Assembly (NCBI GenBank): GCA_030692565.1
Contig: JAUYAO010000034.1
Span: forward strand, 1-64,000
DNA from: Nitrospira sp.
GTDB taxonomy: Bacteria; Nitrospirota; Nitrospiria; Nitrospirales; Nitrospiraceae
Reading direction: 5' to 3'
Length of the DNA stretch: 64,000 nt
Shown: positions 1 through 64,000 of the stretch, piece after piece
How positions within the stretch are numbered: position 1 is the first letter of the stretch
Layout: every line of letters starts with the position of its first letter
The notes under the pieces: generated by a model
What the model was told of the DNA's origin: nothing
The model's input: the letters and a program-made list of their open reading frames with translations, nothing else
The model's database searches: none
Position numbers and translations under genes: made by a program

Positions 1-90
1 TGCACTCGTCTCAGTTCCTTCACACTCATGATGACCCTGTCCTCTCCGACCATCCAGCCCTCCGTCTGAAAGCCGGCAGTCTAGCAACGA

Positions 91-142
91 AGAGGACATT
101 TCTACTGTGGTGAAAGCGGACATTATCATTGTGGTATTACAG
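91..142 (+). mobile_element. Possible IS-end remnant with a tandem motif
   Basis: Two similar 24-nt units follow one another, each beginning GGACATT (94-100 and 118-124) and carrying TGTGGT further on. Motifs of this kind are found next to some insertion-sequence ends, so this may be the edge of a lost or upstream element. A reading frame open from the window start to about 111 could be the tail of a transposase, but no domain can be recognised. Identification is tentative. Confidence 0.25.
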
Positions 143-180
143 ATTGGTCTATCGCGATGTGGGAGAACGGTGATGGGTGG

Positions 181-245
181 GAGGCGAGGAAGGCGCGGGA
201 CCGCCACGCGCCGGGGAATTCAGAATGTTCCTGTTTTGTCCTTCC
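181..245 (-). repeat. REP-like repeat, family B copy 1
   Basis: This copy carries the family B signature: a G/C-rich part with GGAAGGCGC and CCACGCGCCGGGGAA, then TTCAGAATGT and a T-rich end. It lies just past the stop of the minus-strand gene at 299. Read on the minus strand it begins near GGAACATTCTGAATT and ends in the GC-rich hairpin part. The family resembles the ends of the RAYT transposase at 13863. Confidence 0.7.
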
Positions 246-298
246 GTCCATGCTTTTTAGCGAAGAAGGGAGAGTGTCCTACTTCTTAAAGTAGTTTC

Positions 299-640
299 TT
301 ATTTCCCAATGCGCGGAGGAAGCAGATGTAGATTGCAGGCGTGATATCGTGCGAGTGGATCATCGCCCCATTCCCATCTGTCGGGCATTGAATCGCGGAG
401 CGTATGGTCGTTAAAAATTTTATCCTGCTTGCGCGTAATCAACGCAGCTCTGCAATTATCCTCAAATAACTTCCTCAAGGCATCAGGCCTGGTAGATCCT
501 AGTTTTAGGGCTCGCTCCGCAAGCTTCCCAAGCGGAACTACATGCTCATGTATGAGCCCTTCATCTCGACCAGCTGCTCCTAAAGCTTCCCTCGTGTGCT
601 GAATATGATCAACGCTAAACTTGATTGCATCTATCTTCAC
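299..640 (-). CDS. Hypothetical protein, probably 5'-truncated
   Basis: I do not recognise a named family. The product has a HEHVVP motif near residue 32 and a C-terminal stretch MPDRWEWGDDPLARYHACN, a pattern I have seen in uncharacterised bacterial proteins. The first possible start is a GTG at 640, but the same frame stays open to 733 and reads like real protein there (for example KFAAWRWTADAF) without any ATG, GTG or TTG. The true N-terminus therefore seems to be missing, so this is likely a gene remnant or a truncated gene. Confidence 0.5.
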   Translation of the reverse strand: MKIDAIKFSVDHIQHTREALGAAGRDEGLIHEHVVPLGKLAERALKLGSTRPDALRKLFEDNCRAALITRKQDKIFNDHTLRDSMPDRWEWGDDPLARYHACNLHLLPPRIGK

Positions 641-879
641 CTCAGCCTTCTCGGAATCGAAAGCATCTGCAGTCCAGCGCCATGCAGCAAACTTGATTAG
701 TCGAATCGCAACCCTTTCAAGGAGTGATCTGATTCAGCCATTTCGCACGCGACTGAGACAAGTCGCATGATTGCCGATCGATGCTTTTGATCCAAAGGTT
801 TATAGGTTGTCACGATTCATCGATGGGAGCTGTAAGGCTACCAGACATATGTGAGCTCAAACTGAGGTGCCGTTTTGAA

Positions 880-930
880 TAAGTTTACTGCAAAGGCGGA
901 GGTGGATTCATCACTCCGGAGGCGATGGGA
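880..930. repeat. Family C repeat, copy 1
   Basis: The blocks GTTTACTGCAAA and ATCACTCCGGAGGCGATGGG occur here and, with a few changes, again at 5661-5707. The two copies are separated by similar spacer lengths. No gene is associated with it and its origin is unknown. Confidence 0.5.
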
Positions 931-943
931 GCGCGAGGATCGA

Positions 944-972
944 GAGGGACAGGGGGTGTGCCCCTGTCCCTC
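944..972 (-). terminator. Perfect 12-bp hairpin after the DUF1566 gene
   Basis: GAGGGACAGGGG (944-955) and CCCCTGTCCCTC (961-972) pair perfectly around a 5-nt loop. It lies 21 nt past the stop of the minus-strand DUF1566 gene, which suggests a transcription terminator or mRNA end. There is no strong U-tract, so this is an inference from position and stability. Confidence 0.55.
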
Positions 973-993
973 GCTATTCCGGTCAGCGATTTT

Positions 994-1635
994 TCAATAC
1001 ACAGACTCCTGCATCGGGCCGCGCACACACCAGACTGAACTAGTACTGGACTTGCCGGTCCATCCCGCATGACCTTCATCGAAGCCCACGGTCCACGCGT
1101 TGCCAGTCCCCACCGCATTCGCCGTCGCTGCCCAGTAGGAAGAAAGCTGCACGCCCGTAAACACGGCTGGAACAAACGGCGGCGGCAGAGACGGGTCAAT
1201 CAGACTGGCCAACTCAACCACCGATGGAAGCCGCCAGCCTCGCGAGCCTCCGACATTCTTTTCGATGCATTGGAGACGGGCGTCGATCCAGGTGGGGCCG
1301 GGAAGGAGTGTGGCCGGCGATTGTTCCCACACCAGCCCGGTGTTGTTGTCCCTGACCGCGGCATTGTTAAATTCCGGCAAGACCGTAAAGCGTGACACAG
1401 AGGGATTGTTGGTGTCCCACCGTAGCGTGTGATTTCCTGCTCCGCCTCCGCTGCCACCGGTGTTGAGCTTGGCGAGGATTTCATTCAGCTTCCCCAAGAT
1501 GTGCTTGAAGGGATTTTGATGGTCGTGGGCTGCCGCCGGGGCAACGCTTCCGCCATAGTTTATCAGGGAAAGGCTTCCGACCAAGACCGCCACGCCGATC
1601 CCACTCATCCATCTGTTCCGTTTGCTTCGCATCAT
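994..1635 (-). CDS. Secreted DUF1566 (Lcl C-terminal) domain protein
   Basis: The start at 1635 is chosen because AAGGA lies 7 nt upstream. The N-terminus (RNRWMSGIGVAVLVGSLSL, then a cleavage-like APAAAH) is a signal peptide. A glycine-rich linker follows. The second half has the DUF1566 hallmarks: DNNTGLVWEQ, GWRLPSVVELASLID, a YWAAT motif, and WCVRGP at the end. The family is exported and often surface-associated; its molecular role is unknown. The gene stands alone with a hairpin downstream. Confidence 0.8.
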   Translation of the reverse strand: MMRSKRNRWMSGIGVAVLVGSLSLINYGGSVAPAAAHDHQNPFKHILGKLNEILAKLNTGGSGGGAGNHTLRWDTNNPSVSRFTVLPEFNNAAVRDNNTGLVWEQSPATLLPGPTWIDARLQCIEKNVGGSRGWRLPSVVELASLIDPSLPPPFVPAVFTGVQLSSYWAATANAVGTGNAWTVGFDEGHAGWTGKSSTSSVWCVRGPMQESVY

Positions 1636-1716
1636 GTTACGATTCCTTGGTGATGTGGTAATGGTACCCACTGACTGTCTCCGGACCCACGCGTTATCCT
1701 ATGTAACGCGTCTCTC

Positions 1717-2181
1717 TTACGGCAGAGCTGCGCCCGTACCCCTGTTCTCTATCTCGGGCGCTGCCTGCGGCTCGACCGCCCAGTGTTGTTCGATCAGCTC
1801 CATCGCCTTTTTCCGTACATCGTCGTTGTCATCATCGAGTGCCACTACCAGGGGATCTATTGATGCATCGGCGCCCAGCGTTGCCCATTTGTCCAAGGCC
1901 CGCAGCCGTACCGACACATCCGGAGCATCAAGCGCCTGTGCCATCCAGATAGGCAGAACCAGTTTGTCCGGCAGAGGAGAAGGGTCGTCGATCGCCGCCA
2001 TAGTGGCGTGGTTACTGAGTGGTGATGGAGTGTGTGGCGAAGTTGCCGGGGACTCGGGCGGTGCTACCTGGCTGGCGCGGGATGCGAGGTTCTGCTCGGA
2101 ATCTGATTGAGCCGGCCCACATCCTGACAGTCCTGAGAACAGTATCAATCCCAGGAGCCACGCCTTGTGCGGACACAGCAT
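1717..2181 (-). CDS. HEAT-repeat lipoprotein
   Basis: From the ATG at 2181 the protein begins with a lipoprotein signal (MLCPHKAWLLGLILFSGLSGC), with Cys21 as the predicted lipidated residue. A Ser/Pro/Thr-rich spacer follows. The C-terminal part contains HEAT/PBS-like units (DVSVRLRALDKWATLGADAS and DDNDDVRKKAMELI), which usually bind proteins. The frame stays open upstream to 2295, but the lipobox favours the shorter form. There is no clear ribosome binding site. The partner is unknown. Confidence 0.65.
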   Translation of the reverse strand: MLCPHKAWLLGLILFSGLSGCGPAQSDSEQNLASRASQVAPPESPATSPHTPSPLSNHATMAAIDDPSPLPDKLVLPIWMAQALDAPDVSVRLRALDKWATLGADASIDPLVVALDDDNDDVRKKAMELIEQHWAVEPQAAPEIENRGTGAALP

Positions 2182-2640
2182 GGGCAGGTGAGGCGGTATT
2201 GGAGATAGAGAGAAAGAGCTAGTAGCAACGAGTTTATGATCGAGAACAATCCGTGCCGTACTCATTCCCGGGTGTATGATCGACCGCATCTCCATCTAAA
2301 TAGTCTCCGTACTACGCGTTACGGACTCGGTGGCACTGCTCCCTACGGTATCGCAATCGTTATGCCGCCAAGCTGCTTGCGGGTGCGGCCAATACTCATG
2401 AAAATTCATCAGTGTGACCAAAAATGGCACTGGGTACGGTAAGGAACTGTCCCTGCCTGAGCAGCGGAACGACAGAAATTGGCAGGAGACTCTTGGAGGC
2501 TCGGCGTTATGACCGGTTCATCTCAATTGGACCGTCGGAGTTTTCGCATAACCGCAGCGGCCAGCGATGAGTAGGATGGAATCATTGGAAGACGAATGAA
2601 TATGAGGGAGGAAGGAAAGGGGGTTGGGATGAGCTGTCCC
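2182..2640. other. Non-coding gap of about 460 nt
   Basis: No convincing gene, RNA or hairpin was found between the HEAT lipoprotein start and repeat B2. The short frames here have no ribosome binding site and no recognisable protein features. The promoter of the lipoprotein gene should lie near 2200-2300. Confidence 0.5.
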
Positions 2641-2680
2641 GCCACGCGCCGTGAAATTCAGAATGTTTCCGTTTTCTCTC
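2641..2680 (-). repeat. REP-like repeat, family B copy 2
   Basis: The signature GCCACGCGCCGTGAAATTCA followed by GAATGTTTCCGTTTTC is present. It begins 36 nt past the stop of the minus-strand gene at 2716, in the same orientation as the other copies. Confidence 0.7.
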
Positions 2681-2715
2681 TCGGTGCGATGCTGTCAAAC
2701 TAAGACTCCCGACCC

Positions 2716-3243
2716 CTAGAGGTGAGAGAGGAGGATCTTGGTAAGAGCGATCAAGTGCTCGCGGGTAGTGCTCCCTTCCACCACGAACACGACTGAGCCT
2801 TTCCGCCCGACCAGCACGCCTCCCGTGAGGGTGCCGTCATCGGCGCGATACTTTGCTTCGTCGGCAATTCCCGTGAGCACTTCAGGGGGTTTACCGTGAC
2901 TAAACGCATTGCTCACTTCGGACTTGAATGTAAAGATGACGAAGTTCTGATCCGGCACAGCGACGACGCGAACCATTACATTGCGGCGGTCTGTCGTAGT
3001 CCATACGCAATTGTCGCCGCCGTTGGGGTCCGGTCCCGAGGCATCCTCCTGGATGCTGACCGCAGCGCTAAGGACCTTAGCCACCTCTTGCTTCGTGATG
3101 AGATCGCACGCAGATTGTGATTGAGCGGCCCAAAGAGGAGGTGCAACAGCCGTCAATAGCACCGTTATAAAGGTGAGGAGCTGAGAGACGTTCCGTGTGT
3201 GCCGGGCGCGTCCATCTATCAAGGTTCGCAATGTGTTCGTCAT
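2716..3243 (-). CDS. Secreted DUF3558-like protein
   Basis: The protein has an N-terminal hydrophobic stretch (LLTFITVLLTAVAPPLWAA) that looks like a signal peptide with a long positively charged start. The mature part opens with SACDLITKQEVAKVLS and contains DNCVWTT and VMVRVV, a layout reminiscent of DUF3558-like secreted proteins with two conserved cysteines. The function is unknown. It is a single gene followed by repeat B2. Family assignment is from pattern only. Confidence 0.6.
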   Translation of the reverse strand: MTNTLRTLIDGRARHTRNVSQLLTFITVLLTAVAPPLWAAQSQSACDLITKQEVAKVLSAAVSIQEDASGPDPNGGDNCVWTTTDRRNVMVRVVAVPDQNFVIFTFKSEVSNAFSHGKPPEVLTGIADEAKYRADDGTLTGGVLVGRKGSVVFVVEGSTTREHLIALTKILLSHL

Positions 3244-3375
3244 GATCGAGTCTCGTTCACTTGGTCTCTCATTTCTTGATCAAAACAGATGCACAAGGGG
3301 GAGGCTGTACGGCTACGCGACCGCTGGGTGCATCAAGTGTGAATGCGGAGCGGATAAGCAGTTGTGGAAGGTGCC

Positions 3376-3425
3376 GAACGCCACACGCCGGGAAATGTTG
3401 GACTGCAAGACCTGGCCCCGCTTTT
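3376..3425 (-). repeat. Degenerate family B repeat, copy 3
   Basis: Only the GC-rich half (GAACGCCACACGCCGGGAAAT) and a weak T-rich end are recognisable. It lies about 70 nt past the stop of the minus-strand gene at 3493, as expected for this family. Confidence 0.4.
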
Positions 3426-3492
3426 TCTTTCGGAGGCTGTGCAATGCCTCTGCACCCGCTACTCTGCATAAGAGAAGGGAAAGGAGCCGCAG

Positions 3493-4731
3493 CTAGCCTT
3501 TCATGCCGGCTAACTTGCTCAAATCAAGCTTTTCCAGCACGCCCTTGAGTTCCTCCATCGACACATCAGCTCCTTTGGCCTCCACCACGAAACGCTTCTC
3601 GATCAGGAGTCCCAATTCACCACTGTGGTCACGGGTGTTGTACTTTTCGTACGCCTTGTATCCCCGGAACGTCGTCGTTTTCTCGTAACCGGTCGGGGAG
3701 TCCTTATCAATGTCGTTGTTCGTCCAGGCATAGAGCGCCAGGCTTGCGAACCCGCTCGCGTTACCGATGTCCGAGATGATCACGTCGATGGTCCGGTGAT
3801 CTTCGCCGGTATACCGTGCTTCGGCTTTACTGATCGTCATCCCCAGTGCGGTCGATTTCTCGCCGGAGGCTTCGGCTCGCTGCAGGTTGCCCACCGCCTC
3901 CGGCAGCAAGGCCTTGAGCTGTCGGAAATCGACCGGCTCCACGAGTTTCCCTCCGCTCGCAGCCTGATTGAAGGCTTGCATCACGTTACCTGCCGCCTGG
4001 AATGCGTCGCCAAGGTTTGCCGGTGCGTCCCCGGCCTTGGTGTTTTCACCGGACTGTCCGGCCTTCTCAAGCCCCTTCGCGAAGGATTCGAGGTTCTTGC
4101 CGACCTGCTCGAGTTGTTTGGTCGTTTCTCGTTCTTCCCTGCTTTGGGTCACGGCCATGGGAACACCCACAAACGCGGCGCTGACAGCGCCGATCACCAT
4201 GAAGAGCACGATCGCTGCGATCACGACCGAGATGGTATAGCCCATGGATCGCTCAGGTGGCGATTTCATCAGCACAGGGAGGCCGAGATACAGTAGGTAT
4301 AGCGTGTAGAGTGCCGCCAGAAGCCCCAACACGCCGAGCGCCGGAATGAGATGGAAGATCCCGCCGACCCAGGCGGCCGTCGCCCCGTAGGCTGCCACCT
4401 TCAACGCCTGCATGAGATTGCTGGTGCCGCCGAATGTGGGCGCCAGCGTATTGATAATCAGCGCGAGCACGTAGATGCCGGCCAGCCCGAGCACATAGCT
4501 GACCGCCACTTGTGACAGGAGGCTGGTGAACGACATCCGTATCGTGCCCGCGAACGGCATCTGCACACCGACCACCGACAGGCCGATCAGCATGGCGATC
4601 GGTCCAATCGCGGCCAGCGGCATGATGTACCCGGTGTAAAGAGCCTGCGTGGAGGTCTGTTCAGGATCAATCACCGGCCATTCCGTTTTCGGCTGGAGCA
4701 GAATGTTCTTCACACGCTCGACAATATTCAT
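3493..4731 (-). CDS. Yip1-domain membrane protein
   Basis: The start at the second of two adjacent ATGs (4731) gives the best spacing to GGAGG. Residues 1-200 match the Yip1/YIP family: NIVERVKNILLQPKTEWPVI, then four or five membrane segments including LLSQVAVSYVLGLAGIYVLALI and a GLPVLMKSPPERSMGYT loop. The rest is soluble, mostly helical and charged (EERETTKQLEQVGKNLESFA). Bacterial Yip1 proteins are inner-membrane proteins of unclear role. It forms its own transcription unit. Confidence 0.8.
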   Translation of the reverse strand: MNIVERVKNILLQPKTEWPVIDPEQTSTQALYTGYIMPLAAIGPIAMLIGLSVVGVQMPFAGTIRMSFTSLLSQVAVSYVLGLAGIYVLALIINTLAPTFGGTSNLMQALKVAAYGATAAWVGGIFHLIPALGVLGLLAALYTLYLLYLGLPVLMKSPPERSMGYTISVVIAAIVLFMVIGAVSAAFVGVPMAVTQSREERETTKQLEQVGKNLESFAKGLEKAGQSGENTKAGDAPANLGDAFQAAGNVMQAFNQAASGGKLVEPVDFRQLKALLPEAVGNLQRAEASGEKSTALGMTISKAEARYTGEDHRTIDVIISDIGNASGFASLALYAWTNNDIDKDSPTGYEKTTTFRGYKAYEKYNTRDHSGELGLLIEKRFVVEAKGADVSMEELKGVLEKLDLSKLAGMKG

Positions 4732-5269
4732 CATGTCCCTCCCTTTGCTGGACCGGGCAATATGCCAGGCCGCTCCGCATATAGAACACGGCGGGTGCTC
4801 AGATAATGGCAAATGCGAGTGGTGGAGGAACCAGGATGGAAAGAAAGTCCCGCAGAGATCGGCAATTCACGTCTGTCATGCAGCAGGCTCATCGCGAACG
4901 CTCCGGTTCGAGGAACTGCCACTGGCGGCAAGGCTATCATAGAGGCGAAACAATAGGCTAGCGAGGCGGCGTCCTGCCGGGATCACCCGGGGGCGACAAG
5001 TCCGATTCCGTGACGGGATGGATTGAACGAAGAAACAGGGGCATTCTACTTTTTCAGATCATCTTGGTCTCCGGGTGTCTGGGGTGAGAAGCGGTGAGGG
5101 GTGGAGAAGCGAAGAAGCGAAGAAGCGAAGAAGCCGCCGGACGCCACGCGCCGGGAAATTCAGAATATCCTCGTTCTTTTCTCCCCAAAATCTACACATG
5201 GTTCTTTGCCCGTCTTTTCGTGCCGGTCGTCGATTGAAATAGTATGGACCCTTATATAGACTGCGTTGC
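4732..5269. other. Intergenic gap with an 8-nt tandem repeat and repeat B4
   Basis: This gap separates the divergent Yip1 gene and the small plus-strand gene at 5270. At 5105-5136 the unit AGAAGCGA is repeated three times plus one degenerate copy. Repeat B4 follows directly. No coding sequence can be supported. Confidence 0.5.
5130..5186 (-). repeat. REP-like repeat, family B copy 4
   Basis: CCGGACGCCACGCGCCGGGA is followed by AATTCAGAATAT and a T/C-rich end. Unlike most copies it lies upstream of a plus-strand gene and far from any minus-strand stop codon. Confidence 0.7.
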
Positions 5270-5515
5270 ATGAGAAAACGGTACTCGCCCTCAGAATGGA
5301 TGGCAGCACTTGAGCGGGATCCCGGTCTACGGGGTTTCTCTCCCACAGCTACCGCGAAACGTCTGAATATCAGCGAAGAGGCAGTTGGAGATCTGATATT
5401 GAGCGGAGCGCTCAATGTTGCAGACGTCTATGAAGACGGCGAGGTCGTGAATATCATCATTCCGGATCGCGATATCCAGCGACATGCGGCCAAATCAGCA
5501 GAAGTGAAGCTGTAG
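5270..5515 (+). CDS. Small putative DNA-binding protein (HTH-like)
   Basis: The 81-residue product begins MRKRYSPSEWMAALERDPG. It contains SPTATAKRLNISEEAVGDLI, which reads like a helix-turn-helix of the kind that inserts into DNA, followed by a strand-rich end (VYEDGEVVNIIIPDRDIQRH) that resembles a winged segment. No target is evident. It stands alone between repeats. I cannot name the family; the reading frame is convincing but function is inferred only from pattern. Confidence 0.55.
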   Translation: MRKRYSPSEWMAALERDPGLRGFSPTATAKRLNISEEAVGDLILSGALNVADVYEDGEVVNIIIPDRDIQRHAAKSAEVKL

Positions 5516-6432
5516 AAATAGGGACAGTTGTATTTGTCCTTTCCTGCCTTGAATAGCTCCTGCCCGTGAATATCCTATTCGTTCCTTCTATACGTTCCCC
5601 TGAAATGAGCGCGTCTACCAGCCGAATCACTACGAACACGCCAAAAGGTAGGACGATTCAGTTTACTGCAAAATCGCAGGCGTACCGATCACTCCGGAGG
5701 CAATGGGGGTGAGGCGAGGAAGGCGCCGGACGGCCGCAGGGTTGCTGACTGCGGGTGTCCCTTCAGCCAGCTACGTTCGTGCTCTCGTCGCGTCATCAGT
5801 TCGTGCTGAGCTCGTGTATGGATGGTACGGGTTATGCCGATGCCTATTTGAAAAAAATGAACTAATTCCGGTTGACATGGTTTCTTGAAGAGGAGTAAGG
5901 ATGAAACTGCGCGTGCAGTCGTTCCTGAAGAGGGGGCTGGCGCAAGGCGAGGCTGTCCGCAATCCTTCAGATCACTTCGAAGCCAGGAGGAGGTGGAGAT
6001 GGATAACCTTAGTCCGCCGGACCACCAGGGCCCGCCGAGTGACGGGCGGGCTTCTCGTCAGTCACGCTAGCCGGTTCTCCATCGGCTGTCGCCTTCCCGC
6101 GTAGGGATCACACAAACCGATGAGCCATTGTGGAGAGTCCGGGCCGGTGTGAGGAATATCCACTCAACTCACCCTTCTCCGCTGACGAGCTGCCGTTGTA
6201 ACCATCCTTGAGCGGGTCTTCCCGATCAGCACAAAAGAAAGCCAGTCGGCGTCCTAAGCGCCACACACGGGCGATCTCCTCACTTCCTGCAAGGTCGCCC
6301 GTGCTGCTTCCTTCTTGATCGATCCAGCCGTCTTTGAAGGCAGGCGACCGGTCCCGGTCGTTGCGGCGTCGACGGAGCACGCACGCAGGGCGAGAGCCGA
6401 ACTTCTCATTGCATTGCGAGAAGGAGGTGGTC
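5516..6432. other. Long non-coding stretch before the CBS gene
   Basis: About 900 nt with no recognisable gene. It holds family C copy 2 (5656-5707) running into a family B-like fragment (GAGGCGAGGAAGGCGCCGGA, 5711-5730), and a 9-bp hairpin (CACGGGCGA 6266-6274 with TCGCCCGTG 6295-6303). A 67-codon frame at 5901 has a good ribosome binding site (GAGGAGTAAGG) but an arginine-rich, featureless product, so it is not called as a gene. Confidence 0.45.
5656..5707. repeat. Family C repeat, copy 2
   Basis: It shares GTTTACTGCAAA and ATCACTCCGGAGGCAATGGG with the copy at 880-930. Immediately after it comes part of a family B repeat, so the two may have moved or been captured together. Confidence 0.5.
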
Positions 6433-6886
6433 ATGCGAGTCCATGACGTCATGTCAACCAGCATCGTCACTGCCAGAAAGACGGATTCGGTTCGATCGAT
6501 TGTCATAAAAATGATGAATCGCAATTGCGGGGCCATTCCCGTGATAGACGGAGACGCCCGGCTTATCGGGATGGTGACGCTACGCGACGTCCTGCTGCCG
6601 TTGTATCCTAACTATGGCGAATACATTCATGACAACGTGTCATAGTCGGGATTTTGTCGAAATGGAAGAGGGGTATCCTGAGGCGCTTGGCAGGAAAGTC
6701 GAAGAGATCATGAGTCAGAATCCCCTGACGGTGGCGCCCCACGACCCTGTTTTGGAAGCGGCCTCCTATATGGGGCTCAAGAACTTCCGGCGCATTCCCG
6801 TCGTCGAGAAGGGCATGCTGGTCGGGATGCTCAGCATCGGCGACATCAACCGTGGATTGTTCTTCGAGAAAGGCATGCGAGGCTGA
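6433..6886 (+). pseudogene. CBS-domain pair protein split by a frameshift
   Basis: An ATG at 6433 with AAGGAGGTGG upstream starts the first CBS motif (MRVHDVMSTSIVTARKTDSV ... GAIPVIDG ... GMVTLRDVL). This frame stops at 6645 after YIHDNVS. The next frame continues at once with HSRDFVEMEEGYPEAL and the second CBS motif (VEEIMSQNPLTVAPHDPVLE ... RRIPVVEKG ... GMLSIGDINR), ending at 6886. Removing one base near 6640 would restore a normal protein of about 150 residues. CBS pairs bind adenosyl ligands. It is probably a pseudogene, although a sequencing error cannot be excluded. Confidence 0.8.
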
Positions 6887-7027
6887 CCGCAACGTGCCGG
6901 TGACGCACCGAGTTCACGAATGCCCGTGCCCTGGGTGACCATGAATGGGCGTGAGGGTGAGTGATGGGTGTGCCTTGCCGGTGGTGTTCATCCGGATGTG
7001 CCAGAAATGCCGAGTGAACCATTGCTC

Positions 7028-7072
7028 CGCTCCGCGCCGGGGAATGCAGAATGTCCCTGTTTTTTCTTCCCT
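7028..7072 (-). repeat. REP-like repeat, family B copy 5
   Basis: TCCGCGCCGGGGAATGCAGA and ATGTCCCTGTTTTTTC mark this copy. It ends about 20 nt from the stop codon of the RelE-type gene at 7094 and could serve as that operon's mRNA end. Confidence 0.65.
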
Positions 7073-7093
7073 TATTCTGGGGGAGAGGGGAGG

Positions 7094-7351
7094 TTATCGG
7101 TAGATCGCTTTCCGGTCGCCGATCTTCACGACGAGGACGATCAGTTGTTTGTCTTGAATCGTATAGATGATGCGGTAATCGCCTTCCCGAATGCGATACA
7201 AGTCCTCTTCGCCGGCGAGTTTCTTGATGCCATGAGGGCGAGGATTCTCACGTAATGATTTGAGGCGCTTTACGATCCGTTTTTGAACCGGTTCGGCGAG
7301 CGCTTTGAGCTGTCGCTCAGCAGGCGGGGCGAGGAGAATCGAGTAGGCCAT
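7094..7351 (-). CDS. RelE-family toxin
   Basis: The 85-residue protein has the RelE/ParE layout: an N-terminal strand (MAYSILLAPPAERQLKAL), a helix pair, GIKKLAGEEDLYRIREGDYR, and the strands IIYTIQDKQLIVLVVKIGDR. Members usually cleave mRNA on the ribosome. The conserved basic residues of the R-x-G-D-Y-R segment are present. It lies 9 nt after the antitoxin gene and has no clear ribosome binding site of its own, so translational coupling is likely. Confidence 0.88.
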   Translation of the reverse strand: MAYSILLAPPAERQLKALAEPVQKRIVKRLKSLRENPRPHGIKKLAGEEDLYRIREGDYRIIYTIQDKQLIVLVVKIGDRKAIYR

Positions 7352-7360
7352 GGGGGAAGG

Positions 7361-7615
7361 CTAGAGACCGAGTTCCTTTATGACGGCCTCCAGAGACTTC
7401 GCGCCTTTCTTCTTCGTCTCGGCTAAGGCGGCTCGCGCATCTATCAGGTCGATGCGGTCTTCCAAGTCTTCCAGTAATCGCAAATCCTCCATCGAAACCA
7501 CGGCGGCCACTTCCTTTCCGCGCCGTCGCAAGACCACCCGCTCTTTGCCGAATGCGACGCGGTTGATGGTGTCTGCAAACCCTTCGCGTGCTTTACTGGA
7601 TGGAAGATGCGCCAT
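7361..7615 (-). CDS. Phd/YefM-family antitoxin
   Basis: The 84-residue protein starts MAHLPSSKAREGFADTINRV and continues GKERVVLRRRGKEVAAVVSM, the typical Phd/YefM DNA-binding and dimerisation fold. The C-terminal acidic/basic helix (LIDARAALAETKKKGAK) would wrap the toxin. The start has GAGGTG 6 nt upstream. It is the first gene of a two-gene operon with the RelE toxin, and a palindromic operator lies directly upstream. Confidence 0.88.
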   Translation of the reverse strand: MAHLPSSKAREGFADTINRVAFGKERVVLRRRGKEVAAVVSMEDLRLLEDLEDRIDLIDARAALAETKKKGAKSLEAVIKELGL

Positions 7616-7634
7616 GAATCACCTCATTGGAAGT

Positions 7635-7657
7635 GTACGAATCGTACAAAGCGTACG
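7635..7657 (-). promoter_or_regulatory. Palindromic operator of the toxin-antitoxin operon
   Basis: GTACGA and TCGTAC (7635-7647) form an inverted repeat around one base. A second palindrome, CGTACG, follows at 7652-7657. Both lie 20-42 nt upstream of the antitoxin start, where a Phd/YefM antitoxin would bind to repress its own operon. The assignment is inferred from symmetry and position. Confidence 0.6.
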
Positions 7658-7709
7658 TTTGGTGCGATTGTTTGTCAAGGGGAGGGAGTCAAGATGCGAG
7701 AGGGCATGG

Positions 7710-7752
7710 CGAGGAAGGCGCCGGACGGCCACGCGCCGGGGAATTCAGAAGA
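7710..7752 (-). repeat. REP-like repeat, family B copy 6
   Basis: A well preserved GC-rich half (GAGGAAGGCGCCGGACGGCC, ACGCGCCGGGGAATTCAGAA) without the usual T-rich end. A RAYT 3' fragment begins about 30 nt further on. Confidence 0.7.
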
Positions 7753-7779
7753 TTACGGGTTTCCAACCCCAAGCGAAGA

Positions 7780-7850
7780 TTTCGGCGACGCCGGGATTGG
7801 AATCGACAATGCGGAGGGGGGAGGCCGAGGAAGCCGCGAGAAACCAGCCC
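7780..7850 (+). pseudogene. 3' fragment of a RAYT transposase gene
   Basis: The sequence matches the last codons of the intact RAYT at 13863: one frame reads KISATPGLESTMRR, compared with KIAETLGLESTMRK in the intact gene, followed by a matching stretch (GAGGCCGAGGAAGCC). Only about 70 nt remain, sitting beside repeat B6. It is a relic of an earlier RAYT copy. Confidence 0.65.
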
Positions 7851-7927
7851 GTCCTCTTTCTCGTCCTCCCCCTGCTTATCCAGTTTCTTTCGATGCATAC
7901 CTCAATAAGTCTTGATGGCGGGTGGAC

Positions 7928-8548
7928 TTACTGAGGGGGCATTGTTGTCGTCGTGGTGGTCGTGGTCGACGTGGAGCTTGTCGGGCTAGTCGGTTTGTCG
8001 CTGGATTGATCGCTCGGGCGGCCTGGCTTTTGATCACTGATGCGATCGCTGGCCTGCCCACTGGTTCGATCATTGGGTTGCTCCCCGGTCTGCCCACTGC
8101 TTCGGCCACGGTTTTGCTCACTGGTTTGACCCATGGCCTGGCCGCCCTGTCCGCCAACCGTGATGACTCCCGGAACGTTGAGCTCACCGGTCGTCATAGC
8201 CGATTCCATCCTGACGGTATACCGGAACGTGCCGGCATCCCGGAAACAAACGCTGGCAGATTGATTCGTGGTGAGTTGGGCTGTGCCGCTGGGTGTCATC
8301 CACCCGCCGAAATTATTGTTGCATGACAACTGCTTATCCGACACCGAGTCGATAAAGACGACTCGCACAGGTGCGGTCCTCTTGTTGATCCACCGTATTT
8401 CATCGCCTGGATTGACCGCAATTGCACCGGATGTGAGGGTGTCCCCAATGATGATGTCTTTGACATCCCCAGTCCTCGTCACGGTTGGCGTCCCCTGGCA
8501 CCCCATGACAAACACTAACGCGAACCCCAGATAGCGAATTTGGTTCAT
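7928..8548 (-). CDS. Lipoprotein with a cupredoxin-like domain and repetitive tail
   Basis: The start at 8548 gives a lipoprotein signal (MNQIRYLGFALVFVMGCQG, Cys17 lipidated). Residues 25-130 look like a small beta-sandwich of cupredoxin type (IIIGDTLTSGAIAVNPGDEI, ASVCFRDAGTFRYTVRM), but a full copper-ligand set is not evident. The last 80 residues are a low-complexity tail of degenerate G-Q-x-S-D-Q units ending in a run of threonines. The tail may be a wall or periplasmic spacer. It is a single-gene unit. Confidence 0.65.
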   Translation of the reverse strand: MNQIRYLGFALVFVMGCQGTPTVTRTGDVKDIIIGDTLTSGAIAVNPGDEIRWINKRTAPVRVVFIDSVSDKQLSCNNNFGGWMTPSGTAQLTTNQSASVCFRDAGTFRYTVRMESAMTTGELNVPGVITVGGQGGQAMGQTSEQNRGRSSGQTGEQPNDRTSGQASDRISDQKPGRPSDQSSDKPTSPTSSTSTTTTTTTTMPPQ

Positions 8549-8770
8549 GGCATCCCCCTGTTGTAATTGGAAATCTATCAACCGAATGTCCCTCGGTTCT
8601 TTTATGACGGTCACTACGTAATCTCACTTGGCACGATCCGTCGGTGGTGACCGGATCACGCGTGGTATTCGATCCTACGCGCATGAGCGATGCTTACTCT
8701 GATCAATGCAGCTCAGTATGAGAGATTGGTTTATGGTGGAGACGGCCTGAAAGAAAGGGGGCAGGAGTGA

Positions 8771-9523
8771 TCAGGTGGTCCGGCCGGCTCTCATGTTGGC
8801 GGGGATGGCGATATCCATTTTGGCGGGACGCGGCACGTGTCTTCGATTCATCATGTCGACGAACGCCGCCTGGTCGATCGAGAGGTTGAGGCGTTCGTTG
8901 AATCGCTGTTCCTCGCCGATCGTGGAGGAGATCCGGCCCTGATAATCATGCCCGGGGTAGACGATCGTGTCGTCCAGCAGCGCGAACAGTTTCTTCCGGA
9001 CGGAGTCGAACAGTTTCTCCGGCGAGCCGCCCTGGAAATCGGTCCGGCCGTTGCCGCGGATGAACAACGCATCGCCCGTGAAGACGACGCCGGGAAGCAC
9101 GTAGCTCGTGCAACCGTTCGTATGACCGGGGGTTGCAAGCGCCGTCAGTGACGTCTGGCCGATCCGCAGCGCCTCGCCCTCGAACAGGAACAGATCCGCG
9201 CCGGTGACCTCGCTCTTGGCGCCGCCGCCGTACACGATCTGCGCGCCGGTTCGATCTTTGATGGCCGAAGCGCCGGTGATGTGATCGGCATGGATGTGCG
9301 TTTCGACGGCAAAGCGGAGGGTCAGCCCAAGCTCGTGGATAAGTCGAACGTCGCGCTCGACGTTCTCGATCACGGCATCGATGATCACGGCCTGCCTGGA
9401 CTCGCGATCACTCACGATGTAGCTGCGGCTTTCCGCCCGGTCGTCCGCGTCCTGCATCTCGTTGACGTCCAACAGAACGGTGACGATATAGGTCGTGGTG
9501 ATTGCCGTGGGATGTATTCGCAA
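8771..9523 (-). CDS. Persulfide dioxygenase-like metallo-beta-lactamase-fold protein
   Basis: Counting from the TTG start at 9523, the metal motif T-H-I-H-A-D-H is at residues 75-81, with further ligands His134 (PGHTNGC), Asp151 (GDALF) and His192 (PGHDY). The ending KMDIAIPANMRAG is characteristic of the ETHE1/Sdo group, which oxidises glutathione persulfide to sulfite with one iron. A later ATG at 9457 is an equally possible start. No rhodanese domain is fused. It suggests sulfide or persulfide handling; substrate is inferred from the family. Confidence 0.8.
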   Translation of the reverse strand: MRIHPTAITTTYIVTVLLDVNEMQDADDRAESRSYIVSDRESRQAVIIDAVIENVERDVRLIHELGLTLRFAVETHIHADHITGASAIKDRTGAQIVYGGGAKSEVTGADLFLFEGEALRIGQTSLTALATPGHTNGCTSYVLPGVVFTGDALFIRGNGRTDFQGGSPEKLFDSVRKKLFALLDDTIVYPGHDYQGRISSTIGEEQRFNERLNLSIDQAAFVDMMNRRHVPRPAKMDIAIPANMRAGRTT

Positions 9524-9668
9524 AATCTATTGCGAAGCGAGCAGAAAGCGCGGCCATTGTAACGTGGCCTGTCGGTTTGGTCTATCGCGGAAGTAGGTGA
9601 GGCAGGAGATGCAGGGCGTGACGGCTGCTTGTCGTGCAGGAATGAAGCGTCGAATGAAGCATGCGCGG

Positions 9669-10340
9669 TTAGGAGGGCGCAGCTGAACTGCTGAGGTAGG
9701 CCAGACGGATCTCAGGCAACGTCCGCTCAGCGAGGGAGCGCAGTTCCTCTAGGGTCTGCAACAGCAATGTGCCGGTCGCTCCAGTCGCTCCTACATGACC
9801 TGTCCTTATTGCGGAAAATGATTTGAGGGCGATATCGACTAGACGTTGATGATCGACCGAATAATAATGCAGGCGTTGCTGCAAAGTTTCCGCCTGGTCA
9901 TCGATTAAGACCTGGTGAGCAGATCCAAATGCCGTGACGGCGTCGGCAATCGCATTGTCGAGGCAACGGTTGAGCGTGCGAAATTCAGTTGTAGAGATTT
10001 CCATGTCCTGTTCGCCGGCTAACTGGGTGACGGATTGGCACACATCGCCATAATCGTGCACGACCTGGTCGATGGTATATCCGAGTCGGAGTAAGTCACC
10101 GCCGTGCACGGCAGCGGCGCGACCGATCTCCGTATGAGCCGGCGTCGGCGTTGTCTCGACGGTATCGACATGAGGGGTGGTTTGTTCGAGGCGAAGGGTC
10201 TCGACGAGCTGCTGCAGGAAGAGCGGGACACCGTGATCGAGTGCGATGGGACTCTCGGAGGGCGAGAATCTTTGCACTGCATTGTTCCTGCAACGCGTGA
10301 TCAACTCTGTACGGTTCGAAGTCAAAAATTCGTGGAGCAT
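9669..10340 (-). CDS. RsbRD-type sensor domain protein without kinase
   Basis: The 223-residue protein is all-helical: MLHEFLTSNRTELITRCRNN, HGVPLFLQQLVETLRLEQT, then LLRLGYTIDQVVHDYGDVCQ and FRTLNRCLDNAIADAVTAFG. I recognise this as the N-terminal sensory module often joined to histidine kinases in environmental bacteria. Here it ends at ERTLPEIRLAYLSSSAAPS with no HisKA or ATPase part. It may act as a stand-alone sensor or be a truncated kinase. It follows the small membrane-protein gene at 10684 on the same strand. Confidence 0.7.
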   Translation of the reverse strand: MLHEFLTSNRTELITRCRNNAVQRFSPSESPIALDHGVPLFLQQLVETLRLEQTTPHVDTVETTPTPAHTEIGRAAAVHGGDLLRLGYTIDQVVHDYGDVCQSVTQLAGEQDMEISTTEFRTLNRCLDNAIADAVTAFGSAHQVLIDDQAETLQQRLHYYSVDHQRLVDIALKSFSAIRTGHVGATGATGTLLLQTLEELRSLAERTLPEIRLAYLSSSAAPS

Positions 10341-10423
10341 GATTCAATGGTACTCGATCGCTTCTTGAGTGGCTGCTCACAATTGCTCAGTTTGTCTGCC
10401 CACTGTCCTTGTTCCGTAATTTG

Positions 10424-10684
10424 TTAGGCTGCGAGCCAGTGATAGAGCATCAGTATGATAAGCGCCCCGATGATTGCGAAGACAAACGCGATGATATCGG
10501 AATCCCCGCTGAGACCTACTTGGCCCCCAAGACAGCCGCCGATCAGGCCGCCTCCGATCCCGATCACCGTCGTCCCGATCAACTGACCCGGATCCTTTCC
10601 GGGCATCAGCACCTTGGCGATAACGCCCACGACAAGTCCAAACACCAGAAACTCGAGGGTAGTAGTAAGTGACGTCCAATCCAT
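10424..10684 (-). CDS. GlsB/YeaQ/YmgE-family membrane protein
   Basis: The 86-residue protein has three membrane segments: LEFLVFGLVVGVIAKVLMPG, a glycine-rich one (IGTTVIGIGGGLIGGCLGG) and AFVFAIIGALIILMLYHWL. The order and the K-D-P-G linker match the transglycosylase-associated GlsB/YeaQ/YmgE family, small inner-membrane proteins linked to stress. It sits upstream of the RsbRD-like gene with an 83-nt gap. Confidence 0.85.
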   Translation of the reverse strand: MDWTSLTTTLEFLVFGLVVGVIAKVLMPGKDPGQLIGTTVIGIGGGLIGGCLGGQVGLSGDSDIIAFVFAIIGALIILMLYHWLAA

Positions 10685-10775
10685 GAAGCCTCCGACGATG
10701 TGATTTTGGTGAACGGCGTACTATACAGGTTTCTTGCCCCAGGGCAGCAAGCCTTGTGGCAAAGAGAAAGGGGAC

Positions 10776-10925
10776 CAGATCGATCAGTTCATCTTTGATC
10801 ATGAACTGGTCACATTGCGGATCTGCATGAATCGGCAGCAGCCATTGGGGAGGGAAAACTGGCGAGCGAAGATTGAGGCGACGATGGGCTTGGAATCGAC
10901 GATGCGGCAGTTGGTGAGGCCGAGG
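10776..10925 (+). pseudogene. 3' fragment of a second RAYT relative
   Basis: The frame reads DQFIFDHELVTLRICMNRQQ, then KIEATMGLESTMRQ and PRRPHM. It corresponds closely to the C-terminal third of the RAYT at 13863 (DQPLFDHELVTLRTCVNRQQ and onward). The N-terminal two thirds with the HFH and Tyr catalytic parts are missing. A degenerate family B repeat follows. Confidence 0.8.
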
Positions 10926-10969
10926 AGGCCGCATATGTGCCCTACGCGGTGTCAATGAAATCGGGGGCG

Positions 10970-10997
10970 GCTCAGAATCTCCCTCTTTTTCTTCCCA
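10970..10997 (-). repeat. Degenerate family B repeat, copy 7
   Basis: GGCTCAGAATCTCCCTCTTT and TTCTTCCC retain the T-rich half of the family. The copy lies a few bases past the stop of the toxin gene at 11003 and directly after a RAYT fragment. Confidence 0.5.
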
Positions 10998-11002
10998 ACG
11001 TC

Positions 11003-11320
11003 TCAGATGCCAATGTCCCAAGGTTCTCGGCGAACAAGTGCCTGTAAATCTCGAGCACCGTGGACGACTCGAAGAATGAAGACGGTGTCGTCTTTCACGA
11101 GATAGACGATTCGATAAGTTCCGAAAATCACTTCTCGAAGATCCGAGCGATTGAACTCGGGAACAACGCGTCCGATGTGGGAGTTCGTGAGGAGTGTCTC
11201 TGTGGATTCAACCATGCGGTCGACGAACGTGATCGCATGGAGTACGGAATCACGGGCGATGAAGTCTTCGATGTCCTGAAGATCGTTCCCGGCAGTCAGC
11301 GACCAGCGGACTTGCGCCAT
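11003..11320 (-). CDS. RelE/ParE-family toxin
   Basis: The 105-residue protein carries the ParE signature: RWSLTAGNDLQDIEDFIARD, IGRVVPEFNRSDLREVIFGT and YRIVYLVKDDTVFILRVVHG, followed by AR near the end. ParE proteins poison DNA gyrase and RelE proteins cut mRNA; sequence alone does not tell which. The start overlaps the antitoxin gene by 25 nt, the usual arrangement for a coupled pair. Confidence 0.85.
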   Translation of the reverse strand: MAQVRWSLTAGNDLQDIEDFIARDSVLHAITFVDRMVESTETLLTNSHIGRVVPEFNRSDLREVIFGTYRIVYLVKDDTVFILRVVHGARDLQALVRREPWDIGI

Positions 11321-11493
11321 CGGGCCATTCTCTCCTTCAGCTCTGCCTGGGTGAGGATGCGTCCCTCAGCTACGTCCTGAAGGCCCTTTTCCACCTGCTG
11401 CTTGAAGAACAGCTCCTCCATAATCCCACTCGTGGTCACATCGTCAGGCAGCTTCTTGATCAGTTCCAGCGCTTCAGCTTTTGCCTTTGCCAT
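11296..11493 (-). CDS. Antitoxin partner of the RelE/ParE toxin
   Basis: The small 65-residue helical protein (LELIKKLPDDVTTSGIMEEL, then VAEGRILTQAELKERMARW) resembles antitoxins encoded ahead of ParE/RelE toxins. The start has AAGGAG 7 nt upstream. The ILTQAELKERMARW end probably contacts the toxin. Function is inferred mainly from its overlap with the toxin gene. Confidence 0.8.
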   Translation of the reverse strand: MAKAKAEALELIKKLPDDVTTSGIMEELFFKQQVEKGLQDVAEGRILTQAELKERMARWRKSAGR

Positions 11494-11595
11494 GGGTGTT
11501 CTCCTTAGCCGTTCTTGCAGGTAAGGCTATGCCCGGATGCCTGAAAATGCAAGTCTGCCGAGGGATGAGATGAGAAGAAGGGGAGAAGTGGGGGA

Positions 11596-11655
11596 GACGA
11601 GGAAGGCACCGGACGCCACGCGTCGGAAAGTGGTTCCTGACACCTGTTTCTTTGT
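11596..11655 (-). repeat. REP-like repeat, family B copy 8
   Basis: GACGAGGAAGGCACCGGACG and CCACGCGTCGGAAAG are conserved. The T-rich half is altered to TGGTTCCTGACACCTGTTTC. It lies 20 nt past the stop of the minus-strand gene at 11677. Confidence 0.65.
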
Positions 11656-11676
11656 CTAGTCCGTCGTCACCGGCGT

Positions 11677-12366
11677 TCAGTCTTCCACGCCCACGCCGAT
11701 CACGATGAGAACCGCATAGTCCTGCTTCGTGCAGCCCTCGACCGGAGGCATCGTTCCCCCTGGCGCTACTGGAAACGCAGTCTTCTGCACGTGTGCCGGC
11801 GAGCACGAACCACCAACCGCTGCCGGTGTATAGCGCGCGGAGCGGCAGGCCAGGTGCGTCACATCGTAGAGCGTCGCGCCCTTATCGAGCTCCCAGCGCC
11901 TGTCGCCATTCCTGTCGGCGGGATGAATGGTCAGCACAGCCGTCACCTTGCGGGCGCCCGTGACCAGGTATTTGCCGGGAGGGAGCGGAAAGGTCGGCTG
12001 CTCCATGATCAAGCCATGCTCCTCCAGCCACCAGTCCCTGTCGTCGAATTTCCAGCGCGCTGGGGCGACGCCACCTGCATCCTTCAACCGTTTATAGTTG
12101 GTCAGCTCAACGCCCCGAGGACCCGGGTCCAGAGGCCACAGACCCCACGATTGCGCGCCGCTCCCGGAGGTCGCACCTGGATCGCCCAACGCCGCGATGA
12201 ACTGTGTCGATATGCGCTGGAACTTCGTCTGACCTCCGCCTGCGGCGTGGGCTTGGCTTGAACTCAGATCGAAGGAAGGGAGCAAGAACGAACCGAGCAG
12301 AAAGAGTACCGGGATGAGCGGAACAAACGTAGAACGGGCAGAAGAACCATCGTCTTGTTTTGTCAT
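11677..12366 (-). CDS. Conserved secreted protein of unknown function
   Basis: A signal peptide is visible (STFVPLIPVLFLLGSFLLPS, cleavage near AHA-AGGG). The mature part is rich in conserved-looking motifs: VELTNYKRLKDAGGVAPARW, FDDRDWWLEEHGLIMEQP, LPPGKYLVTGARKVTAVLTI, YDVTHLACRSARYTP and a CSPAHV...GC pair of cysteines. It reads like a well-defined exported family, but I cannot name it. It is monocistronic with repeat B8 downstream. Confidence 0.65.
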   Translation of the reverse strand: MTKQDDGSSARSTFVPLIPVLFLLGSFLLPSFDLSSSQAHAAGGGQTKFQRISTQFIAALGDPGATSGSGAQSWGLWPLDPGPRGVELTNYKRLKDAGGVAPARWKFDDRDWWLEEHGLIMEQPTFPLPPGKYLVTGARKVTAVLTIHPADRNGDRRWELDKGATLYDVTHLACRSARYTPAAVGGSCSPAHVQKTAFPVAPGGTMPPVEGCTKQDYAVLIVIGVGVED

Positions 12367-12467
12367 CTTTGCTCCTGCGCCTCGATGCCGAGCAGAAAGC
12401 CGTGGGTCACTCTACTCTTTCACGACCGCCTGGTCCATCGGCCTTGTGTTGTGAAGGGGAAAGGTAA

Positions 12468-12522
12468 AGGCGTCGGATCGCCACGCGGCGGGAGATTCAG
12501 AATGTCCCCATTCTTTTCCTCC
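12468..12522 (-). repeat. REP-like repeat, family B copy 9
   Basis: CGTCGGATCGCCACGCGGCG and GGAGATTCAGAATGTCCCCA with a T-rich end. It ends 11 nt from the stop of the minus-strand gene at 12534, so on the minus strand the mRNA runs straight into it. Confidence 0.7.
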
Positions 12523-12533
12523 ATCCCTCATGA

Positions 12534-12992
12534 TCACCATACGTAATGGGGCTGACGTTCGCCAAGGACGAAACGCGCTGCATCCCAGGCATCGATCGCC
12601 AAAGAGATGGCATTGGTGGCGATGAGCGTGACGAGCCAAGCATGGAACGCGACTTCCCCTTCCGGGATCGTGGCAAAGCGCAGGGCCATCCACGCCAGCA
12701 TGGGCACCCAGATCATATGTGTCACTCCGAGCAGCCGAATGAAGCGCTTGCGCTGATAGATCAGCGCTTGGGCGAGCAGCGCCATGCCTACTGCTCCTAG
12801 TGCGACTTGAGCCTCAATGTGCATGATGAATAACAGACCCGCCGCGTTCACGGCGACGAGCCACGCACCCCACATTCTCTGAACGGGCCGGAACCGAATC
12901 AGAACGATTCCGAGCAGTTCAAAGACTGACCGCATGAAGCCGATTCGACTCGTTGAGGTGTCCAGTTCGGATGATAGTACGGTGGTCCTCAT
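12534..12992 (-). CDS. Hypothetical membrane protein
   Basis: The 152-residue protein has about four hydrophobic segments: MWGAWLVAVNAAGLLFIMHI, VALGAVGMALLAQALIY, THMIWVPMLAWMALRFAT and AWLVTLIATNAISLAIDAW. Its N-terminus is cytosolic-looking and charged. No family can be named with confidence. It is a single gene with repeat B9 directly downstream. Confidence 0.6.
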   Translation of the reverse strand: MRTTVLSSELDTSTSRIGFMRSVFELLGIVLIRFRPVQRMWGAWLVAVNAAGLLFIMHIEAQVALGAVGMALLAQALIYQRKRFIRLLGVTHMIWVPMLAWMALRFATIPEGEVAFHAWLVTLIATNAISLAIDAWDAARFVLGERQPHYVW

Positions 12993-13450
12993 ATCGGTCC
13001 TCCTGTGTGTGCGCGCGTGACAGCACTCGGTTTACTGCTCGACGGCCCCCACTATAAGGGACATTCCTCTTGCTGCTTATCCGGGAGTCTGATTCTCTTA
13101 GCAGCGGTGGGCGAGGGGTGCGTGTACTTATCTAGGCGTCCGGATTCTCGCTTGCCGAAGCGCCGCGACGTGAGTGTAGATCCACCTGAATCAGTCTCGG
13201 CAATCCTCCAAGCCGTGAGGCTGGAGTGGAATGATGTAGCGTGAAATGTCTTACGGTGAGGCGCGAGAAATACGCGCTGCGTACGGGGGAACGTAACCAA
13301 ACACCGTTCCGCAACTCAGAAGAAATTTAGAATGTCCCCGTATATTTTCTTCACTGCCCTTAGATAATATAGACCGATTTTATGCTCTTTACCCCACGTA
13401 GATTGCGGTGGATTGGTGTCAACGAGGTCTTTATATAAAAGGAGATAACA
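12993..13450. other. Intergenic gap with repeat B10
   Basis: The 458-nt gap lies between divergent genes. Apart from repeat B10 (13318-13352) no gene or RNA is recognisable. The reading frames in it are short, without ribosome binding sites, and differ from the local coding style. The promoter of the lipoprotein at 13451 probably lies around 13390-13440, where the sequence is AT-rich (TTTATATAAAAGG). Confidence 0.45.
13318..13352 (-). repeat. Family B repeat half, copy 10
   Basis: Only the AT-rich half remains (AGAAGAAATTTAGAATGTCC, then CCGTATATTTTCTTC). It lies upstream of a plus-strand lipoprotein gene and not behind a minus-strand gene. Confidence 0.5.
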
Positions 13451-13717
13451 ATGAGGCATGTATTGAGTATTGCCGTGCTAGCTTTTGCAATCGCATTGCC
13501 AGGCTGTACGGTCCCCACCACGTATTCAAAGTCCATTGCTGTAAAGAAGGATGCTGCTGGAAATGTTCTTGAGATTGTTGAAACTGAAACAGTAGTTCAG
13601 CCTGGGGGACAAGGGTATCCAGTTCGATTTGAACGGCTGAAAGGCATTCAGCCTGCAGCGGGTGTATCGCAAGAAGATGATGGTCGAAGCGCTTATGAGT
13701 TTCGCAAGAGCAAATAG
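13451..13717 (+). CDS. Small lipoprotein
   Basis: The start follows AAAGGAGATAACA, an excellent ribosome binding site. The N-terminus is a lipoprotein signal (MRHVLSIAVLAFAIALPGC, Cys19 lipidated). The short mature part (VKKDAAGNVLEIVETETVVQ) is probably beta-rich and ends in a charged tail. No family or partner is evident. Its base composition is more AT-rich than its neighbours, which hints at a separate origin. Confidence 0.7.
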   Translation: MRHVLSIAVLAFAIALPGCTVPTTYSKSIAVKKDAAGNVLEIVETETVVQPGGQGYPVRFERLKGIQPAAGVSQEDDGRSAYEFRKSK

Positions 13718-13800
13718 ATTCTAGGGTAGGGGGATTAGACTGGGTTTAGGTTAACGTGCTGTGTGTGTGACGGAAGGAGAGATGAGTGTGGGGTAGAATA

Positions 13801-13824
13801 AAAAAGGGGACAGGCTACTTTTTC
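13801..13824 (+). repeat. Left inverted repeat of the RAYT unit
   Basis: AAAAAGGGGACAGGCTACTT followed by TTTC is the near-perfect inverse of 14505-14527 on the other side of the RAYT gene. The GGGGACA core is shared with the AT-rich end of family B repeats. Confidence 0.75.
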
Positions 13825-13862
13825 TTGCGATATAGCTACTGATTCGGATACCGTACTGACCC

Positions 13863-14513
13863 ATGCCTCGGATTCCACGCGGACAAGTGGCCGGACACGC
13901 CTACCATGTTTTGAATCGGGGGAACGGTGGGGCGATCGTCTTCCATAAAGATGGCGACTACACGGCCTTCCTCGACTTGCTTACTGCCGCGAAATCAAAA
14001 TTCCCCGTCAAAGTGTTCGGCGTCTGCCTGATGCCGAATCATTTCCATCTTGTCGTGCAGCCCGCCACTGAGGCAACGCTGAGTCCATTCATGCAGTGGT
14101 GGATGACGAGCCATGTCCGGCGGTATCACCAGCATTACCGGAGTCATGGACATGTGTGGCAGGGTCGGTTCAAAAGTTTTCCGATTCAGCAAGACAGTCA
14201 TCTCCTCACGGCCCTTCGGTATGTGCTCCGCAATCCAGTTCGTGCGGGTTTAGTCGAGCATGCGATGGACTGGCCCTGGTCCAGTCTGCGCTTCCCACGG
14301 GTGAGTGACTCGTTGCCTGCCGAGATGCCGAACGAGTGGTTGCAATGGATCGATCAGCCGCTCTTTGATCATGAACTGGTCACGTTGCGGACCTGCGTGA
14401 ATCGGCAGCAGCCCTTCGGAAGGGAAGGCTGGCAAGCAAAGATAGCGGAGACGTTGGGGTTGGAATCAACGATGCGGAAGCGGGGGCGGCCGAGGAAGCC
14501 ACTAGAAAAGTAG
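13863..14513 (+). CDS. REP-associated tyrosine transposase (RAYT)
   Basis: The 216-residue protein is a Y1/IS200-like single-strand nuclease of the RAYT group. The metal-binding HFH motif is at residues 60-62 (MPNHFHLVVQP) and the likely catalytic Tyr120 sits in LRYVLRNPVRAGLV; WQGRFKS lies between. The C-terminal tail with GRPRKP is typical of this group. RAYTs cut and join hairpin (REP) DNA. The stop codon lies inside the right inverted repeat. It appears intact, so it could act on the family B repeats here. Confidence 0.9.
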   Translation: MPRIPRGQVAGHAYHVLNRGNGGAIVFHKDGDYTAFLDLLTAAKSKFPVKVFGVCLMPNHFHLVVQPATEATLSPFMQWWMTSHVRRYHQHYRSHGHVWQGRFKSFPIQQDSHLLTALRYVLRNPVRAGLVEHAMDWPWSSLRFPRVSDSLPAEMPNEWLQWIDQPLFDHELVTLRTCVNRQQPFGREGWQAKIAETLGLESTMRKRGRPRKPLEK

Positions 14514-14527
14514 CCTGTCCCCTTTTC
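14505..14527 (-). repeat. Right inverted repeat of the RAYT unit
   Basis: GAAAAGTAGCCTGTCCCCTT and TTC are the inverse of the left end at 13801-13824. The RAYT stop codon (14511-14513) is part of it. Confidence 0.75.
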
Positions 14528-14548
14528 TTGGTTGTCCCCTTTTCTTGG
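14516..14548. repeat. 17-nt tandem duplication at the RAYT/IS3 junction
   Basis: TGTCCCCTTTTCTTGG occurs twice, at 14516-14531 and 14533-14548, separated by one base. The first copy belongs to the RAYT right end. The second abuts the broken IS3 element. It marks the junction between the two mobile elements. Confidence 0.8.
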
Positions 14549-15355
14549 CTCGCGCGTGGGATTGTAGAAGCACTCGATGTAATCGAACACGTCCGCTTTG
14601 GCTTGGTCTCGCGTGCGGTACGTTTTGTTCGCCGTGCGTTCAGTTTTCAACGAGGAGAAGAAGCTCTCCATCGCGGCATTGTCCCAGCAGTTACCGGCTC
14701 GGCTCATGCTACAGGTCACGCCATGGTCAACCAGCAGCCGCTGGAACGGCTCACTGGTGTACTGGCTGCCCCGATCCGAATGATGCAGGACCGCCTCTGG
14801 CTTGCCGCGCCGCCAGATCGCCATCACGAGGGCATCGGTGACGAGTTGCGTGGTCATCGTCGCCTGCATGGACCAGCCGATGACCCGGCGTGAGAACAGG
14901 TCCACGACCGCGGCCACGTAGAGCCAGCCTTCGGCGGTCCAGAGATAGGTGAAGTCGGCGACCCATTTTCGATTGGCCGACGCGGCCGTGAACGTCCGGT
15001 CGAGCACATTCGGCGCGACGGCGTTTGTCGACCGCACGCCAGTATCCAACGGCATCTTCCGGCGCCTGGGGCGGGCGCGCAACGCCGCGTGTCGCATGAG
15101 CCGTTCGATCCGATGTCGGCCGCAGGAGACTCCCTCTGCTAGCAGATCGTGCCAGACACGCCGGGCTCCATAGGTTCGGTCACTGGCGAGAAAGCTGGCT
15201 TGCACCCTCGTCAGCAGCTGATCGTTGGCCCTCGCCCGGGCACTCGGCGATCGGGTTCGCCAGGCATAGAAGCCTGCCCGCGAGACCCCGAGCGCCTCGC
15301 ACAACCATCCCGCCGGCCAGATCCCTCGGGGTGTCGCGATAAAGGCGAACTTCAC
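14549..15355 (-). pseudogene. IS3-family transposase OrfB, 3' end missing
   Basis: From a GTG start overlapping the orfA stop, the protein has the IS3 integrase core with D134 (VADFTYL), D194 (HHSDRGSQYTS) and E230 (NAAMESFFSSLK). The expected ending after the conserved YIECFYNP is lost: from about residue 268 the frame runs into RAYT sequence and stays open only to 14369. The catalytic triad is intact, but about 20 terminal residues and the right end of the element are gone. Confidence 0.85.
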
Positions 15356-15642
15356 AGCGCCTCTTTCGCGAAGTAGGCCGCGGCTTTTTTTAAGATATCG
15401 CGCTCCGCCTTTAGCTTGATGACTTCACGGCGAAGCCGAGCGAGTTCCGCCTGCTCAGGCTTCATCTGCCCCTGGCCCGGAAAGGCCTGTGCCGCGTCGG
15501 CGGCAGACTCCTGCACCCATCGGCGCAACACCGTCCCATGCACGCCCAAATCCCGCGCGGCTTGCGCCACCGTCACCCCGCGCTCCTGGATTAACTTCAC
15601 CGCCTCAATTTTGAACTCGCGCGTAAACTTCCGTCGCTCCAT
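15352..15642 (-). CDS. IS3-family transposase OrfA
   Basis: The 96-residue protein has a helix-turn-helix (EFKIEAVKLIQERGVTVAQA, RDLGVHGTVLRRWV) and a C-terminal leucine-zipper-like helix (LARLRREVIKLKAERDILKK). It binds the element ends and is fused to OrfB by a -1 frameshift. It ends in GTGA overlap with orfB. The gene is intact, but its partner is truncated. Confidence 0.9.
   Translation of the reverse strand: MERRKFTREFKIEAVKLIQERGVTVAQAARDLGVHGTVLRRWVQESAADAAQAFPGQGQMKPEQAELARLRREVIKLKAERDILKKAAAYFAKEAL
15384..15391 (-). promoter_or_regulatory. Programmed -1 frameshift site of the IS3 element
   Basis: On the minus strand the run A-A-A-A-A-A-A-G occurs near the end of orfA (codons for L-K-K-A). 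Seven adenines followed by G are the classical slippery site of IS3 elements. A one-base backward slip here leads from the orfA frame into the orfB frame. Confidence 0.75.
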
Positions 15643-15796
15643 GACCTACCTCCGGTTTCATTCATACACCTAACTCGGTGTCTTTGAAACCGGCAGCAGC
15701 CCACCCAAAAGATTTAGGGAAGGTAAGACGGGACGCTAACAAGTGTCAATTGTAAAAGGCCAAAGAGGGCGTTTGGCTCTCGAACTGATTCCCCCG

Positions 15797-15896
15797 CCCC
15801 CTTACAATGTGTCCTCCTATAGCTAACCCCTTGGCATTCTTTCGGTTTCTGAATGCCGGTGCGATAGACGAGGAGCCTCCTTCATGCGCATTGAGT
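15797..15896 (+). repeat. Duplicate of the radical SAM leader and first codons
   Basis: This stretch repeats 16685-16816: CCCCCTTACAATGTGTCCTC, then GGCATTC, a loop, GAATGCC, the ribosome binding site region and ATGCGCATTGAGT. The loop between GGCATTC (15833-15839) and GAATGCC (15851-15857) is 11 nt here, against 43 nt in the copy before the intact gene. The stem and the ribosome binding site palindrome are identical. Confidence 0.9.
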
Positions 15897-16021
15897 CGTC
15901 GAAGGGCGAGCGGGCTTCCAACCAGGAAGCTGAAAACGACCTCTCGCGTCGTTCTCGGCTCGCCAAAATCCTCAACGTACCCCAAGGGTACGCCTCCGGT
16001 TTTGACTTGCCTGCGGCCTAG
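15884..16021 (+). pseudogene. Start-codon remnant of a lost radical SAM paralogue
   Basis: The frame begins MRIESSKGERASNQEAEN, against MRIEYSKGERASKELILL in the intact gene at 16804. After about a dozen codons it runs straight into a family A repeat and stops at 16021 (45 codons). Family A repeats in this window normally lie just after stop codons. The simplest reading is a gene that lost its whole body, leaving leader, first codons and 3' repeat. Confidence 0.7.
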
Positions 16022-16044
16022 CGGGATGCCGTTTTGAGCATCCT
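15924..16044 (+). repeat. Family A hairpin element, copy 1
   Basis: Left arm AGGAAGCTGAAAACG (15924-15938), right arm CGTTTTGAGCATCCT (16030-16044). An inner hairpin GTACCC/GGGTAC with loop CAA lies at 15977-15991, followed by the conserved GCCTCCGGTTTTGAC segment. It directly follows the radical SAM gene remnant. Confidence 0.8.
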
Positions 16045-16147
16045 GGGGGTTCGTCGATTATTCTTCTAACACGGATCCGCCGGTTTTGAGCTGTCCGTTT
16101 CCGCGCTCCACTTCCCAGACATTTTTAGTCCGGCTAAAATACTGACC

Positions 16148-16318
16148 ATGGAATTGATCAAGTATATTTATTGGCAGGATCAAGGGCAGTGGCTCGGCTA
16201 CCTCCAGGACAATCCGGATTACTGGACACAAGGGGAGTCCTTCGAAGACCTGCAATCCCATCTTCGCGATCTTTATCGGGACCTGACGAAGGGCGAGGTT
16301 CTCTCAGGTGTGCAGTAG
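16148..16318 (+). CDS. HicB-like antitoxin, orphan
   Basis: The 56-residue protein (MELIKYIYWQDQGQWLGYLQ, then NPDYWTQGESFEDLQSHLRD) has the partial RNase H-like fold of small HicB antitoxins. No HicA toxin gene lies on either side. It is followed 12 nt later by a broken antitoxin-like gene. It may be a remnant of a larger toxin-antitoxin island disrupted by mobile elements. The ribosome binding site is weak. Confidence 0.75.
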   Translation: MELIKYIYWQDQGQWLGYLQDNPDYWTQGESFEDLQSHLRDLYRDLTKGEVLSGVQ

Positions 16319-16330
16319 TAAAGGTGGTGT

Positions 16331-16531
16331 ATGGGCAGCATCGAAGCGATCGAAGAACAGATTGAGAAGCTGTCTCCCGAGGAGCTTGCCGCGTTTCGTC
16401 GGTGGTATGCGGCATTTGACGCGGAGACATGGGATCGTTAGTTCGAGGCTGATGTGAAGGCTGGTACAATCGATGCCTTTGCTGAAAAAGCTCTTCGCGC
16501 TCATACCTCGGGCCAGTCGAAACCGCTTTGA
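16331..16531 (+). pseudogene. Antitoxin-like gene interrupted by an amber codon
   Basis: The frame MGSIEAIEEQIEKLSPEELA ... FRRWYAAFDAETWDR is cut by TAG at 16439-16441, then continues without shift as FEADVKAGTIDAFAEKALRA to a second stop at 16529. Related small proteins, usually encoded before a RelE toxin, read WDRQFE at this place, so a single C-to-T change (CAG to TAG) would explain the break. No toxin gene follows. Confidence 0.75.
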
Positions 16532-16565
16532 TTCATCACGCCTCTCTTCTTTTCCCTATCAAAGG

Positions 16566-16607
16566 AGTGGTCAGGTAGTCCTTCATTGCGCGCATTGAGG
16601 GACCACT
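16566..16607 (+). other. Hairpin between broken antitoxin and radical SAM leader
   Basis: AGTGGTC (16566-16572) pairs with GACCACT (16601-16607), and the loop contains a near-palindrome CATTGCGCGCATTG. It could end transcripts from the antitoxin region. No U-tract follows, so the role is uncertain. Confidence 0.35.
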
Positions 16608-16684
16608 GTTTCTCCGTGGGGCCTCAGCGAGCACAAAGGACTATCTGGCCGCTCCGCTCCCCGCTCTTGCATATCAATCTTTGG

Positions 16685-16803
16685 CCCCCTTACAATGTGT
16701 CCTCCTATAGCTAACCCCTTGGCATTCTGGGGTGTTTCACCCGCCTTTGCTGAAGCTTCGGCGGGCTCCGGAATGCCGGTGCGATAGACGAGGAGCCTCC
16801 TTC
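16685..16803 (+). promoter_or_regulatory. Structured leader of the first radical SAM gene
   Basis: GGCATTC (16721-16727) pairs with GAATGCC (16771-16777). Inside, GGGTG-TTT-CACCC (16730-16742) and CCCGCC/GGCGGG (16740-16745 with 16760-16765) share bases, so the two inner stems exclude each other. The ribosome binding site is part of a palindrome, AGGAG-C-CTCCT (16790-16800), which could hide it. A near-copy at 15797 keeps the outer stem and this palindrome. This suggests post-transcriptional control; no known riboswitch class is recognised. Confidence 0.55.
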
Positions 16804-18702
16804 ATGCGCATTGAGTACTCGAAGGGTGAACGCGCCTCCAAAGAACTGATTCTCCTGAATCGTCAGAGTTTCGAAGCTTCCAGCGGCCGGAAGATGAAGG
16901 TCATGCTGATCTTCCCGCCGGACTGGTTTCCTTCCGAACCCTATCTCAGTCTTCCCTCCCTTACCGCCGTCCTCCGTCAGGCCGGTCATACCGTCATCCA
17001 AAAAGACATCAACCTCGAAATGTGGGACTGGTACTTCAGCGAGGACTTTTTAAAGAAAGTCCTGCGCCGGGTGCCGCAACAGCTCGACCGGCTCCGGAAG
17101 CTCTCCAAGAAGCGGGATCTGGACGCCAACGAGATGGATTTGCAGCTCGCGCTCTGCGACGTGACCAGGCAGCGGATCGACGAATTGATCAAGAAAGCGG
17201 AGAAGGCGAAGGCGATCATTCGCGGGGAAGTCTTCTACGAAATCGATCAGTTAGAGTGGGCCATTCAAGTATTCCGCGAGGTGACGTCGGTCATTTCGAT
17301 GGTCTATGCCCCGGCGCGGATCTGCATGCCGCCGATGGAGACGGATCTGTCCTATAAGGTCTTCGTCTCTTCCGAAGTCATCGACGCAGTGAACGATACC
17401 CAGGTGAACATCTACCGGGATGTGTTCGACCATTTGGTGAAGCCGGCGATCGAGGCGGAGCAGCCGGATGTGATCGGGATCTCGATCGTCCTGCAGCAGC
17501 AGATGTTCTCCACCATGACCTTCTGCGCCCTGATCAAACAGCACTTCCCCAACATCCACATCACGATCGGCGGCAATACGGTCACGCGCCTGCGCGATGT
17601 GCTGCCGGAGTCGCCGCTGTTCCAATACTTCGACAGTGCCGTAGTCTATGAAGGGGAGACGGCTTTCGTGCAACTGGTGTCGGCTGTGGGGGCGAAGCGG
17701 AGCCTGGCCGACGTGCCGAATACGATCTACAAGGACGAGACCGGCGTCCATACCTCGGAGACGAGCTTTGCGGAAGATATGCATGCGCTGCCGCCGCCGG
17801 ATTTCGACGGGCTGCCGCTGGAGAAGTACTTCGTCCCAACGAAGATTCTGCCCTATCTGGCGACGCGCGGCTGCTACTGGGGCCGCTGCGAGTTCTGCGA
17901 CCATGGTGAGGGCTATACCGCCGGATACCGGAGCAAGAAGATTCAGGACATTCTCGGGGAGATCCAGCATCTGCGCGACAAATACGGGGCGAAGCATTTC
18001 CACTTCACCGACGAGTCATACCCGCCGGCTTTGTTCCGCAAGCTGGCGCGCGGCTTGATCGATACGAAAATGGACATCGTCTGGACGACGCACATGCGGT
18101 TCGAGAAGAGCCTGCTGGAAGATCAGGTCTGGCAGGATGCGAAGGAGTCGGGCTGCAAGTATCTCCACTTCGGCTATGAGTCGGGGAACGAGCGGGTGCT
18201 GAAGCTGATGGACAAGGCGACGACGACCGCCATCATGACCGAGCATCTCAAGCGCACGGCGGAGGCCGGCATCTGGAACCACTGCATGGGCTTCTTCGGC
18301 TTTCCCGGCGAGACGAAGGAAGAGGCCTGGTCGTCGGTGGAGTTTCTGGAGCAGAACAAAGACTATGTGCATTCGCTGGGGTTCGGCACGTTCGACCTGG
18401 GCCGGCATAATCCCGTGGCGAAGCATCCGGAGAAGTGGGGCGTGACCGCCTACAAGAATCCCGAATGGGATCTGGCGCTCGACTACTACTACACGGTGAA
18501 GAACGGGATGAGCATCGAAGAAGCCGAGCGGGTGTTTCAGCAATTCGAACAGAATCATTACGCGGGCTGGGACCTGCGGCTCTACATCAGGGAATACATT
18601 TTTCTCTATATTGCGAAGTTCGGGCTGGAGAAGTTGCGGGATCTGCAATATCAGTCAATGAAAACGGCGGGGGTGACGCCGACGCTGGCTGGAAAGATGT
18701 GA
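16804..18702 (+). CDS. Cobalamin-binding-domain radical SAM protein 1
   Basis: The 632-residue protein starts at the ATG after GAGGAG. Residues 15-65 open a B12-binding Rossmann half (MKVMLIFPPDWFPSEPYLSL, DINLEMWDW, without the base-off histidine). A helical insertion of over 100 residues follows, then the second half (PDVIGISIVLQQQMFS, ITIGGNTVTRL). The radical SAM barrel carries Cys357, Cys362 and Cys365 (GCYWGRCEFCDHG), a CX4CX2C motif where CX3CX2C is usual. FGYESGNERVLKLMDKA and GFFGFPGETKEEA are standard later motifs. Substrate unknown. A close paralogue follows at 18935. Confidence 0.85.
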   Translation: MRIEYSKGERASKELILLNRQSFEASSGRKMKVMLIFPPDWFPSEPYLSLPSLTAVLRQAGHTVIQKDINLEMWDWYFSEDFLKKVLRRVPQQLDRLRKLSKKRDLDANEMDLQLALCDVTRQRIDELIKKAEKAKAIIRGEVFYEIDQLEWAIQVFREVTSVISMVYAPARICMPPMETDLSYKVFVSSEVIDAVNDTQVNIYRDVFDHLVKPAIEAEQPDVIGISIVLQQQMFSTMTFCALIKQHFPNIHITIGGNTVTRLRDVLPESPLFQYFDSAVVYEGETAFVQLVSAVGAKRSLADVPNTIYKDETGVHTSETSFAEDMHALPPPDFDGLPLEKYFVPTKILPYLATRGCYWGRCEFCDHGEGYTAGYRSKKIQDILGEIQHLRDKYGAKHFHFTDESYPPALFRKLARGLIDTKMDIVWTTHMRFEKSLLEDQVWQDAKESGCKYLHFGYESGNERVLKLMDKATTTAIMTEHLKRTAEAGIWNHCMGFFGFPGETKEEAWSSVEFLEQNKDYVHSLGFGTFDLGRHNPVAKHPEKWGVTAYKNPEWDLALDYYYTVKNGMSIEEAERVFQQFEQNHYAGWDLRLYIREYIFLYIAKFGLEKLRDLQYQSMKTAGVTPTLAGKM

Positions 18703-18810
18703 TTTGAATAGTGCTGAGTCCTGGGTGCTGAGTGCTGAATGATCTGAACAGACACTTGACGCATGACGAGGTCGGACAAGGGACGAGGCAGTTGAGCTGG
18801 TCCCAAAATC

Positions 18811-18888
18811 CCTCCCCTTTGTAAGGGGGGGCTAGGAGGGGTAGAAGCCCGGTCTCTACCTCCCCTTCCCCTTCTTACAAAGGAGGGG
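18811..18888 (+). terminator. Long inverted repeat between the two radical SAM genes
   Basis: CCTCCCCTTTGTAAG (18811-18825) pairs with CTTACAAAGGAGGGG (18874-18888), GGAGGGG (18835-18841) with CCTCCCC (18859-18865), and GTAGA with TCTAC at the tip. The result is a hairpin of nearly 80 nt. Its position after the first gene suggests a terminator or mRNA-stabilising end, but it has no U-tract and may be another repeat family. Confidence 0.55.
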
Positions 18889-18934
18889 AAAGAATACCAG
18901 TGACGCGTGATGAGCAGGGAAATAGAAAGAATAT

Positions 18935-20887
18935 ATGAGTAGCTCCGGCCTCGTACAGATAGACGGTTTGTCGCCGATCAAGAAAGAGGATCGGAAGACC
19001 TCGAAGGTGATGCTGCTGTTTCCGCCCGAGTGGGTGCCGACGGCGCCCTATCTGGCGTTGCCGTCGCTGACGGCGGTGCTGCGGGAGGCCGGGCACACGG
19101 TTGTACAGCGCGACATCAACATCGAGATGTACGACCACTTCTTCACCATGGAGTTCCTGATCTGGGTGAAGGCTCGATTGGGCATGCAGCTCAAGCCGCT
19201 GCAGGACAAGGAAAAGGCCGGGACGCTTACGGATCGCGAAGCGGATCAGAAAGCCGTGGTCGAGCAGGCCTATGCGGTGGATGTGTTCGATCTGGCCGAG
19301 CGGGCGGAAGATGCCAAGCTGGTTGTCCGCGGCGAACGGTTCTACGAAGCCGAAAAACTGGAGCTGGCGCTCAATACCTTCCGTGAGGCGATGCAGTACA
19401 TCTCCGCCGCCTACTATCCGGCCTCGCTCGTCTTCTATCCGATGGAAAGCAACCTGGGTTATCGTCCGGGAGTGTCGAAGGAAGTCTTCGCCTGTCTCGA
19501 CGACGAACAGGTGAACGTCTACCGCGATATCTGCAATCAGCTGGTGCTGCCCTCCGTGAGCAAAGAGAAGCCGGATGTGGTCGGTATCTCCATCGGCACG
19601 CAGATGCAGCTGCTGGCGGGCCTGACCTTCTGCAAGATGATCAAGGAGACGTTCCCGCACATCAAGGTCGTGGTCGGGGGGAACGTCATCACACGGTTGC
19701 AGGAAGAACTGCCGCATCACGAGCGGTTCTTCACCGAGGTGTTCGACGCGGCGATCCTCTACGAAGGCGAACATGCGCTGCTCTGGTATATCGAGGCGCT
19801 GAACGGGCAGCGGGCGCTGGAGTCGGTGCCGAATCTCATGTATCGCCATGCCGACGGGGTGAAGCAGAGCAAGGAAGTCTATACGGAGAAGACGGCGGCG
19901 CTGCCGCTGCCGGATTTTGACGGCCTGCCGCTGGATCATTACTTTGTCCCGGAGCGGATCATTCCCTATCTCGCGACGCGCGGCTGCTACTGGGGCCGCT
20001 GCACGTTCTGCGACCACGGGCAGGGCTACTTCGATCAATATCGCGGGATGACGGCGCAGCATGTGATCGAGCAGGTGACGGCACTGCGCGACAAGTACCA
20101 GTGCAAACATTTCCTCTTCTCCGACGAATCCTATCCGCCGGCGCTCTTCAAGAAAGTCTCGCAGCTACTGGTGGAGCAGAACGTCGGGATCAAGTGGACG
20201 ACGCTCATCCGTTTTGAAGAAACCTTACAGGACCAGGCGATCTGGGATCTGGCTGCGAAGGCCGGCTGCTGCACCCTCTATTACGGCATGGAGTCGGCGA
20301 ACGAGCGTGTCTTGAACCTCATGGATAAGCATGCGAAGAAGAGCGTGATTCAGAACAATCTCCACCAGGCCTCGAAGGCGGGGATCTGGAACCACGTGAT
20401 GGCTTTCTACGGCTTCCCCGGCGAAACGAAAGACGAGGCGCTGGAAACGCGGCAGTTCGTTATCGACAATCAGCCGGTCATTCACTCCGTGGAACTCTTC
20501 TACTTCGTGGCCTACCGGCACACGCCGATGGTGCGCAATCCGGAGAAGTTCGGCATCACGATCCACAAGCAGGAGGAGTACGACCTGCCGCTGGACTACT
20601 ACTACACGCTGAACGAGCCGAGCACCCTGTCGTGCCTCGATGCGATGCAGATGTGCGAAGAGTTCTACAAGAACGATTTCCAGCCCTGGGCCGTGCGGGT
20701 GAATTCCCGCGAGCACGTGTTCCTCTACATCTCCAAGTTCGGTACGAACAAGCTGCCGCAGATTTATGCGAAGCAGCAGGTCGCGGTGGGCGCGGCGGAA
20801 GGTGTGTCAGGCCTCGTCACCTGGCCGGTGGCGCAGTCCGAGGGGAACGAAGGGATGGCGCGGGTTACGAGCCACGACGCGGGTTAA
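18935..20887 (+). CDS. Cobalamin-binding-domain radical SAM protein 2
   Basis: The 650-residue paralogue of the protein at 16804 has the same domain order: VMLLFPPEWVPTAPYLALPS and DINIEMYDHFF, a long helical insertion, PDVVGISIGTQMQLLAG and VVVGGNVITRL, then the barrel with Cys351, Cys356 and Cys359 (GCYWGRCTFCDHG). YYGMESANERVLNLMDKH and AFYGFPGETKDEA follow. The pair probably acts on related substrates or in sequence. The ribosome binding site is weak. A family A repeat begins right after the stop codon. Confidence 0.85.
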   Translation: MSSSGLVQIDGLSPIKKEDRKTSKVMLLFPPEWVPTAPYLALPSLTAVLREAGHTVVQRDINIEMYDHFFTMEFLIWVKARLGMQLKPLQDKEKAGTLTDREADQKAVVEQAYAVDVFDLAERAEDAKLVVRGERFYEAEKLELALNTFREAMQYISAAYYPASLVFYPMESNLGYRPGVSKEVFACLDDEQVNVYRDICNQLVLPSVSKEKPDVVGISIGTQMQLLAGLTFCKMIKETFPHIKVVVGGNVITRLQEELPHHERFFTEVFDAAILYEGEHALLWYIEALNGQRALESVPNLMYRHADGVKQSKEVYTEKTAALPLPDFDGLPLDHYFVPERIIPYLATRGCYWGRCTFCDHGQGYFDQYRGMTAQHVIEQVTALRDKYQCKHFLFSDESYPPALFKKVSQLLVEQNVGIKWTTLIRFEETLQDQAIWDLAAKAGCCTLYYGMESANERVLNLMDKHAKKSVIQNNLHQASKAGIWNHVMAFYGFPGETKDEALETRQFVIDNQPVIHSVELFYFVAYRHTPMVRNPEKFGITIHKQEEYDLPLDYYYTLNEPSTLSCLDAMQMCEEFYKNDFQPWAVRVNSREHVFLYISKFGTNKLPQIYAKQQVAVGAAEGVSGLVTWPVAQSEGNEGMARVTSHDAG

Positions 20888-20888
20888 C

Positions 20889-21010
20889 AGGATGATCAAA
20901 ACGTCATCTAACAAGGCCGCAGGGAGCACGGTGACTGAGGCCTAGCCTCGGGGCTAGGTCGCAGGGAGACGTACGACTGAGAACGCCGTTAGGTGGCGTT
21001 TTCATCATCC
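20889..21010 (+). repeat. Family A hairpin element, copy 2
   Basis: It starts 1 nt after the stop of the second radical SAM gene. Arms: AGGATGATCAAAACG (20889-20903) and CGTTTTCATCATCC (20997-21010). An inner hairpin CCTAGCC/GGCTAGG replaces the usual GTACCC/GGGTAC. The right arm also encodes the last residues and stop of the J-like gene on the other strand. Confidence 0.8.
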
Positions 21011-21252
21011 GGCACGAGGACGGCGGTGAGGAGAGCATACGAGGCTTCGACCAGCTTGGTCATTTCTTCGGCCTTCTTGTAGGCTTCCATGTACTTCTTG
21101 GGGTTGTTGGTCAGATTCGAGTAGCGGGCGGGATTCCAGGTATAGAGCTGCACGCGCTTGGCCCGTTCCAGGTCTTCGGTGGTGACGGGGAGCGTGAGAT
21201 CCAGAATCTTCAGTGCCTGGGCGATTTCTTTGGGGATGGTCTCGTCAGTCAT
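20989..21252 (-). CDS. J-domain-like small protein lacking HPD
   Basis: The 87-residue helical protein (AQALKILDLTLPVTTEDLER, AKRVQLYTWNPARYSNL, EEMTKLVEASYALLTAV) follows the J-domain pattern of helix II, loop and helix III. In the loop the H-P-D motif needed to stimulate DnaK is replaced by N40-P41-A42, so it should not act as a normal co-chaperone. It lies opposite to and between radical SAM genes 2 and 3. The tail DDENAT is encoded by the family A repeat. A role with the radical SAM enzymes is only a guess. Confidence 0.6.
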   Translation of the reverse strand: MTDETIPKEIAQALKILDLTLPVTTEDLERAKRVQLYTWNPARYSNLTNNPKKYMEAYKKAEEMTKLVEASYALLTAVLVPDDENAT

Positions 21253-21286
21253 ACCGTTACTTTAGCTGGAGCAAGGTCGTCAATCA

Positions 21287-22525
21287 ATGCCAATGCCCCT
21301 CCCGATGCTTCAGGCCGCTCCGATCTTCACGAAGAAGGATTATCGCGATGTGCTGCGCCGTGAGATGGACGCGGGGAAGATCCCGCTGAGCCTCGGGCGC
21401 GATTGCCCGGTGAAGTGCGAGTTCTGCTACGAGCTGGATCACTCCTACCGCGAAACGCTCGATCCGCCCAAGACCTCCGACGAGGACTGGAAATACATTC
21501 TCGATTACATCAGCAAGAAGCCGACCGACCCGAAGCAGTTCTGGTGCCTGGGCGGGAACGAGTTCATGGAATGGACCGATCTCTTCCTCCATCCCAAGGC
21601 GATGGAGTGGGTCGAGGACTTTCTGAAGTACACGGACAAGAGCATCCAGTTCTTCACTGTCGGCTTCGTGCATGTCCCGAAGATTCATCAGCTGGTCGCG
21701 CGATATCCTGGACGGATCAACTTCGAACTTTCGGTCATCACCCTCAGCGAGTATCGCCAGCGGCTCATGCCGCACGCGCCCTCGGTGAAGCACCTCATGA
21801 AGGTCCTCGACGGTCCGGCGGTGTCGTCGGCCAATTTCTATACCTTCGATGCGAATACGATGTCGAAAGATGCGGTGGAGATTTCCAAGATCAATCAGAA
21901 GTGCGTGCTCTGGATGGGCACGCTCACGCCGGTGCGCGGCCTCAAGGAGGAGACGGCCGGCCTCATGCGGCAGGGCCGGAAGCATCTGGCGGAGGAAGCG
22001 CTGCGGATCTACGATGCGGCCTTGCCGAATCTCCAGACGATCCACACGGAGGCCTATATCACGGCCTTTCTGAGCAGGAAACGGATCATCAGTCTCTTCG
22101 ATTCGCTGGAATTGGAGAAGAAGGATACGCTGGTCACGGGCTGGAGCGTGTCGAAGATTCTCTCGATGTACCGGAAGAACAAGGCGCGGGTGCTTTACGT
22201 GCCGAATGCGATGCTGAGCGGGGATTCGGATTGCACGGTGTTGCTGACGTTCGACGACATCGCGCGGCGGTTGACTACCGAGAAGACGATCCACGTGCCC
22301 AAGTGCATCATGCAATCGGGCCGCGGTCCCTACACGGACATCACCGGCGTGACGCTGGAACAGTTTACGGAAAAGACCGGCGTGAAGGTCAAAGTGCTGC
22401 ACAAGGTCGATACGCGGTTTGCCAACGAGCAGCTCTATCGCAACGGGTCGTTGCAGAATTATGTCGAGAATTATGTGCGCAATCCGATGGTGCAGTCGTA
22501 TGAAGCATTTCCACGCCCTGCATAG
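21287..22525 (+). CDS. Radical SAM protein 3
   Basis: The 412-residue protein has the standard cluster motif C40-P-V-K-C44-E-F-C47 close to its N-terminus (LSLGRDCPVKCEFCYELDHS), and LGGNEFMEWTDLFLHPKAME in the second strand/helix unit. It lacks a B12 domain and SPASM-type cysteines. The C-terminal 150 residues (VTGWSVSKILSMYRKNKARV, TDITGVTLEQFTEKTGVKVK) form an additional domain I cannot identify. The start may also be the ATG at 21305. It is probably part of the same pathway as the two paralogues upstream. Confidence 0.8.
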   Translation: MPMPLPMLQAAPIFTKKDYRDVLRREMDAGKIPLSLGRDCPVKCEFCYELDHSYRETLDPPKTSDEDWKYILDYISKKPTDPKQFWCLGGNEFMEWTDLFLHPKAMEWVEDFLKYTDKSIQFFTVGFVHVPKIHQLVARYPGRINFELSVITLSEYRQRLMPHAPSVKHLMKVLDGPAVSSANFYTFDANTMSKDAVEISKINQKCVLWMGTLTPVRGLKEETAGLMRQGRKHLAEEALRIYDAALPNLQTIHTEAYITAFLSRKRIISLFDSLELEKKDTLVTGWSVSKILSMYRKNKARVLYVPNAMLSGDSDCTVLLTFDDIARRLTTEKTIHVPKCIMQSGRGPYTDITGVTLEQFTEKTGVKVKVLHKVDTRFANEQLYRNGSLQNYVENYVRNPMVQSYEAFPRPA

Positions 22526-22527
22526 CA

Positions 22528-22607
22528 GCATGTTGAAAAAGGCTTCTGGCGGCGTTCTCGGTCGTACGTCTCCCTGCGGCCTTGCCACAAGACCTTTTTG
22601 AACATGC
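22528..22607 (+). repeat. Family A hairpin element, copy 3
   Basis: It begins 2 nt after the stop codon of radical SAM 3. The arms GCATGTTGAAAAAGG (22528-22542) and CCTTTTTGAACATGC (22593-22607) pair at 14 of 15 positions; the only mismatch is G opposite G. The inner part is short and lacks the GTACCC hairpin. Confidence 0.8.
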
Positions 22608-22646
22608 CGGGGAGGTTATCGTCAGGATTTATAGGAGTAGCTACAA

Positions 22647-23576
22647 ATGCCTGATCGCCGCTCGCTGAAGTTCTACCAAGCCGATGTGTTTACCTCAGAG
22701 CCGTTCGGGGGCAATCCCGTTGCCGTGTTTCCCGAGGCCGACGGGCTCTCCGATGATCAACTCCAGCAGATCGCCCGGGAAATGAACCTCTCCGAGACGG
22801 TTTTTGTGTTCCCTCCGACCGATCAGGCGGCGGTGGTCCGGTTGCGGATTTTTACGCCGACGCAGGAACTGCCTTTTGCCGGCCATCCGGTGATCGGCAC
22901 GTTTTATCTCCTGGCGCAGCTCGGACTTGTGCCGCTCACCGGCGCGGTGACCCGCCTGCTCTACGAGTGCAACATCGGCTTGTTTCCGGTGGAGTTGCGC
23001 GGGGTGGGGAAGCAGATTGAGCATGTGGTCATGTCGCAGCCGAAGCCGGAGTTTCTCGACGCGGTGGACGATGAGGAAGACTTCTACAAGCTGGCCATAT
23101 CGCTCGGGCTCCCGAAGTATGCGGTGGCCGAGGCCAAGTCGCCGATCGAGGTAGTGTCGACGGGGTTGCCGGTCCTCATCCTGCCGATCCGGACGCTGAC
23201 GGCGATCCGGTCGATCCGGCCCGATCCCTCTGCCATTACCGATCTCTGCGGTCGCTTCGGCGCCAACGGCATCATGGTCTTCACGACGGTCACGGTTGAG
23301 CCGGACTCGACGGTCCATACCCGCATGTTTGCGCCGGCCATCGGCATTCTGGAAGATCCCGCCACCGGCAGCGCGAGCGGCGCCTTGGGGGCCTATCTGG
23401 TGCATCACCGTATTATTGACGTGAAGCCGACGACCGAGATCGTCTCGGAGCAGGGCTACGAGATCGAGCGGCCCTCGCGCATTCTCATCCAGGTCGATTC
23501 GACCGACGGAGTCATTCAGGCAGTCAAGGTCGGGGGGGAGTGTGTGATGGTGGTGGAGGGCGAGCTGAAGTTCTAA
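22647..23576 (+). CDS. PhzF-family isomerase/epimerase-like protein
   Basis: The 309-residue protein has the PhzF hallmarks: FTSEPFGGNPVAVF, catalytic Glu50 in NLSETVFVFPP, ELPFAGHPVIGTFYLL, and DPATGSASGALGAYLVHHR. The fold is two diaminopimelate-epimerase-like halves. Family members isomerise or epimerise small acids; PhzF itself acts in phenazine synthesis, but no other phenazine genes are here. It follows the radical SAM group, with a family A repeat before and after it. The substrate is unknown. Confidence 0.85.
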   Translation: MPDRRSLKFYQADVFTSEPFGGNPVAVFPEADGLSDDQLQQIAREMNLSETVFVFPPTDQAAVVRLRIFTPTQELPFAGHPVIGTFYLLAQLGLVPLTGAVTRLLYECNIGLFPVELRGVGKQIEHVVMSQPKPEFLDAVDDEEDFYKLAISLGLPKYAVAEAKSPIEVVSTGLPVLILPIRTLTAIRSIRPDPSAITDLCGRFGANGIMVFTTVTVEPDSTVHTRMFAPAIGILEDPATGSASGALGAYLVHHRIIDVKPTTEIVSEQGYEIERPSRILIQVDSTDGVIQAVKVGGECVMVVEGELKF

Positions 23577-23701
23577 CAGGTTGCTGAAAAAGGCCGCCAG
23601 CTTCGTTCTCGCCTCGAAAGCATCCTCAACGTACCCCTGAGGGTACGCCTCCGGTGCTTTCGTCGTCTGCGGCCTTGCTGACGACCTTTTTGCGCAACCT
23701 G
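23577..23701 (+). repeat. Family A hairpin element, copy 4
   Basis: It begins immediately after the PhzF-like gene's TAA. Arms CAGGTTGCTGAAAAAGG (23577-23593) and CCTTTTTGCGCAACCTG (23685-23701). The inner hairpin GTACCC-CTGA-GGGTAC is at 23631-23646. It contains the full conserved core with CTTCGTTCTCGCCTCGAAA. Confidence 0.85.
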
Positions 23702-23801
23702 CCGGGACGTGATTTTTACGATCAGTATTTCTCTCAAGCTTCTCCTAATTGCTTCCGATCTAGTTCTATAGGGTAGGGTGTGGTCTAGCAAGGAGCTGAA
23801 T

Positions 23802-24830
23802 ATGAAAGCTGTCTTATTTCGCGCGCATGGTGGACCGGATAAGTTGAGCTATGAAGATATGCCGACGCCGACGATCGGGCCTGATGAGGTGTTGGTCAAG
23901 GTCAAAGCCTGCGCGCTGAACCATTTGGATATCTGGATCAGGCAGGGGAATCCGGCTTATCCCATGCCGATGCCGCATGTGTCAGGATCGGACGTGGCGG
24001 GCGTCGTGGAGCAAGTCGGCGCACAGGCCGATCACGTGACGGTCGGGCAGCGCGTGTTCATCTCGCCCGGGATCAGCTGTTGGAAGTGCGAACAGTGCCT
24101 GGCAGGACGGGACAACTTCTGCCGCTCCTACAGCTTGCTGGGGGCGATGATGCACGGCGGTTATGCCGAGTATGTGAAGGTGCCGTTCCGCAATGTGATG
24201 CCGATTCCCGAGAACCTCTCGTTCGAACAGGCGGCGGCGTTCCCGCTCGTCTCGGTGACCGCGTCGCATATGTTGTTTGCCCAGGCCGGTCTCCAACATG
24301 GCGAGACGGTGTTGATCATGGGCGGCGGGAGCGGCGTAGGGACCATGGCGATTCAAATGGCCAAGCTCGCCGGCGCACGTGTGATCACAACGGTCGGATC
24401 GGATGACAAGATCCCCAAGGCGGTGGTGCTCGGCGCCGATGCGGTCATCAACCATACGAAGGAGAAAGTGGCAGATCGCGTGAAGCTCCTGACCGAAGGC
24501 CATGGCGTGGATGTGGTGATCGAGCATATCGGGCCGGAGGTGTGGGAGAGCTGTCTGGCGTCGCTGGCGAAAGGCGGGCGCTTGATTACTTGTGGCGCGA
24601 CGACCGGTGCTGAGGTGAAGGTGGATCTCCGGTATGTCTATTCCCGCCAGTACACGATCAAGGGCTCCTACATGGGCACGCGGGCAGAACTGGTGAAGGT
24701 GGCAGAGTTGATGGGCCAGAAGCGGCTGATTTCTGTCATCGACCGCACGTATCCGCTTCAAGAGGCTCGCGCGGCGCAAGAGCAGATGCTTAGCCGCAAG
24801 TTCTTCGGCAAAATCGTCCTGTTGGTGTAA
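23802..24830 (+). CDS. Zinc-type alcohol dehydrogenase / quinone oxidoreductase
   Basis: The ATG at 23802 has AAGGAG 6 nt upstream. The 342-residue medium-chain dehydrogenase has the GroES-like N-terminus (CALNHLDIWIRQGNPAYPMP, HVSGSDVAGVVEQVG) and a structural-zinc loop with four cysteines (CWKCEQCLAGRDNFC). The Rossmann part carries VLIMGGGSGVGTMAIQMAKL. It is an NAD(P)H-dependent oxidoreductase; the substrate cannot be told from sequence. It is flanked by family A repeats. Confidence 0.88.
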   Translation: MKAVLFRAHGGPDKLSYEDMPTPTIGPDEVLVKVKACALNHLDIWIRQGNPAYPMPMPHVSGSDVAGVVEQVGAQADHVTVGQRVFISPGISCWKCEQCLAGRDNFCRSYSLLGAMMHGGYAEYVKVPFRNVMPIPENLSFEQAAAFPLVSVTASHMLFAQAGLQHGETVLIMGGGSGVGTMAIQMAKLAGARVITTVGSDDKIPKAVVLGADAVINHTKEKVADRVKLLTEGHGVDVVIEHIGPEVWESCLASLAKGGRLITCGATTGAEVKVDLRYVYSRQYTIKGSYMGTRAELVKVAELMGQKRLISVIDRTYPLQEARAAQEQMLSRKFFGKIVLLV

Positions 24831-24953
24831 GGATGCTGAAAACGGCCCCCAACTTCGTTCTCAGTCGCATGTCTCCCTGCGACGTACCCCTGTGGGTACG
24901 CCTCAGTCGCCATGCTCCCTGCGGCCTCGTTGGCTGACCGTTTTGAGCATCCT
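24830..24953 (+). repeat. Family A hairpin element, copy 5
   Basis: Its first base is the last base of the dehydrogenase stop codon. Arms AGGATGCTGAAAACGG (24830-24845) and CCGTTTTGAGCATCCT (24938-24953) pair except for one conserved G-G mismatch. The inner hairpin GTACCC/GGGTAC is at 24884-24899. Confidence 0.85.
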
Positions 24954-24957
24954 TCGT

Positions 24958-25088
24958 GTTTGCTCTATTGAAAATACATTCCAGTCTCACACTTCTCTCG
25001 TAAACAATCCTCAACGTAGCCCAGAGGCTACGCCTCCGGTTTTGACTCGGCTGCGGCCTTGCTGGAAGGGCATTTTGAACAGACGTTG
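24958..25088 (+). repeat. Family A element, copy 6, degenerate arms
   Basis: The core is clear: CCTCAACGTAGCCCAGAGGC, then TACGCCTCCGGTTTTGACTC. The inner hairpin is GTAGCC (25016-25021) with GGCTAC (25026-25031), a compensated change from GTACCC/GGGTAC. The outer arms are poorly matched. It lies directly behind copy 5, so two elements are in tandem. Confidence 0.7.
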
Positions 25089-25267
25089 CTTCTGAATCTT
25101 AGACGTGGAGCTCATCCTCAGTAGTACCCTTCTCTTCGGCCTGACCCAGGCGCTCTTTTGCAGTCATCCTTCCCACGTATGCGAGTATAATAGGTTAGCC
25201 ATCATACTGGGAGAACGAGCGCCGGCGTTCTTTCCACTCGATACCATCAACGAGAGGGAGGGAAATC

Positions 25268-25702
25268 ATGTCTACCGTATCCAAGATCATGAGCAAACAT
25301 CCCAAAACCGTCGGGCCGGCGGTGTCGATCGTAAGTGCGGCCAAGAAAATGCGGACGGCCCGAGTCGGGTCGTTGCTGGTGAAGAAGGGCAAGCAGTTGG
25401 TGGGCATTGTGACGGATACGGATATTGTCCGCCGGGCAGTGGCCACGAGTAAGCCGCTCGGGAAGCTGACAGTCGAGAAGATTATGACAGCGCCCCTGTG
25501 CACGATCGAGGGGAGTGAGTCGATAGACGATGCTCAGGAAATGATGGGCGACCTGGGTGTGCGCCACCTGGCCGTGACCAAGGGCGGGGAGATTGTCGGC
25601 GTGGTCTCGGTGCGGGATGTGATGTTGTCGTACCGGAAGTATGCGCAGTCGAACATCTCGACGGAAATCCGTTATTCGGAACCGAAGATCGGGCAGGACT
25701 GA
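25268..25702 (+). CDS. CBS-domain pair protein
   Basis: The 144-residue protein is a tandem CBS pair: KIMSKHPKTVGPAVSIVSAA ... GIVTDTDIVRRAVA, then VEKIMTAPLCTIEGSESIDD ... GVVSVRDVMLSYRK. Such pairs bind AMP, ATP or SAM and modulate partners. No enzyme domain is attached. GAGGGAGGGAAATC precedes the start. It is one of three CBS-pair genes in the window (also 6433, broken, and 51385). Confidence 0.9.
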   Translation: MSTVSKIMSKHPKTVGPAVSIVSAAKKMRTARVGSLLVKKGKQLVGIVTDTDIVRRAVATSKPLGKLTVEKIMTAPLCTIEGSESIDDAQEMMGDLGVRHLAVTKGGEIVGVVSVRDVMLSYRKYAQSNISTEIRYSEPKIGQD

Positions 25703-25793
25703 AAAAAGCCATCAGCTGTCAGCGTTCAGCTTTCAACCGAATCAGAGGGCTGGGTGAGTTTTTTGGGTGTATTGAAGGCTGACGGCTGATGGC
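25702..25793 (-). terminator. Rho-independent terminator of moaB
   Basis: GCCATCAGCTGTCAGC (25708-25723) pairs with GCTGACGGCTGATGGC (25778-25793), with one mismatch. On the minus strand this lies just after the moaB stop and is followed by six T (25702-25707). It probably also ends the convergent CBS transcript. Confidence 0.75.
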
Positions 25794-25798
25794 CTGTT

Positions 25799-26311
25799 CT
25801 ATTTCGTGAGTTCTTTGACGAGATGCCCGAGTTCTGGAAGGATCAGCTTTTCCATCGCCAGGCGGACGGCGTTTTCTGAGCCTGGGGTGGAGAAGAGGAC
25901 GCGGCCTTTGATGATGCCGGCGGTGGCCCGGCTCATGATGGCCGGTGAACCGATTTCTTGATAGGTCAGATAGCGAAAGACTTCGCCGAATCCATCCAAC
26001 CGTTTTTCCAGCATCGCATCGACCGCTTCAAAGGTCGAATCCCGCCGAGAGATCCCGGTCCCGCCGTTGACGATGATGGCCTGGACGGCTTCGTTGGCGA
26101 TGCCTTCGGTGATCCGCGCGGTGATCTGGGCCGGCTCGTCTTTCACCAGATGGTAGGCGGCGATATTGTGTCCCTGTTCCTTCAGCAGCTTTTGGATGAG
26201 CTGGCCGCTCGTGTCCGTTTCAGGCGTGCGGGTGTCGCTGCAGGTGATGACCATGCACCCGATACTTCTGGGTGCATGGTGTTTGTGTTCATGATGGGTC
26301 GCGCTGGCCAT
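25799..26311 (-). CDS. moaB: Molybdenum cofactor biosynthesis protein MoaB
   Basis: The 170-residue protein matches MoaB/MogA: SIGCMVITCSDTRTPETDTS, IIVNGGTGISRRDSTFEAVD and the late GRVLFSTPGSENAVRLAMEK. MoaB-type proteins adenylate molybdopterin before metal insertion. The N-terminus has a His-rich stretch (ATHHEHKHH), which might bind metal. It precedes no other Mo-cofactor gene here. It is followed by a clear terminator, and the ferredoxin gene lies 17 nt upstream on the same strand. Confidence 0.92.
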   Translation of the reverse strand: MASATHHEHKHHAPRSIGCMVITCSDTRTPETDTSGQLIQKLLKEQGHNIAAYHLVKDEPAQITARITEGIANEAVQAIIVNGGTGISRRDSTFEAVDAMLEKRLDGFGEVFRYLTYQEIGSPAIMSRATAGIIKGRVLFSTPGSENAVRLAMEKLILPELGHLVKELTK

Positions 26312-26328
26312 ACTTCGCTCGTTGGAAA

Positions 26329-26655
26329 TTATTTCCAGGCCGCGTCCGGATTCAGTTTCGCGGCCGGCGTTCCCTTGATGATGTGTTCATCGAGGATGGT
26401 GGCGACATCGGCTTCCGTCACCTTCGAGTACCAGGTGTTGTCGGGGTACACAACCACGGTCGGGCCCTGTTCGCAGGGGCCCAGGCATCCGGTGCCGCTC
26501 ACGAGGACCTGCCCCGGTTGCACGCCGCGTTGCATGAGCCCCATGTTGAAGGCCATGAGCAGCTGCGCGGCTCCGGCGCTGCCGCAGGAGGGCTTGGGGT
26601 GTCCCGGAGGACGGGAGTTGGTGCAGACGAGAATATGATGCTTTGGCTTTGGCAT
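26329..26655 (-). CDS. Thioredoxin-like [2Fe-2S] ferredoxin
   Basis: The 108-residue protein has four cysteines in the spacing of thioredoxin-fold ferredoxins: Cys11, Cys24, Cys57 and Cys61 (LVCTNSRPPGHPKPSC and GTGCLGPCEQGP). The rest (TVVVYPDNTWYSKVTEADVA) fits the fold. These proteins carry electrons, often to hydrogenases or cofactor-making enzymes. It is likely co-transcribed with moaB. Confidence 0.88.
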   Translation of the reverse strand: MPKPKHHILVCTNSRPPGHPKPSCGSAGAAQLLMAFNMGLMQRGVQPGQVLVSGTGCLGPCEQGPTVVVYPDNTWYSKVTEADVATILDEHIIKGTPAAKLNPDAAWK

Positions 26656-26709
26656 AGTTCCCTCAGTTAGAGTGGGTGATGTGTGAACACAGCGCGTGCG
26701 TCGCGCTGC

Positions 26710-27153
26710 CTACGAAGGCCGGTAGGCTTGCCACTGTTCGACGGCTTCCTCCGGCATTTTCCACTGTTTGAGTCCTTTGATGACCCAGTCGAGGTAGTGG
26801 TCTTTGGGTTTGAACTTTCCGATGGGATTGGCGGCGTAGGTCGTCACGAGTTCTTTCTCGCCGGCTTCGGTCAAGACCGTCACCTGCAGGTGCCGGTAGG
26901 CGCCCGGCGGGACGTCCTGCTCAAACTCATCCATAATCTTCAAGTCCTCGTCGGTCAGTTCAAAGACCGCGCCCCAGACCTTTTCTCCGGGGGAGGGAGC
27001 GATGCTGGAGAGTCCGCAACGCCACTGTGCCGACCATCGGCAGAACTTGATGGTGTGATCGCCCAGCGTGGCCAGATAGAGGAACTGATGTTCCGGAGCC
27101 CGGCGCTTGAGTTGGGTCAGATTGAGGTTGTCTCCGTACAGAAAGAATTTCAT
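26710..27153 (-). CDS. Gamma-glutamylcyclotransferase-like protein
   Basis: From the ATG at 27153 the 147-residue protein starts MKFFLYGDNLNLTQLKRRAP, the Y-G-x-N-L signature of the AIG2/GGCT fold. The likely catalytic Glu is in MDEFEQDVPPGAYRHLQVTV. Members cleave gamma-glutamyl amines or peptides to 5-oxoproline. Which substrate it uses is not clear. The frame extends upstream to 27270, but that part lacks family features. Confidence 0.75.
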   Translation of the reverse strand: MKFFLYGDNLNLTQLKRRAPEHQFLYLATLGDHTIKFCRWSAQWRCGLSSIAPSPGEKVWGAVFELTDEDLKIMDEFEQDVPPGAYRHLQVTVLTEAGEKELVTTYAANPIGKFKPKDHYLDWVIKGLKQWKMPEEAVEQWQAYRPS

Positions 27154-27347
27154 GCGAGGCGCTCTTGGTGATTCGAGTGACGATGGTGCCGCGTTACTTG
27201 TAGCACACCGGCTTTTCTTCAGACAAGCGGCCGGCTTCGCGCGGGGGATCGTCCATTGACAACCATCCAAGCGCTTCCTAAGATGCCTGCGGTGCGTGTT
27301 CGCCCGTCAGCCCATCGTCCTCTCCTATGGAATTGAGTATCTGAACT

Positions 27348-27878
27348 ATGAGTACCGATCCGTCTCTCTCGACTGCACCGTCGGAATCCTCGTTCTTGGT
27401 GAGAACGCTCCACTATGCGGTGGTGGCCGTGCTCGTGTTCGGCGGGCTCTACTACTTTGTCACGAAGCCGCCGTCTCTCAATCCGATGGCGGACAAGCAA
27501 GCGGCCGAGGCGCTGGCCATGGTGCAGACGCATCAGGCGATCGGGTTTCCGACGATTCTTCAAGCGATGAACGAACATGTCCGTTCGATGAAGGACCGCG
27601 GGCAGGGGGTGCGGCTCGGCGAGTGGCGCGTTAAGCAGGTAGAAGGGGACATCTACGAGATTCGGCTGCAGTTGCGCGATCAAAGTGTAAGCGGCCAATG
27701 GTTTGAGCGAGAATTTATCTGGCACGCACACTTGGGGAAAAAGAAGGTCAACGCCGCCTCGGTGCCTGCCGACGGCGTGACGCCGATGGCGCCGGATTCC
27801 GATCGGCCGCAGACGCCTGCGCCGCCGCTGCCTGGCGCCCCTCCCATGCCGCCTATGTCAGGTCCTCCGGGAGTCTGA
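27348..27878 (+). CDS. Single-span membrane protein of unknown function
   Basis: The 176-residue protein has one membrane helix (TLHYAVVAVLVFGGLYYFVT) near residues 20-40. A soluble alpha/beta part follows (VRLGEWRVKQVEGDIYEIRL, GQWFEREFIWHAHLGKKKV), then a proline-rich end (PAPPLPGAPPMPPMSGPP). The soluble part is probably periplasmic or cytosolic; no family is recognised. Its last 26 nt overlap the convergent Rieske gene. Confidence 0.6.
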   Translation: MSTDPSLSTAPSESSFLVRTLHYAVVAVLVFGGLYYFVTKPPSLNPMADKQAAEALAMVQTHQAIGFPTILQAMNEHVRSMKDRGQGVRLGEWRVKQVEGDIYEIRLQLRDQSVSGQWFEREFIWHAHLGKKKVNAASVPADGVTPMAPDSDRPQTPAPPLPGAPPMPPMSGPPGV

Positions 27879-28173
27879 TCTGAATCTGGCCGTCGACGAC
27901 ACGCACGTCGCAGCAGGCCACCGTGAAGTTCGGATTGTTCACACGCTGGCCGGTTCGCAGGTCGAATTTCCATTCATGCCAGGGGCATTCGATGATGCCC
28001 TCCTTCAGTTTCCCGTCTCCAAGCGGCCCGCCTGCATGCGGGCAGGTGTTGTCGACCGCATAGAGCGTCCCGTCGACATTGCAGAGCGCGATCCAGATGC
28101 CGCTGACGTCCACCGTCTTTGTTGATCCCGGAGGCACGTCGGTGAGCGCGGCCACGGTAACGAATTCATTCAT
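27853..28173 (-). CDS. Rieske-type [2Fe-2S] ferredoxin
   Basis: The ATG at 28173 gives a 106-residue protein. The Rieske ligands are Cys44, His46 (NTCPHAGGPLGDG), Cys63 and His66 (IIECPWHEWKFD). It resembles NirD-like or dioxygenase ferredoxins (FVTVAALTDVPPGSTKTVDV at the start). It is soluble with no signal peptide. The frame is open further upstream, but that part does not look like protein of this family. Confidence 0.88.
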   Translation of the reverse strand: MNEFVTVAALTDVPPGSTKTVDVSGIWIALCNVDGTLYAVDNTCPHAGGPLGDGKLKEGIIECPWHEWKFDLRTGQRVNNPNFTVACCDVRVVDGQIQIRLPEDLT

Positions 28174-28333
28174 GAGGGGCAGTGTCCCAAAAAACGGATA
28201 GCGGCGTCTAGAGGGCGATAGATGCGGGGTTGCTTGATTTCGCCAGGGGCCTATGGCATAAAAACAGCATATACGCTCTTGATAAACTGGATGGCCTCTC
28301 AGAGAGGAGCCAGGTAGGGAATGAGGTTGCTGC

Positions 28334-28879
28334 ATGGAAATGACTCTCCTGCTCAACTCGACGTACGAACCGCTGCGGGTGGTTCACTGGCAAAAAGCCA
28401 TTGCCCTTCTGTGGCAAGGCAAAGTCGAAGTCCTCGAAGTCTACGACCGCGAAATCCACGGCATCTCCCTCTCGATCAAACTGCCCGCAGTGATGCGGCT
28501 GCTCAAACTGGTGCGCCTGAAAGACAGCCACCGGGCGGTGAAGTTTTCCCGCATCAATATTTTTACGCGCGATGGCTACACCTGCCAATATTGCAACCGG
28601 AAATTTCGAACGGAAGAGTTGACCTTCGACCACGTGGTTCCTATTGCCAAGGGCGGGAAGAAGACGTGGGAGAACATCACCACGGCCTGCTGGCGCTGTA
28701 ACAATCGCAAGAGCGGGCGGACGCCGGACGAAGCCGGGATGAAGTTGAAGAAGAAACCGGTGAAGCCGCGCTGGAGCCCGGTGATTACGATTACGATCGG
28801 GATCCGCAACACGCCGGAGAGCTGGCGGGACTATCTTTACTGGAATATGGAGTTGGACGCCGACCCTGCTGAGACGTAG
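28334..28879 (+). CDS. HNH endonuclease family protein
   Basis: The 181-residue protein has an N-terminal domain (LLNSTYEPLRVVHWQKAIAL) typical of stand-alone HNH proteins and a C-terminal HNH motif: zinc cysteines Cys84, Cys87, Cys119 and Cys122 (CQYC, CWRC), with DHVVP at 99-103 and N114. It probably cleaves DNA; its biological role is unknown. Such genes are common housekeeping neighbours in many phyla. A family A repeat begins 1 nt after the stop. Confidence 0.88.
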   Translation: MEMTLLLNSTYEPLRVVHWQKAIALLWQGKVEVLEVYDREIHGISLSIKLPAVMRLLKLVRLKDSHRAVKFSRINIFTRDGYTCQYCNRKFRTEELTFDHVVPIAKGGKKTWENITTACWRCNNRKSGRTPDEAGMKLKKKPVKPRWSPVITITIGIRNTPESWRDYLYWNMELDADPAET

Positions 28880-28880
28880 T

Positions 28881-29091
28881 CAGGCTGTTGAAACAGACAT
28901 TCTCACCCGCCCAACCCCGCACGCGCCGAGACGCGTGCTGCCCGAAGGCTTCGTTCTCGCCTCGAAAACATCCTCAACGTACCCCTTCGGGAAGAAGCTG
29001 CTCTGGCAGCTTGGGGCGGGTGGGTGAAGAATATGACGCCTCCGGTTTTGACTCGCCTGCGGCCTTGCTCAAAACGTGTTTGAACAGCCTG
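28881..29091 (+). repeat. Family A element, copy 7, with extra nested palindromes
   Basis: Arms CAGGCTGTTGAAACA (28881-28895) and TGTTTGAACAGCCTG (29077-29091). About 90 nt longer than other copies. The extra parts include TCACCCGCCCAACCCC (28903-28918) opposite GGGGCGGGTGGGTGA (29013-29027), a hairpin GCACGCG/CGCGTGC (28919-28938) and a hairpin AAGCTGC/GCAGCTT (28995-29012) that interrupts the usual GTACCC loop. Confidence 0.8.
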
Positions 29092-29111
29092 CAAGACTTT
29101 TCCCCGTCCAG

Positions 29112-29564
29112 CTATTTGACTGAATCCAAGACAATTTCGAAGTCTCGGCCGCCCGGGAGGGTGGGATTCTTGGCGTAGCGTCCTTCGATGTCGCCAGGCT
29201 GCGCCGGTCCCGCCTGGCCGTCGCGGTCGAGTCGGGCCACGATGTCGACCATCCCGCGCAGTTCCGATCCCTCGACCATGACATCGGCGTTGGTGATTTC
29301 AAAGGAGGCCGGAAATGTCGGGTGGTCGATGCGTTTGGCGGCAATGGGACGGGGCGGACCCTGTGGACGCTTCACGATCACGAAGAGCACGTCGGTGGGT
29401 TTGACCTGATCGGCCAGATTCGGGGCGATGGTGACCCGTCCTGCGACGACCGGTTCTCCGGTGGCCGGATCGCAGCTATGGGCGAGTCCGAGCCAGGCGG
29501 CGAGGGCCGCCAGACCAATGATACTGCCTGCCATTCCGATCGCTTGTCCTGATATGCCGGCCAT
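29112..29564 (-). CDS. Membrane-anchored protein with a CcmI/CycH C-terminal-like domain
   Basis: The 150-residue protein has one N-terminal membrane helix (GMAGSIIGLAALAAWLGLAH). The rest (VVAGRVTIAPNLADQVKPTD, VLFVIVKRPQGPPRPIAAKR, DIVARLDRDGQAGPAQPGDI) closely resembles the C-terminal domain of CcmI/CycH, which helps deliver apocytochrome c. The TPR part of CcmI is absent, so a role in cytochrome maturation is only suggestive. Confidence 0.65.
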   Translation of the reverse strand: MAGISGQAIGMAGSIIGLAALAAWLGLAHSCDPATGEPVVAGRVTIAPNLADQVKPTDVLFVIVKRPQGPPRPIAAKRIDHPTFPASFEITNADVMVEGSELRGMVDIVARLDRDGQAGPAQPGDIEGRYAKNPTLPGGRDFEIVLDSVK

Positions 29565-29699
29565 GCATCCTCCAGAGTCTCAATGAGCGTCGCATTATAG
29601 ACAGGTCGCGGGGAAAAGGGGAGGGTACGGTTTACGGCCAGGAAGACGCTATTGTATGATGGCTGCCAGTTACACCTGTGCCGTATGGAGGAACACGTT

Positions 29700-30368
29700 A
29701 TGGCTCCCAATCCTGGTTTTCCCTTGGTGCTTGATGTGAAGGGCTTTTCCGTCCTGGTGATCGGCGGCGACGAAGAAGCGGCGGACAAGTCGCAGCGGTT
29801 GCTTGAGTCCGGCGCCCGGGTGACGGTGATCAGTCCGACACTGCATGAAACGTTGAAACTGTTGGCCGCGTCCGCGAAGGTCATTCATCGCGGCCGGCAT
29901 TTCCGCGAGACCGATCTGGAGCATACGATACTGGTGCTGAATACGATCCGTGGAGATCGGGATTTTGCCCGAATGTTGCTGGCGAAGGCTCGGGAAAAGG
30001 GATTTCTCCTGTGGTCGGTGGACATGCCGGAGCTGTCTAGTGTCACGATGCCGGCGGTGGTGGCGGTCGGGCATGCCCGGGTCGCGATCAGCAGCAGCGG
30101 GGTGGCCCCGGCGTTGTCGGGATTCATGAAGGAAGACCTGGAGCGTATTCTCGATAGCGAGTTTTCGGCCTTTGTCGATTGGCTCGGTCATCTCCGCGAG
30201 CAGGCGAAGGCGAACGAGCCCGATGCGGACAAGCGGCGCGCGTTACTGCGCGAAGCGCTGGACGGATTTCGTCTCTTGGGCAAAGTGCAATATCCGAAAG
30301 TCTGGCAGGAAGAGCGCGCCCGTCAGACGGCCGCGGGGGCGGCGGCACCGGCTGCCAAAACCACATAA
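29700..30368 (+). CDS. Precorrin-2 dehydrogenase-like (siroheme synthase N-terminal) protein
   Basis: The ATG at 29700 has GGAGG 8 nt upstream. Residues 1-150 match the CysG/Met8 NAD-binding domain: FPLVLDVKGFSVLVIGGDEE, SGARVTVISPTL, and ARVAISSSGVAPALSGFMKE. This enzyme oxidises precorrin-2 to sirohydrochlorin on the way to siroheme or heme d1. The glycine motif reads G-G-D rather than the usual G-G-G. It complements the cobA-hemD fusion at 49774. Followed by the thiamine-binding gene. Confidence 0.85.
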   Translation: MAPNPGFPLVLDVKGFSVLVIGGDEEAADKSQRLLESGARVTVISPTLHETLKLLAASAKVIHRGRHFRETDLEHTILVLNTIRGDRDFARMLLAKAREKGFLLWSVDMPELSSVTMPAVVAVGHARVAISSSGVAPALSGFMKEDLERILDSEFSAFVDWLGHLREQAKANEPDADKRRALLREALDGFRLLGKVQYPKVWQEERARQTAAGAAAPAAKTT

Positions 30369-30382
30369 AGGAGTCGGCGACC

Positions 30383-30691
30383 ATGGTCTTACTTGAATTC
30401 AGCATGTCCCCGTTGGGCAAAGGGGAGAGTGTCGGGAAGTATGTTGCCCGGTCGCTCGACATTATCGACAAGAGCGGTGTGGACTATCGGCTCAATCCGA
30501 TGGGCACCGTGCTGGAAGGGGAATGGGACGAAGTCTTCGGGGTCGTGAAGAAGTGTTACGAACGGATGCGCAAGGATTGTGGACGCATTTCCTGCACGAT
30601 CAAGGTCGACTATCGCAAGGCGGCAAAAGGCCGGCTCTCCAGCAAGGTGGCCAGCATCGAGAAGCAACTCAAGCGCCGGGTGAAGCAGTAA
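30383..30691 (+). CDS. MTH1187/YqgV-family thiamine-binding protein
   Basis: The 102-residue protein (LEFSMSPLGKGESVGKYVAR, YRLNPMGTVLEGEWDEVFGV, RISCTIKVDYRKAAKGRLSS) matches the MTH1187/YkoF-like fold that binds thiamine-type ligands. It starts 14 nt after the upstream stop with AAGGAG in between, so it is co-transcribed with the siroheme-type gene. Confidence 0.88.
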   Translation: MVLLEFSMSPLGKGESVGKYVARSLDIIDKSGVDYRLNPMGTVLEGEWDEVFGVVKKCYERMRKDCGRISCTIKVDYRKAAKGRLSSKVASIEKQLKRRVKQ

Positions 30692-30914
30692 GCCGCTCCG
30701 CTCTCCTGCCGGACCGGTCAACAGCGCCTGCCGGATCGGCTCTGTTGATCGGTCTTTCCGCGTGATCCATCCCTTCCGCCGTACGATCTTCTCTCTTGAA
30801 GTCCCTAGCCTCCCTTCCTATACTAGCCTCGCCGGAATCCGGATATCCGGCGCGGGATGCGGCCTAACGAAGGCCCTCCGTCGCGTGCGGCGTGTTCCCA
30901 GAGGGGAGGGTGCT

Positions 30915-33767
30915 ATGCCTATTCAGTCATTGGACGGTATCGAACCGGCAGTGCTGCCGTCGATCGAGTTATTGCCAAAGGAACGCAGAATCCTTGACCG
31001 GCCGTTCATGGAATTTCGCCCGTTCGGGTTGGACGAGCAAGGCCAGACGATCAGGGATTTGAGCGGCATGAGCATTCGGGCGGTCATTCTCGATCTGGAG
31101 AAGACGCTGACTCGTGAACGGGGGGACGGCGCAGGCCCGGAGGCCGTCGACGAATTGTGCGTGCTGTTGAATCAGCGCATCAAAGATTCCGTCTACCATG
31201 TCACGCCGGAGTTTCTGAAGAACCCCTGGAATAGCTACTCCTACGAATTTGCCGCCTACCTCTACGAGTTCTGCGAATTATTGACCGGCGACCCGAACTT
31301 CATCTTCGCGGGCGGGATGGAAAAAATGTCGCCGATCATTCAGGTGTTGGCGCGACCCTTCTCGCTCGAACAGATCTACGGCATGTTTCCCTATTTCGGC
31401 AACAAGTTTGCCTCAGGTTCGGTCGAATGCCGGGTGGTCGACGTGACGCCGGGTTCCGCCACGCTCGCCATGCGCTTTTCCGACCGGACGCTTCGCCAGT
31501 TCGGGCCATTCAGGCGGCGGTGCACCTATCTGGTCTGTCAGTCCGCCCAGGGCATTTTCGCGGCGGTTCCGGCGCGCGTGCATGGACTGCCTCCGGCGAC
31601 GTTGACGAATCTGTCGTGCGTCTCCAACGACGATGACTGGTGCCGATGGCTGATTCGATGGCAGAGCGACGGGCCGGCGCGATGGGGACGGGCGTCTCAG
31701 ACGCTGGCGGCATTGCCGGTGCCGTCCGGGGCGGCTCCGCGTGAGGCCGTTGCGGATGAGTCCAGGCTGGGTCTCTTGCAGCGCGAACCGGCGTGGGATG
31801 GCTGGGGCAACTCAGGCTCCCGGCGCGAGTCGCACTGGATTCTGTGGAGCGGGTTGATCGGGGTGTGCCTTGCGGGAGGACTGCGCCTTCTGCTCCCCGC
31901 CATGGGGCCGGCTGAGATGGCGCTTGCCGGATTGAGTCCGGTCATCGCGGCCGGATGGCTGATGCAGCGCCGTCTGCGGAAGGAAAGCCGACAGCGGGAA
32001 TCGCTTATTCGGGAACAGATCGCCTTCGTCGAATCGCGGCATGAGGAATTGCGCGAGGCCTATTTAGGGCAGGAGCAGACGCGGGTCGAGTTGCGACGGA
32101 AGGTGACGCAACTGACGGCCCTGCATCAAGCCGGACTCCTGTTCAGCGCGACGTTGGATCGCGATACGCTGCTTGAGCGTGTCCTGGAAACACTCACGCA
32201 CGACTTGCATTACGACCGTGCCATGGTCTCGATGTTCGATCCCTTGCGCAGTGTGATTCGGCATGTGCGCGTGATCGGAGCGTCCGATGAAGTCTTGGCC
32301 TACTCGCATGATTGTGAGGTGCCGGTGACGGACCGGAACAGCCCTGAGGGGATGGCGGTCCTGCAAGGTCTTCCGCTGTTGATTGCGGATATCCAAACGG
32401 TCTGGCAGGAGCTCCATCCGATAAATCGACGGCTCGCGGAACTGAGCCGGACGAAGTCCCTGATCATCGTCCCGCTGAAAGCCAAAGACCACATTCTGGG
32501 GATCCTGACGGTCGATAGGACGCATGAGCCGAGTTTGACGAAGGACGACCTTGAGCTGATGACCACGCTGGCGAATCAGGTGGCCATCGCGCTCGATAAT
32601 GCGGCGGCCTATCAGCAGATCGAGGAATGGAACGTCGGATTGGAGTTGAAGATTCGGGAGCGGACCGAGGCGCTGGAGCAGGCCGACCGGCTGCGGTCGC
32701 AGTTTCTCTCGCATGTCTCGCACGAGCTGCGCACCCCGCTGACCTCCATCAAGGGGTTTGTGCAAAATCTCTTGGATGGACTCACCGGTCCGCTGAACGA
32801 GAAGCAACGGCGGTATCTGTTCCGCATGCTGGATAATTCCGACCGGCTGATCCGGATGATTGAAGATCTTTTGGATCGGACCCGGATCGAGGCCGGCCGG
32901 TTGGAAGTTCATCCTGTCGATGTGGATCTGGAATCCTGTTTGACGGACGCGATTGAGCAACTGCGCCCGCTGGCCTCCGCCAAGCGGCAGCGGCTGGGCC
33001 TCAGTGCGCGCGATACCCGCATCGAGGTGTGGGCCGACCGCGATCGATTGATTCAGGTGGCGGTGAATCTGATCCAGAATGCCGTCAAGTATACGCCGGA
33101 GGACGGTGAGATCACGGTGGCGATCGAATCATCCAGCCCGCGGTTCGTCCGCATTCTGGTCAGGGACACGGGGCCGGGGATTCCGACAGAGGATCTCGAT
33201 AAAATCTTCGATCCGTTTTTTCGTGTGCAGCAGGGGCAGCGGAGCGGCCCGAAGGGGCTCGGGTTGGGGCTCTCCATCGTCAAAACGCTGGTCGAGCTGC
33301 AAGGGGGAAGCGTCTCGGCCAAAAACTGGCCGGCAGGGGGAGCCGAAGTCTCGTTTACGTTGCCTCTCCGATCGACGATCCCATCGTCTTCGCCCAGCCT
33401 GCCGGCTGCAGAGCGGCGCGTGCTGGTCGCCGACGACGATCCGGACATTCGGCAGTGGCTGTTCGACCGGTTGAAGGCCAGCGGATATCACCCGGAGGCC
33501 GCGACGGACGGGGAGGACGTGCTTGTTGCGGTCCAGTCGATCGGCTATGCCGGTGTCCTTCTCGATATCGGTTTGGGACGGATTGATGGATTGGCCGTCC
33601 TGAAAGAGATTCGATTGCAGAATCCCGAAATCCCGATCCTCATCATGACGGCGTCGGGCTCCCAGGAACTGGCGGTCCAGGCGATCGGGATGGGTGCGCA
33701 GGCGTATTTGCTCAAGCCGTTTGAGGCCGGTGAGTTGCACGCGGTCATGGAGCGGTGGTTTCAATAA
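30915..33767 (+). CDS. Hybrid sensor histidine kinase with GAF and receiver domains
   Basis: The start at 30915 follows GGGAGG by 6 nt; the 950-residue protein has an N-terminal helical/alpha-beta sensor region (about 30-250: EFCELLTGDPNFIFAGGMEK, YLVCQSAQGIFAAVPARVHG), two membrane helices (about 300-355), a coiled coil, a GAF domain (about 395-560), a HisKA/HATPase kinase core with His603 (SHVSHELRTPLTS) and GLGLGLSIVKT, and a receiver domain with Asp884 (GVLLDIGLG). The N-terminal region resembles V4R/HNOB-type ligand-binding folds. No response-regulator gene follows. The signal is unknown. Confidence 0.9.
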   Translation: MPIQSLDGIEPAVLPSIELLPKERRILDRPFMEFRPFGLDEQGQTIRDLSGMSIRAVILDLEKTLTRERGDGAGPEAVDELCVLLNQRIKDSVYHVTPEFLKNPWNSYSYEFAAYLYEFCELLTGDPNFIFAGGMEKMSPIIQVLARPFSLEQIYGMFPYFGNKFASGSVECRVVDVTPGSATLAMRFSDRTLRQFGPFRRRCTYLVCQSAQGIFAAVPARVHGLPPATLTNLSCVSNDDDWCRWLIRWQSDGPARWGRASQTLAALPVPSGAAPREAVADESRLGLLQREPAWDGWGNSGSRRESHWILWSGLIGVCLAGGLRLLLPAMGPAEMALAGLSPVIAAGWLMQRRLRKESRQRESLIREQIAFVESRHEELREAYLGQEQTRVELRRKVTQLTALHQAGLLFSATLDRDTLLERVLETLTHDLHYDRAMVSMFDPLRSVIRHVRVIGASDEVLAYSHDCEVPVTDRNSPEGMAVLQGLPLLIADIQTVWQELHPINRRLAELSRTKSLIIVPLKAKDHILGILTVDRTHEPSLTKDDLELMTTLANQVAIALDNAAAYQQIEEWNVGLELKIRERTEALEQADRLRSQFLSHVSHELRTPLTSIKGFVQNLLDGLTGPLNEKQRRYLFRMLDNSDRLIRMIEDLLDRTRIEAGRLEVHPVDVDLESCLTDAIEQLRPLASAKRQRLGLSARDTRIEVWADRDRLIQVAVNLIQNAVKYTPEDGEITVAIESSSPRFVRILVRDTGPGIPTEDLDKIFDPFFRVQQGQRSGPKGLGLGLSIVKTLVELQGGSVSAKNWPAGGAEVSFTLPLRSTIPSSSPSLPAAERRVLVADDDPDIRQWLFDRLKASGYHPEAATDGEDVLVAVQSIGYAGVLLDIGLGRIDGLAVLKEIRLQNPEIPILIMTASGSQELAVQAIGMGAQAYLLKPFEAGELHAVMERWFQ

Positions 33768-33822
33768 TCTTGAGAAGGTGGGGTCGGAATGACTCGATGG
33801 CCACCACATTTCGGAGGGTATC

Positions 33823-35229
33823 TTGATCACAGCGGGACGGAGATGCGGACGATCGTTGCTGGCCGGTATGGTCGTGGGGGGTGTCCTTCTATCGATCTGG
33901 TTCTCCCCTCCAGCGTCGGCTCAGGTGCCGAGGATCCAGGGGCAGGGGACGTCCGCGTCCGGACAAGGAAACGCGTTCGCGGCTCAGGCGGACGATCCGT
34001 CGGCGTTGCACTACAACCCCGCGGGCATGACACAGCTGCGCGGCGTGCAGATCATGGCCGGAGGATTGCTGACCGGGGGGACCACCAGTTTCACCGGCGC
34101 CTCCGGTGCCAATGCCACCGGTACTCGCGACGGGAGCCTGGCATGGCCGGCTCCGGGGCACCTGTTCATTACGGCGAATCTGGGCGACCTTGGAGCGACG
34201 ATTTTGAGTGGATTGACCGTCGGGATCGGCGTGACGTCGCCACTCGGCTCAGTCAGCCGGTATCCGGACAACGGCCCACAACGGTTTAAAGCCGTCTTCT
34301 CTGCGATGCCGCTGCTCGATATCAAGCCCACGATTGCCTATCAAGTCACGCCGGACTTGTCGCTGGGGCTCGGCGCCGATATCTATACATTTTCAGACAT
34401 GCTGGGCGAAGGGCATTTTGAGAAGCAATTCATCACCCCGCCAGGGTCGCCTGCCGTGTTTGGTACCGCCGGATCGAGAGCGGAGCTCTATGGGAAGGGA
34501 ACGGCTGTTGGCTTCAATGCCAGTCTCCTGTATACGGCGTTGCGCAACGCCGACGGAAAGCCGGTTGCCAATATCGGTATGGTCTACCGGAATCAGGTCC
34601 CCTTGCCCTTGCGCGGCGGGATTCTGGCCAACGGCGTGAAGACGTCGGATGCCTCGACCACGTTTGTCTTGCCGCAAGTCATCTCCGGTGCGATTGCGAT
34701 CTGGCCGACGAGAACAGCCGAACGCGAGTGGAAGCTTGAACTGGATGTGGATTATGTCGGGTGGAAATCAGTCAGGAGCTTGGATATTTATCTTGCCAAC
34801 GGGGCGGTCATTCCTCAGCCGCAAAACTGGCGCGGCACCTACACCGTGATGATCGGGACCGAGTATCGCTGGCTGAAGTTGGAATCGTTGCCGGAGTGGG
34901 AAATGGCCGTTCGCGCCGGCTATACCAATTCGCCGACGCAGGTGCCTGACTTGACCTTCGATCCGGCGGTGCCGTCGGCGGATGTCCACATTCCTTCAGT
35001 CGGATTCGGCCTGGTGTGTAAGGAAGGGGGCACGATGTTGGGGATTCGTTGCGGCGATTTCGGGTTCGGCCCGATCAAGCCCAAGGCCGTGGGATTCGAC
35101 CTGTCCTATCAGGCCTCTTTCTACGAACAGCGGACGGTGAGTTGCGGATGCGCCCTGGCGACAGCGGTCAATGGACTTTATCGGACGGCCTTCCATACCG
35201 GCGGGATCTCACTGCGCGTGAATTTCTAG
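33823..35229 (+). CDS. FadL/OmpP1-family outer-membrane protein
   Basis: A TTG start at 33823 lies 5 nt after GGAGG. A signal peptide follows (RSLLAGMVVGGVLLSIWFSP, cleavage near ASA-QV). The start of the mature part (GQGTSASGQGNAFAAQADDP, SALHYNPAGMTQLRG) is the FadL hallmark, and the rest alternates like a 14-strand barrel, ending in RVNF. FadL porins import hydrophobic compounds. The gene is 55 nt downstream of the hybrid kinase and may be co-transcribed. Confidence 0.9.
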   Translation: MITAGRRCGRSLLAGMVVGGVLLSIWFSPPASAQVPRIQGQGTSASGQGNAFAAQADDPSALHYNPAGMTQLRGVQIMAGGLLTGGTTSFTGASGANATGTRDGSLAWPAPGHLFITANLGDLGATILSGLTVGIGVTSPLGSVSRYPDNGPQRFKAVFSAMPLLDIKPTIAYQVTPDLSLGLGADIYTFSDMLGEGHFEKQFITPPGSPAVFGTAGSRAELYGKGTAVGFNASLLYTALRNADGKPVANIGMVYRNQVPLPLRGGILANGVKTSDASTTFVLPQVISGAIAIWPTRTAEREWKLELDVDYVGWKSVRSLDIYLANGAVIPQPQNWRGTYTVMIGTEYRWLKLESLPEWEMAVRAGYTNSPTQVPDLTFDPAVPSADVHIPSVGFGLVCKEGGTMLGIRCGDFGFGPIKPKAVGFDLSYQASFYEQRTVSCGCALATAVNGLYRTAFHTGGISLRVNF

Positions 35230-35247
35230 CCGCGTACTACGAGAGGG

Positions 35248-36381
35248 CTAGGAATTCTGATAGCGGCGTGGGATGCGTGGGCCGATCGCGCACAGCGTTT
35301 CGTAGGCGATCGTGCCGGTCCATTCGGCCAGATCTGCAGCCGTAATCTGATCGGTTCCCTGACGGCCGATCAGGATGACCTCGTCCCCAACGGCAGCGTC
35401 CGGGATCTCCGTCACATCAATCATCACCATATCCATGCAGACCAAGCCGATGACCTTGGCGCGCCGCCCGTGCACGAGGACGTCTCCTCGATTGGACAGC
35501 CGTCGGTTGAATCCATCGGCATAGCCGATCGGGAGCACGGCCACACGGGTCGGCCGTTTTGCCACGAAGGTCGCGTTATAGCTGATGGTGCCGCCGGTTG
35601 GGATGGCGCGCAGTTGTGCGATGCAAGTCCGTAGGGTCAAGACCGGTTTGAGGTCGGGTGCCGGGATCGATTTCGGCAAGGTGTGATAGCCGTAGAGCAT
35701 GATGCCTGGTCGAATCAGCGAATAGTGCGAGCGCGGATAGCGAACGGCGGCACCGCTATTCGCGGCATGAATCAGCGGGATAGAAAGGCCACGGGCCGTG
35801 ATGCCATTCACGACGTCCTGAAAGAGCGCGAGTTGTTGCTCAGTTTGGCCGGTCGTGGGTCCGTCGGAATCGGCAAAGTGAGTCATCAGTCCTTCGATCC
35901 TGAGCGAAGCCGGCAATGGGCCTGAGTCGATGAGGTTTAACAGCTCGTCCGTAGCCAGTCCGAGACGGCCCATGCCTGTTTCCACTTTGAGGTGAATCGG
36001 GTAGGGGGTCGCGAGCGAGGCCGTGGCCTGCGCCAGAGTCGGGAGCAACGCACGATCGCTCAGGACGGGCGTGAGCCGGTGGGCGATGATGTCGTGGAGC
36101 TGTTCTGCGAACAGAGGCCCAAGCATCACAATAGGAACGGTGATCCCGGCCGATCGGAGGGCGATGCCCTCGTCGAGCGAGACGACGGCGACACGCGTGA
36201 CTCCCTGTGCGACGAGTGATCGCGCAACCTCGACGGCGCCGTGGCCGTAGGCATTGGCCTTGACGACCGCCATGATCTCGCATCCGGGCGAGAGGAGACG
36301 GCGCAACTGTGTCAGATTATGGATCAGGGCGGAGAGGTCGACGGTGGCGTAGGTCGGAGAGGATGTAGAAATGGTCGGCAC
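35248..36381 (-). CDS. alr: Alanine racemase
   Basis: The 377-residue protein is a complete fold-III PLP enzyme. Lys41 (MAVVKANAYGHG) holds PLP and Tyr268 (GTISYNATFV) is the second catalytic base. LIRPGIMLYGYHTLP and VLPIGYADGFNRRL are also typical. It makes D-alanine for peptidoglycan. It is the last gene of the rpsB-tsf-pyrH-frr run and overlaps nothing. Confidence 0.95.
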   Translation of the reverse strand: MPTISTSSPTYATVDLSALIHNLTQLRRLLSPGCEIMAVVKANAYGHGAVEVARSLVAQGVTRVAVVSLDEGIALRSAGITVPIVMLGPLFAEQLHDIIAHRLTPVLSDRALLPTLAQATASLATPYPIHLKVETGMGRLGLATDELLNLIDSGPLPASLRIEGLMTHFADSDGPTTGQTEQQLALFQDVVNGITARGLSIPLIHAANSGAAVRYPRSHYSLIRPGIMLYGYHTLPKSIPAPDLKPVLTLRTCIAQLRAIPTGGTISYNATFVAKRPTRVAVLPIGYADGFNRRLSNRGDVLVHGRRAKVIGLVCMDMVMIDVTEIPDAAVGDEVILIGRQGTDQITAADLAEWTGTIAYETLCAIGPRIPRRYQNS

Positions 36382-36409
36382 GCGATGAGGATGGGTCTGG
36401 AAGCCTGAC

Positions 36410-36973
36410 TCAGACTTCCATGATCTCCTGTTCCTTTTTCTTGATCACGTCGTCGATTTTCTGCCCGTACTGCTCGGTGAGCTTCTGGGTTTCCTGCTCT
36501 CCCTTGCGCAGTTCGTCTTCGGTCAACTTCGCATCTTTTTGGAGCTTCTTCAACTCTTCGTTCGCATCGCGCCGGAAACCGCGGATCTGCACTTTGGTGT
36601 CTTCGCCGTGTTTCTTGCAGATCTTCGTCAATTCCTTGCGGCGCTCTTCGGTCAGCGGGGGAAGGGGAACCCGAATCATTTTGCCGTCGTTTGAAGGGTT
36701 CACCCCCAGTCCGGAATTCGCCAGGGATTTTTCAATCTCTTTAATCAATTGAGGTTCCCAGGGCTGAATCGTAATGAGCCGCGCTTCCGGGGTCGAAATG
36801 TTGGCGATCTGTTTGAGCGGTGTCATGGTGCCATAGTAATCGACCCGAATGCCATCCAGGAGCGCCACCGAGGCCCGGCCTGTGCGGAGACCGGCAAGGT
36901 CCCGCTTGAGGTGTTCCACGGCATTGTCCATGTGGGTCGTCAGGGTTTGCTTGACTGCAGCTGCGTTCGACAT
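36410..36973 (-). CDS. frr: Ribosome recycling factor
   Basis: The 187-residue protein has the usual length and motifs: MDNAVEHLKRDLAGLRTGRA, GTMTPLKQIANISTPEARLI, VPLPPLTEERRKELTKICKK. It splits post-termination ribosomes together with EF-G. Its place after pyrH is the common bacterial order. Confidence 0.97.
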   Translation of the reverse strand: MSNAAAVKQTLTTHMDNAVEHLKRDLAGLRTGRASVALLDGIRVDYYGTMTPLKQIANISTPEARLITIQPWEPQLIKEIEKSLANSGLGVNPSNDGKMIRVPLPPLTEERRKELTKICKKHGEDTKVQIRGFRRDANEELKKLQKDAKLTEDELRKGEQETQKLTEQYGQKIDDVIKKKEQEIMEV

Positions 36974-36992
36974 GGCGGTACTCCGTAATGAG

Positions 36993-37718
36993 CTAGCGCG
37001 GGCTGATCGTAACCAGCGTGCCGATGGGTTCGCCGAGTGCGACCCGCTTGAAGTTCCCCTGCTCGGTCAACTTGAACACGATGAGGGGAAGGTTGTTGTC
37101 CATGCAGAGGCTGATGGCCGTCGAGTCCATCACTTTTAAGTTTTGGTTCAGGATCGAGAGAAACGGGATCTCGCTGTACTTCTTCGCCGAGGGATTTTTC
37201 ACCGGATCGGCATCGTAAATCCCGTCCACTTTGGTTCCTTTGAGGATGACCTGCGCGCCGATTTCCATGGCCCGTAGCGCGGCAGCGGTATCGGTCGAGA
37301 AATAGGGATTGCCGGTGCCGCCGGCGAAGATCACGACGCGGCTTTTTTCCAGATGGCGGATGGCTCGACGCCGAATATAGCCTTCGGCTAGTTGGCGCAT
37401 TTCAATGGCGGATTGGACGCGGGTGATGACGCCGACCCGTTCCAGAGCATTCTGGAGGGCGAGGGCATTCATGACGGTGGCGAGCATGCCCATGTAGTCG
37501 GCAGAGGCGCGTTCCATCCCGGATGCGCTGGCCGCCAGCCCGCGGAAAATGTTGCCGCCGCCGATGACGACGGCAACTTGGACGTCCAGGGCAACGACAG
37601 AGGCGATTTCTTGCGCCAGTCCCTCAAGGACGGATGGCTGAATCCCGTAGCCCTGCTCACCGGCCAACATCTCCCCGCTGACTTTCAGGAGGAGGCGCCG
37701 GTATTTCGCAGAACTCAT
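36993..37718 (-). CDS. pyrH: Uridylate kinase
   Basis: The 241-residue protein ([53 protein letters not shown]) is UMP kinase, which makes UDP. The G-G-G-N motif and the T-D-T substrate loop are present. The ATG overlaps the tsf stop by 4 nt (ATGA), showing tight coupling. Confidence 0.97.
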
Positions 37719-38311
37719 GCTTGGCCTAACTGAAAGCGGGTGAACCGGCGGATGTTCATGTTCTCGCCGATCTTGGAAATCTTCTGCGCCACCAGGTCTT
37801 TGACGGTGACGCTCGGGTCCTTGATGAAGGACTGTTCCAGCAGGCAGTTCTCCTGATAGAACTTTTCCAGCTTGCCTTCCACGATTTTCGGCAAGGCCGC
37901 CGCGGGCTTCCCCAGTTCCTTCGCTTGCCCTTCGAAAATAGCTTTCTCTCGTTCGACCAGGTCTGCGGGGATGTCCTCGCGCTTGACGTATGATGGATTG
38001 GCTGCGGCGATCTGGAGCGCCAGGTCGTTCACGAAGGCTTTAAACTCTTCGTTGCGCGCCACAAAGTCCGTCTCGCAATTGACTTCGATCAAGACGCCGA
38101 TCTTCCCACCCATATGAATATAGGAATGGATCAACCCCTGATTCGTTTCACGTCCGGCTTTCTTGGCGGCCGCGGCCAGGCCTTTTTGCCGGAGGTAGTC
38201 GATGGCCTTCTCGACATCGTCGCCGTTTTCCGTCAACGCCTTCTGGCAATCCAGGATACCGGCGCCGGTTTTTTCCCGAAGTTCTTTCACAAGCTGACTT
38301 GATCCTGCCAT
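37715..38311 (-). CDS. tsf: Elongation factor Ts
   Basis: The 198-residue EF-Ts begins [20 protein letters not shown] and carries [20 protein letters not shown] and [17 protein letters not shown]. It is the short form with one core domain, as in thermophiles and many environmental phyla. It recycles EF-Tu and lies between rpsB and pyrH. Confidence 0.97.
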
Positions 38312-38369
38312 GGTCCTCTATCCTTACGCGGTGAGAGAGATCGTCGTGAATATTAGGTTGTCGAATGCG

Positions 38370-39137
38370 TTATGCGACGGGAGCCGCGCTCACTGCGGCC
38401 GGCTTTCCGCCTGCGGCCGGAGCCGCCTGGAAGTCGGCTTCATCGCGCTGCGTCTTGATATGCGCGCCTTCGATGCAGGCGTCCGCAATCTTCGAGGTGA
38501 TCAGCTTGATGGAGCGGATGGCGTCGTCGTTCCCCGGGATCGGGTACGTGATGTTATCGGGGTCGCAGTTGCTGTCCAGAATCGCGATGACGGGGATCCC
38601 CAGTCTGGTCGCTTCCTGCACGGCAATCTTTTCAATGCGGGTATCCAGCACGAAGATGGCGCCCGGAAGGCCGCGCATGGTCTTGATGCCGGAGAGATAC
38701 TTCTGCAATTTGACGATGTCTTTCTGCATGAGCATGATTTCTTTTTTCTTCAGACCATGCTCGGTGGGGTTTTGCAGCGTCGTTTCCATTTTTTTCATCT
38801 TGTCGATGCTGAGACGAATGGTCTTGAAGTTCGTCAGCATGCCGCCGAGCCAGCGCTGGTTCACGTAAAACATATTGGCGCGGGTCGATTCCTCTTGGAG
38901 AATTTCCGCGGCTTGCCGCTTGGTGCCGACGAAGAGGACGGTTTCACCGGCGGCGACGGTGTCCCGGACGAAGGCATAGGCCTGTTCCATCCGCGTGAGC
39001 GTCTGCTGCAAGTCGATGATGTAGATGCCGTTGCGTTCACCGAAGAGATACTTCTTCATCTTTGGATTCCAGCGGTTCGTCTGGTGTCCAAAGTGCACGC
39101 CTGCTTCCAGCAATTCCTTGATCGCGACCACTCCCAT
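38370..39137 (-). CDS. rpsB: 30S ribosomal protein S2
   Basis: The start at 39137 follows GGGAGGTGAAGGC and gives MGVVAIKELLEAGVHFGHQT, the standard S2 N-terminus. The rest (RWNPKMKKYLFGERNGIYII, GTKRQAAEILQEESTRANMF) is conserved. The C-terminus ends in an Ala-rich tail. It heads the rpsB-tsf-pyrH-frr-alr unit; two hairpins lie just upstream. Confidence 0.97.
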   Translation of the reverse strand: MGVVAIKELLEAGVHFGHQTNRWNPKMKKYLFGERNGIYIIDLQQTLTRMEQAYAFVRDTVAAGETVLFVGTKRQAAEILQEESTRANMFYVNQRWLGGMLTNFKTIRLSIDKMKKMETTLQNPTEHGLKKKEIMLMQKDIVKLQKYLSGIKTMRGLPGAIFVLDTRIEKIAVQEATRLGIPVIAILDSNCDPDNITYPIPGNDDAIRSIKLITSKIADACIEGAHIKTQRDEADFQAAPAAGGKPAAVSAAPVA

Positions 39138-39164
39138 GCCTTCACCTCCCTTCGAGGCTTGCCG

Positions 39165-39200
39165 AGCACCCGCCGTGCGGGTGAGGGGAACGAATCCCCT
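39165..39200 (-). promoter_or_regulatory. Hairpin leader of rpsB
   Basis: CACCCGC-CGT-GCGGGTG (39167-39183) and GGGG-AACGAAT-CCCC (39185-39199) form two adjacent hairpins 30-60 nt ahead of the rpsB start. S2 commonly regulates its own operon through leader RNA, so an S2-binding leader is a reasonable inference. No match to a named class was tested. Confidence 0.55.
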
Positions 39201-39362
39201 TATTCTCAAGCCAAGCAGCGCTTTTCTTCGCTGATGTTAAATTTAAGTACTATTTCTGCTGACGCCGATGGTGTGAGCAGAGTTATCCGATGCACCTCTA
39301 AAGCCTCGGCACGCTATCATAGCTACAGTGGATTTTCAAGCGGTTAGGTGCGGGGTTCATCC

Positions 39363-40577
39363 TCAGGATCGATAGCTTGCGTTGATGCGAACATAGTCGT
39401 ACGACAAGTCGGTCGTCCACATGTGGGCCGCTGCCTGTCCTTGCCCGAGATCGACCGAGATCGTAAATTCCTTCTGCTTGAATACCTGCGCGATTTTCCG
39501 TTCCGCCGCCAGCCCTGTTCCCATTCCTCGTTTGACCATCACGACCTTGTCGAAGCGCACCGTCACGATGTCGGGATTGATGGGAACGCCGGATCGTCCG
39601 AGGGCGCCCATGACACGTCCCCAGTTGGCGTCTTCACCGAACAAGGCCGTCTTGACTAAATTAGAGGTGGCGATCGTGCTGGCTACTCGCTTGGCCGCTG
39701 CGACGGTCTTCGCTCCGCCGACGGCGATTTTGACGACCTTCGTAACGCCTTCGCCGTCACGACAGATGGCCAAGGCCAGCGCCTGCGACGCCTCAGTCAG
39801 CAGTTGTTCGAACTGCCGATAGTGCTTAGAGCCTGATTGGATGGTCGCGTTCTTCGCCAATCCGTTGGCCAGGCAGAGGACCGTATCGTTGGTGCTGGTA
39901 TCGCCGTCCACCGTAATACAATTGAAGGACTGATCGACTGCTGATTTCAGCGCGCGCTGCAGCGCGGCCGGCGCAATGGCGGCATCGGTGGTCAAGTATC
40001 CGAGCATGGTGGCCATATTGGGATGGATCATGCCTGAACCCTTGGCCATGCCTCCGATGGTCACGACTCGGCCGCCGATCCTGGCTTGAACGACGACGGT
40101 TTTCGGACGTAAGTCGGTCGTGAGGATGGCTTGAGCGGCCTGGCGTCCGCCTGTGCGGCTGAGTGTTTCGATCAAGGTCGGGATGCCTGCCTGCACGCGA
40201 TCGATCGGGAGCACCCGTCCGATGACGCCGGTCGATCCGACGAAGACCTGATTCACCGGAATCGCCAGGCTCTTGCCTATGGCCGCGGCCATGGCAACAG
40301 CTGCCCGAAGCCCTTTGGCGCCGGTACAGGCATTGGCGTTCCCGCTGTTGACGATAATGGCGCGGCCACGACGCTGCCGGAGATGACGGCGATCCAGAGT
40401 CACCGGTGCTGCTGCGACACGGTTTTTGGTGAAGACTCCTGCGATGGGACCTGCGACGGTCGATACCACGAGAGCCAGGTCGAGGATGCCCGGTTTCTTA
40501 ATGCCGCAATGGATGCCGGCGGCTTCAAATCCTTGTGGCGCGGTCACGCCTGATGCCTGTGCGTTCATAGTTGTCAT
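39363..40577 (-). CDS. argJ: Bifunctional ornithine acetyltransferase / N-acetylglutamate synthase
   Basis: The 404-residue protein has the self-cleavage site before Thr190 (HPNMATMLGYLTTDA), ANACTGAKGLRAAVAMAAAI near the N-terminus, and GEDANWGRVMGALGRSG toward the end. It moves acetyl groups from N-acetylornithine to glutamate in arginine synthesis. It lies 47 nt downstream of argC on the same strand, so the two form a small arginine unit. Confidence 0.96.
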   Translation of the reverse strand: MTTMNAQASGVTAPQGFEAAGIHCGIKKPGILDLALVVSTVAGPIAGVFTKNRVAAAPVTLDRRHLRQRRGRAIIVNSGNANACTGAKGLRAAVAMAAAIGKSLAIPVNQVFVGSTGVIGRVLPIDRVQAGIPTLIETLSRTGGRQAAQAILTTDLRPKTVVVQARIGGRVVTIGGMAKGSGMIHPNMATMLGYLTTDAAIAPAALQRALKSAVDQSFNCITVDGDTSTNDTVLCLANGLAKNATIQSGSKHYRQFEQLLTEASQALALAICRDGEGVTKVVKIAVGGAKTVAAAKRVASTIATSNLVKTALFGEDANWGRVMGALGRSGVPINPDIVTVRFDKVVMVKRGMGTGLAAERKIAQVFKQKEFTISVDLGQGQAAAHMWTTDLSYDYVRINASYRS

Positions 40578-40624
40578 CTCGCTGAAAGGTTACTCAAGAA
40601 TGCTGTGACGTTGTTGCGTCGAGG

Positions 40625-41677
40625 TCAGGGGTAACTGCTCGGCGCGGTGAGCCCCGTTTCCTCCGGAATTCCCATCATTAAATTCATCGCTTGAATGGCT
40701 TGGCCGGCAGCGCCCTTGACCAGGTTATCCACGGCCGCGACGGTAACGACCCATCCGGCTCGCTGGTCTGCATAGACCCCGATATCGCAAAAGTTCGACC
40801 CTTTGGTGTAGCGGGGGTTCGGGACGATATCTTCGTAGAGACGGATAAACCGCTCGCCTTTATAGAACTCCCGGTACAGGGCTCGCAATTCCGGCAGCTT
40901 AATCTCTGTCTTCAGCTTGCAATAGGCCGTACTCAAAATACCCCGATTCATTGGGACGAGGTGGGGGGTAAAGGCGATCGTGACCGCGCCGGGCGTTCCC
41001 ATGACACCGGAGAGCTCCTGTTCGATCTCCGGAATATGGCGGTGCTTGCCGATCTTATAGGGCTCCAACGATTCATGGGCTTCCGGAAAATGGTAGGGCA
41101 GGCCCGGACTTCGTCCGGCTCCGGAGACTCCGGATTTCGCATCGATGACGATGGAATCGAGTTGGACGAGTCCTTTGGCGAAGAGCGGCGCCATCTGCAA
41201 AATGGCCGCAGTCGGGTAGCAGCCCGGTGACGCGACCAACGTCGCTTTTGCGATGGCGCTCCGATGGAGTTCCGGCAGGCCATAGACGGCTTCTTGAAGC
41301 AGCGCCGGGTGGGCGTGCGGGGTCTGATACCATTCTTCATACGCCGCCACGTTTTTGAGCCGATAGTCCGCACTCAGATCTACCACCAGTTTGCCGGCCT
41401 TCAGGCAGAGCGCAACCGGCTCTTGCGATTTCGTATGGGGAAGCGCGAGGAACAGGGCATCGGCCCGTTCGGCCAGAGCCTCTGGTGCCAGCGCTTCGAA
41501 CGTGTGCCGCACGACGCCGGTCAGGCTGGGGAAGACGGAGGCTACGGATTGCCCGGCTGATTTCTCAGAGGTCACCGCAGTGATATCAAAGTAGGGATGC
41601 GCGGCGGCCAGACGGACGAGTTCTGCTCCGGCATAGCCGCTGGCTCCTGCGATCGCGATGCGAAATTTCTTAGGCAT
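40625..41677 (-). CDS. argC: N-acetyl-gamma-glutamyl-phosphate reductase
   Basis: The 350-residue protein has an N-terminal NADP-binding motif (IAIAGASGYAGAELVRLAAA) and catalytic Cys153 (LVASPGCYPTAAILQ). HLVPMNRGILSTAYC is also typical. It reduces N-acetylglutamyl phosphate in arginine synthesis. It starts about 50 nt after the rpsI terminator, so it probably has its own promoter. Confidence 0.96.
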   Translation of the reverse strand: MPKKFRIAIAGASGYAGAELVRLAAAHPYFDITAVTSEKSAGQSVASVFPSLTGVVRHTFEALAPEALAERADALFLALPHTKSQEPVALCLKAGKLVVDLSADYRLKNVAAYEEWYQTPHAHPALLQEAVYGLPELHRSAIAKATLVASPGCYPTAAILQMAPLFAKGLVQLDSIVIDAKSGVSGAGRSPGLPYHFPEAHESLEPYKIGKHRHIPEIEQELSGVMGTPGAVTIAFTPHLVPMNRGILSTAYCKLKTEIKLPELRALYREFYKGERFIRLYEDIVPNPRYTKGSNFCDIGVYADQRAGWVVTVAAVDNLVKGAAGQAIQAMNLMMGIPEETGLTAPSSYP

Positions 41678-41726
41678 GACCTGTCATCCTGTCCAGCTGG
41701 TGCTGAGGGTGTCCGGTTGTAGGCAC

Positions 41727-41753
41727 AAAAAAGGGAAGGCAAGGAGCCTTCCC
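41727..41753 (-). terminator. Rho-independent terminator of the rplM-rpsI unit
   Basis: GGGAAGGC (41733-41740) and GCCTTCCC (41746-41753) pair around a 5-nt loop. On the minus strand the hairpin is followed by six T (41727-41732). It lies 25 nt after the rpsI stop. Confidence 0.92.
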
Positions 41754-41778
41754 TTTCTCGTTCTTTGGCTCCGGCTGT

Positions 41779-42174
41779 TTAGCGCTTGGAGTACTGGAAG
41801 CGCTTACGAGCACCCTTCTGTCCGTATTTCTTTCGTTCCTTCACGCGAGAGTCGCGGGTGAGGAGGCCTTCCTTCTTGAGCGGGGTCCGTACTGTAGGGC
41901 TCAAGACGACGAGCGCACGCGCAATGGCGTGACGGAGCGCACCGGCCTGACCGGTCGGGCCGCCTCCGTAGACCGTCGCGTTAATCGAATACTTGCCGGT
42001 GAGTCCGGCCATCTCCAGGGGAAGCTGGATGATTTGCCGGAGGGTGAGGCGGGGAAAGGCCTTTTCCAATGGCTTGTCATTCACGGTAATTTCACCATTG
42101 GCCGTCCCGGTTACCCAGGCTCTGGCTACGGCACATTTTCTGCGACCTGTTGCGTACTGTGTCACGGCTGCCAT
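41779..42174 (-). CDS. rpsI: 30S ribosomal protein S9
   Basis: The 131-residue protein (TQYATGRRKCAVARAWVTGT, VNDKPLEKAF, GGGPTGQAGALRHAIARALV) ends in KGARKRFQYSKR, the conserved S9 tail that reaches the P-site tRNA. It follows rplM by 29 nt, the standard pair. Confidence 0.97.
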   Translation of the reverse strand: MAAVTQYATGRRKCAVARAWVTGTANGEITVNDKPLEKAFPRLTLRQIIQLPLEMAGLTGKYSINATVYGGGPTGQAGALRHAIARALVVLSPTVRTPLKKEGLLTRDSRVKERKKYGQKGARKRFQYSKR

Positions 42175-42203
42175 ATCACTGGTCTCCTTCTGGTCCTAAT
42201 AGG

Positions 42204-42632
42204 CTAGAGAGAAATAGGTTCCGGGTGTTGAGCCTGGTGCGGATGATTCGATCCGACATAGACGCGGAGTTTCTTTGCCATTCCGTTGCCGAGGGGGTTC
42301 TTGGGGAGCATTCCCTCAATGGCGCGTACCAACAATTCAGTCGGATCCTTCTTGAACAGATGTTGCGCATCAGTGGTCTTGAGTCCGCCTGGGTAACCCG
42401 AGTGGTGGATGTAAAGCTTGTCCTGCATCTTATTGCCGGTCAAATGGATCTTCTCGGCATTAATGATCACCACATGATCGCCCATATCCACGTTCGGGGT
42501 GAAGGTGGGGCGATGCTTGCCGCGGAGAATGCCGGCGACTTTCGCCGCCAGACGTCCCAGGGTCTTTCCCTCGGCGTTCACAAGATGCCACTGTTCTTTT
42601 ACATTGGCCGGTTTTTCGAGATAAGTCGTCAT
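42204..42632 (-). CDS. rplM: 50S ribosomal protein L13
   Basis: The 142-residue protein ([60 protein letters not shown]) is a complete L13. Two bifunctional-nuclease genes precede it on the same strand with a 40-nt gap, so a joint transcript is likely. Confidence 0.97.
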
Positions 42633-42672
42633 GGTGATCTTCTACTCCTCGCAATTAGTCAACCCAAACATC

Positions 42673-43164
42673 CTAGACTTCTTGTGTGTCGATATCTTTC
42701 GTATCGAGCTTCGCGAGCCAGGCATCTAGGTGTTGCCCGCTGCGCCGTTTCCAGACGTCCTGGGTGGTATAGATCGGTGCGTGCGTTCGAAGGGCCAGGG
42801 CGATGGCATCGCTTGGCCGGGCATCGATCGACCGCTCCACCCCTTTGTTCTCCAAAAATACGGTGGCGTAATAGGTGCTGCTTTTCACGTCGGTCAGGAC
42901 GACTCGCTTGGTCGTGATGCCGAAGTGCTCGCCGAAACTCTTGACCAAATCGTGGCTCATCGGTCGGGGCGGTGTGGCCGAATCCAGGGCGCGACGAATC
43001 GAGTCGCCTTCGGGGGCGCCGACCCAGATCATAAAGGTGTCCTGATCGTCGGTCCTGGTCAAGACGAGAATCCTGGTATCCGTATTGGCGTCTTCGACGA
43101 CCCGGCTCACCGAGAGCGGGATGAGATCGGGATGGTGTGGGTGTACGGAGTCGTTCATGGTCAA
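42673..43164 (-). CDS. Bifunctional nuclease (DUF151) family protein 1
   Basis: The 163-residue protein has the DUF151 core (DTFMIWVGAPEGDSIRRALD, PRPMSHDLVKSFGEHFG, SIDARPSDAIALALRTHAPI) and an extra N-terminus. Family members show nuclease activity in vitro and are also linked to bacterial signalling. It is a diverged paralogue of the gene 7 nt upstream; both probably arose by tandem duplication. Confidence 0.9.
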   Translation of the reverse strand: MTMNDSVHPHHPDLIPLSVSRVVEDANTDTRILVLTRTDDQDTFMIWVGAPEGDSIRRALDSATPPRPMSHDLVKSFGEHFGITTKRVVLTDVKSSTYYATVFLENKGVERSIDARPSDAIALALRTHAPIYTTQDVWKRRSGQHLDAWLAKLDTKDIDTQEV

Positions 43165-43171
43165 TGTCGCG

Positions 43172-43627
43172 TCAGGAGTCCAGCTTGCCGAAATCTTCCG
43201 GCTTCAGATTTTCTAACCATTGTTCGAGTTCTTCCGAGCTTTGCTTTCGGATAACCGACTCGTTCGCGAAAATGGGCGCCTCCGACCGGATCGCCAGTGC
43301 GATGGCGTCGCTGGGGCGTGAGTCGACGGCGTATTCCGAATCCTCGTACATCAAATGGATCTTGGCAAAATAGGTGTGCTCATTCAAGTCTGTGATGACC
43401 ACACTAATCACTTTGGCGTTATAAGCGTCCAGGAAGGCCTTCATGAAATCGTGCGTCATTGGGCGTGGCGGCGCTACGTGCTCCAGGGCAAGGCTAATGG
43501 CGCTCGCTTCTGACTTGCCGACCCAAATCGGTAACATTTCGGCTTCGTCCTCATCGCGTAGCACCACGATATAGGCGTTGTTGTAGGGGTCGAACATCAA
43601 CCCCTTGACCTGCATTTGCGTAATCAT
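43172..43627 (-). CDS. Bifunctional nuclease (DUF151) family protein 2
   Basis: The 151-residue protein is the more typical of the two: QVKGLMFDPYNNAYIVVLRD, LPIWVGKSEASAISLALEHV, PRPMTHDFMKAFLDAYNAKV, DSRPSDAIALAIRSEAPIFA. The acidic C-terminal tail (EELEQWLENLKPEDFG) may bind a partner, since the paralogue has a similar one. It is first in the run to rplM and rpsI. Confidence 0.92.
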   Translation of the reverse strand: MITQMQVKGLMFDPYNNAYIVVLRDEDEAEMLPIWVGKSEASAISLALEHVAPPRPMTHDFMKAFLDAYNAKVISVVITDLNEHTYFAKIHLMYEDSEYAVDSRPSDAIALAIRSEAPIFANESVIRKQSSEELEQWLENLKPEDFGKLDS

Positions 43628-43753
43628 GACAAATTCAACCGTACATCCAAGTAAATGATCATGGAAGGCAGGCGAACAATGGAGGACTGTAGCATTTTCA
43701 AAAAGGGCCTGTCAACGAAGTCGGCGACAAGACAGGGAATTTGGTGAAGCGGC

Positions 43754-43777
43754 CCCGGGCGCTCGCTTGCGCCCGGG
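43754..43777 (-). terminator. GC-rich hairpin behind the YggX-like gene
   Basis: CCCGGGCGC (43754-43762) pairs perfectly with GCGCCCGGG (43769-43777). It lies 45 nt past the stop of the minus-strand gene at 43823. There is no U-tract, so it is a likely but unproven transcript end. Confidence 0.5.
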
Positions 43778-43822
43778 AAACGGTGTCGTCACCACATGCA
43801 GGGTGGAGAGCGCGACGACGGG

Positions 43823-44113
43823 CTAGGTGCCTTCGGGGCGGAAGTTTTCGGCGATCTTCGAGGTGTCGGCTTGACCTTCCAGCTTTAAGAAGGCCTTCAT
43901 TTGTTTGCGGACCAGCTCTCGTCCGCTTTCGTCGCCGAGGTTGACCTGATACTCATTGATCACCATTACCCGCATGCCCTCCCACTTCTTCCAGCAGGCG
44001 GTGCAGACTTTTGCTTTGATGTCCTGTTCCAGCTTGCCGAGAAAGAGGGGAGCGGTAATTGCTTCTCCGGTTTGTCCGCATGTGACGCACGCTACCTCTG
44101 TCATATCTGTCAT
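43823..44113 (-). CDS. YggX-like Fe(II)-trafficking protein with two CxxC pairs
   Basis: Residues 24-75 (LFLGKLEQDIKAKVCTACWK, VMVINEYQVNLGDESGRELV, RKQMKAFL) follow the YggX fold, which protects iron-sulfur clusters from oxidation. Unlike classical YggX it carries two CxxC pairs (CVTC and CTAC) that could bind zinc or iron. I see this version as a distinct subgroup. It is monocistronic, with a hairpin behind it. Confidence 0.7.
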   Translation of the reverse strand: MTDMTEVACVTCGQTGEAITAPLFLGKLEQDIKAKVCTACWKKWEGMRVMVINEYQVNLGDESGRELVRKQMKAFLKLEGQADTSKIAENFRPEGT

Positions 44114-44299
44114 GCTCCTTTATACGAATATGTGTCCGGATGCTCGACGGCGGGAACAAACCAAAATGCCACGGTTCCCATTTCGCGACCGCATTCTAGC
44201 AGACGTATTCTTCTGAAGAAAAGAGGCGGTGCCGATTGACCCTTCCGAGGCTTCATGTTAGAAGAGGGGCGCATTGCATCATGCGCGTATTCTTGATGT

Positions 44300-44386
44300 G
44301 CCCGGATGGCGGAACTGGCAGACGCGCCGGACTCAAAATCCGGTTCTCGTAAGAGAGTGGGAGTTCGACCCTCCCTCTGGGCACCA
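44300..44386 (+). tRNA. tRNA-Leu (anticodon CAA)
   Basis: The acceptor arms GCCCGGA (44300-44306) and TCTGGGC pair, with discriminator A and an encoded CCA ending at 44386. The anticodon loop C-T-C-A-A-A-A gives anticodon CAA, and the T-arm sequence is GTTCGAC. The long variable arm fits a class II tRNA-Leu. It reads UUG codons. Confidence 0.95.
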
Positions 44387-44456
44387 CATTTACGGATAAC
44401 ACATGCGATGGTAGTCATCGGTCCGGTCACAACCCAATTTATAGTAGAAAACCCTC

Positions 44457-44485
44457 TTGACAGGTTTTCCCTGTTGGCCTATAGT
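44457..44485 (+). promoter_or_regulatory. Strong sigma-70-type promoter
   Basis: TTGACA (44457-44462) and TATAGT (44480-44485) are separated by 17 nt, almost the consensus. It lies 100 nt before the start of the secreted protein gene at 44585, leaving a leader of about 90 nt. It is the clearest promoter in the window. Confidence 0.75.
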
Positions 44486-44584
44486 TCCGCGGTCATTAGA
44501 ACGGACTCATGTACGTGATCACTCAAGGAATCTTGTTGTTCATCATCATCTCCACACATTATCTTTCTCACAAGGAGGCAGCAC

Positions 44585-45346
44585 ATGCGTAAGGTGTTGG
44601 CACTGGGAGCCACAATTCTTTTTGTCGGCTCTGTGGGTGTTGCGGTCGCGCAAGAGCGGTTGCAGCAGTCTGGCGGATCTGCGATGGGTGTCGGGACCGG
44701 AGTTGGCGACATTTCCGGAAGCGCCAACCGCGTTCAGGCGTTCGATCGGAATGCGTTTTTGGATCGCCTGTCTCAGCCGGAGACGGTGATGGGACGAGTG
44801 TTTGCGCTCGATGTTGCCCAGAACAGGTTGATGATTGAAACTGGTGGGGCTGGCCGCGTGCAGGATGAAGGACAGGAAGGAAAAGCTGGGTACGGCGCGC
44901 GAACTGTGATGACCTTGTACCTCACGGATCGGTCTAACATGCAAGCAATTAGGGCTTTGAATGTCGGAGATGATGTGACCATCCAGGTTACGGAAGAGAC
45001 GACGGCGAATCAGCCTTTTGGTACCGGGAAAAAGATTGTCCTCGAAGCAAATGTGACCAATGTCACGGCGACTCGTCAAGGATTTGGTGGGCTCGGCCAG
45101 CGTCCGGATCCCACGAATGATCGGGCAATTTCTACGAACAGCGGTGGAATCACCGGTGGCGTGGCTGGGTCAGTGCTCCCAGGCAAAGTGACGGGGACCG
45201 TTGATACCACGATCAGCGAGTTTACCGGCGCGGCTCCTTGCTGGAACTGCGAACCGCAGCCCGGCATCGGATTTTCAGGCCAGAGCAAGTCTGACTACGG
45301 AGCGGCTGATTACAACAAGCCGAACCTCGTGAAGGGCTTGAACTAG
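44585..45346 (+). CDS. Secreted protein of unknown function
   Basis: The start follows AAGGAGGCAGCAC. A signal peptide is evident (MRKVLALGATILFVGSVGVA, cleavage near VAQ). The mature part contains a small beta domain (PETVMGRVFALDVAQNRLMI, LNVGDDVTIQVTEETTANQ) and a Gly/Thr-rich end with one CWNC motif. The beta domain resembles OB-fold-like metal or polymer binders, but no family is certain. With a consensus promoter and a perfect terminator it is probably well expressed. Confidence 0.65.
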   Translation: MRKVLALGATILFVGSVGVAVAQERLQQSGGSAMGVGTGVGDISGSANRVQAFDRNAFLDRLSQPETVMGRVFALDVAQNRLMIETGGAGRVQDEGQEGKAGYGARTVMTLYLTDRSNMQAIRALNVGDDVTIQVTEETTANQPFGTGKKIVLEANVTNVTATRQGFGGLGQRPDPTNDRAISTNSGGITGGVAGSVLPGKVTGTVDTTISEFTGAAPCWNCEPQPGIGFSGQSKSDYGAADYNKPNLVKGLN

Positions 45347-45374
45347 ACCTGATCTGGTTTCTTGTTTTTGGAAA

Positions 45375-45402
45375 GGGGCAGCTTCGGCTGCCCCTTTTTT
45401 TT
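45375..45402 (+). terminator. Rho-independent terminator
   Basis: GGGGCAGC (45375-45382), a TTCG tetraloop and GCTGCCCC (45387-45394) are followed by eight T (45395-45402). It ends the transcript of the secreted protein gene at 44585. Confidence 0.97.
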
Positions 45403-45507
45403 GCCTTAATCTGAGTCCTGCTGCCTTGTTGTCGTGGGTTGTTGCTGGTAACGTAGACTCCTTATCGAGGCGGAAGCTTGACTGGTATTGATTGGCGAGG
45501 TGTGAAG

Positions 45508-45774
45508 ATGGATAACAATGCAAATGTGCAACCGGGGATTTCGACGGATATCGAGTTGGATCTCCGCGGGGTCATCTGTCCGTATAATTTTGTGAAGACC
45601 AAGTTGAAGCTCGAGACGATGGATCAGGGACAGGTCTTAGCCGTGTTGTTGGATGATGGGGATCCCATTAAGAATGTTCCGCGCAGCGTGGAGAATGAGG
45701 GGCATACGGTACTTGCGCAAGATCGGGTCGGGGCCGCGTTTCGGGTGCGCATCAGGCGAGAGGAGACCGACTAG
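45508..45774 (+). CDS. TusA-family sulfur carrier-like protein
   Basis: The 88-residue protein has the TusA motif with Cys24 (DLRGVICPYNFVKTKLKLET) and the second half VLLDDGDPIKNVPRSVENEG. TusA-type proteins pass sulfur for tRNA thiolation, cofactor synthesis or dissimilatory sulfur metabolism. No partner gene lies nearby. It faces the convergent rsmI-like gene, 28 nt away. Confidence 0.88.
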   Translation: MDNNANVQPGISTDIELDLRGVICPYNFVKTKLKLETMDQGQVLAVLLDDGDPIKNVPRSVENEGHTVLAQDRVGAAFRVRIRREETD

Positions 45775-45802
45775 TTCGTTGATCGAGTTCCTTCCTTTTT
45801 CC

Positions 45803-46543
45803 CTATCGGCTTGTTCCTGCCACGATCATGGTAATTGCCCGTGGCGGTCGGATCCGTTTCAGCTGTTCTAGAATCAGACGGGCGGTTCCTCTCATAAGCG
45901 TTTCTTGCTGTTGGGTGAGGTCGCATGCGAGTGCGATTTTGCGGCGCGGTGCTGTTTTGGCAATGGCCTCTAGAATCGCCAGGCATGAGGTGGTCTGACA
46001 GAAGAGGATCGTCGGCTCTGCATGCGTCAGAGCCATTGCGAGCCGGTGCGTACCCGAGCCGGTCGGTGCAGGCATGTTTCCATAAAAGTGGAATGCTTCG
46101 GCGGAAAAACCTGCTGCAGCCATCGCAGCGGTCACGGCTGAAGGGCCGGGGATAGAATGGACGGGAAGGGAGTATTTGTGTGCTGCGGCAACCAGGAGGC
46201 TCCCAGGGTCCGAGATCACAGGCGAACCACAATCTGAGACCAAGGCAACGGATGCGCCTTGTTGCAGTCGGTCGATCAGGACCGCAACTTTTTCTTTGAT
46301 CCTGGTCGGTCCATAGCTCGTGAGTACGGCGCACAGGTTGTGATGGCGTAGGAGTTCCTGCGTGGCGATCGGATCCTCAGTGGCGATCACATCCACCCGG
46401 TTGAAAATCCTAAGTGCACGGATCGTGATGTCATCGGGATGCCCGATGGGGACTCCAATCAGATAGAGTGAACCGACAGGCTTCTTCGCCGGCCGGCTGG
46501 GGGATTCCCCCGGTCGGCTTTGTTGACTCTGTTCTCGTCGCAT
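45803..46543 (-). CDS. rsmI: RsmI-like 16S rRNA C1402 2'-O-methyltransferase
   Basis: The 246-residue protein has the tetrapyrrole-methylase-like fold of RsmI: GSLYLIGVPIGHPDDITIRA, VALVSDCGSPVISDPGSLLV and PGPSAVTAAMAAAGFSAEAF. RsmI usually reads GVATPIGNLEDIT and SDAGTPGISDPG at these sites, so this copy is divergent. The first 20 residues are a disordered-looking Ser/Arg/Pro stretch. It probably methylates the ribose at C1402 of 16S rRNA; the divergence leaves some doubt. Confidence 0.75.
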   Translation of the reverse strand: MRREQSQQSRPGESPSRPAKKPVGSLYLIGVPIGHPDDITIRALRIFNRVDVIATEDPIATQELLRHHNLCAVLTSYGPTRIKEKVAVLIDRLQQGASVALVSDCGSPVISDPGSLLVAAAHKYSLPVHSIPGPSAVTAAMAAAGFSAEAFHFYGNMPAPTGSGTHRLAMALTHAEPTILFCQTTSCLAILEAIAKTAPRRKIALACDLTQQQETLMRGTARLILEQLKRIRPPRAITMIVAGTSR

Positions 46544-46610
46544 CGCTATAATTCTCTTTTAATCCCGCAAGATACGGTTCGTTGTTCGTCGCAAAAGAGG
46601 GAATGCCCGC

Positions 46611-47414
46611 ATGGCCGTAGTCTGCTTCATGGTGACGATGGGATTGTACTTCGTCGCGACCATTTCATTTCTTGCCTATCTATTGCGGCGCTCTGAAGCC
46701 CTGTCAAAAGTCTCTCTGGCCATTACCGCGGCAGGGTTTGTGATGCATACCCTCGCACTGGTTGCGCGGATGGTCGGGAGTTCTGCTGCCGCGCCTCCGA
46801 GTGTCCATGAGGCGCTCTCGTTCTTCTCCTGGATGCTCATTCTAGTATTTCTCGCCGTCGAGTTCCGCCACCGGATCCACGTATTAGGTTCTTTCATTGT
46901 TCCGCTTGCGCTGGTGTCTCTCATCTCAGCCGCGGCCTTGCCCGATACGGCTCCGACCCTGCAGCCGATGTTCCGAACGCTCTGGCTCCACGTCACCTTG
47001 AGCATGTTGGGGACGGTGGGTTTTGCCGTCGCGTTCGTTGCGGGTGTGATGTATCTCATCCAAGACCGCCTTCTCAAGTCGAAACGGTTCAACGTGTTGT
47101 ATGCCAAGCTGCCGGCTCTGGATTTTCTTGACCATCTGAACCAGCAATCAATCATTCTCGGGTTTCCGCTCCTCACGCTCGGGATCATTACCGGTGCGAT
47201 TTCCGCGGAGTTTGCCAAGGGGGCCTATGTGAGTTGGAACCCCGAACAAACCTGGGCGCTGGTGACCTGGTTATTCTACTTTGTCGTGCTTCTTGGACGT
47301 CTGACCGTGGGGTGGCGCGCGAAGCGGGCGGCCTACTTAACCGTAATCGGGTTCGCGGGCGTCATTTTGACGCTGATTGGCGTGGTCCTCAAGAGCTACG
47401 GGACGGTGTCGTGA
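46611..47414 (+). CDS. CcsA/HemX-like cytochrome c assembly membrane protein
   Basis: The 267-residue protein has eight hydrophobic segments, including MVTMGLYFVATISFLAYLL and MLILVFLAVEFRHRIHVLGS. The conserved WNPEQTWALVTWLFYFVVLL is the tryptophan-rich (WWD) signature of heme handlers. Heads the run into hemA with a 1-nt gap, the usual hemX-hemA order. It may deliver heme to cytochromes or help control GluTR. Confidence 0.88.
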   Translation: MAVVCFMVTMGLYFVATISFLAYLLRRSEALSKVSLAITAAGFVMHTLALVARMVGSSAAAPPSVHEALSFFSWMLILVFLAVEFRHRIHVLGSFIVPLALVSLISAAALPDTAPTLQPMFRTLWLHVTLSMLGTVGFAVAFVAGVMYLIQDRLLKSKRFNVLYAKLPALDFLDHLNQQSIILGFPLLTLGIITGAISAEFAKGAYVSWNPEQTWALVTWLFYFVVLLGRLTVGWRAKRAAYLTVIGFAGVILTLIGVVLKSYGTVS

Positions 47415-47415
47415 G

Positions 47416-48804
47416 ATGCATGTAATCGTAGTCGGGCTCAGTCATAAGACGGCGCCCGTCGAAATTCGCGAGAAGCTGGCGGTGCCGGAGAGCCGGATGG
47501 GCGAGGCGCTCAGCCGGCTGACGTCTTATTCCGGCGTGAAAGAAGGCTTGCTTCTGTCCACCTGCAATCGTGTCGAAGTCTATTCTGTCGTCGACGATAT
47601 CGAGCAGGGGTATGGGCGGATCCAGGAATTCCTGGCCGATACCCATCTATCCCTCTCCTCTGAACAGCTGACCCCGCATTTGTATTGGCATGCCGGCGAC
47701 CGAGCCATCACGCATCTGTTTCGTGTGGCGGCCAGTCTCGACTCGATGATCGTGGGTGAATCTCAGATCCTCGGGCAGTTGAAAGAGGCGTTTGAATCGG
47801 CGCTTGCGCATAAGACGACCGGGCTGATCATGAACAAGGTCGTCAAGAAAGCCATTTCCGTCGCCAAGCGCGTGCGGACCGAAACGAAGATTGCCGAGAT
47901 GGCCGTGTCGGTCAGCTATGCGGCGGTCGAACTCGCCAAGAAGATTTTTTCGGACCTCGGGCATCGGACCGTCTTGCTGGTCGGGGCGGGGGAAATGGCC
48001 AAGTTGGCGGCCCAACACCTCATTGCGCAGGGGGTCGGCCAGGTGCGGATTACCACCAGGACCCCGCAACATGCCGTCGACTTGGCGGAGAAGTTCGGCG
48101 GGACGGCGGTGCCATTCGAGCAATACAAGGACGATATGGCGTCGGCCGATATCGTTCTGGTCTCGACGGGCGCGTCGCACTATCTCATCAGCGCCGACGA
48201 TGTGCAGCGGGCGGTGACTGCGCGGATGAACCGGCCGATGTTTTTGATCGATATCTCGGTCCCGCGCAATATCGATCCGGGGGTGCGGCATGTCGACAAT
48301 GCGTTTTTGTTCGATATCGACGATTTGAAGCAGCGGGTGGAAAAAAATCGCGCCGAGCGTTTGCAGGAAGCCGATAAGGCTGAGCAGATGGTGGTGGAAG
48401 AGGTCGGGGTATTGCGCGAGTGGATGAAGTCGTTGGAAGTGACGCCGACGATTGTCGCGTTGAAGCAGCGCGCGGATGAGATCAAGCGCAGCGAATTGGA
48501 CAAGACCTTGGGGCGGCTCGCACACCTGCCGGCGCAGGATCGGGAGCTTGTCGAGGGGTTAGCGTCGTCGATTGTGAACAAGATGATTCACGGGACGATG
48601 GTGACGTTGAAGTCCGAGGTGAATTCGTCGAGCGGGGCGGCGTTTGTCGAAGCCGCGCGCCGCTTTTTCAGCCTTGAAGCGGCACAGCCTCCTGAGCCGC
48701 GTGGAGACTCAGCGGTCGAACCATCATCCTGTCTCGCCCACGATTTGAGTGAGCCTCTCATTGAGCAGGCTCCTTCTCGGACGGCCGGTCGGAAGCAACC
48801 GTAG
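47416..48804 (+). CDS. hemA: Glutamyl-tRNA reductase
   Basis: The 462-residue protein begins MHVIVVGLSHKTAPVEIREK and carries catalytic Cys50 (LLLSTCNRVEVYSV), an NADPH motif (VLLVGAGEMAKLAAQHL) and a C-terminal dimerisation part (RLAHLPAQDRELVEGLASSI). It makes glutamate-1-semialdehyde from Glu-tRNA, the first step of tetrapyrrole synthesis. Start chosen at the conserved N-terminus. Confidence 0.97.
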   Translation: MHVIVVGLSHKTAPVEIREKLAVPESRMGEALSRLTSYSGVKEGLLLSTCNRVEVYSVVDDIEQGYGRIQEFLADTHLSLSSEQLTPHLYWHAGDRAITHLFRVAASLDSMIVGESQILGQLKEAFESALAHKTTGLIMNKVVKKAISVAKRVRTETKIAEMAVSVSYAAVELAKKIFSDLGHRTVLLVGAGEMAKLAAQHLIAQGVGQVRITTRTPQHAVDLAEKFGGTAVPFEQYKDDMASADIVLVSTGASHYLISADDVQRAVTARMNRPMFLIDISVPRNIDPGVRHVDNAFLFDIDDLKQRVEKNRAERLQEADKAEQMVVEEVGVLREWMKSLEVTPTIVALKQRADEIKRSELDKTLGRLAHLPAQDRELVEGLASSIVNKMIHGTMVTLKSEVNSSSGAAFVEAARRFFSLEAAQPPEPRGDSAVEPSSCLAHDLSEPLIEQAPSRTAGRKQP

Positions 48805-48826
48805 AACTGATGTAGGAGTGAGACCT

Positions 48827-49774
48827 GTGTCGACACCAACAGCCGCACGAACCACACTGGTTCTGGGCACCAGGGCGAGTAAGCTGGCGTTACAGCAGAG
48901 CGAGTGGTTTCAGGCGCAGGTACAGGCGATTGCGCCTGATATCACGGTGACGCTCACCCGGATACAAACGTCGGGCGACAAGATCGTCGATGTGCCCCTC
49001 GCGAAGATCGGCGGAAAGGGCCTGTTCGTCAAGGAAATCGAAGAGGCCCTGTTGAGCGGCGAAATTGATTTTGCGGTGCATAGCATGAAAGACGTCCCGA
49101 CGCAGTTGCCGGACGGGCTGGAGATTCTCTGTGTGCCTCCGCGCGAGGATTCGCGGGATGCGTTGATCAGCCGAACGGGTTGCCGCTTTCAGGAGTTACC
49201 CGTCGGAGCCCGTGTGGGATCGAGCAGCCTGCGCCGGCAATCGCAGTTTCTTCACGCGCGACCGGATCTCCGGATCGAGATGCTCCGGGGCAATCTCGAT
49301 ACCCGGTTGAAGAAACTGAAAGAAGGGCAGTTCGATGCGATTATCCTGGCCGCTGCCGGACTACGGCGTTTGGGATGGACGGAAGAAATCACCGAATATC
49401 TCGATCCGCAACTCTGTCTTCCAGCGATCGGGCAAGGGGCTTTGGGCATTGAGGGGCGGTCGAATGATCAGTTCGTGCGCTCCATTTTGAGCCGGCTGAC
49501 CCATCAGCCGACGCAGGTGGCGGTGACGGCCGAACGTGCGTTGTTGCATCGATTGGAAGGCGGTTGTCAGGTGCCGATCGCGGCTTATGCGACATTGACG
49601 AATGACCAGGTGCATCTGGAGGGGCTGGTGGCGAGTGTGGATGGCAAGACCGTCATTCGAGATGCCGTGCAAGGAACGAGGGCCGAGGCGCAGGTCTTGG
49701 GTACCAGGCTGGCGGAACGGTTGCTCGCGCGGGGTGCGGACAAGATTCTGGGTGAGATTTATGGAAGGGCGTGA
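48827..49774 (+). CDS. hemC: Hydroxymethylbilane synthase
   Basis: A GTG start at 48827, 8 nt after AGGAGTG, gives 315 residues. LVLGTRASKLALQQSEWFQA, RIQTSGDKIVDVPLAKIGGK and FAVHSMKDVPTQLPDGLEIL are diagnostic. Cys247 (HRLEGGCQVPIAAYA) would hold the dipyrromethane cofactor. It joins four porphobilinogens. The stop overlaps the next start by one base. Confidence 0.97.
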   Translation: MSTPTAARTTLVLGTRASKLALQQSEWFQAQVQAIAPDITVTLTRIQTSGDKIVDVPLAKIGGKGLFVKEIEEALLSGEIDFAVHSMKDVPTQLPDGLEILCVPPREDSRDALISRTGCRFQELPVGARVGSSSLRRQSQFLHARPDLRIEMLRGNLDTRLKKLKEGQFDAIILAAAGLRRLGWTEEITEYLDPQLCLPAIGQGALGIEGRSNDQFVRSILSRLTHQPTQVAVTAERALLHRLEGGCQVPIAAYATLTNDQVHLEGLVASVDGKTVIRDAVQGTRAEAQVLGTRLAERLLARGADKILGEIYGRA

Positions 49775-51339
49775 TGTCAGGTAAGCCCCACAGTGGCAGA
49801 GTCTATCTGGTCGGAGCGGGTCCGGGAGATCCGAAGCTCTTGACCTTGCGGGGCAAGGAATGCCTTGAGCAGGCCGATGTGGTGTTCTACGATTACCTCG
49901 CGAATCCCGTGTTGTTGTCTCATGCTCCGCTCCGGGCCGAGCGCATTTACGTGGGCCGGCGGGGGCGCGGACAATACCAACCCCAAGAAACTACGAACCG
50001 CATGCTCATTGAGCGGGCGACGCAGGGACAGGTCGTGGTCCGCCTGAAGGGCGGCGATCCGTTCGTATTCGGTCGCGGGGGAGAGGAAGCGGAAGCGTTG
50101 GCCGCCGCGGGAGTGTATTTTGAAGTGGTGCCCGGTGTGACGGCGGCTGTAGCCGCTCCCGCCTATGCCGGAATTCCCGTAACCCATCGGACGATGGCAT
50201 CGACCGTGACGTTTGTCACGGGCCATGAAGATCCCGATAAGCCCACCACCGCGCTTGAGTGGCCACGGCTGGCCAGTAGTCACGGCACGCTGGTGTTCCT
50301 GATGGGGATGAAAAACCTTCCTTCGATTGTGTCGAATCTTATCGCCGAAGGCCGTCCGGCGACGACCCCGGTCGCCTTGATTCGATGGGGAACCAAAGCG
50401 GCGCAACGCACCGTAGTCGGGACGCTGGCCGATATTGTGGAGCAGTCCCGGCAGGCGAAGCTGGAGCCACCGACGGTCGTGGTCGTAGGAGAGGTGGTCG
50501 CGCTTCGAGAGCAGTTGAACTGGTTCGAGCGGCGGCCGCTGTTCGGAAAGCGTGTGTTGATGACGCGTGCGAAAGAGCAGGCGGGAGAGCTGGCCGGCTT
50601 ACTTGCAGCCGCCGGCGCGGAGCCGATCGAAGGGGCCACGATTCGCATCGTCGAGCCGAATGATTGGGCGCCGGTCGATCGAGCGATTGACGCGCTCGGC
50701 CAGTATGACTGGGTGATTTTTACCAGCGTCAATGGTGTCGCGCAGTTTATGAAGCGGCTGCAGAAATGCGGGCATGATGCGCGCAGCTTTGCAGGGCGAC
50801 GCATTTGCTGCATCGGGCCCCGCACGGCCGAGGAGTTGGCGACGTATGGCCTCAATGCGGATGTGGTTCCGGCTGAGTATCAGGCCGAGGGGGTGCTGGC
50901 GACGCTGGCTGAGTCGGATCTGTCGCGGGCCCGCGTGCTCATCCCGCGGGCTGAAGTCGCGCGCGAGCTCCTGCCTGAGGAGTTACGGTCTCGCGGGGCG
51001 GTGGTCGACGTCGTTCCGGTGTATCGCACAGAAGTTCCACGAGACTCCGTCGAGAGCTGGAAGCAGTTGTTGGTGGACCGGGAGATCGAGTGTGTGACCT
51101 TTACCAGTTCGTCGACGGTCCGAAACTTTATTGAGTTGGTCGGGGGTGAAGCGCAGGCACGGGTCCTGGTACAATCGGTCGTGGTGGCCTGTATCGGACC
51201 GATCACGGCACAGACCGCACGAGAGGCGGGATTTTCGGTTGCGATCATGCCCAACGAGAATACGATTCCGGCGTTGGTCGAGGCGATGGCAGGATATTTT
51301 GGGAAAGGCGTGTCGGTGGCTACGGCAACGGCGCCGTAG
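49774..51339 (+). CDS. cobA-hemD: Uroporphyrinogen-III C-methyltransferase / synthase fusion
   Basis: The 521-residue protein joins two enzymes. Residues 1-245 are the SUMT methylase (VYLVGAGPGDPKLLTLRGKE, VRLKGGDPFVFGRGGEEAEA, VVPGVTAAVAAPAYAGIPVT). Residues 260-515 are HemD (PLFGKRVLMTRAKEQAGELA, VIFTSVNGVAQFMKRL, VTFTSSSTVRNFIELV). Together they cyclise hydroxymethylbilane and direct uroporphyrinogen III toward siroheme, B12 or heme d1. The fusion is common in several phyla. Confidence 0.96.
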   Translation: MSGKPHSGRVYLVGAGPGDPKLLTLRGKECLEQADVVFYDYLANPVLLSHAPLRAERIYVGRRGRGQYQPQETTNRMLIERATQGQVVVRLKGGDPFVFGRGGEEAEALAAAGVYFEVVPGVTAAVAAPAYAGIPVTHRTMASTVTFVTGHEDPDKPTTALEWPRLASSHGTLVFLMGMKNLPSIVSNLIAEGRPATTPVALIRWGTKAAQRTVVGTLADIVEQSRQAKLEPPTVVVVGEVVALREQLNWFERRPLFGKRVLMTRAKEQAGELAGLLAAAGAEPIEGATIRIVEPNDWAPVDRAIDALGQYDWVIFTSVNGVAQFMKRLQKCGHDARSFAGRRICCIGPRTAEELATYGLNADVVPAEYQAEGVLATLAESDLSRARVLIPRAEVARELLPEELRSRGAVVDVVPVYRTEVPRDSVESWKQLLVDREIECVTFTSSSTVRNFIELVGGEAQARVLVQSVVVACIGPITAQTAREAGFSVAIMPNENTIPALVEAMAGYFGKGVSVATATAP

Positions 51340-51384
51340 CGGTGTGATGACGGGCAGATACACAGCAAAAGGGAGGAGTATCCA

Positions 51385-51777
51385 ATGGTTCCTGTGAAAT
51401 CGTTCATGATTCCTCGAGAGAAATTTGTCACCGTGGCCCGTGATACCGACGCCCAGACGGCGGCGCGGATTATGCGTGATCGCGGGATCGGCAGCTTGTT
51501 CATTACCAACGACAAAGAGATTATCGGTATCGTGACCGACACGGACATGATGCGCCGGGTGGTGGCGTCGGGGTCGGATGCGACGAAGGCGACGGTGGAG
51601 CAGATCATGTCGGCTCCGATCATGACGATCGAGGAGAGCAAGACGCTGCTGGATGCCAACGACCTGATGGCTCAGGCGCATGTGCGCCACCTGGGCGTGA
51701 CGCGCGAGGGGAAGTTGGTCGGTGTGATTTCTGTTCGTGATTTGGTGGTCTTTCTGACGAATTTGCCAAGGAAGTAG
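51385..51777 (+). CDS. CBS-domain pair protein inside the heme operon
   Basis: The 130-residue protein is a CBS pair (VKSFMIPREKFVTVARDTDA, GIVTDTDMMRRVVASGSDAT, VEQIMSAPIMTIEESKTLLD, GVISVRDLVVFLT). It is preceded by GGGAGGAG and sits 45 nt after cobA-hemD and 6 nt before hemB. It resembles the protein at 25268. Its position suggests nucleotide- or SAM-linked control of tetrapyrrole flow, but this is inference. Confidence 0.9.
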   Translation: MVPVKSFMIPREKFVTVARDTDAQTAARIMRDRGIGSLFITNDKEIIGIVTDTDMMRRVVASGSDATKATVEQIMSAPIMTIEESKTLLDANDLMAQAHVRHLGVTREGKLVGVISVRDLVVFLTNLPRK

Positions 51778-51783
51778 GATTGT

Positions 51784-52755
51784 ATGGCGTTTCCGATCCA
51801 GCGGTTACGGCGGCTCCGGCAACAGGACTCGTTTCGGCGGATGGTGCGGGAAACCGTGCTGTCTCCGGCGGATTTCATCTACCCCTTGTTCGTCGTCGAG
51901 GGGCAGGGCCGGCGTGAGGAGATCGGGGCCATGCCCGGCCAGTTCCGCCTGTCGGTCGATCTGCTGGTGAAGGAGGCGGCGGCGGTCAAGTCTCTTGGCA
52001 TTCCCGCGATTATCCTGTTCGGCATTCCTGCGAAAAAAGATGACCGGGGGACATCAGGGTACGATCCGAACGGGATCGTGCAGCGGGCGATTAAGGCGGT
52101 CAAGGATCAAGTGCCGGGGCTGGCCGTCATTACGGATGTCTGTATCGATGAATACACCGATCATGGCCATTGCGGTATTGTGAAAAACGGCAAAATTCTC
52201 AATGACGAAACGCTGGAGTGTTTGCGCACGATGGCCCGCACGCATGCTGAAGCCGGCGCCGATATGGTGGCCCCTTCCGATATGATGGATGGACGGGTGG
52301 CTGCGATTCGTGCGGAGCTCGATCAGGCGGGCTTCCCCGAACTGCCGATCATGGCGTATGCCGCAAAGTTCTCATCTTGTTTCTATGCCCCGTTTCGGGA
52401 TGCCGCGTATTCGAGCCCGCAGTTTGGCGATCGCCAGTCGTATCAGATGGATCCGGCCAACGGACGGGAAGCGTTGCGCGAAATCGATTCGGACGTGGAG
52501 GAAGGGGCGGATATCGTGATGGTCAAACCGGCCATGCCCTATCTGGATATTATCGCCCAGGCTCGCGCGCGGACCTTGCTTCCCATCGCGGCGTACCAAG
52601 TCAGCGGTGAGTACAGCATGATCAAAGCCGCGGGGCGCGCCGGCTGGCTGGATGAAACGCGCGCCATGATGGAATCGCTGCTTTCGATCCGGCGGGCCGG
52701 GGCCGATCTCATCTTGACCTACTTCGCGAAGGATGCCGTCCGGCAGCTCCATTGA
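51784..52755 (+). CDS. hemB: Delta-aminolevulinic acid dehydratase (porphobilinogen synthase)
   Basis: The 323-residue protein has the two active-site lysines, Lys195 ([18 protein letters not shown]) and Lys248 ([15 protein letters not shown]). The metal-binding loop reads [16 protein letters not shown]: Cys, Asp, Cys where zinc enzymes have three cysteines and magnesium enzymes none, so its metal preference is unclear. It condenses two aminolevulinates to porphobilinogen. Confidence 0.97.
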
Positions 52756-52762
52756 TACCCGC

Positions 52763-53710
52763 ATGAAGGTGACGCGCGGATACTCAGGCGGCGAAGGGCG
52801 GCCCTACCCGGTGGCCACGGTCGGCAATTTTGACGGGCATCATCTCGGCCATCGCTCGCTGCTGCAGACGGTCGTAGAGACCGCGCGTCGGAGGGAGGGC
52901 ACGGCGCTTGTGCTGACGTTCGATCCCCATCCGGTCAAGATTCTCGCTCCCCATGTCGATTTGAAGTTTCTCACGAGCCCTGAAGAAAAGTTGCAACGTT
53001 TCGAGGATGCGGGCATCGATGAAGTCATTGTCCTGGAGTTCGATCCGGCGTTCGCGAGTCTCTCGCCGGAAACCTTCACGGAACTGGTTTTGTATCGCGG
53101 GTTGCACCTGCGGCAGATTTTTGTCGGGCAGCATTTTGTCTTCGGCAAGGGGCGTACGGGCAATGTCGCCTCGTTGACGGTGATGGGGAAACGATTCGGA
53201 TTTTCCGTGAATCCTGTCTCGCCGGTGATTGCCGACGGCGGCATCGTCAGTTCCACGCGTGTGCGTAAATTAGTGCAAGAGGGGCAGGTCGATCTCGCGG
53301 CCCGGTTGCTGGGACGCCAGTATGCGATGCAGGGAGTCGTCATGCCGGGTGCCCAGCGGGGGCAGGAGTTGGGCTGGCCGACGGCCAATCTGCGATTGCC
53401 GGTTGAGCGGGTGATTCCGCCGAACGGAGTGTATGCGACGGTGACGATTTGGAATCAGCAGCGGTTCGATTCCGTTGCGTATATCGGGTCCCGGCCGACG
53501 TTTGATGCCGGCGAGCGGCTGATGGAAGTCCATTTATTGAATGAGCGGCAGGATCTGTACGGAGAGTCGATCGAGGTGCGGTTTCTTCAGCGGCTGCGCG
53601 GCGACACCAAGTTCCCCAGCGGCGCCGATTTGAGCCGCCAAATCGCGATCGATGTGGAGCGAGCCAAAGCGATTTTACAAGAACATCGCAGTGCGCTGTC
53701 GGCAGGATGA
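52763..53710 (+). CDS. ribF: Bifunctional riboflavin kinase / FAD synthetase
   Basis: From the ATG at 52763 (315 residues) the N-terminal adenylyltransferase has VATVGNFDGHHLGHRSLLQT and ISSTRVRKLVQ-like IVSSTRVRKLVQEGQVDLAA. The C-terminal riboflavin kinase has GQELGWPTANLRLPVERVIP and PNGVYATVTIW. It makes FMN and FAD. The stop overlaps the tilS start. Confidence 0.96.
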   Translation: MKVTRGYSGGEGRPYPVATVGNFDGHHLGHRSLLQTVVETARRREGTALVLTFDPHPVKILAPHVDLKFLTSPEEKLQRFEDAGIDEVIVLEFDPAFASLSPETFTELVLYRGLHLRQIFVGQHFVFGKGRTGNVASLTVMGKRFGFSVNPVSPVIADGGIVSSTRVRKLVQEGQVDLAARLLGRQYAMQGVVMPGAQRGQELGWPTANLRLPVERVIPPNGVYATVTIWNQQRFDSVAYIGSRPTFDAGERLMEVHLLNERQDLYGESIEVRFLQRLRGDTKFPSGADLSRQIAIDVERAKAILQEHRSALSAG

Positions 53711-55185
53711 TGGCGGGTATGGCAATGGTCGAACAACGCGTCTCGCGGAGAGCCTGGCCTCCGTTGCTGCACCGGGTCGTCAAGACGGTGCGGGCGCGCG
53801 GGTTGTTTGAGCCGGGGCACCACCTGCTCGTAGCCGTGTCTGGCGGCCCGGACTCCGTAGCGCTGTTGACGCTCCTCCATCGTCTGGTCCCCCGTTGGCG
53901 ATTGCGACTGACGGCGGTCCATTTCAATTACGACCTTCGTGGACGCGAGTCCGATGAGGATCAGGCGTTTGTGATGTCGCTGTGCGAGGCGCTTCAGGTG
54001 CCGCTTCGCAGCGTGCCGCTGGACGTTCGGACTCGCCCGCAGCGAATTTCTCTTCAGGCCCAGGCGCGCGACGTACGCTACCGTGCCATGGCCAAGCTGG
54101 CCGAAGAGGTCGGTGCGGATCGCATTGTCGTCGGCCATACGGCGGATGATCAGGCGGAAACGATTGTGCTCTGGATGTTGCGTGGAGCCGGAATCACGGG
54201 TCTGGCGGGTATGCCGGTTCAACGCGACGGGATGATTATTCGCCCGCTGTATGAGGTCAGGCGCCGGGAGGTGCTGGAATTTCTTGGCGCGATGGGGCAA
54301 GCGTATCGACAGGATTCCAGTAATGCGAAGCCGATCTACGCGCGTAACCGTATTCGTCATCAGTTGCTTCCCGTACTCAATCAGATTGTACCTGGGGCCG
54401 TCGATGCGCTTTGCCGGATGGGTGATTTGTGCCGAGAGGACGATCGGTATCTGGAGGACCAGACGATCATGGTGTGCGCCTCACTGGTTCAGCCGGATGG
54501 TGCCGAGGGATATTCCATCGACCGGCTTCGTCTTCAGGCGCAACCGCTGGCCCTGCAACGGAGGGTCTTGCGCGAGGTGTTTCGCCGGATGCATCCGATT
54601 CGGCGGGCCTCGAGTCTCGCGACGGTTGAGGCCGTGCGGCGGCTGCTCTCGTCACATCGAGGAGGGGCCACGCACTGTACCGGGGGTGTGCACATTCGGG
54701 TGACTGAGAACGCGCTGCTCATGCAGCCGGCTCAAGCGGTTGCTCTCCCGCAGGAGTCTAAGGCGGGACTCGAACGGCGCTCGGTGCAGATCCCTTCCGT
54801 CATCGAATGGACTGGTACGGGACAACGAATTCGAGTACAAGAAGGGGCTCGTGAAGCGGCCCATCAATTGTCCGCTTCCCAGGGATGGGTGATGATCGTC
54901 GATGCGGATTTGTTGTCGTATCCGCTGCACATTCGATCCTGGAAACCCGGGGATCGATTTGCCCCGGCGGGCATGAAGGGACGATCCAAGAAGTTGCAGG
55001 ATTACTTTGTGGATCTCAAGGTCCCTGCGGCGCAACGGAGACGAATTCCGATCTTGGATTCTCCTCAAGGAATTGTAGGTGTGTTGGGATTTCGGCCGGA
55101 TGGGCGGTTTCAAGTGAGCGCCCACACGCGCCGATATCTGGCCATCAGTCTTGAGAAGGTGTCAGTCACGAAGGGAGCGCATTAG
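53707..55185 (+). CDS. tilS: tRNA(Ile)-lysidine synthase
   Basis: The 492-residue protein has the PP-loop SGGPDS at residues 45-50 and HFNYDLRGRESDEDQAFVMS, VGHTADDQAETIVLWMLRGA, and the N-R-I-R-H-Q segment. The C-terminal TilS domains follow, with RSWKPGDRFAPAGMKGRSKK. It modifies C34 of tRNA-Ile(CAU) to lysidine. The first ATG pair overlaps the ribF stop (ATGA). Confidence 0.96.
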   Translation: MMAGMAMVEQRVSRRAWPPLLHRVVKTVRARGLFEPGHHLLVAVSGGPDSVALLTLLHRLVPRWRLRLTAVHFNYDLRGRESDEDQAFVMSLCEALQVPLRSVPLDVRTRPQRISLQAQARDVRYRAMAKLAEEVGADRIVVGHTADDQAETIVLWMLRGAGITGLAGMPVQRDGMIIRPLYEVRRREVLEFLGAMGQAYRQDSSNAKPIYARNRIRHQLLPVLNQIVPGAVDALCRMGDLCREDDRYLEDQTIMVCASLVQPDGAEGYSIDRLRLQAQPLALQRRVLREVFRRMHPIRRASSLATVEAVRRLLSSHRGGATHCTGGVHIRVTENALLMQPAQAVALPQESKAGLERRSVQIPSVIEWTGTGQRIRVQEGAREAAHQLSASQGWVMIVDADLLSYPLHIRSWKPGDRFAPAGMKGRSKKLQDYFVDLKVPAAQRRRIPILDSPQGIVGVLGFRPDGRFQVSAHTRRYLAISLEKVSVTKGAH

Positions 55186-55186
55186 C

Positions 55187-55726
55187 ATGGAGCGTGTGTT
55201 TGGCCGGCCGATTGTGACGCAGGAACAGATGCGAACCCGCATCCGGGAATTGGGCAAGCAGATTAGCGCCGACTATGCAGGCAAAGATTTGGTACTCGTG
55301 GGGGTGCTCAAGGGAGCGTATGCCTTTTACGCGGACCTGGCTCGCGCCATCCGGATTCCGATCCACATCGACTTTATCGTAGTATCCAGTTACGGTGGCA
55401 AGACCAAGACGTCGGGGAAGGTGAAGCTCGTCACCGACCTTACGGAACCGATTAAGGGCAAGGATGTACTGTTGGTCGAGGACATCGTTGATTCGGGGTT
55501 GACCGTTCAGTACTTGCTGAAAACCTTCGCGAAGAAGAAGCCGAAGTCGCTGAAGGTCTGTACGCTGTTGAGCAAGCCGGACCGGCGGCAAGTCACGGTG
55601 CAGGTCGATTACGAGGGCTTCAAGATCCCCGATCATTATGTGGTCGGGTATGGACTGGACTATCAGCAGCAATATCGAAATTTGCCGTATCTGGCCGTCT
55701 TGGATCTCGCGGAAGAAGAGGCGTAA
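55187..55726 (+). CDS. hpt: Hypoxanthine phosphoribosyltransferase
   Basis: The 179-residue protein starts at the ATG at 55187, 1 nt after the tilS stop. It has LVLVGVLKGAYAFYADLARA, VSSYGGKTKTSGKVKLVTDL and the PRPP loop LLVEDIVDSGLTVQYL. It salvages hypoxanthine and guanine. The tilS-hpt-ftsH order is widely conserved in bacteria. Confidence 0.96.
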   Translation: MERVFGRPIVTQEQMRTRIRELGKQISADYAGKDLVLVGVLKGAYAFYADLARAIRIPIHIDFIVVSSYGGKTKTSGKVKLVTDLTEPIKGKDVLLVEDIVDSGLTVQYLLKTFAKKKPKSLKVCTLLSKPDRRQVTVQVDYEGFKIPDHYVVGYGLDYQQQYRNLPYLAVLDLAEEEA

Positions 55727-55741
55727 GCTTTGGACTTGATG

Positions 55742-55770
55742 TTGTCACTTTTGTCGACCCTGTGTTAACA
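55742..55770 (+). promoter_or_regulatory. Candidate promoter of ftsH
   Basis: TTGTCA (55742-55747) and TTAACA (55765-55770) are separated by 17 nt, about 70 nt ahead of the ftsH start in the only sizeable gap between hpt and ftsH. It would allow ftsH to be transcribed separately. It is weaker than the promoter at 44457. Confidence 0.45.
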
Positions 55771-55839
55771 TCACCCACATTCAGTGGTGTCATGTGACGT
55801 ATCTTCCTCTGATTTAACGTTCCCACGAAGGAGATCTGG

Positions 55840-57651
55840 ATGAATTCCAGGGTGAAGAACCTGCTCTTTTGGGTGGTTGTCGGCTTGTTTATGATTTTGC
55901 TGTTCAACCTGTTCAGCGTGCCGACTCACGCGCCTGAAGAAGATGTGATCTTTAGCGACTTCATGGCGAAGATTGAAAAAGGCGACGTCGAAAAGGCCAT
56001 CATCAAGGGGAATCACATCAGTTCGGTCTTGAAAGACAAGACGCGGATCCGGACTTTTTCGCCGGATTATCCGGACCTGGTGAAGGTCTTGCGCGAGAAG
56101 GATGTGCAGATCGAGGTCAAGCCACCGGAAGAGAGTCCTTGGTACATTACCTTCTTGGTGACTTGGGGGCCGTTCATTCTGTTCCTCGGGCTCTGGTTTT
56201 TCCTGATGCGGCAGATGCAAGTCGGGGGCAATAAAGCCTTGTCGTTCGGGAAGAGTCGAGCGCGGATGTTGACGGAAGACCGCAAGAAGGTCACGTTTTC
56301 AGATGTGGCGGGGATTGAAGAGGCGAAAGAAGAAGTTCTTGAAATCATCGAGTTTTTGAGGGATCCGCGCAAGTTCCAAAAGCTTGGTGGCAGGATTCCC
56401 AAAGGCGTTCTGATCGTTGGCCCTCCGGGAACCGGCAAGACGTTGCTTGCCAAGGCGATTGCCGGCGAAGCCGGAGTGCCGTTCTTCAGCATCAGCGGTT
56501 CTGATTTCGTTGAAATGTTTGTGGGGGTCGGTGCCTCACGCGTGCGCGACTTATTCGAGCAGGGGAAAAAACACGCGCCCTGTATTATTTTTATCGATGA
56601 AATCGATGCGGTGGGACGGTTGCGTGGCGCGGGTTTAGGCGGCGGGCACGATGAACGGGAGCAGACGCTCAATCAATTGCTGGTTGAGATGGACGGCTTC
56701 GATACGACGGAAGGCGTAATTTTAATTGCCGCCACGAACCGGCCTGACGTGCTGGATCCGGCGTTGTTGCGGCCTGGCCGGTTCGATCGGCAGGTCGTGG
56801 TGAATCGGCCTGATTTGAGAGGCCGTTCTGAAATTTTGAAGGTGCACACGAAGAAGGTGCCGGTAGCGGCCAACGTCGAATTGGAAAAGATTGCTCGTGG
56901 GACACCCGGTTTCTCCGGAGCGGATCTGGAAAATCTGGTGAACGAGGCTGCGCTCTGGGCTGCCCGTCAGAATAAAAAAGAAGTCGAGGTCGTTGATTTT
57001 GAAATGGCCAAAGACAAGGTCCTCATGGGGGCCGAACGGAAGAGCATGATGCTTACCGACGAAGAAAAGCGCACGACGGCCTATCATGAGGCGGGCCATG
57101 CGTTGATGGCCAAGCTCCTGCCAGGAACGGATCCTGTTCACAAGGTCACCATCATCCCACGCGGACGCGCGTTGGGCGTCACGATGCAGTTGCCGACCGA
57201 TGACCGGCACAATTACTCAAAGGACTTCCTGTACAACAACCTCGCCATCTTGATGGGAGGACGAGTCGCTGAAGAGTTGGTGCTCCACCATGTCACGACC
57301 GGGGCTGGGAACGATATTGAACGGGCGACGGATCTGGCGAGAAAGATGGTCTGTGAGTGGGGAATGAGCGAAAAGCTAGGTCCGCTGACGTTCGGACGGA
57401 AAGAAGAAGAGATTTTCCTGGGTCGTGAAATCGCCACGAAGCGGGATTTTAGCGATCAAGTTGCACTGGATATTGATCTTGAGGTCCGACGTCTTGTGAC
57501 GGAGAATTATGACCGTGCCAAGCGGATTCTGACCGAGAACATGGTCAGCTTGAAGGCCCTGGCTGAAGCGTTGCTTGAAAAAGAAGTACTCGATGCACCG
57601 GAAATCGATGCGATTCTGTTGCAGTCATCCTCGCAGACCGTACCTGCCTAG
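55840..57651 (+). CDS. ftsH: ATP-dependent zinc metalloprotease FtsH
   Basis: The 603-residue protein has two N-terminal membrane helices ([20 protein letters not shown] and [15 protein letters not shown]) around a periplasmic part, an AAA+ domain with Walker A GPPGTGKT (194-201) and [12 protein letters not shown], the second region of homology ([20 protein letters not shown]), and the zinc motif HEAGH at 416-420. It degrades damaged membrane proteins and short-lived regulators. AAGGAG precedes the start. Confidence 0.98.
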
Positions 57652-57667
57652 TCTGCTCCAAATTTCT

Positions 57668-57701
57668 GCCGCGCTTCCAGTTTGGGCACCGGAAGCGCGG
57701 C
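57668..57701 (+). terminator. Hairpin after ftsH
   Basis: GCCGCGCTTCC (57668-57678) pairs perfectly with GGAAGCGCGGC (57691-57701) around a 12-nt loop, 16 nt after the ftsH stop. There is no long U-tract, so it may be a partial terminator or an mRNA end. Confidence 0.65.
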
Positions 57702-57834
57702 ATCAGTCATTCTATAGACGCCGATAGACGCGACAACCGATTGCGGCCTATTCTTTTATCGCGGTCGGAGCGCTGGCCTCTGATATCTATCAGGGCTCAG
57801 CGTTGTGAGAACGGTGTATGTCCGGAGGACTTTG

Positions 57835-58707
57835 GTGAAAAGCTATACCGTATTTGCCAAGGGGCGGCTGATTCCAATCCTGGACTGTCCGCTCCTGATG
57901 GGTATCGTGAATGTCACTCCGGACTCTTTTTCCGACGGGGGACGCTATGTGACGGTGGATCAGGCTGTCGAACGGGCGATGGCACTCGTCGCACAGGGCG
58001 CGGATATTCTCGATCTGGGCGCAGAATCGACGAGGCCTGGGGCGATGCCGGTCGGTGAGCAGGAGGAGCTGGATCGCGTACTGCCGGTCTTACTTGAGGT
58101 GATGAAGCGGACGGCCGTGCCGATTTCTGTGGATACGATGAAGTCCCGGGTGGCACGGGAAGCGCTTAACGCGGGTGCCTCAATCATCAACGACGTGACG
58201 GCCCTGCGTTTCGACCCTGACATGGCCGCCGTGGTGGCCCAGTCTGGCGCCGGAGTTGTGATGATGCACATGCAGGGCTTGCCGATGACAATGCAGGAAT
58301 CTCCTAGGTATGATAGTGTAGTCAGCGATGTCGGTAGGTTTTTTGTCGAGCGAATCGCCGCTGCGGAGCGCGCCGGGATTGCGAAAAGCCAGATCGTGCT
58401 TGATCCGGGGTTTGGTTTTGGTAAGCTGCTGATACATAACTTGGAATTGTTGAACCACTTGTCCTCATTCGACCAATTGGGCTGTCCTGTGCTGGCAGGG
58501 GTGTCGCGAAAAGCCTTTCTGGGAAAAATTCTGGATCGCCCGGTGCAGGATCGGGAATGGGGAACGGCTGCGGCCGTCGCGCTGGCGGTGGATCGTGGCG
58601 CCTCGATCATTCGAGTGCATGATGTGGCGAGCATGAAGGATGTCGTGATGGTTGCCGCAGCGGTACGTGCGGCGTCTCTTACCTCGAAACAGGAAGATTA
58701 TGCGTAA
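57835..58707 (+). CDS. folP: Dihydropteroate synthase
   Basis: The GTG at 57835 is chosen because GGAGG lies 6 nt upstream; a GTG at 57805 is the alternative. The 290-residue protein has [60 protein letters not shown] and the late loop [12 protein letters not shown]. It joins pterin pyrophosphate to p-aminobenzoate in folate synthesis. The end overlaps glmM by 8 nt. Confidence 0.95.
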
Positions 58708-60049
58708 ACTATTCGGAACGGATGGGATTCGCGGGGTTGCCAATCTGGAGCCCATGACGAGCGAAATGGCGATGCAACTCGGGCGTGCGGCCGCGCATCT
58801 GTTTATGCGCCGCGCGGGACGCCATCAGATCGTGATCGGGAAGGATACGCGCATCTCTGGCTACATGCTGGAATCCGCGCTCACCGCCGGCATCTGTTCC
58901 ATGGGTGTGGATGTGTTGCTGGTGGGGCCGATGCCGACGCCGGCGATTGCGTTTTTAACCAGGAGTCTTCGTGCGGATGCGGGGGTCGTGATATCGGCGT
59001 CGCACAATGCGTATCAAGACAACGGCATTAAGTTTTTTTCGAATGATGGCTTTAAATTGCCGGACGAAATGGAAGCACGCATTGAGGACTTGATCGTATC
59101 AAACGAGATCAGTCATCTCCGCCCCACCGCGGATTTAATCGGAAAGGCGTTTCGTGTCGATGATGCGGAGGGACGCTACATTGAATTTGCCAAGCGCTCC
59201 TTGCCGCGCGAGCTGGACTTTCAGGGAATCAAGTTAGTGGTCGATTGCGCCAACGGAGCGGCCTACAAGTTGGCGCCAAAGGTGTTGCGAGAACTTGGGG
59301 CGAAGGTCGAGGTAATCGGGTGCGAACCCAACGGCATGAATATCAATGCCGGATGCGGGGCGGTGCATCCTGGGCAACTACAGGAAGCCGTGCGTCGTCA
59401 CAAGGCGGACATCGGGATTGCGCTTGACGGGGATGCCGATCGAGCGATCTTTGTGTGTGAGCAGGGAACCATTGTCGACGGCGATCATGTCATGGCGGCA
59501 TTGGGGCTGGACTTGCATCAGAATGGACTCCTCGCCAAGCAAACCCTGGTCGGAACGGTCATGAGTAACTTCGGGCTTGAGCTCTGCATGGCCAAAGCGG
59601 GCGTCACGTTGCTTCGGACTCCCGTGGGTGATCGCTATCTTCTCGAACGTATGCTTGCTGAAGGCTATAACTTCGGCGGCGAGCAATCCGGACACTTCAT
59701 CTTTCTGGACCACAATACGACGGGCGATGGTCTCATCTCCGCGCTCCAGATGATCTCGTTGATGAAGCGGACGGGGAAACCGCTTTCCGAATTGGCTCAG
59801 GCCATGTCCGCTGTTCCGCAAATTCTGCTCAATATTAAGGTCAAGCAGAAGCCAAAATTGGAGTCAGTGCCAGAGATTGACCGTGCGATTCGCGAGAGTG
59901 AACGCCGCTTGAACGGGAGCGGTCGTGTTCTGGTCCGCTACTCCGGGACGGAACCGCTTCTCCGGATTATGGTCGAAGGTGAGCGGGATAGCGTGATCAA
60001 AGAAGTTGCCGAGGATCTCTCGCGCCTTGTGCGTACGCACCTCACGTAG
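58700..60049 (+). CDS. glmM: Phosphoglucosamine mutase
   Basis: The 449-residue protein starts [20 protein letters not shown] and has catalytic Ser101 ([18 protein letters not shown]), the metal loop [12 protein letters not shown], the sugar loop [10 protein letters not shown] and the C-terminal phosphate loop [15 protein letters not shown]. It makes glucosamine-1-phosphate for the cell wall. The folP-glmM overlap is conserved in many bacteria. Confidence 0.97.
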
Positions 60050-60075
60050 TAGCCGTTTCGTTGCCGGGAAGGCTC

Positions 60076-62607
60076 ATGCTGCCATCCCTTTGTGTTGCCT
60101 TTCTCACGGGGCTTGTGCTCGGTTCGTTCCTTCCATTCTTTCCCATCGCTCTACTCTTCGTTTTACTTGTATTCATGTTGATTCTTTCGGCTCTTGAACG
60201 AGCCGGAGCCATCGACCAGCCTAAAAGCTTCATGTGGTCTGCGGCCCTCTGTCTGGGAGTGGTCTATTGGGCAGGGGTGACGCCGCCCATCGCTGACTCT
60301 GCCCGTGATGATCTCTTGTCGGCTTCAAGTTTGGAGTATACGGGGAGAGTTGTCGGCCTTGTGCAGCATGGGCCATCTCGCCTGACGATGTTGGTTGAAA
60401 TCATTTCAGGCTCTGAGGGAGTACCGCTTGCGCGCCGGATTAAGCTGACCTGGCGAGACCCCGGGAATGCCGTACGGGCGGGCGATCAGATTGAGTTTCG
60501 AGCGAGGTTGCGCGTTCCGACGGGATCTCTCAATCCCAGAGGATTCGACTATGCAGCCTATGTTGAACGGCAAGGCATCGAAGCCGTGGGGACCGTCACA
60601 GGGCCTGAAGCCGTTCACCTGCTTCCGTTGGCAACTGAGCCGAACTGGTGGTGGAGAGGTTGGGGGCACATCGATCGTTGGCGAGGGGTCATTCGAGAGA
60701 AAGCGCTCCAATCGTTACCCCAGCCGGCCTGCGGTCTGTTTCTGGGGATCGTGATCGGAGAGCGGGGGTATGTCCAGGAGGATTTGCAAGAATGGTTCAT
60801 GACCACGGGGACCATTCACCTGCTGTCAATCTCGGGGTCGCATTTAGGCCTGATCGCGGTGGTGGTGTTTGGGACGATCCGTCGAGCCCTCACCGTTCTG
60901 CCTGCCTTGATGCTCTTAGGAATGTCGAGATTTGCAACGCCGACTCGTGTGGCGATCCTCTGCACCTGGCTGATCGTGACGTTCTACGCGCTGCTTGCTG
61001 GCGCGGAACTCGCAACCATGCGGGCCTGGGTCATGATTAGCTTGGGGCTGGCTACTATTTGGATCGGTTCGGAGCGCCATCTTTTGCATGCCCTGGCTGG
61101 GGCGGCGTGCTTGATTCTCTTGCACGATCCACGCGCGATTGGAGATATCTCGTTTCAACTGTCGTTCCTATCAGTCCTGGCAATCATCTGGATCGTGGCC
61201 TCTCCGTCTCGCCAGGATAATCCTGAAGAACAACCCGGCACGAAGTGGAAAGTGTGGGGTCGTCACGTTCGAGAGGCGGTTATCCTGGGGGCCGCGGTGA
61301 CACTGGTGACGACCCCGCTAGTGGCCTGGTATTTCAATCAGGTGCCCTGGCTGGGCCTGGTGACCAACCTGGTCGCCGTTCCATTCACGGGAATGATCCT
61401 TGTTCCGTTCGGTCTGCTGTCCGCACTGGTGACGCTTGTGAATGTTTCCGGAGACCTCCCGCTTGCGTTTATCCAAGAGCGTCTACTGGAGTGGATCGTA
61501 AATGCCTTGCACTGGTGTGCGACGCTCCCAGGGAGCGACTGGCGTGTGTCCGCACCTCCTCTTTGGGGCATGGCCGTGTTTTATCTAGGCCTTCCCCTCA
61601 TAGTGGGTACGATACGGTTGTCGTACCACCGGGCCATCGGGACGGCGCTCGTGGGGACGGCGTTAGGTGGGTGGATCCTGTCCGGGACTCCGATCGCAGA
61701 CGGGGATCGCTGGCGCGTCACTTTTCTTGATGTTGGGCAGGGAGACAGTGCGCTGATTCAAGTTCCAGATGGGAAGACCGTGCTCATTGATGGGGGAAGA
61801 CGGTTCGAGCGGTTCGATATGGGGCGCGGTGTGATAGGTCCTTTTCTGCTGAATCAGGGGATTCGCCGGCTGGACCATGTGATTGCCACGCATCCGCAAC
61901 TGGATCATGTCGGCGGGCTTCCCTGGATTATTCGCCACCTTGATGTGGGAGCGTTCTGGCATACGGGCATTGAGCGATCCGAGCCGCTCTTCAGAGAGTT
62001 GCGCCAGGCTGTGGCAGAGCGGAACGTGCAAGCCTATGTTGCGACACGCGGGGATGAAGTGGTTCGGGGAGAGTCCTGCCGACTTACGGTGCTGAATCCG
62101 ATCAGGACGCGCGACAATGGAGGCTCCATCCAGAGTCTTAGCGGGACATTCCTCAATAATGAGTCTGTGGTCGCGCAACTGATCTGCGGTTATCAGAGTG
62201 TTTTGTTTGCCGCTGATATCGAAACAGACGGGCTCCACCGTCTGACAGTCATGGGACAAAGCCCGGTGACCGTGCTTAAAGTTCCCCATCACGGAGCACG
62301 CAGTTCGTTGGATCGCGAATGGATGGCGCTGGCTCGACCGCGGTACGCCGTGTTTTCGGTCGGGCGGCATAATTCATACGGGCATCCTGTTCCTGACGTG
62401 GTTGAAGCCTATTCAGCCATTGAGAGTGAAGTGGTCAGAACAGATCGGGATGGGGCGATCATCGTGACAGGCCGGCTCTCGACCTCTGGCATCCAGGTGC
62501 GGAGAATGCGCGATCTCGTGTTGCAACCGGTGATACCGCGAGAGTGTCTCTGGGATTGCGAGTGGCGCAACTGGCATCGAGTGTGGATGCAGGCGCATGA
62601 GTTCTAG
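60076..62607 (+). CDS. comEC: ComEC/Rec2-family DNA uptake channel protein
   Basis: The 843-residue protein has the three ComEC parts: an N-terminal region with membrane helices and the DUF4131 beta domain (GRVVGLVQHGPSRLTMLVEI), a central competence domain with many helices (HLLSISGSHLGLIAVVVFGT, ALLAGAELATMRAWVMISLG), and a C-terminal metallo-beta-lactamase-like domain (VTFLDVGQGDSALIQVPDGK, ATHPQLDHVGGLPW, VLKVPHHGARSS). It brings single-stranded DNA across the inner membrane. The ATG at 60076 is preferred over the TTG at 60061. Confidence 0.93.
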   Translation: MLPSLCVAFLTGLVLGSFLPFFPIALLFVLLVFMLILSALERAGAIDQPKSFMWSAALCLGVVYWAGVTPPIADSARDDLLSASSLEYTGRVVGLVQHGPSRLTMLVEIISGSEGVPLARRIKLTWRDPGNAVRAGDQIEFRARLRVPTGSLNPRGFDYAAYVERQGIEAVGTVTGPEAVHLLPLATEPNWWWRGWGHIDRWRGVIREKALQSLPQPACGLFLGIVIGERGYVQEDLQEWFMTTGTIHLLSISGSHLGLIAVVVFGTIRRALTVLPALMLLGMSRFATPTRVAILCTWLIVTFYALLAGAELATMRAWVMISLGLATIWIGSERHLLHALAGAACLILLHDPRAIGDISFQLSFLSVLAIIWIVASPSRQDNPEEQPGTKWKVWGRHVREAVILGAAVTLVTTPLVAWYFNQVPWLGLVTNLVAVPFTGMILVPFGLLSALVTLVNVSGDLPLAFIQERLLEWIVNALHWCATLPGSDWRVSAPPLWGMAVFYLGLPLIVGTIRLSYHRAIGTALVGTALGGWILSGTPIADGDRWRVTFLDVGQGDSALIQVPDGKTVLIDGGRRFERFDMGRGVIGPFLLNQGIRRLDHVIATHPQLDHVGGLPWIIRHLDVGAFWHTGIERSEPLFRELRQAVAERNVQAYVATRGDEVVRGESCRLTVLNPIRTRDNGGSIQSLSGTFLNNESVVAQLICGYQSVLFAADIETDGLHRLTVMGQSPVTVLKVPHHGARSSLDREWMALARPRYAVFSVGRHNSYGHPVPDVVEAYSAIESEVVRTDRDGAIIVTGRLSTSGIQVRRMRDLVLQPVIPRECLWDCEWRNWHRVWMQAHEF

Positions 62608-62840
62608 ACGGTAAGCTGTTCCACCTACATGGTTCCTCCACTTCTGCTCAGATTGGGTCTTAGCCAATTCCGTACATTGATGGCGTAGGAATGGTTGTTT
62701 ATGTCCATTCTTGTCCACAATGCTGGGGTGTCCCATCACAAGTCCGCGAGTTTCCTCACTATTGTCATAATGCTATCAAGGCATAGCATGTGCACACATC
62801 CCATGCTCTGGGAACCTATGACCTGAGGAGTATGACCATC

Positions 62841-63023
62841 ATGGCTAATCTTGTTCGTATTGTCATTCAACTGCCGCTTGAACTGAAGGAACAACTGGAT
62901 GCCTTGAAATCGCAAGGCTATACGACCAGCGGTTTTATTCGGGCGATGTTAGAACGTGAGTTGAAAAAACCTGAATTGAAGCTGGTGGCCAATAGTCGAC
63001 GGCCATCCGGCAAATCGTCCTAG
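62841..63023 (+). CDS. Small ribbon-helix-helix-like protein
   Basis: The 60-residue product (MANLVRIVIQLPLELKEQLD, ALKSQGYTTSGFIRAMLERE) has the strand-helix-helix pattern of RHH DNA-binding proteins, with a short strand (RIVIQLPLELK) and a helix pair around the GYTTSGF turn. GAGGAG lies 10 nt before this ATG; an ATG at 62832 is too close to it. It may regulate the HD-GYP gene that follows 27 nt later. Confidence 0.7.
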   Translation: MANLVRIVIQLPLELKEQLDALKSQGYTTSGFIRAMLERELKKPELKLVANSRRPSGKSS

Positions 63024-63050
63024 CCTGTCACGCTCGCGAGGAACGACGAC

Positions 63051-64000
63051 ATGCGGCTTTCAGATTTAGTGCGCGACCAAATCCCGGACCCGCACGAGGG
63101 CGTTACCGGTCGACGGTCATGCTTGCCAAGCCCGCTATCCGAGACGAAGAAGTTTTTGGGGGAGAACGTGGTGTCGCTTAGAGAGGCCGATGCCCGTGTT
63201 GATTGGTATGGGCGTGCGCACAAGGACATGGCTGCGATCGGAGAGGATCTTCGTGGAAACCGCGGGATGACGACCGAGCGGTGCTTCGGACTGGCCGAAG
63301 CGCTCGTCGAGGTGCTCGCGACGAGCGATGACTTGATTCTGCGCATGATGCAGGAAGATGTGAAGGCCTATCAGGTGGCGAACGCGATTCATGTCGCTAT
63401 TCTCAGTGTGAAGATCGGCCAGGGACTCAACTATGACTCTGCGGCACTGCAACGATTGGCCATGGCGGGGCTGCTGCACGATCTAGGCATGTGGCTGCTG
63501 CCTCAAGAGATCGTTGAGAAGCCCGGTTCGTTGAGTGCGGATGAATGGTCCGGCATTCATGCGCATCCCGAGCAAGGGCGCCGTATGGTGGCCGAGATGG
63601 GCGAGTCTTTTGATTGGCTGGCCACCGCCATCGCTCAAGAGCATGAGCGATGGGATGGCAGTGGGTACCCCTGTCGGCTGAAGGGCGGAGCGATTACCGA
63701 AGTTGCGCAAATCATCGGACTGGCCGATGTGCTCGACGCCATGATGAGTCCGCGGCCCTATCACGCACGGGTTGCCCCGCATCAGGCGCTGCGCTCGCTG
63801 TTGGTCCAGCACAAACAGGCCTTCCAGCCCCGCCTTATCAAGACGTTGGTGGATCAACTCTCGCTTTATCCGATCGGGACATCGGTGCGATTGAACGATG
63901 GTCATGTCGGCATTGTGTCGAAGGTAAATCCCCGCTATCCCCTCAGGCCGATCTTGCTGGTTCAGCGCATTCGTGAGGGGCAGACGAATAGGGAATCAGA
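63051..64000 (+). CDS. HD-GYP domain phosphodiesterase, cut by window end
   Basis: The gene starts at ATG 63051, 8 nt after GAGGAA, and runs off the window after 316 codons. An N-terminal helical region precedes an HD-GYP domain: the HD pair in AGLLHDLGMWLLPQEIVEKP, HAHPEQGRRMV, and HERWDGSGYPCRLKGGAITE (the G-Y-P motif), then IIGLADVLDAMMSPRPYH. HD-GYP enzymes usually break down cyclic di-GMP. Only the C-terminal end is missing. Confidence 0.9.
   Translation, partial: MRLSDLVRDQIPDPHEGVTGRRSCLPSPLSETKKFLGENVVSLREADARVDWYGRAHKDMAAIGEDLRGNRGMTTERCFGLAEALVEVLATSDDLILRMMQEDVKAYQVANAIHVAILSVKIGQGLNYDSAALQRLAMAGLLHDLGMWLLPQEIVEKPGSLSADEWSGIHAHPEQGRRMVAEMGESFDWLATAIAQEHERWDGSGYPCRLKGGAITEVAQIIGLADVLDAMMSPRPYHARVAPHQALRSLLVQHKQAFQPRLIKTLVDQLSLYPIGTSVRLNDGHVGIVSKVNPRYPLRPILLVQRIREGQTNRES

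Follow-up and report, generated by a model that had tools for sequence, protein, structure and literature searches.

What do two paralogous cobalamin-domain radical SAM proteins do in a Nitrospira genome, where they lie together with a third radical SAM protein, a J-domain-like protein, and a PhzF-family protein? Nitrification, comammox, and anammox all rely on nitrite oxidoreductase (NXR) for the oxidation of nitrite; the enzyme is the source of most biological nitrate and, to our knowledge, its maturation is poorly known. Here, we give a little short of an even chance to the explanation that the two paralogues, A and B, belong to an uncharacterised cobalamin radical SAM family which accompanies the NXR of Nitrospira, Nitrospina, and anammox bacteria.

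Organization of the gene block

The window, i.e., the whole stretch of 64,000 nucleotides that was analysed, holds all five genes of the block at 16804-23576, followed by two genes of a wider conserved segment.

16804..18702, plus strand: A, predicted class 1 cobalamin-binding radical SAM protein, 632 aa, CX4CX2C (PF02310 and PF04055; start placed via orthologues)
18935..20887, plus strand: B, paralogue of A, predicted cobalamin-binding radical SAM protein, 650 aa (PF02310 and PF04055; structure model)
20989..21252, minus strand: J, degenerate J-domain protein, 87 aa (orthologues; profile match to PDB J domains)
21287..22525, plus strand: C, 412-aa radical SAM protein, probably cobalamin-dependent and of class 2 (Mmp10/DUF512-like) (motif; fold matches)
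22647..23576, plus strand: PhzF-family protein, 309 aa, syntenic companion whose functional link is doubtful (TIGR00654)
23778-24830, plus strand: zinc alcohol dehydrogenase-like (ADH) gene, wider conserved segment, gone in some relatives (Pfam)
25268-25702, plus strand: CBS-domain gene, wider conserved segment, gone in some relatives (Pfam)

J is convergent with B and divergent from C. The start of A was moved from 16732 to 16804 because its orthologues open with MR(I/V)xY(S/T/N)KG. No riboswitch or other RNA element was found in the whole window, the sole RNA match being a tRNA at 44300, and no sigma-54-type promoter that could answer to the sigma-54-type regulator of the nxr clusters was found near A or B.

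Domains, fold, and family of A and B

Both proteins pass the Pfam cut-offs for the B12-binding domain (PF02310; 42.3 bits for A and 37.2 for B, cut-off 32.1) and the Radical_SAM domain (PF04055; 61.1 and 56.7 bits, cut-off 29.5), and they are 45.5% identical over 606 aa, which bears out an earlier sequence-only reading of this DNA that had called them paralogous cobalamin-domain radical SAM proteins. The usual spacing of the radical SAM 4Fe-4S motif is CX3CX2C; that of A, B, and a third paralogue, D (see below), is CX4CX2C, and every A, B, and D type has the three cluster cysteines (C351, C356, and C359 in B). The structure model of B (pLDDT 84.3) matches OxsB (Z 21.6), TsrM (20.3), MgmA (19.6), CysS (18.7), and TokK (17.7), the matches covering residues 16-632. 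On this model, the fold of B is that of a class-1 (N-terminal Rossmann) cobalamin radical SAM enzyme, and A, judged from its 46% identity to B, is predicted to have the class-1 fold too.

No characterised family matched A, B, or D over curated cut-offs. The sequence-only reading had allowed that the paralogues might fall inside such a family; A and B fall in none. Three candidates were tried and rejected: the PhpK P-methyltransferases (TIGR04479; 128.8 bits for A and 145.8 for B, cut-off 600), the RiPP C-methyltransferases (TIGR03975; 131.1 and 113.0 bits, cut-off 281.85), and MgmA (TIGR04014; 62.2 and 48.7 bits, cut-off 360). The first two are the top-scoring curated models and have the same domain order as A and B; unlike them, A and B have no phosphonate or RiPP gene context. 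A role for A and B in maturing a RiPP or a comparable peptide natural product, like that of the nearest curated families (TIGR03975, ApyD), could be argued from TIGR03975 being the top curated model for A and from one genome (G150) in which three more distant relatives sit beside a peptidase-type exporter. However, the scores are less than half of the cut-off, an exporter, a protease, and a precursor-like peptide were not found in the conserved neighbourhood, and a natural-product cluster would not be expected to persist almost universally in an order; we regard this role as improbable.

C, J, and PhzF

C had been read as a third radical SAM protein of a different type. The radical SAM assignment stands on a CX3CX2C motif that is invariant in 18 of 18 orthologues; the Radical_SAM score is only 21.3 bits, under the cut-off of 29.5. 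Among PDB folds, the only matches of the C model at E<=0.001 are to Mmp10 (Z 13.3 over 304 residues at an rmsd of 6.8, with the C-terminal part of the model mostly at pLDDT <60); the DUF512 protein 9cg2 follows at Z 11.0 over 272 residues, the model confidence being modest. These Mmp10/DUF512 structures (7qbs-7qbv, 9cg2) are the top fold matches and extend past the radical SAM core, and they resemble C in length (about 410 aa) and in the CX3CX2C motif. On PF04459 (DUF512), C scores 13.4 bits, below the cut-off of 25, and a C profile searched against PDB sequences gave nothing at E<=0.1. The modelled fold suggests that C is probably a class-2, Mmp10/DUF512-like, cobalamin-dependent radical SAM protein.

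The J protein of the window alone gave no family match, the DnaJ Pfam model included. Its orthologues occur in 92 of 296 genomes of the phylum, all within one order; 4 of 22 match the DnaJ Pfam model (E 0.001 to 0.1 only), and the orthologue profile reaches PDB J domains at E 0.005. The J gene is real, and the J domain read earlier is probably a degenerate one: the HPD motif is replaced by NPA in the window and is retained in a single one of the aligned J proteins (L064). We considered J as a RiPP precursor and ruled this out because a J-domain core is present.

The PhzF assignment is secure (TIGR00654, 275.5 bits vs a cut-off of 76.2; PF02567, 247.3 vs 27). The gene adjoins C or J across the order Nitrospirales. 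This position may be plain synteny, since ADH, CBS, a MoaB-like gene, and further genes downstream keep their order as well, and PhzF is probably a mere syntenic neighbour.

Gene order in Nitrospirales

The order A-B-J(-C)-PhzF is ancestral to Nitrospirales. Sequence and order are conserved over three families, and chance grouping is therefore excluded; a neighbourhood check proposed with the sequence-only reading gave no independent scatter, A-B-J-PhzF staying together in the order and C usually with them.

Conserved order may still hold genes that form no functional unit, i.e., A-B would be a pair of its own with J, C, PhzF, ADH, and CBS as bystanders in a conserved segment, and we take this as a serious possibility, if short of an even one. 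The synteny runs well past PhzF, with ADH, CBS, the MoaB-like gene, and others in unchanged order; C is missing from its place between J and PhzF in most genomes of the same genus, and in one genome of family f3 (G283) it lies on a different contig from A/B and J. Moreover, no PhzF, C, or J was found beside the relatives in Nitrospinota or anammox bacteria, and a single pathway of all five genes, as first suggested, does not fit this distribution and the wider synteny of PhzF. On the other side, A-B-J-PhzF is intact in three relatives that have lost ADH and CBS (L061, L066, and L068), the facing contig ends of G283 are consistent with A-B-J adjacency, and C probably shares its enzyme class with A and B by fold.

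Distribution of A and B types and of NXR

Within the class, A/B occurs in 193 of 270 genomes and is confined to three families (f1-f3), the same families to which NxrB is confined; a further family of the same order (f40) has no A/B, no D, and no NxrB. Of the 119 matches listed by a motif scan across 84,980 species, 118 fell in Nitrospirales, Nitrospinota, anammox bacteria, or one other A-type bacterium. Going by these sequence matches, the A/B family seems to occur almost only in nitrite-oxidising lineages, among the matches listed. Relatives in Nitrospinota are B-type and those in anammox bacteria A-type; in the tree, the anammox proteins fall within A, the Nitrospinota proteins with B, and anammox D with D, with a clade support of 1.0 each.

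NxrB was present in 10 of the 15 outside genomes checked. It was not found in 4 of the 8 Nitrospinota genomes bearing a B-type gene, which counts against a link with NXR, as does the absence of A/B from six related NXR-positive Nitrospira genomes. D is kept in all three of these six that were checked. In another genome, without an NxrB match (G304), a D relative lies away from nxr genes, which again counts against the link.

The D paralogue and the nxr gene clusters

D lies inside a conserved NxrC/TorD/Tat cluster in all three Nitrospirales families. In two anammox genomes, it is immediately 3' of nxrA and ahead of a ferredoxin, and in Nitrospina, a B-type gene is 6.7 kb from nxrB; a ferredoxin and an accessory protein are common to the nxr loci of the three phyla. 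Please note that, in the genome of the window, nxrA was located through PF00384 and nxrB was read adjoining it; PF14711 gave no NxrB match there. In Kuenenia, a cupredoxin adjoins nxrA, which counts against the link; Kustd1699, considered as the D of Kuenenia, was rejected on its description as a blue copper protein.

Conserved nxr clusters have been published for Nitrospirales (nxrC/TorD, NITMOv2_3614-3631; PMC12342949) and anammox bacteria (scal00868-00861; PMC3655542). The equivalents of both, as read here, hold D by NxrC/TorD or after nxrA, and we infer, from gene order and not from their sequence, that the published clusters themselves contain D. A B12 radical SAM protein is not described in these two accounts, nor did a literature search on nxr gene sets find cobalamin radical SAM enzymes described as part of them.

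The A and B genes of Nitrospirales lie outside the nxr cluster, which counts against the NXR link and is consistent with another reading, in which the target of A and B is a small molecule (porphyrin, quinone, lipid, or corrinoid) that NXR lineages happen to share, and the two genes have travelled with nitrifier genes, with no action on NXR. Many B12-type radical SAM enzymes have small-molecule substrates, B has OxsB and TsrM among its best fold matches, and the NXR-positive genomes without A/B fit as well. The BchE, HpnJ, and BzaD models also give A/B scores, but these are weak and far under their cut-offs. Against it stand the linkage of D and B types with nxr genes in three phyla and the lateral pattern of A/B, which follows NXR-bearing lineages; we consider a small-molecule substrate rather unlikely. 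The sequence-only reading had favoured modification of a cofactor, lipid, or natural product; distribution and neighbourhood point to nitrite oxidoreductase instead.

Proposed role and significance

We consider it fairly probable that A and B serve nitrite oxidation. The more specific idea that they methylate carbons in a protein is tentative and rather doubtful. In the proposed mechanism, A, B, and D would each cleave SAM at their own 4Fe-4S cluster, and a methyl group carried on cobalamin would be transferred to an unactivated carbon. The substrate would be NXR, or a protein or cofactor needed by NXR, and would be handled in the cytoplasm prior to Tat export. C could be an additional methylase, of the Mmp10/DUF512 type, with J serving as a folding or docking aid. 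In its most specific form, which we hold to be unlikely though worth stating, NXR or an essential partner bears carbon-methyl (or related) marks made by dedicated A, B, and D enzymes (plus C in Nitrospirales), which reached Nitrospirota, Nitrospinota, and Scalindua-like anammox bacteria by lateral transfer together with NXR.

If the NXR link is true, it would suggest an overlooked helper step in a key reaction of the nitrogen cycle and a need for B12 when the nitrite-oxidising machinery is built, and NXR would be a directly testable target for mass spectrometry. Purification of the enzyme from Kuenenia has already been published (PMC8387239). Should the substrate be another one, the A/B family would still be a new cross-phylum marker of nitrite-oxidising and anammox lineages.

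The analogy that we draw is to methyl-coenzyme M reductase, which Mmp10 and MgmA methylate. MgmA (PDB ID: 9ccb) is the best Foldseek match of the B model (E 3.5e-14; the Z of 19.6 extends over 379 residues). It is a class-1 cobalamin radical SAM enzyme, the glutamine C-methyltransferase of methyl-coenzyme M reductase, and its target is a key enzyme of energy metabolism (PMC11796369). In contrast to MgmA, A and B have a longer N-terminal region and are found in other host organisms. If the proposal is true, they would be the nitrite-oxidation counterpart of the modification of methyl-coenzyme M reductase by Mmp10 and MgmA.

Gene block and its conservation

The five genes claimed in the sequence-only reading, i.e., three radical SAM genes together with a J-like and a PhzF-like gene, were all found in the window, which is on contig C34 of the source genome (G000; 4.17 Mb, 60 contigs):

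A, 16804-18702: B12-binding and Radical_SAM domains above Pfam cut-offs (start corrected from orthologues)
B, 18935-20887: B12-binding and Radical_SAM domains above Pfam cut-offs
J, 20989-21252, minus strand: degenerate J-domain protein, convergent with B and divergent from C
C, 21287-22525: radical SAM protein
PhzF, 22647-23576: bona fide PhzF family member

A and B are 45.5% identical. Just upstream of A, at 13863-15642, there are an IS3-type transposase pair (minus strand) and a REP-associated-type transposase, due to which the left flank of the block is unlike that of relatives. Tetrapyrrole-like ORFs, i.e., hemA, hemC, a fused uroporphyrinogen methyltransferase and hemB, were seen by eye only at 47377-52755.

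A/B genes (E<=1e-120) are present in 193 of 270 class genomes, all within three families of one order. A search of 296 phylum genomes found C in 58 genomes of one order, with one extra weak match (29% identity) outside that order, and J in 92, every one in the same order as C. Two families retain the order A-B-J(minus)-C-PhzF-ADH-CBS-MoaB-like(minus); C is absent from the J-PhzF interval in many same-genus genomes (contigs L051-L053) and also in L068, and ADH and CBS are gone from L061, L066 and L068, in which A-B-J-PhzF is intact. In genome G283 of the third family (f3), A and B are in tandem, B ends at a contig edge which faces an edge carrying J, and C is located on a separate contig. A-B-J thus stands out as the unit with the strongest conservation, and C and PhzF are frequent neighbours.

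Identity of the proteins

A and B match no curated NCBIfam family, all scores being below cut-off: the top score is 131.1 for A (TIGR03975, cut-off 281.85) and 145.8 for B (TIGR04479, cut-off 600). The predicted B model (pLDDT 84.3) aligns nearly full-length to cobalamin-dependent radical SAM enzymes and the related AprD4, with Z values of 21.6 (OxsB), 20.3 (TsrM), 20.1 (AprD4) and 19.6 (MgmA); MgmA is also the top Foldseek match. The cluster motif CX4CX2C is invariant across the A, B and D types, D being a third paralogue.

The predicted C model is weaker than that of B (pLDDT 61.6). Mmp10 structures are its only fold matches in the PDB at E<=0.001 (Z 13.3, 304 residues), and both this alignment and that to a Pyrococcus DUF512 protein (Z 11.0, 272 residues) reach well past the radical SAM core. 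A cobalamin-binding role of the DUF512 domain has been shown (PMC11659888), and the DUF512 type is termed class 2 (PMC13331322). C is therefore a probable cobalamin radical SAM enzyme of class 2. The J domain of J is degenerate; HPD is kept in locus L064, and its position is occupied by NPA, NPS, TPR, HPH or HPA in others.

A separate locus in another Nitrospirota family (G150, L107:593-11165) contains three tandem B12-type radical SAM genes, then an HlyD-like gene and a peptidase-type ABC exporter; it looks like an undescribed RiPP cluster.

Association with nitrite oxidoreductase genes

D is full-length in the source genome (597 aa, 32-35% identical), flanked on one side by an NxrC-like heme subunit (PF09459) and a TorD/NarJ-type chaperone, and on the other by a membrane protein, a TPR protein and a TatA-like protein (TatA read by eye). 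It was found in 21 of 21 Nitrospirales genomes tested (69-99% identity), and the surrounding gene order is the same in all three families. The gene content of this locus agrees with cluster NITMOv2_3614-3631, proposed as diagnostic of nitrite oxidation in Nitrospirales (PMC12342949), a paper whose text makes no mention of radical SAM or B12. A fourth paralogue of the B12-type radical SAM kind, more distant (L073:1913-4090, 725 aa) and located upstream of a peroxiredoxin-like gene, likewise occurs in most of the Nitrospirales genomes tested.

In Brocadiaceae S225 (L241) and Scalindua (L244), nxrC, nxrB, a gene of no assigned function, TorD, a further protein, nxrA, D and a 4Fe-4S ferredoxin are on one strand; this D is 46% identical to Nitrospira D over 596 aa. 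The gene order agrees with scal00868-00861 of Scalindua profunda, a cluster in which the final two genes are left undiscussed (PMC3655542). In L241, genes for a histidine kinase and for a response regulator of the sigma-54 type lie upstream of the cluster. On Nitrospina contig L249, a B-type gene is 6.7 kb from nxrB, with a ferredoxin beside the B-type gene and an accessory protein adjoining nxrB, each of the same family as in other nxr loci; both are found again at nxr loci in each of the three phyla. The nxr loci of Nitrospirota, Nitrospinota and anammox bacteria share a protein of 340-390 aa (L249:1442-2608, L241:6896-7969, L096:14356-15387) that has no Pfam match and whose Nitrospira copy ends with two CxxC pairs. 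In anammox contigs L183 and L200, HtpG and a DnaJ-domain protein that has a membrane segment are encoded near the A-type gene; this may echo the J gene or be coincidental.

Distribution relative to NXR

NxrB (L121:6890-8179, adjoining NxrA at 3358-6804) was detected in 140 of the 270 genomes of the class, exclusively in families f1-f3, the same as A/B. NxrB, A/B and D are all absent in the four genomes of f40, a family of the same order which is probably UBA2166, one Nitrospirales family named as NXR-negative (PMC12342949). Any gene gained on that branch would, like A/B, be confined to these three related families; the weight of the NXR link rests on the independent Nitrospinota and anammox occurrence and on nxr linkage.

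When 84,980 species were scanned for the cluster motif of A/B, at least 119 stretches matched. Among the 119 matches listed, 118 were assigned by content to Nitrospirales, Nitrospinota, Scalindua/Brocadiaceae or one other A-type bacterium, the exception being Myxococcus dinghuensis (just 29-31% identical). Among these listed matches, Nitrospinota have one B-type gene (50-55% identical to B), a single A-type gene is present in Scalindua or Brocadiaceae (61-64% identical to A), and the other A-type bacterium has 66%. In the tree, anammox sequences are nested in the A clade, Nitrospinota sequences form the sister group of B, and the D proteins of anammox bacteria and Nitrospirota cluster together, with support 1.0 for each clade. 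Some contig titles disagree with content (L167, L228, L149): two contigs titled "Nitrospinota" bear Nitrospirales-type genes (70-75% to B), L167 additionally with C, J and PhzF, and one titled "Nitrosospira" bears A/B genes.

NxrB was found in 10 of the 15 genomes checked from the scan matches, i.e., 5/5 anammox-type (other A-type bacterium included), 4/8 Nitrospinota and one mislabelled Nitrospirales. Four Nitrospinota genomes carrying the B-type gene gave no NxrB, possibly because multi-copy nxr assembles poorly. NXR-positive genomes without A/B are G218, G263, G361, G363, G364 and G365, with D confirmed in G218, G263 and G365; in G304, a genome from outside the order that does not belong to the NxrB-positive set, a D relative adjoins a purC-like gene, and in Kuenenia a blue copper protein gene adjoins nxrA (PMC11897245). 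It follows that NXR does not depend strictly on A/B in all cases.

Proposed role

In the literature covered that deals with radical SAM or cobalamin in Nitrospira, in anammox organisms or in nitrite oxidisers, no description of A/B/D-type proteins in nxr gene sets was found, and novelty is claimed only against that literature. Family identity, fold class, distribution and nxr linkage are our observations; a substrate, a reaction and a role for J are inferred. We propose that A, B, D and C modify NXR or a partner prior to export, by carbon methylation or a similar change, and that the ferredoxin encoded in the nxr cluster may supply the electrons. The analogy is to Mmp10 (class 2) and MgmA (class 1), the two cobalamin radical SAM enzymes that methylate methyl-coenzyme M reductase.
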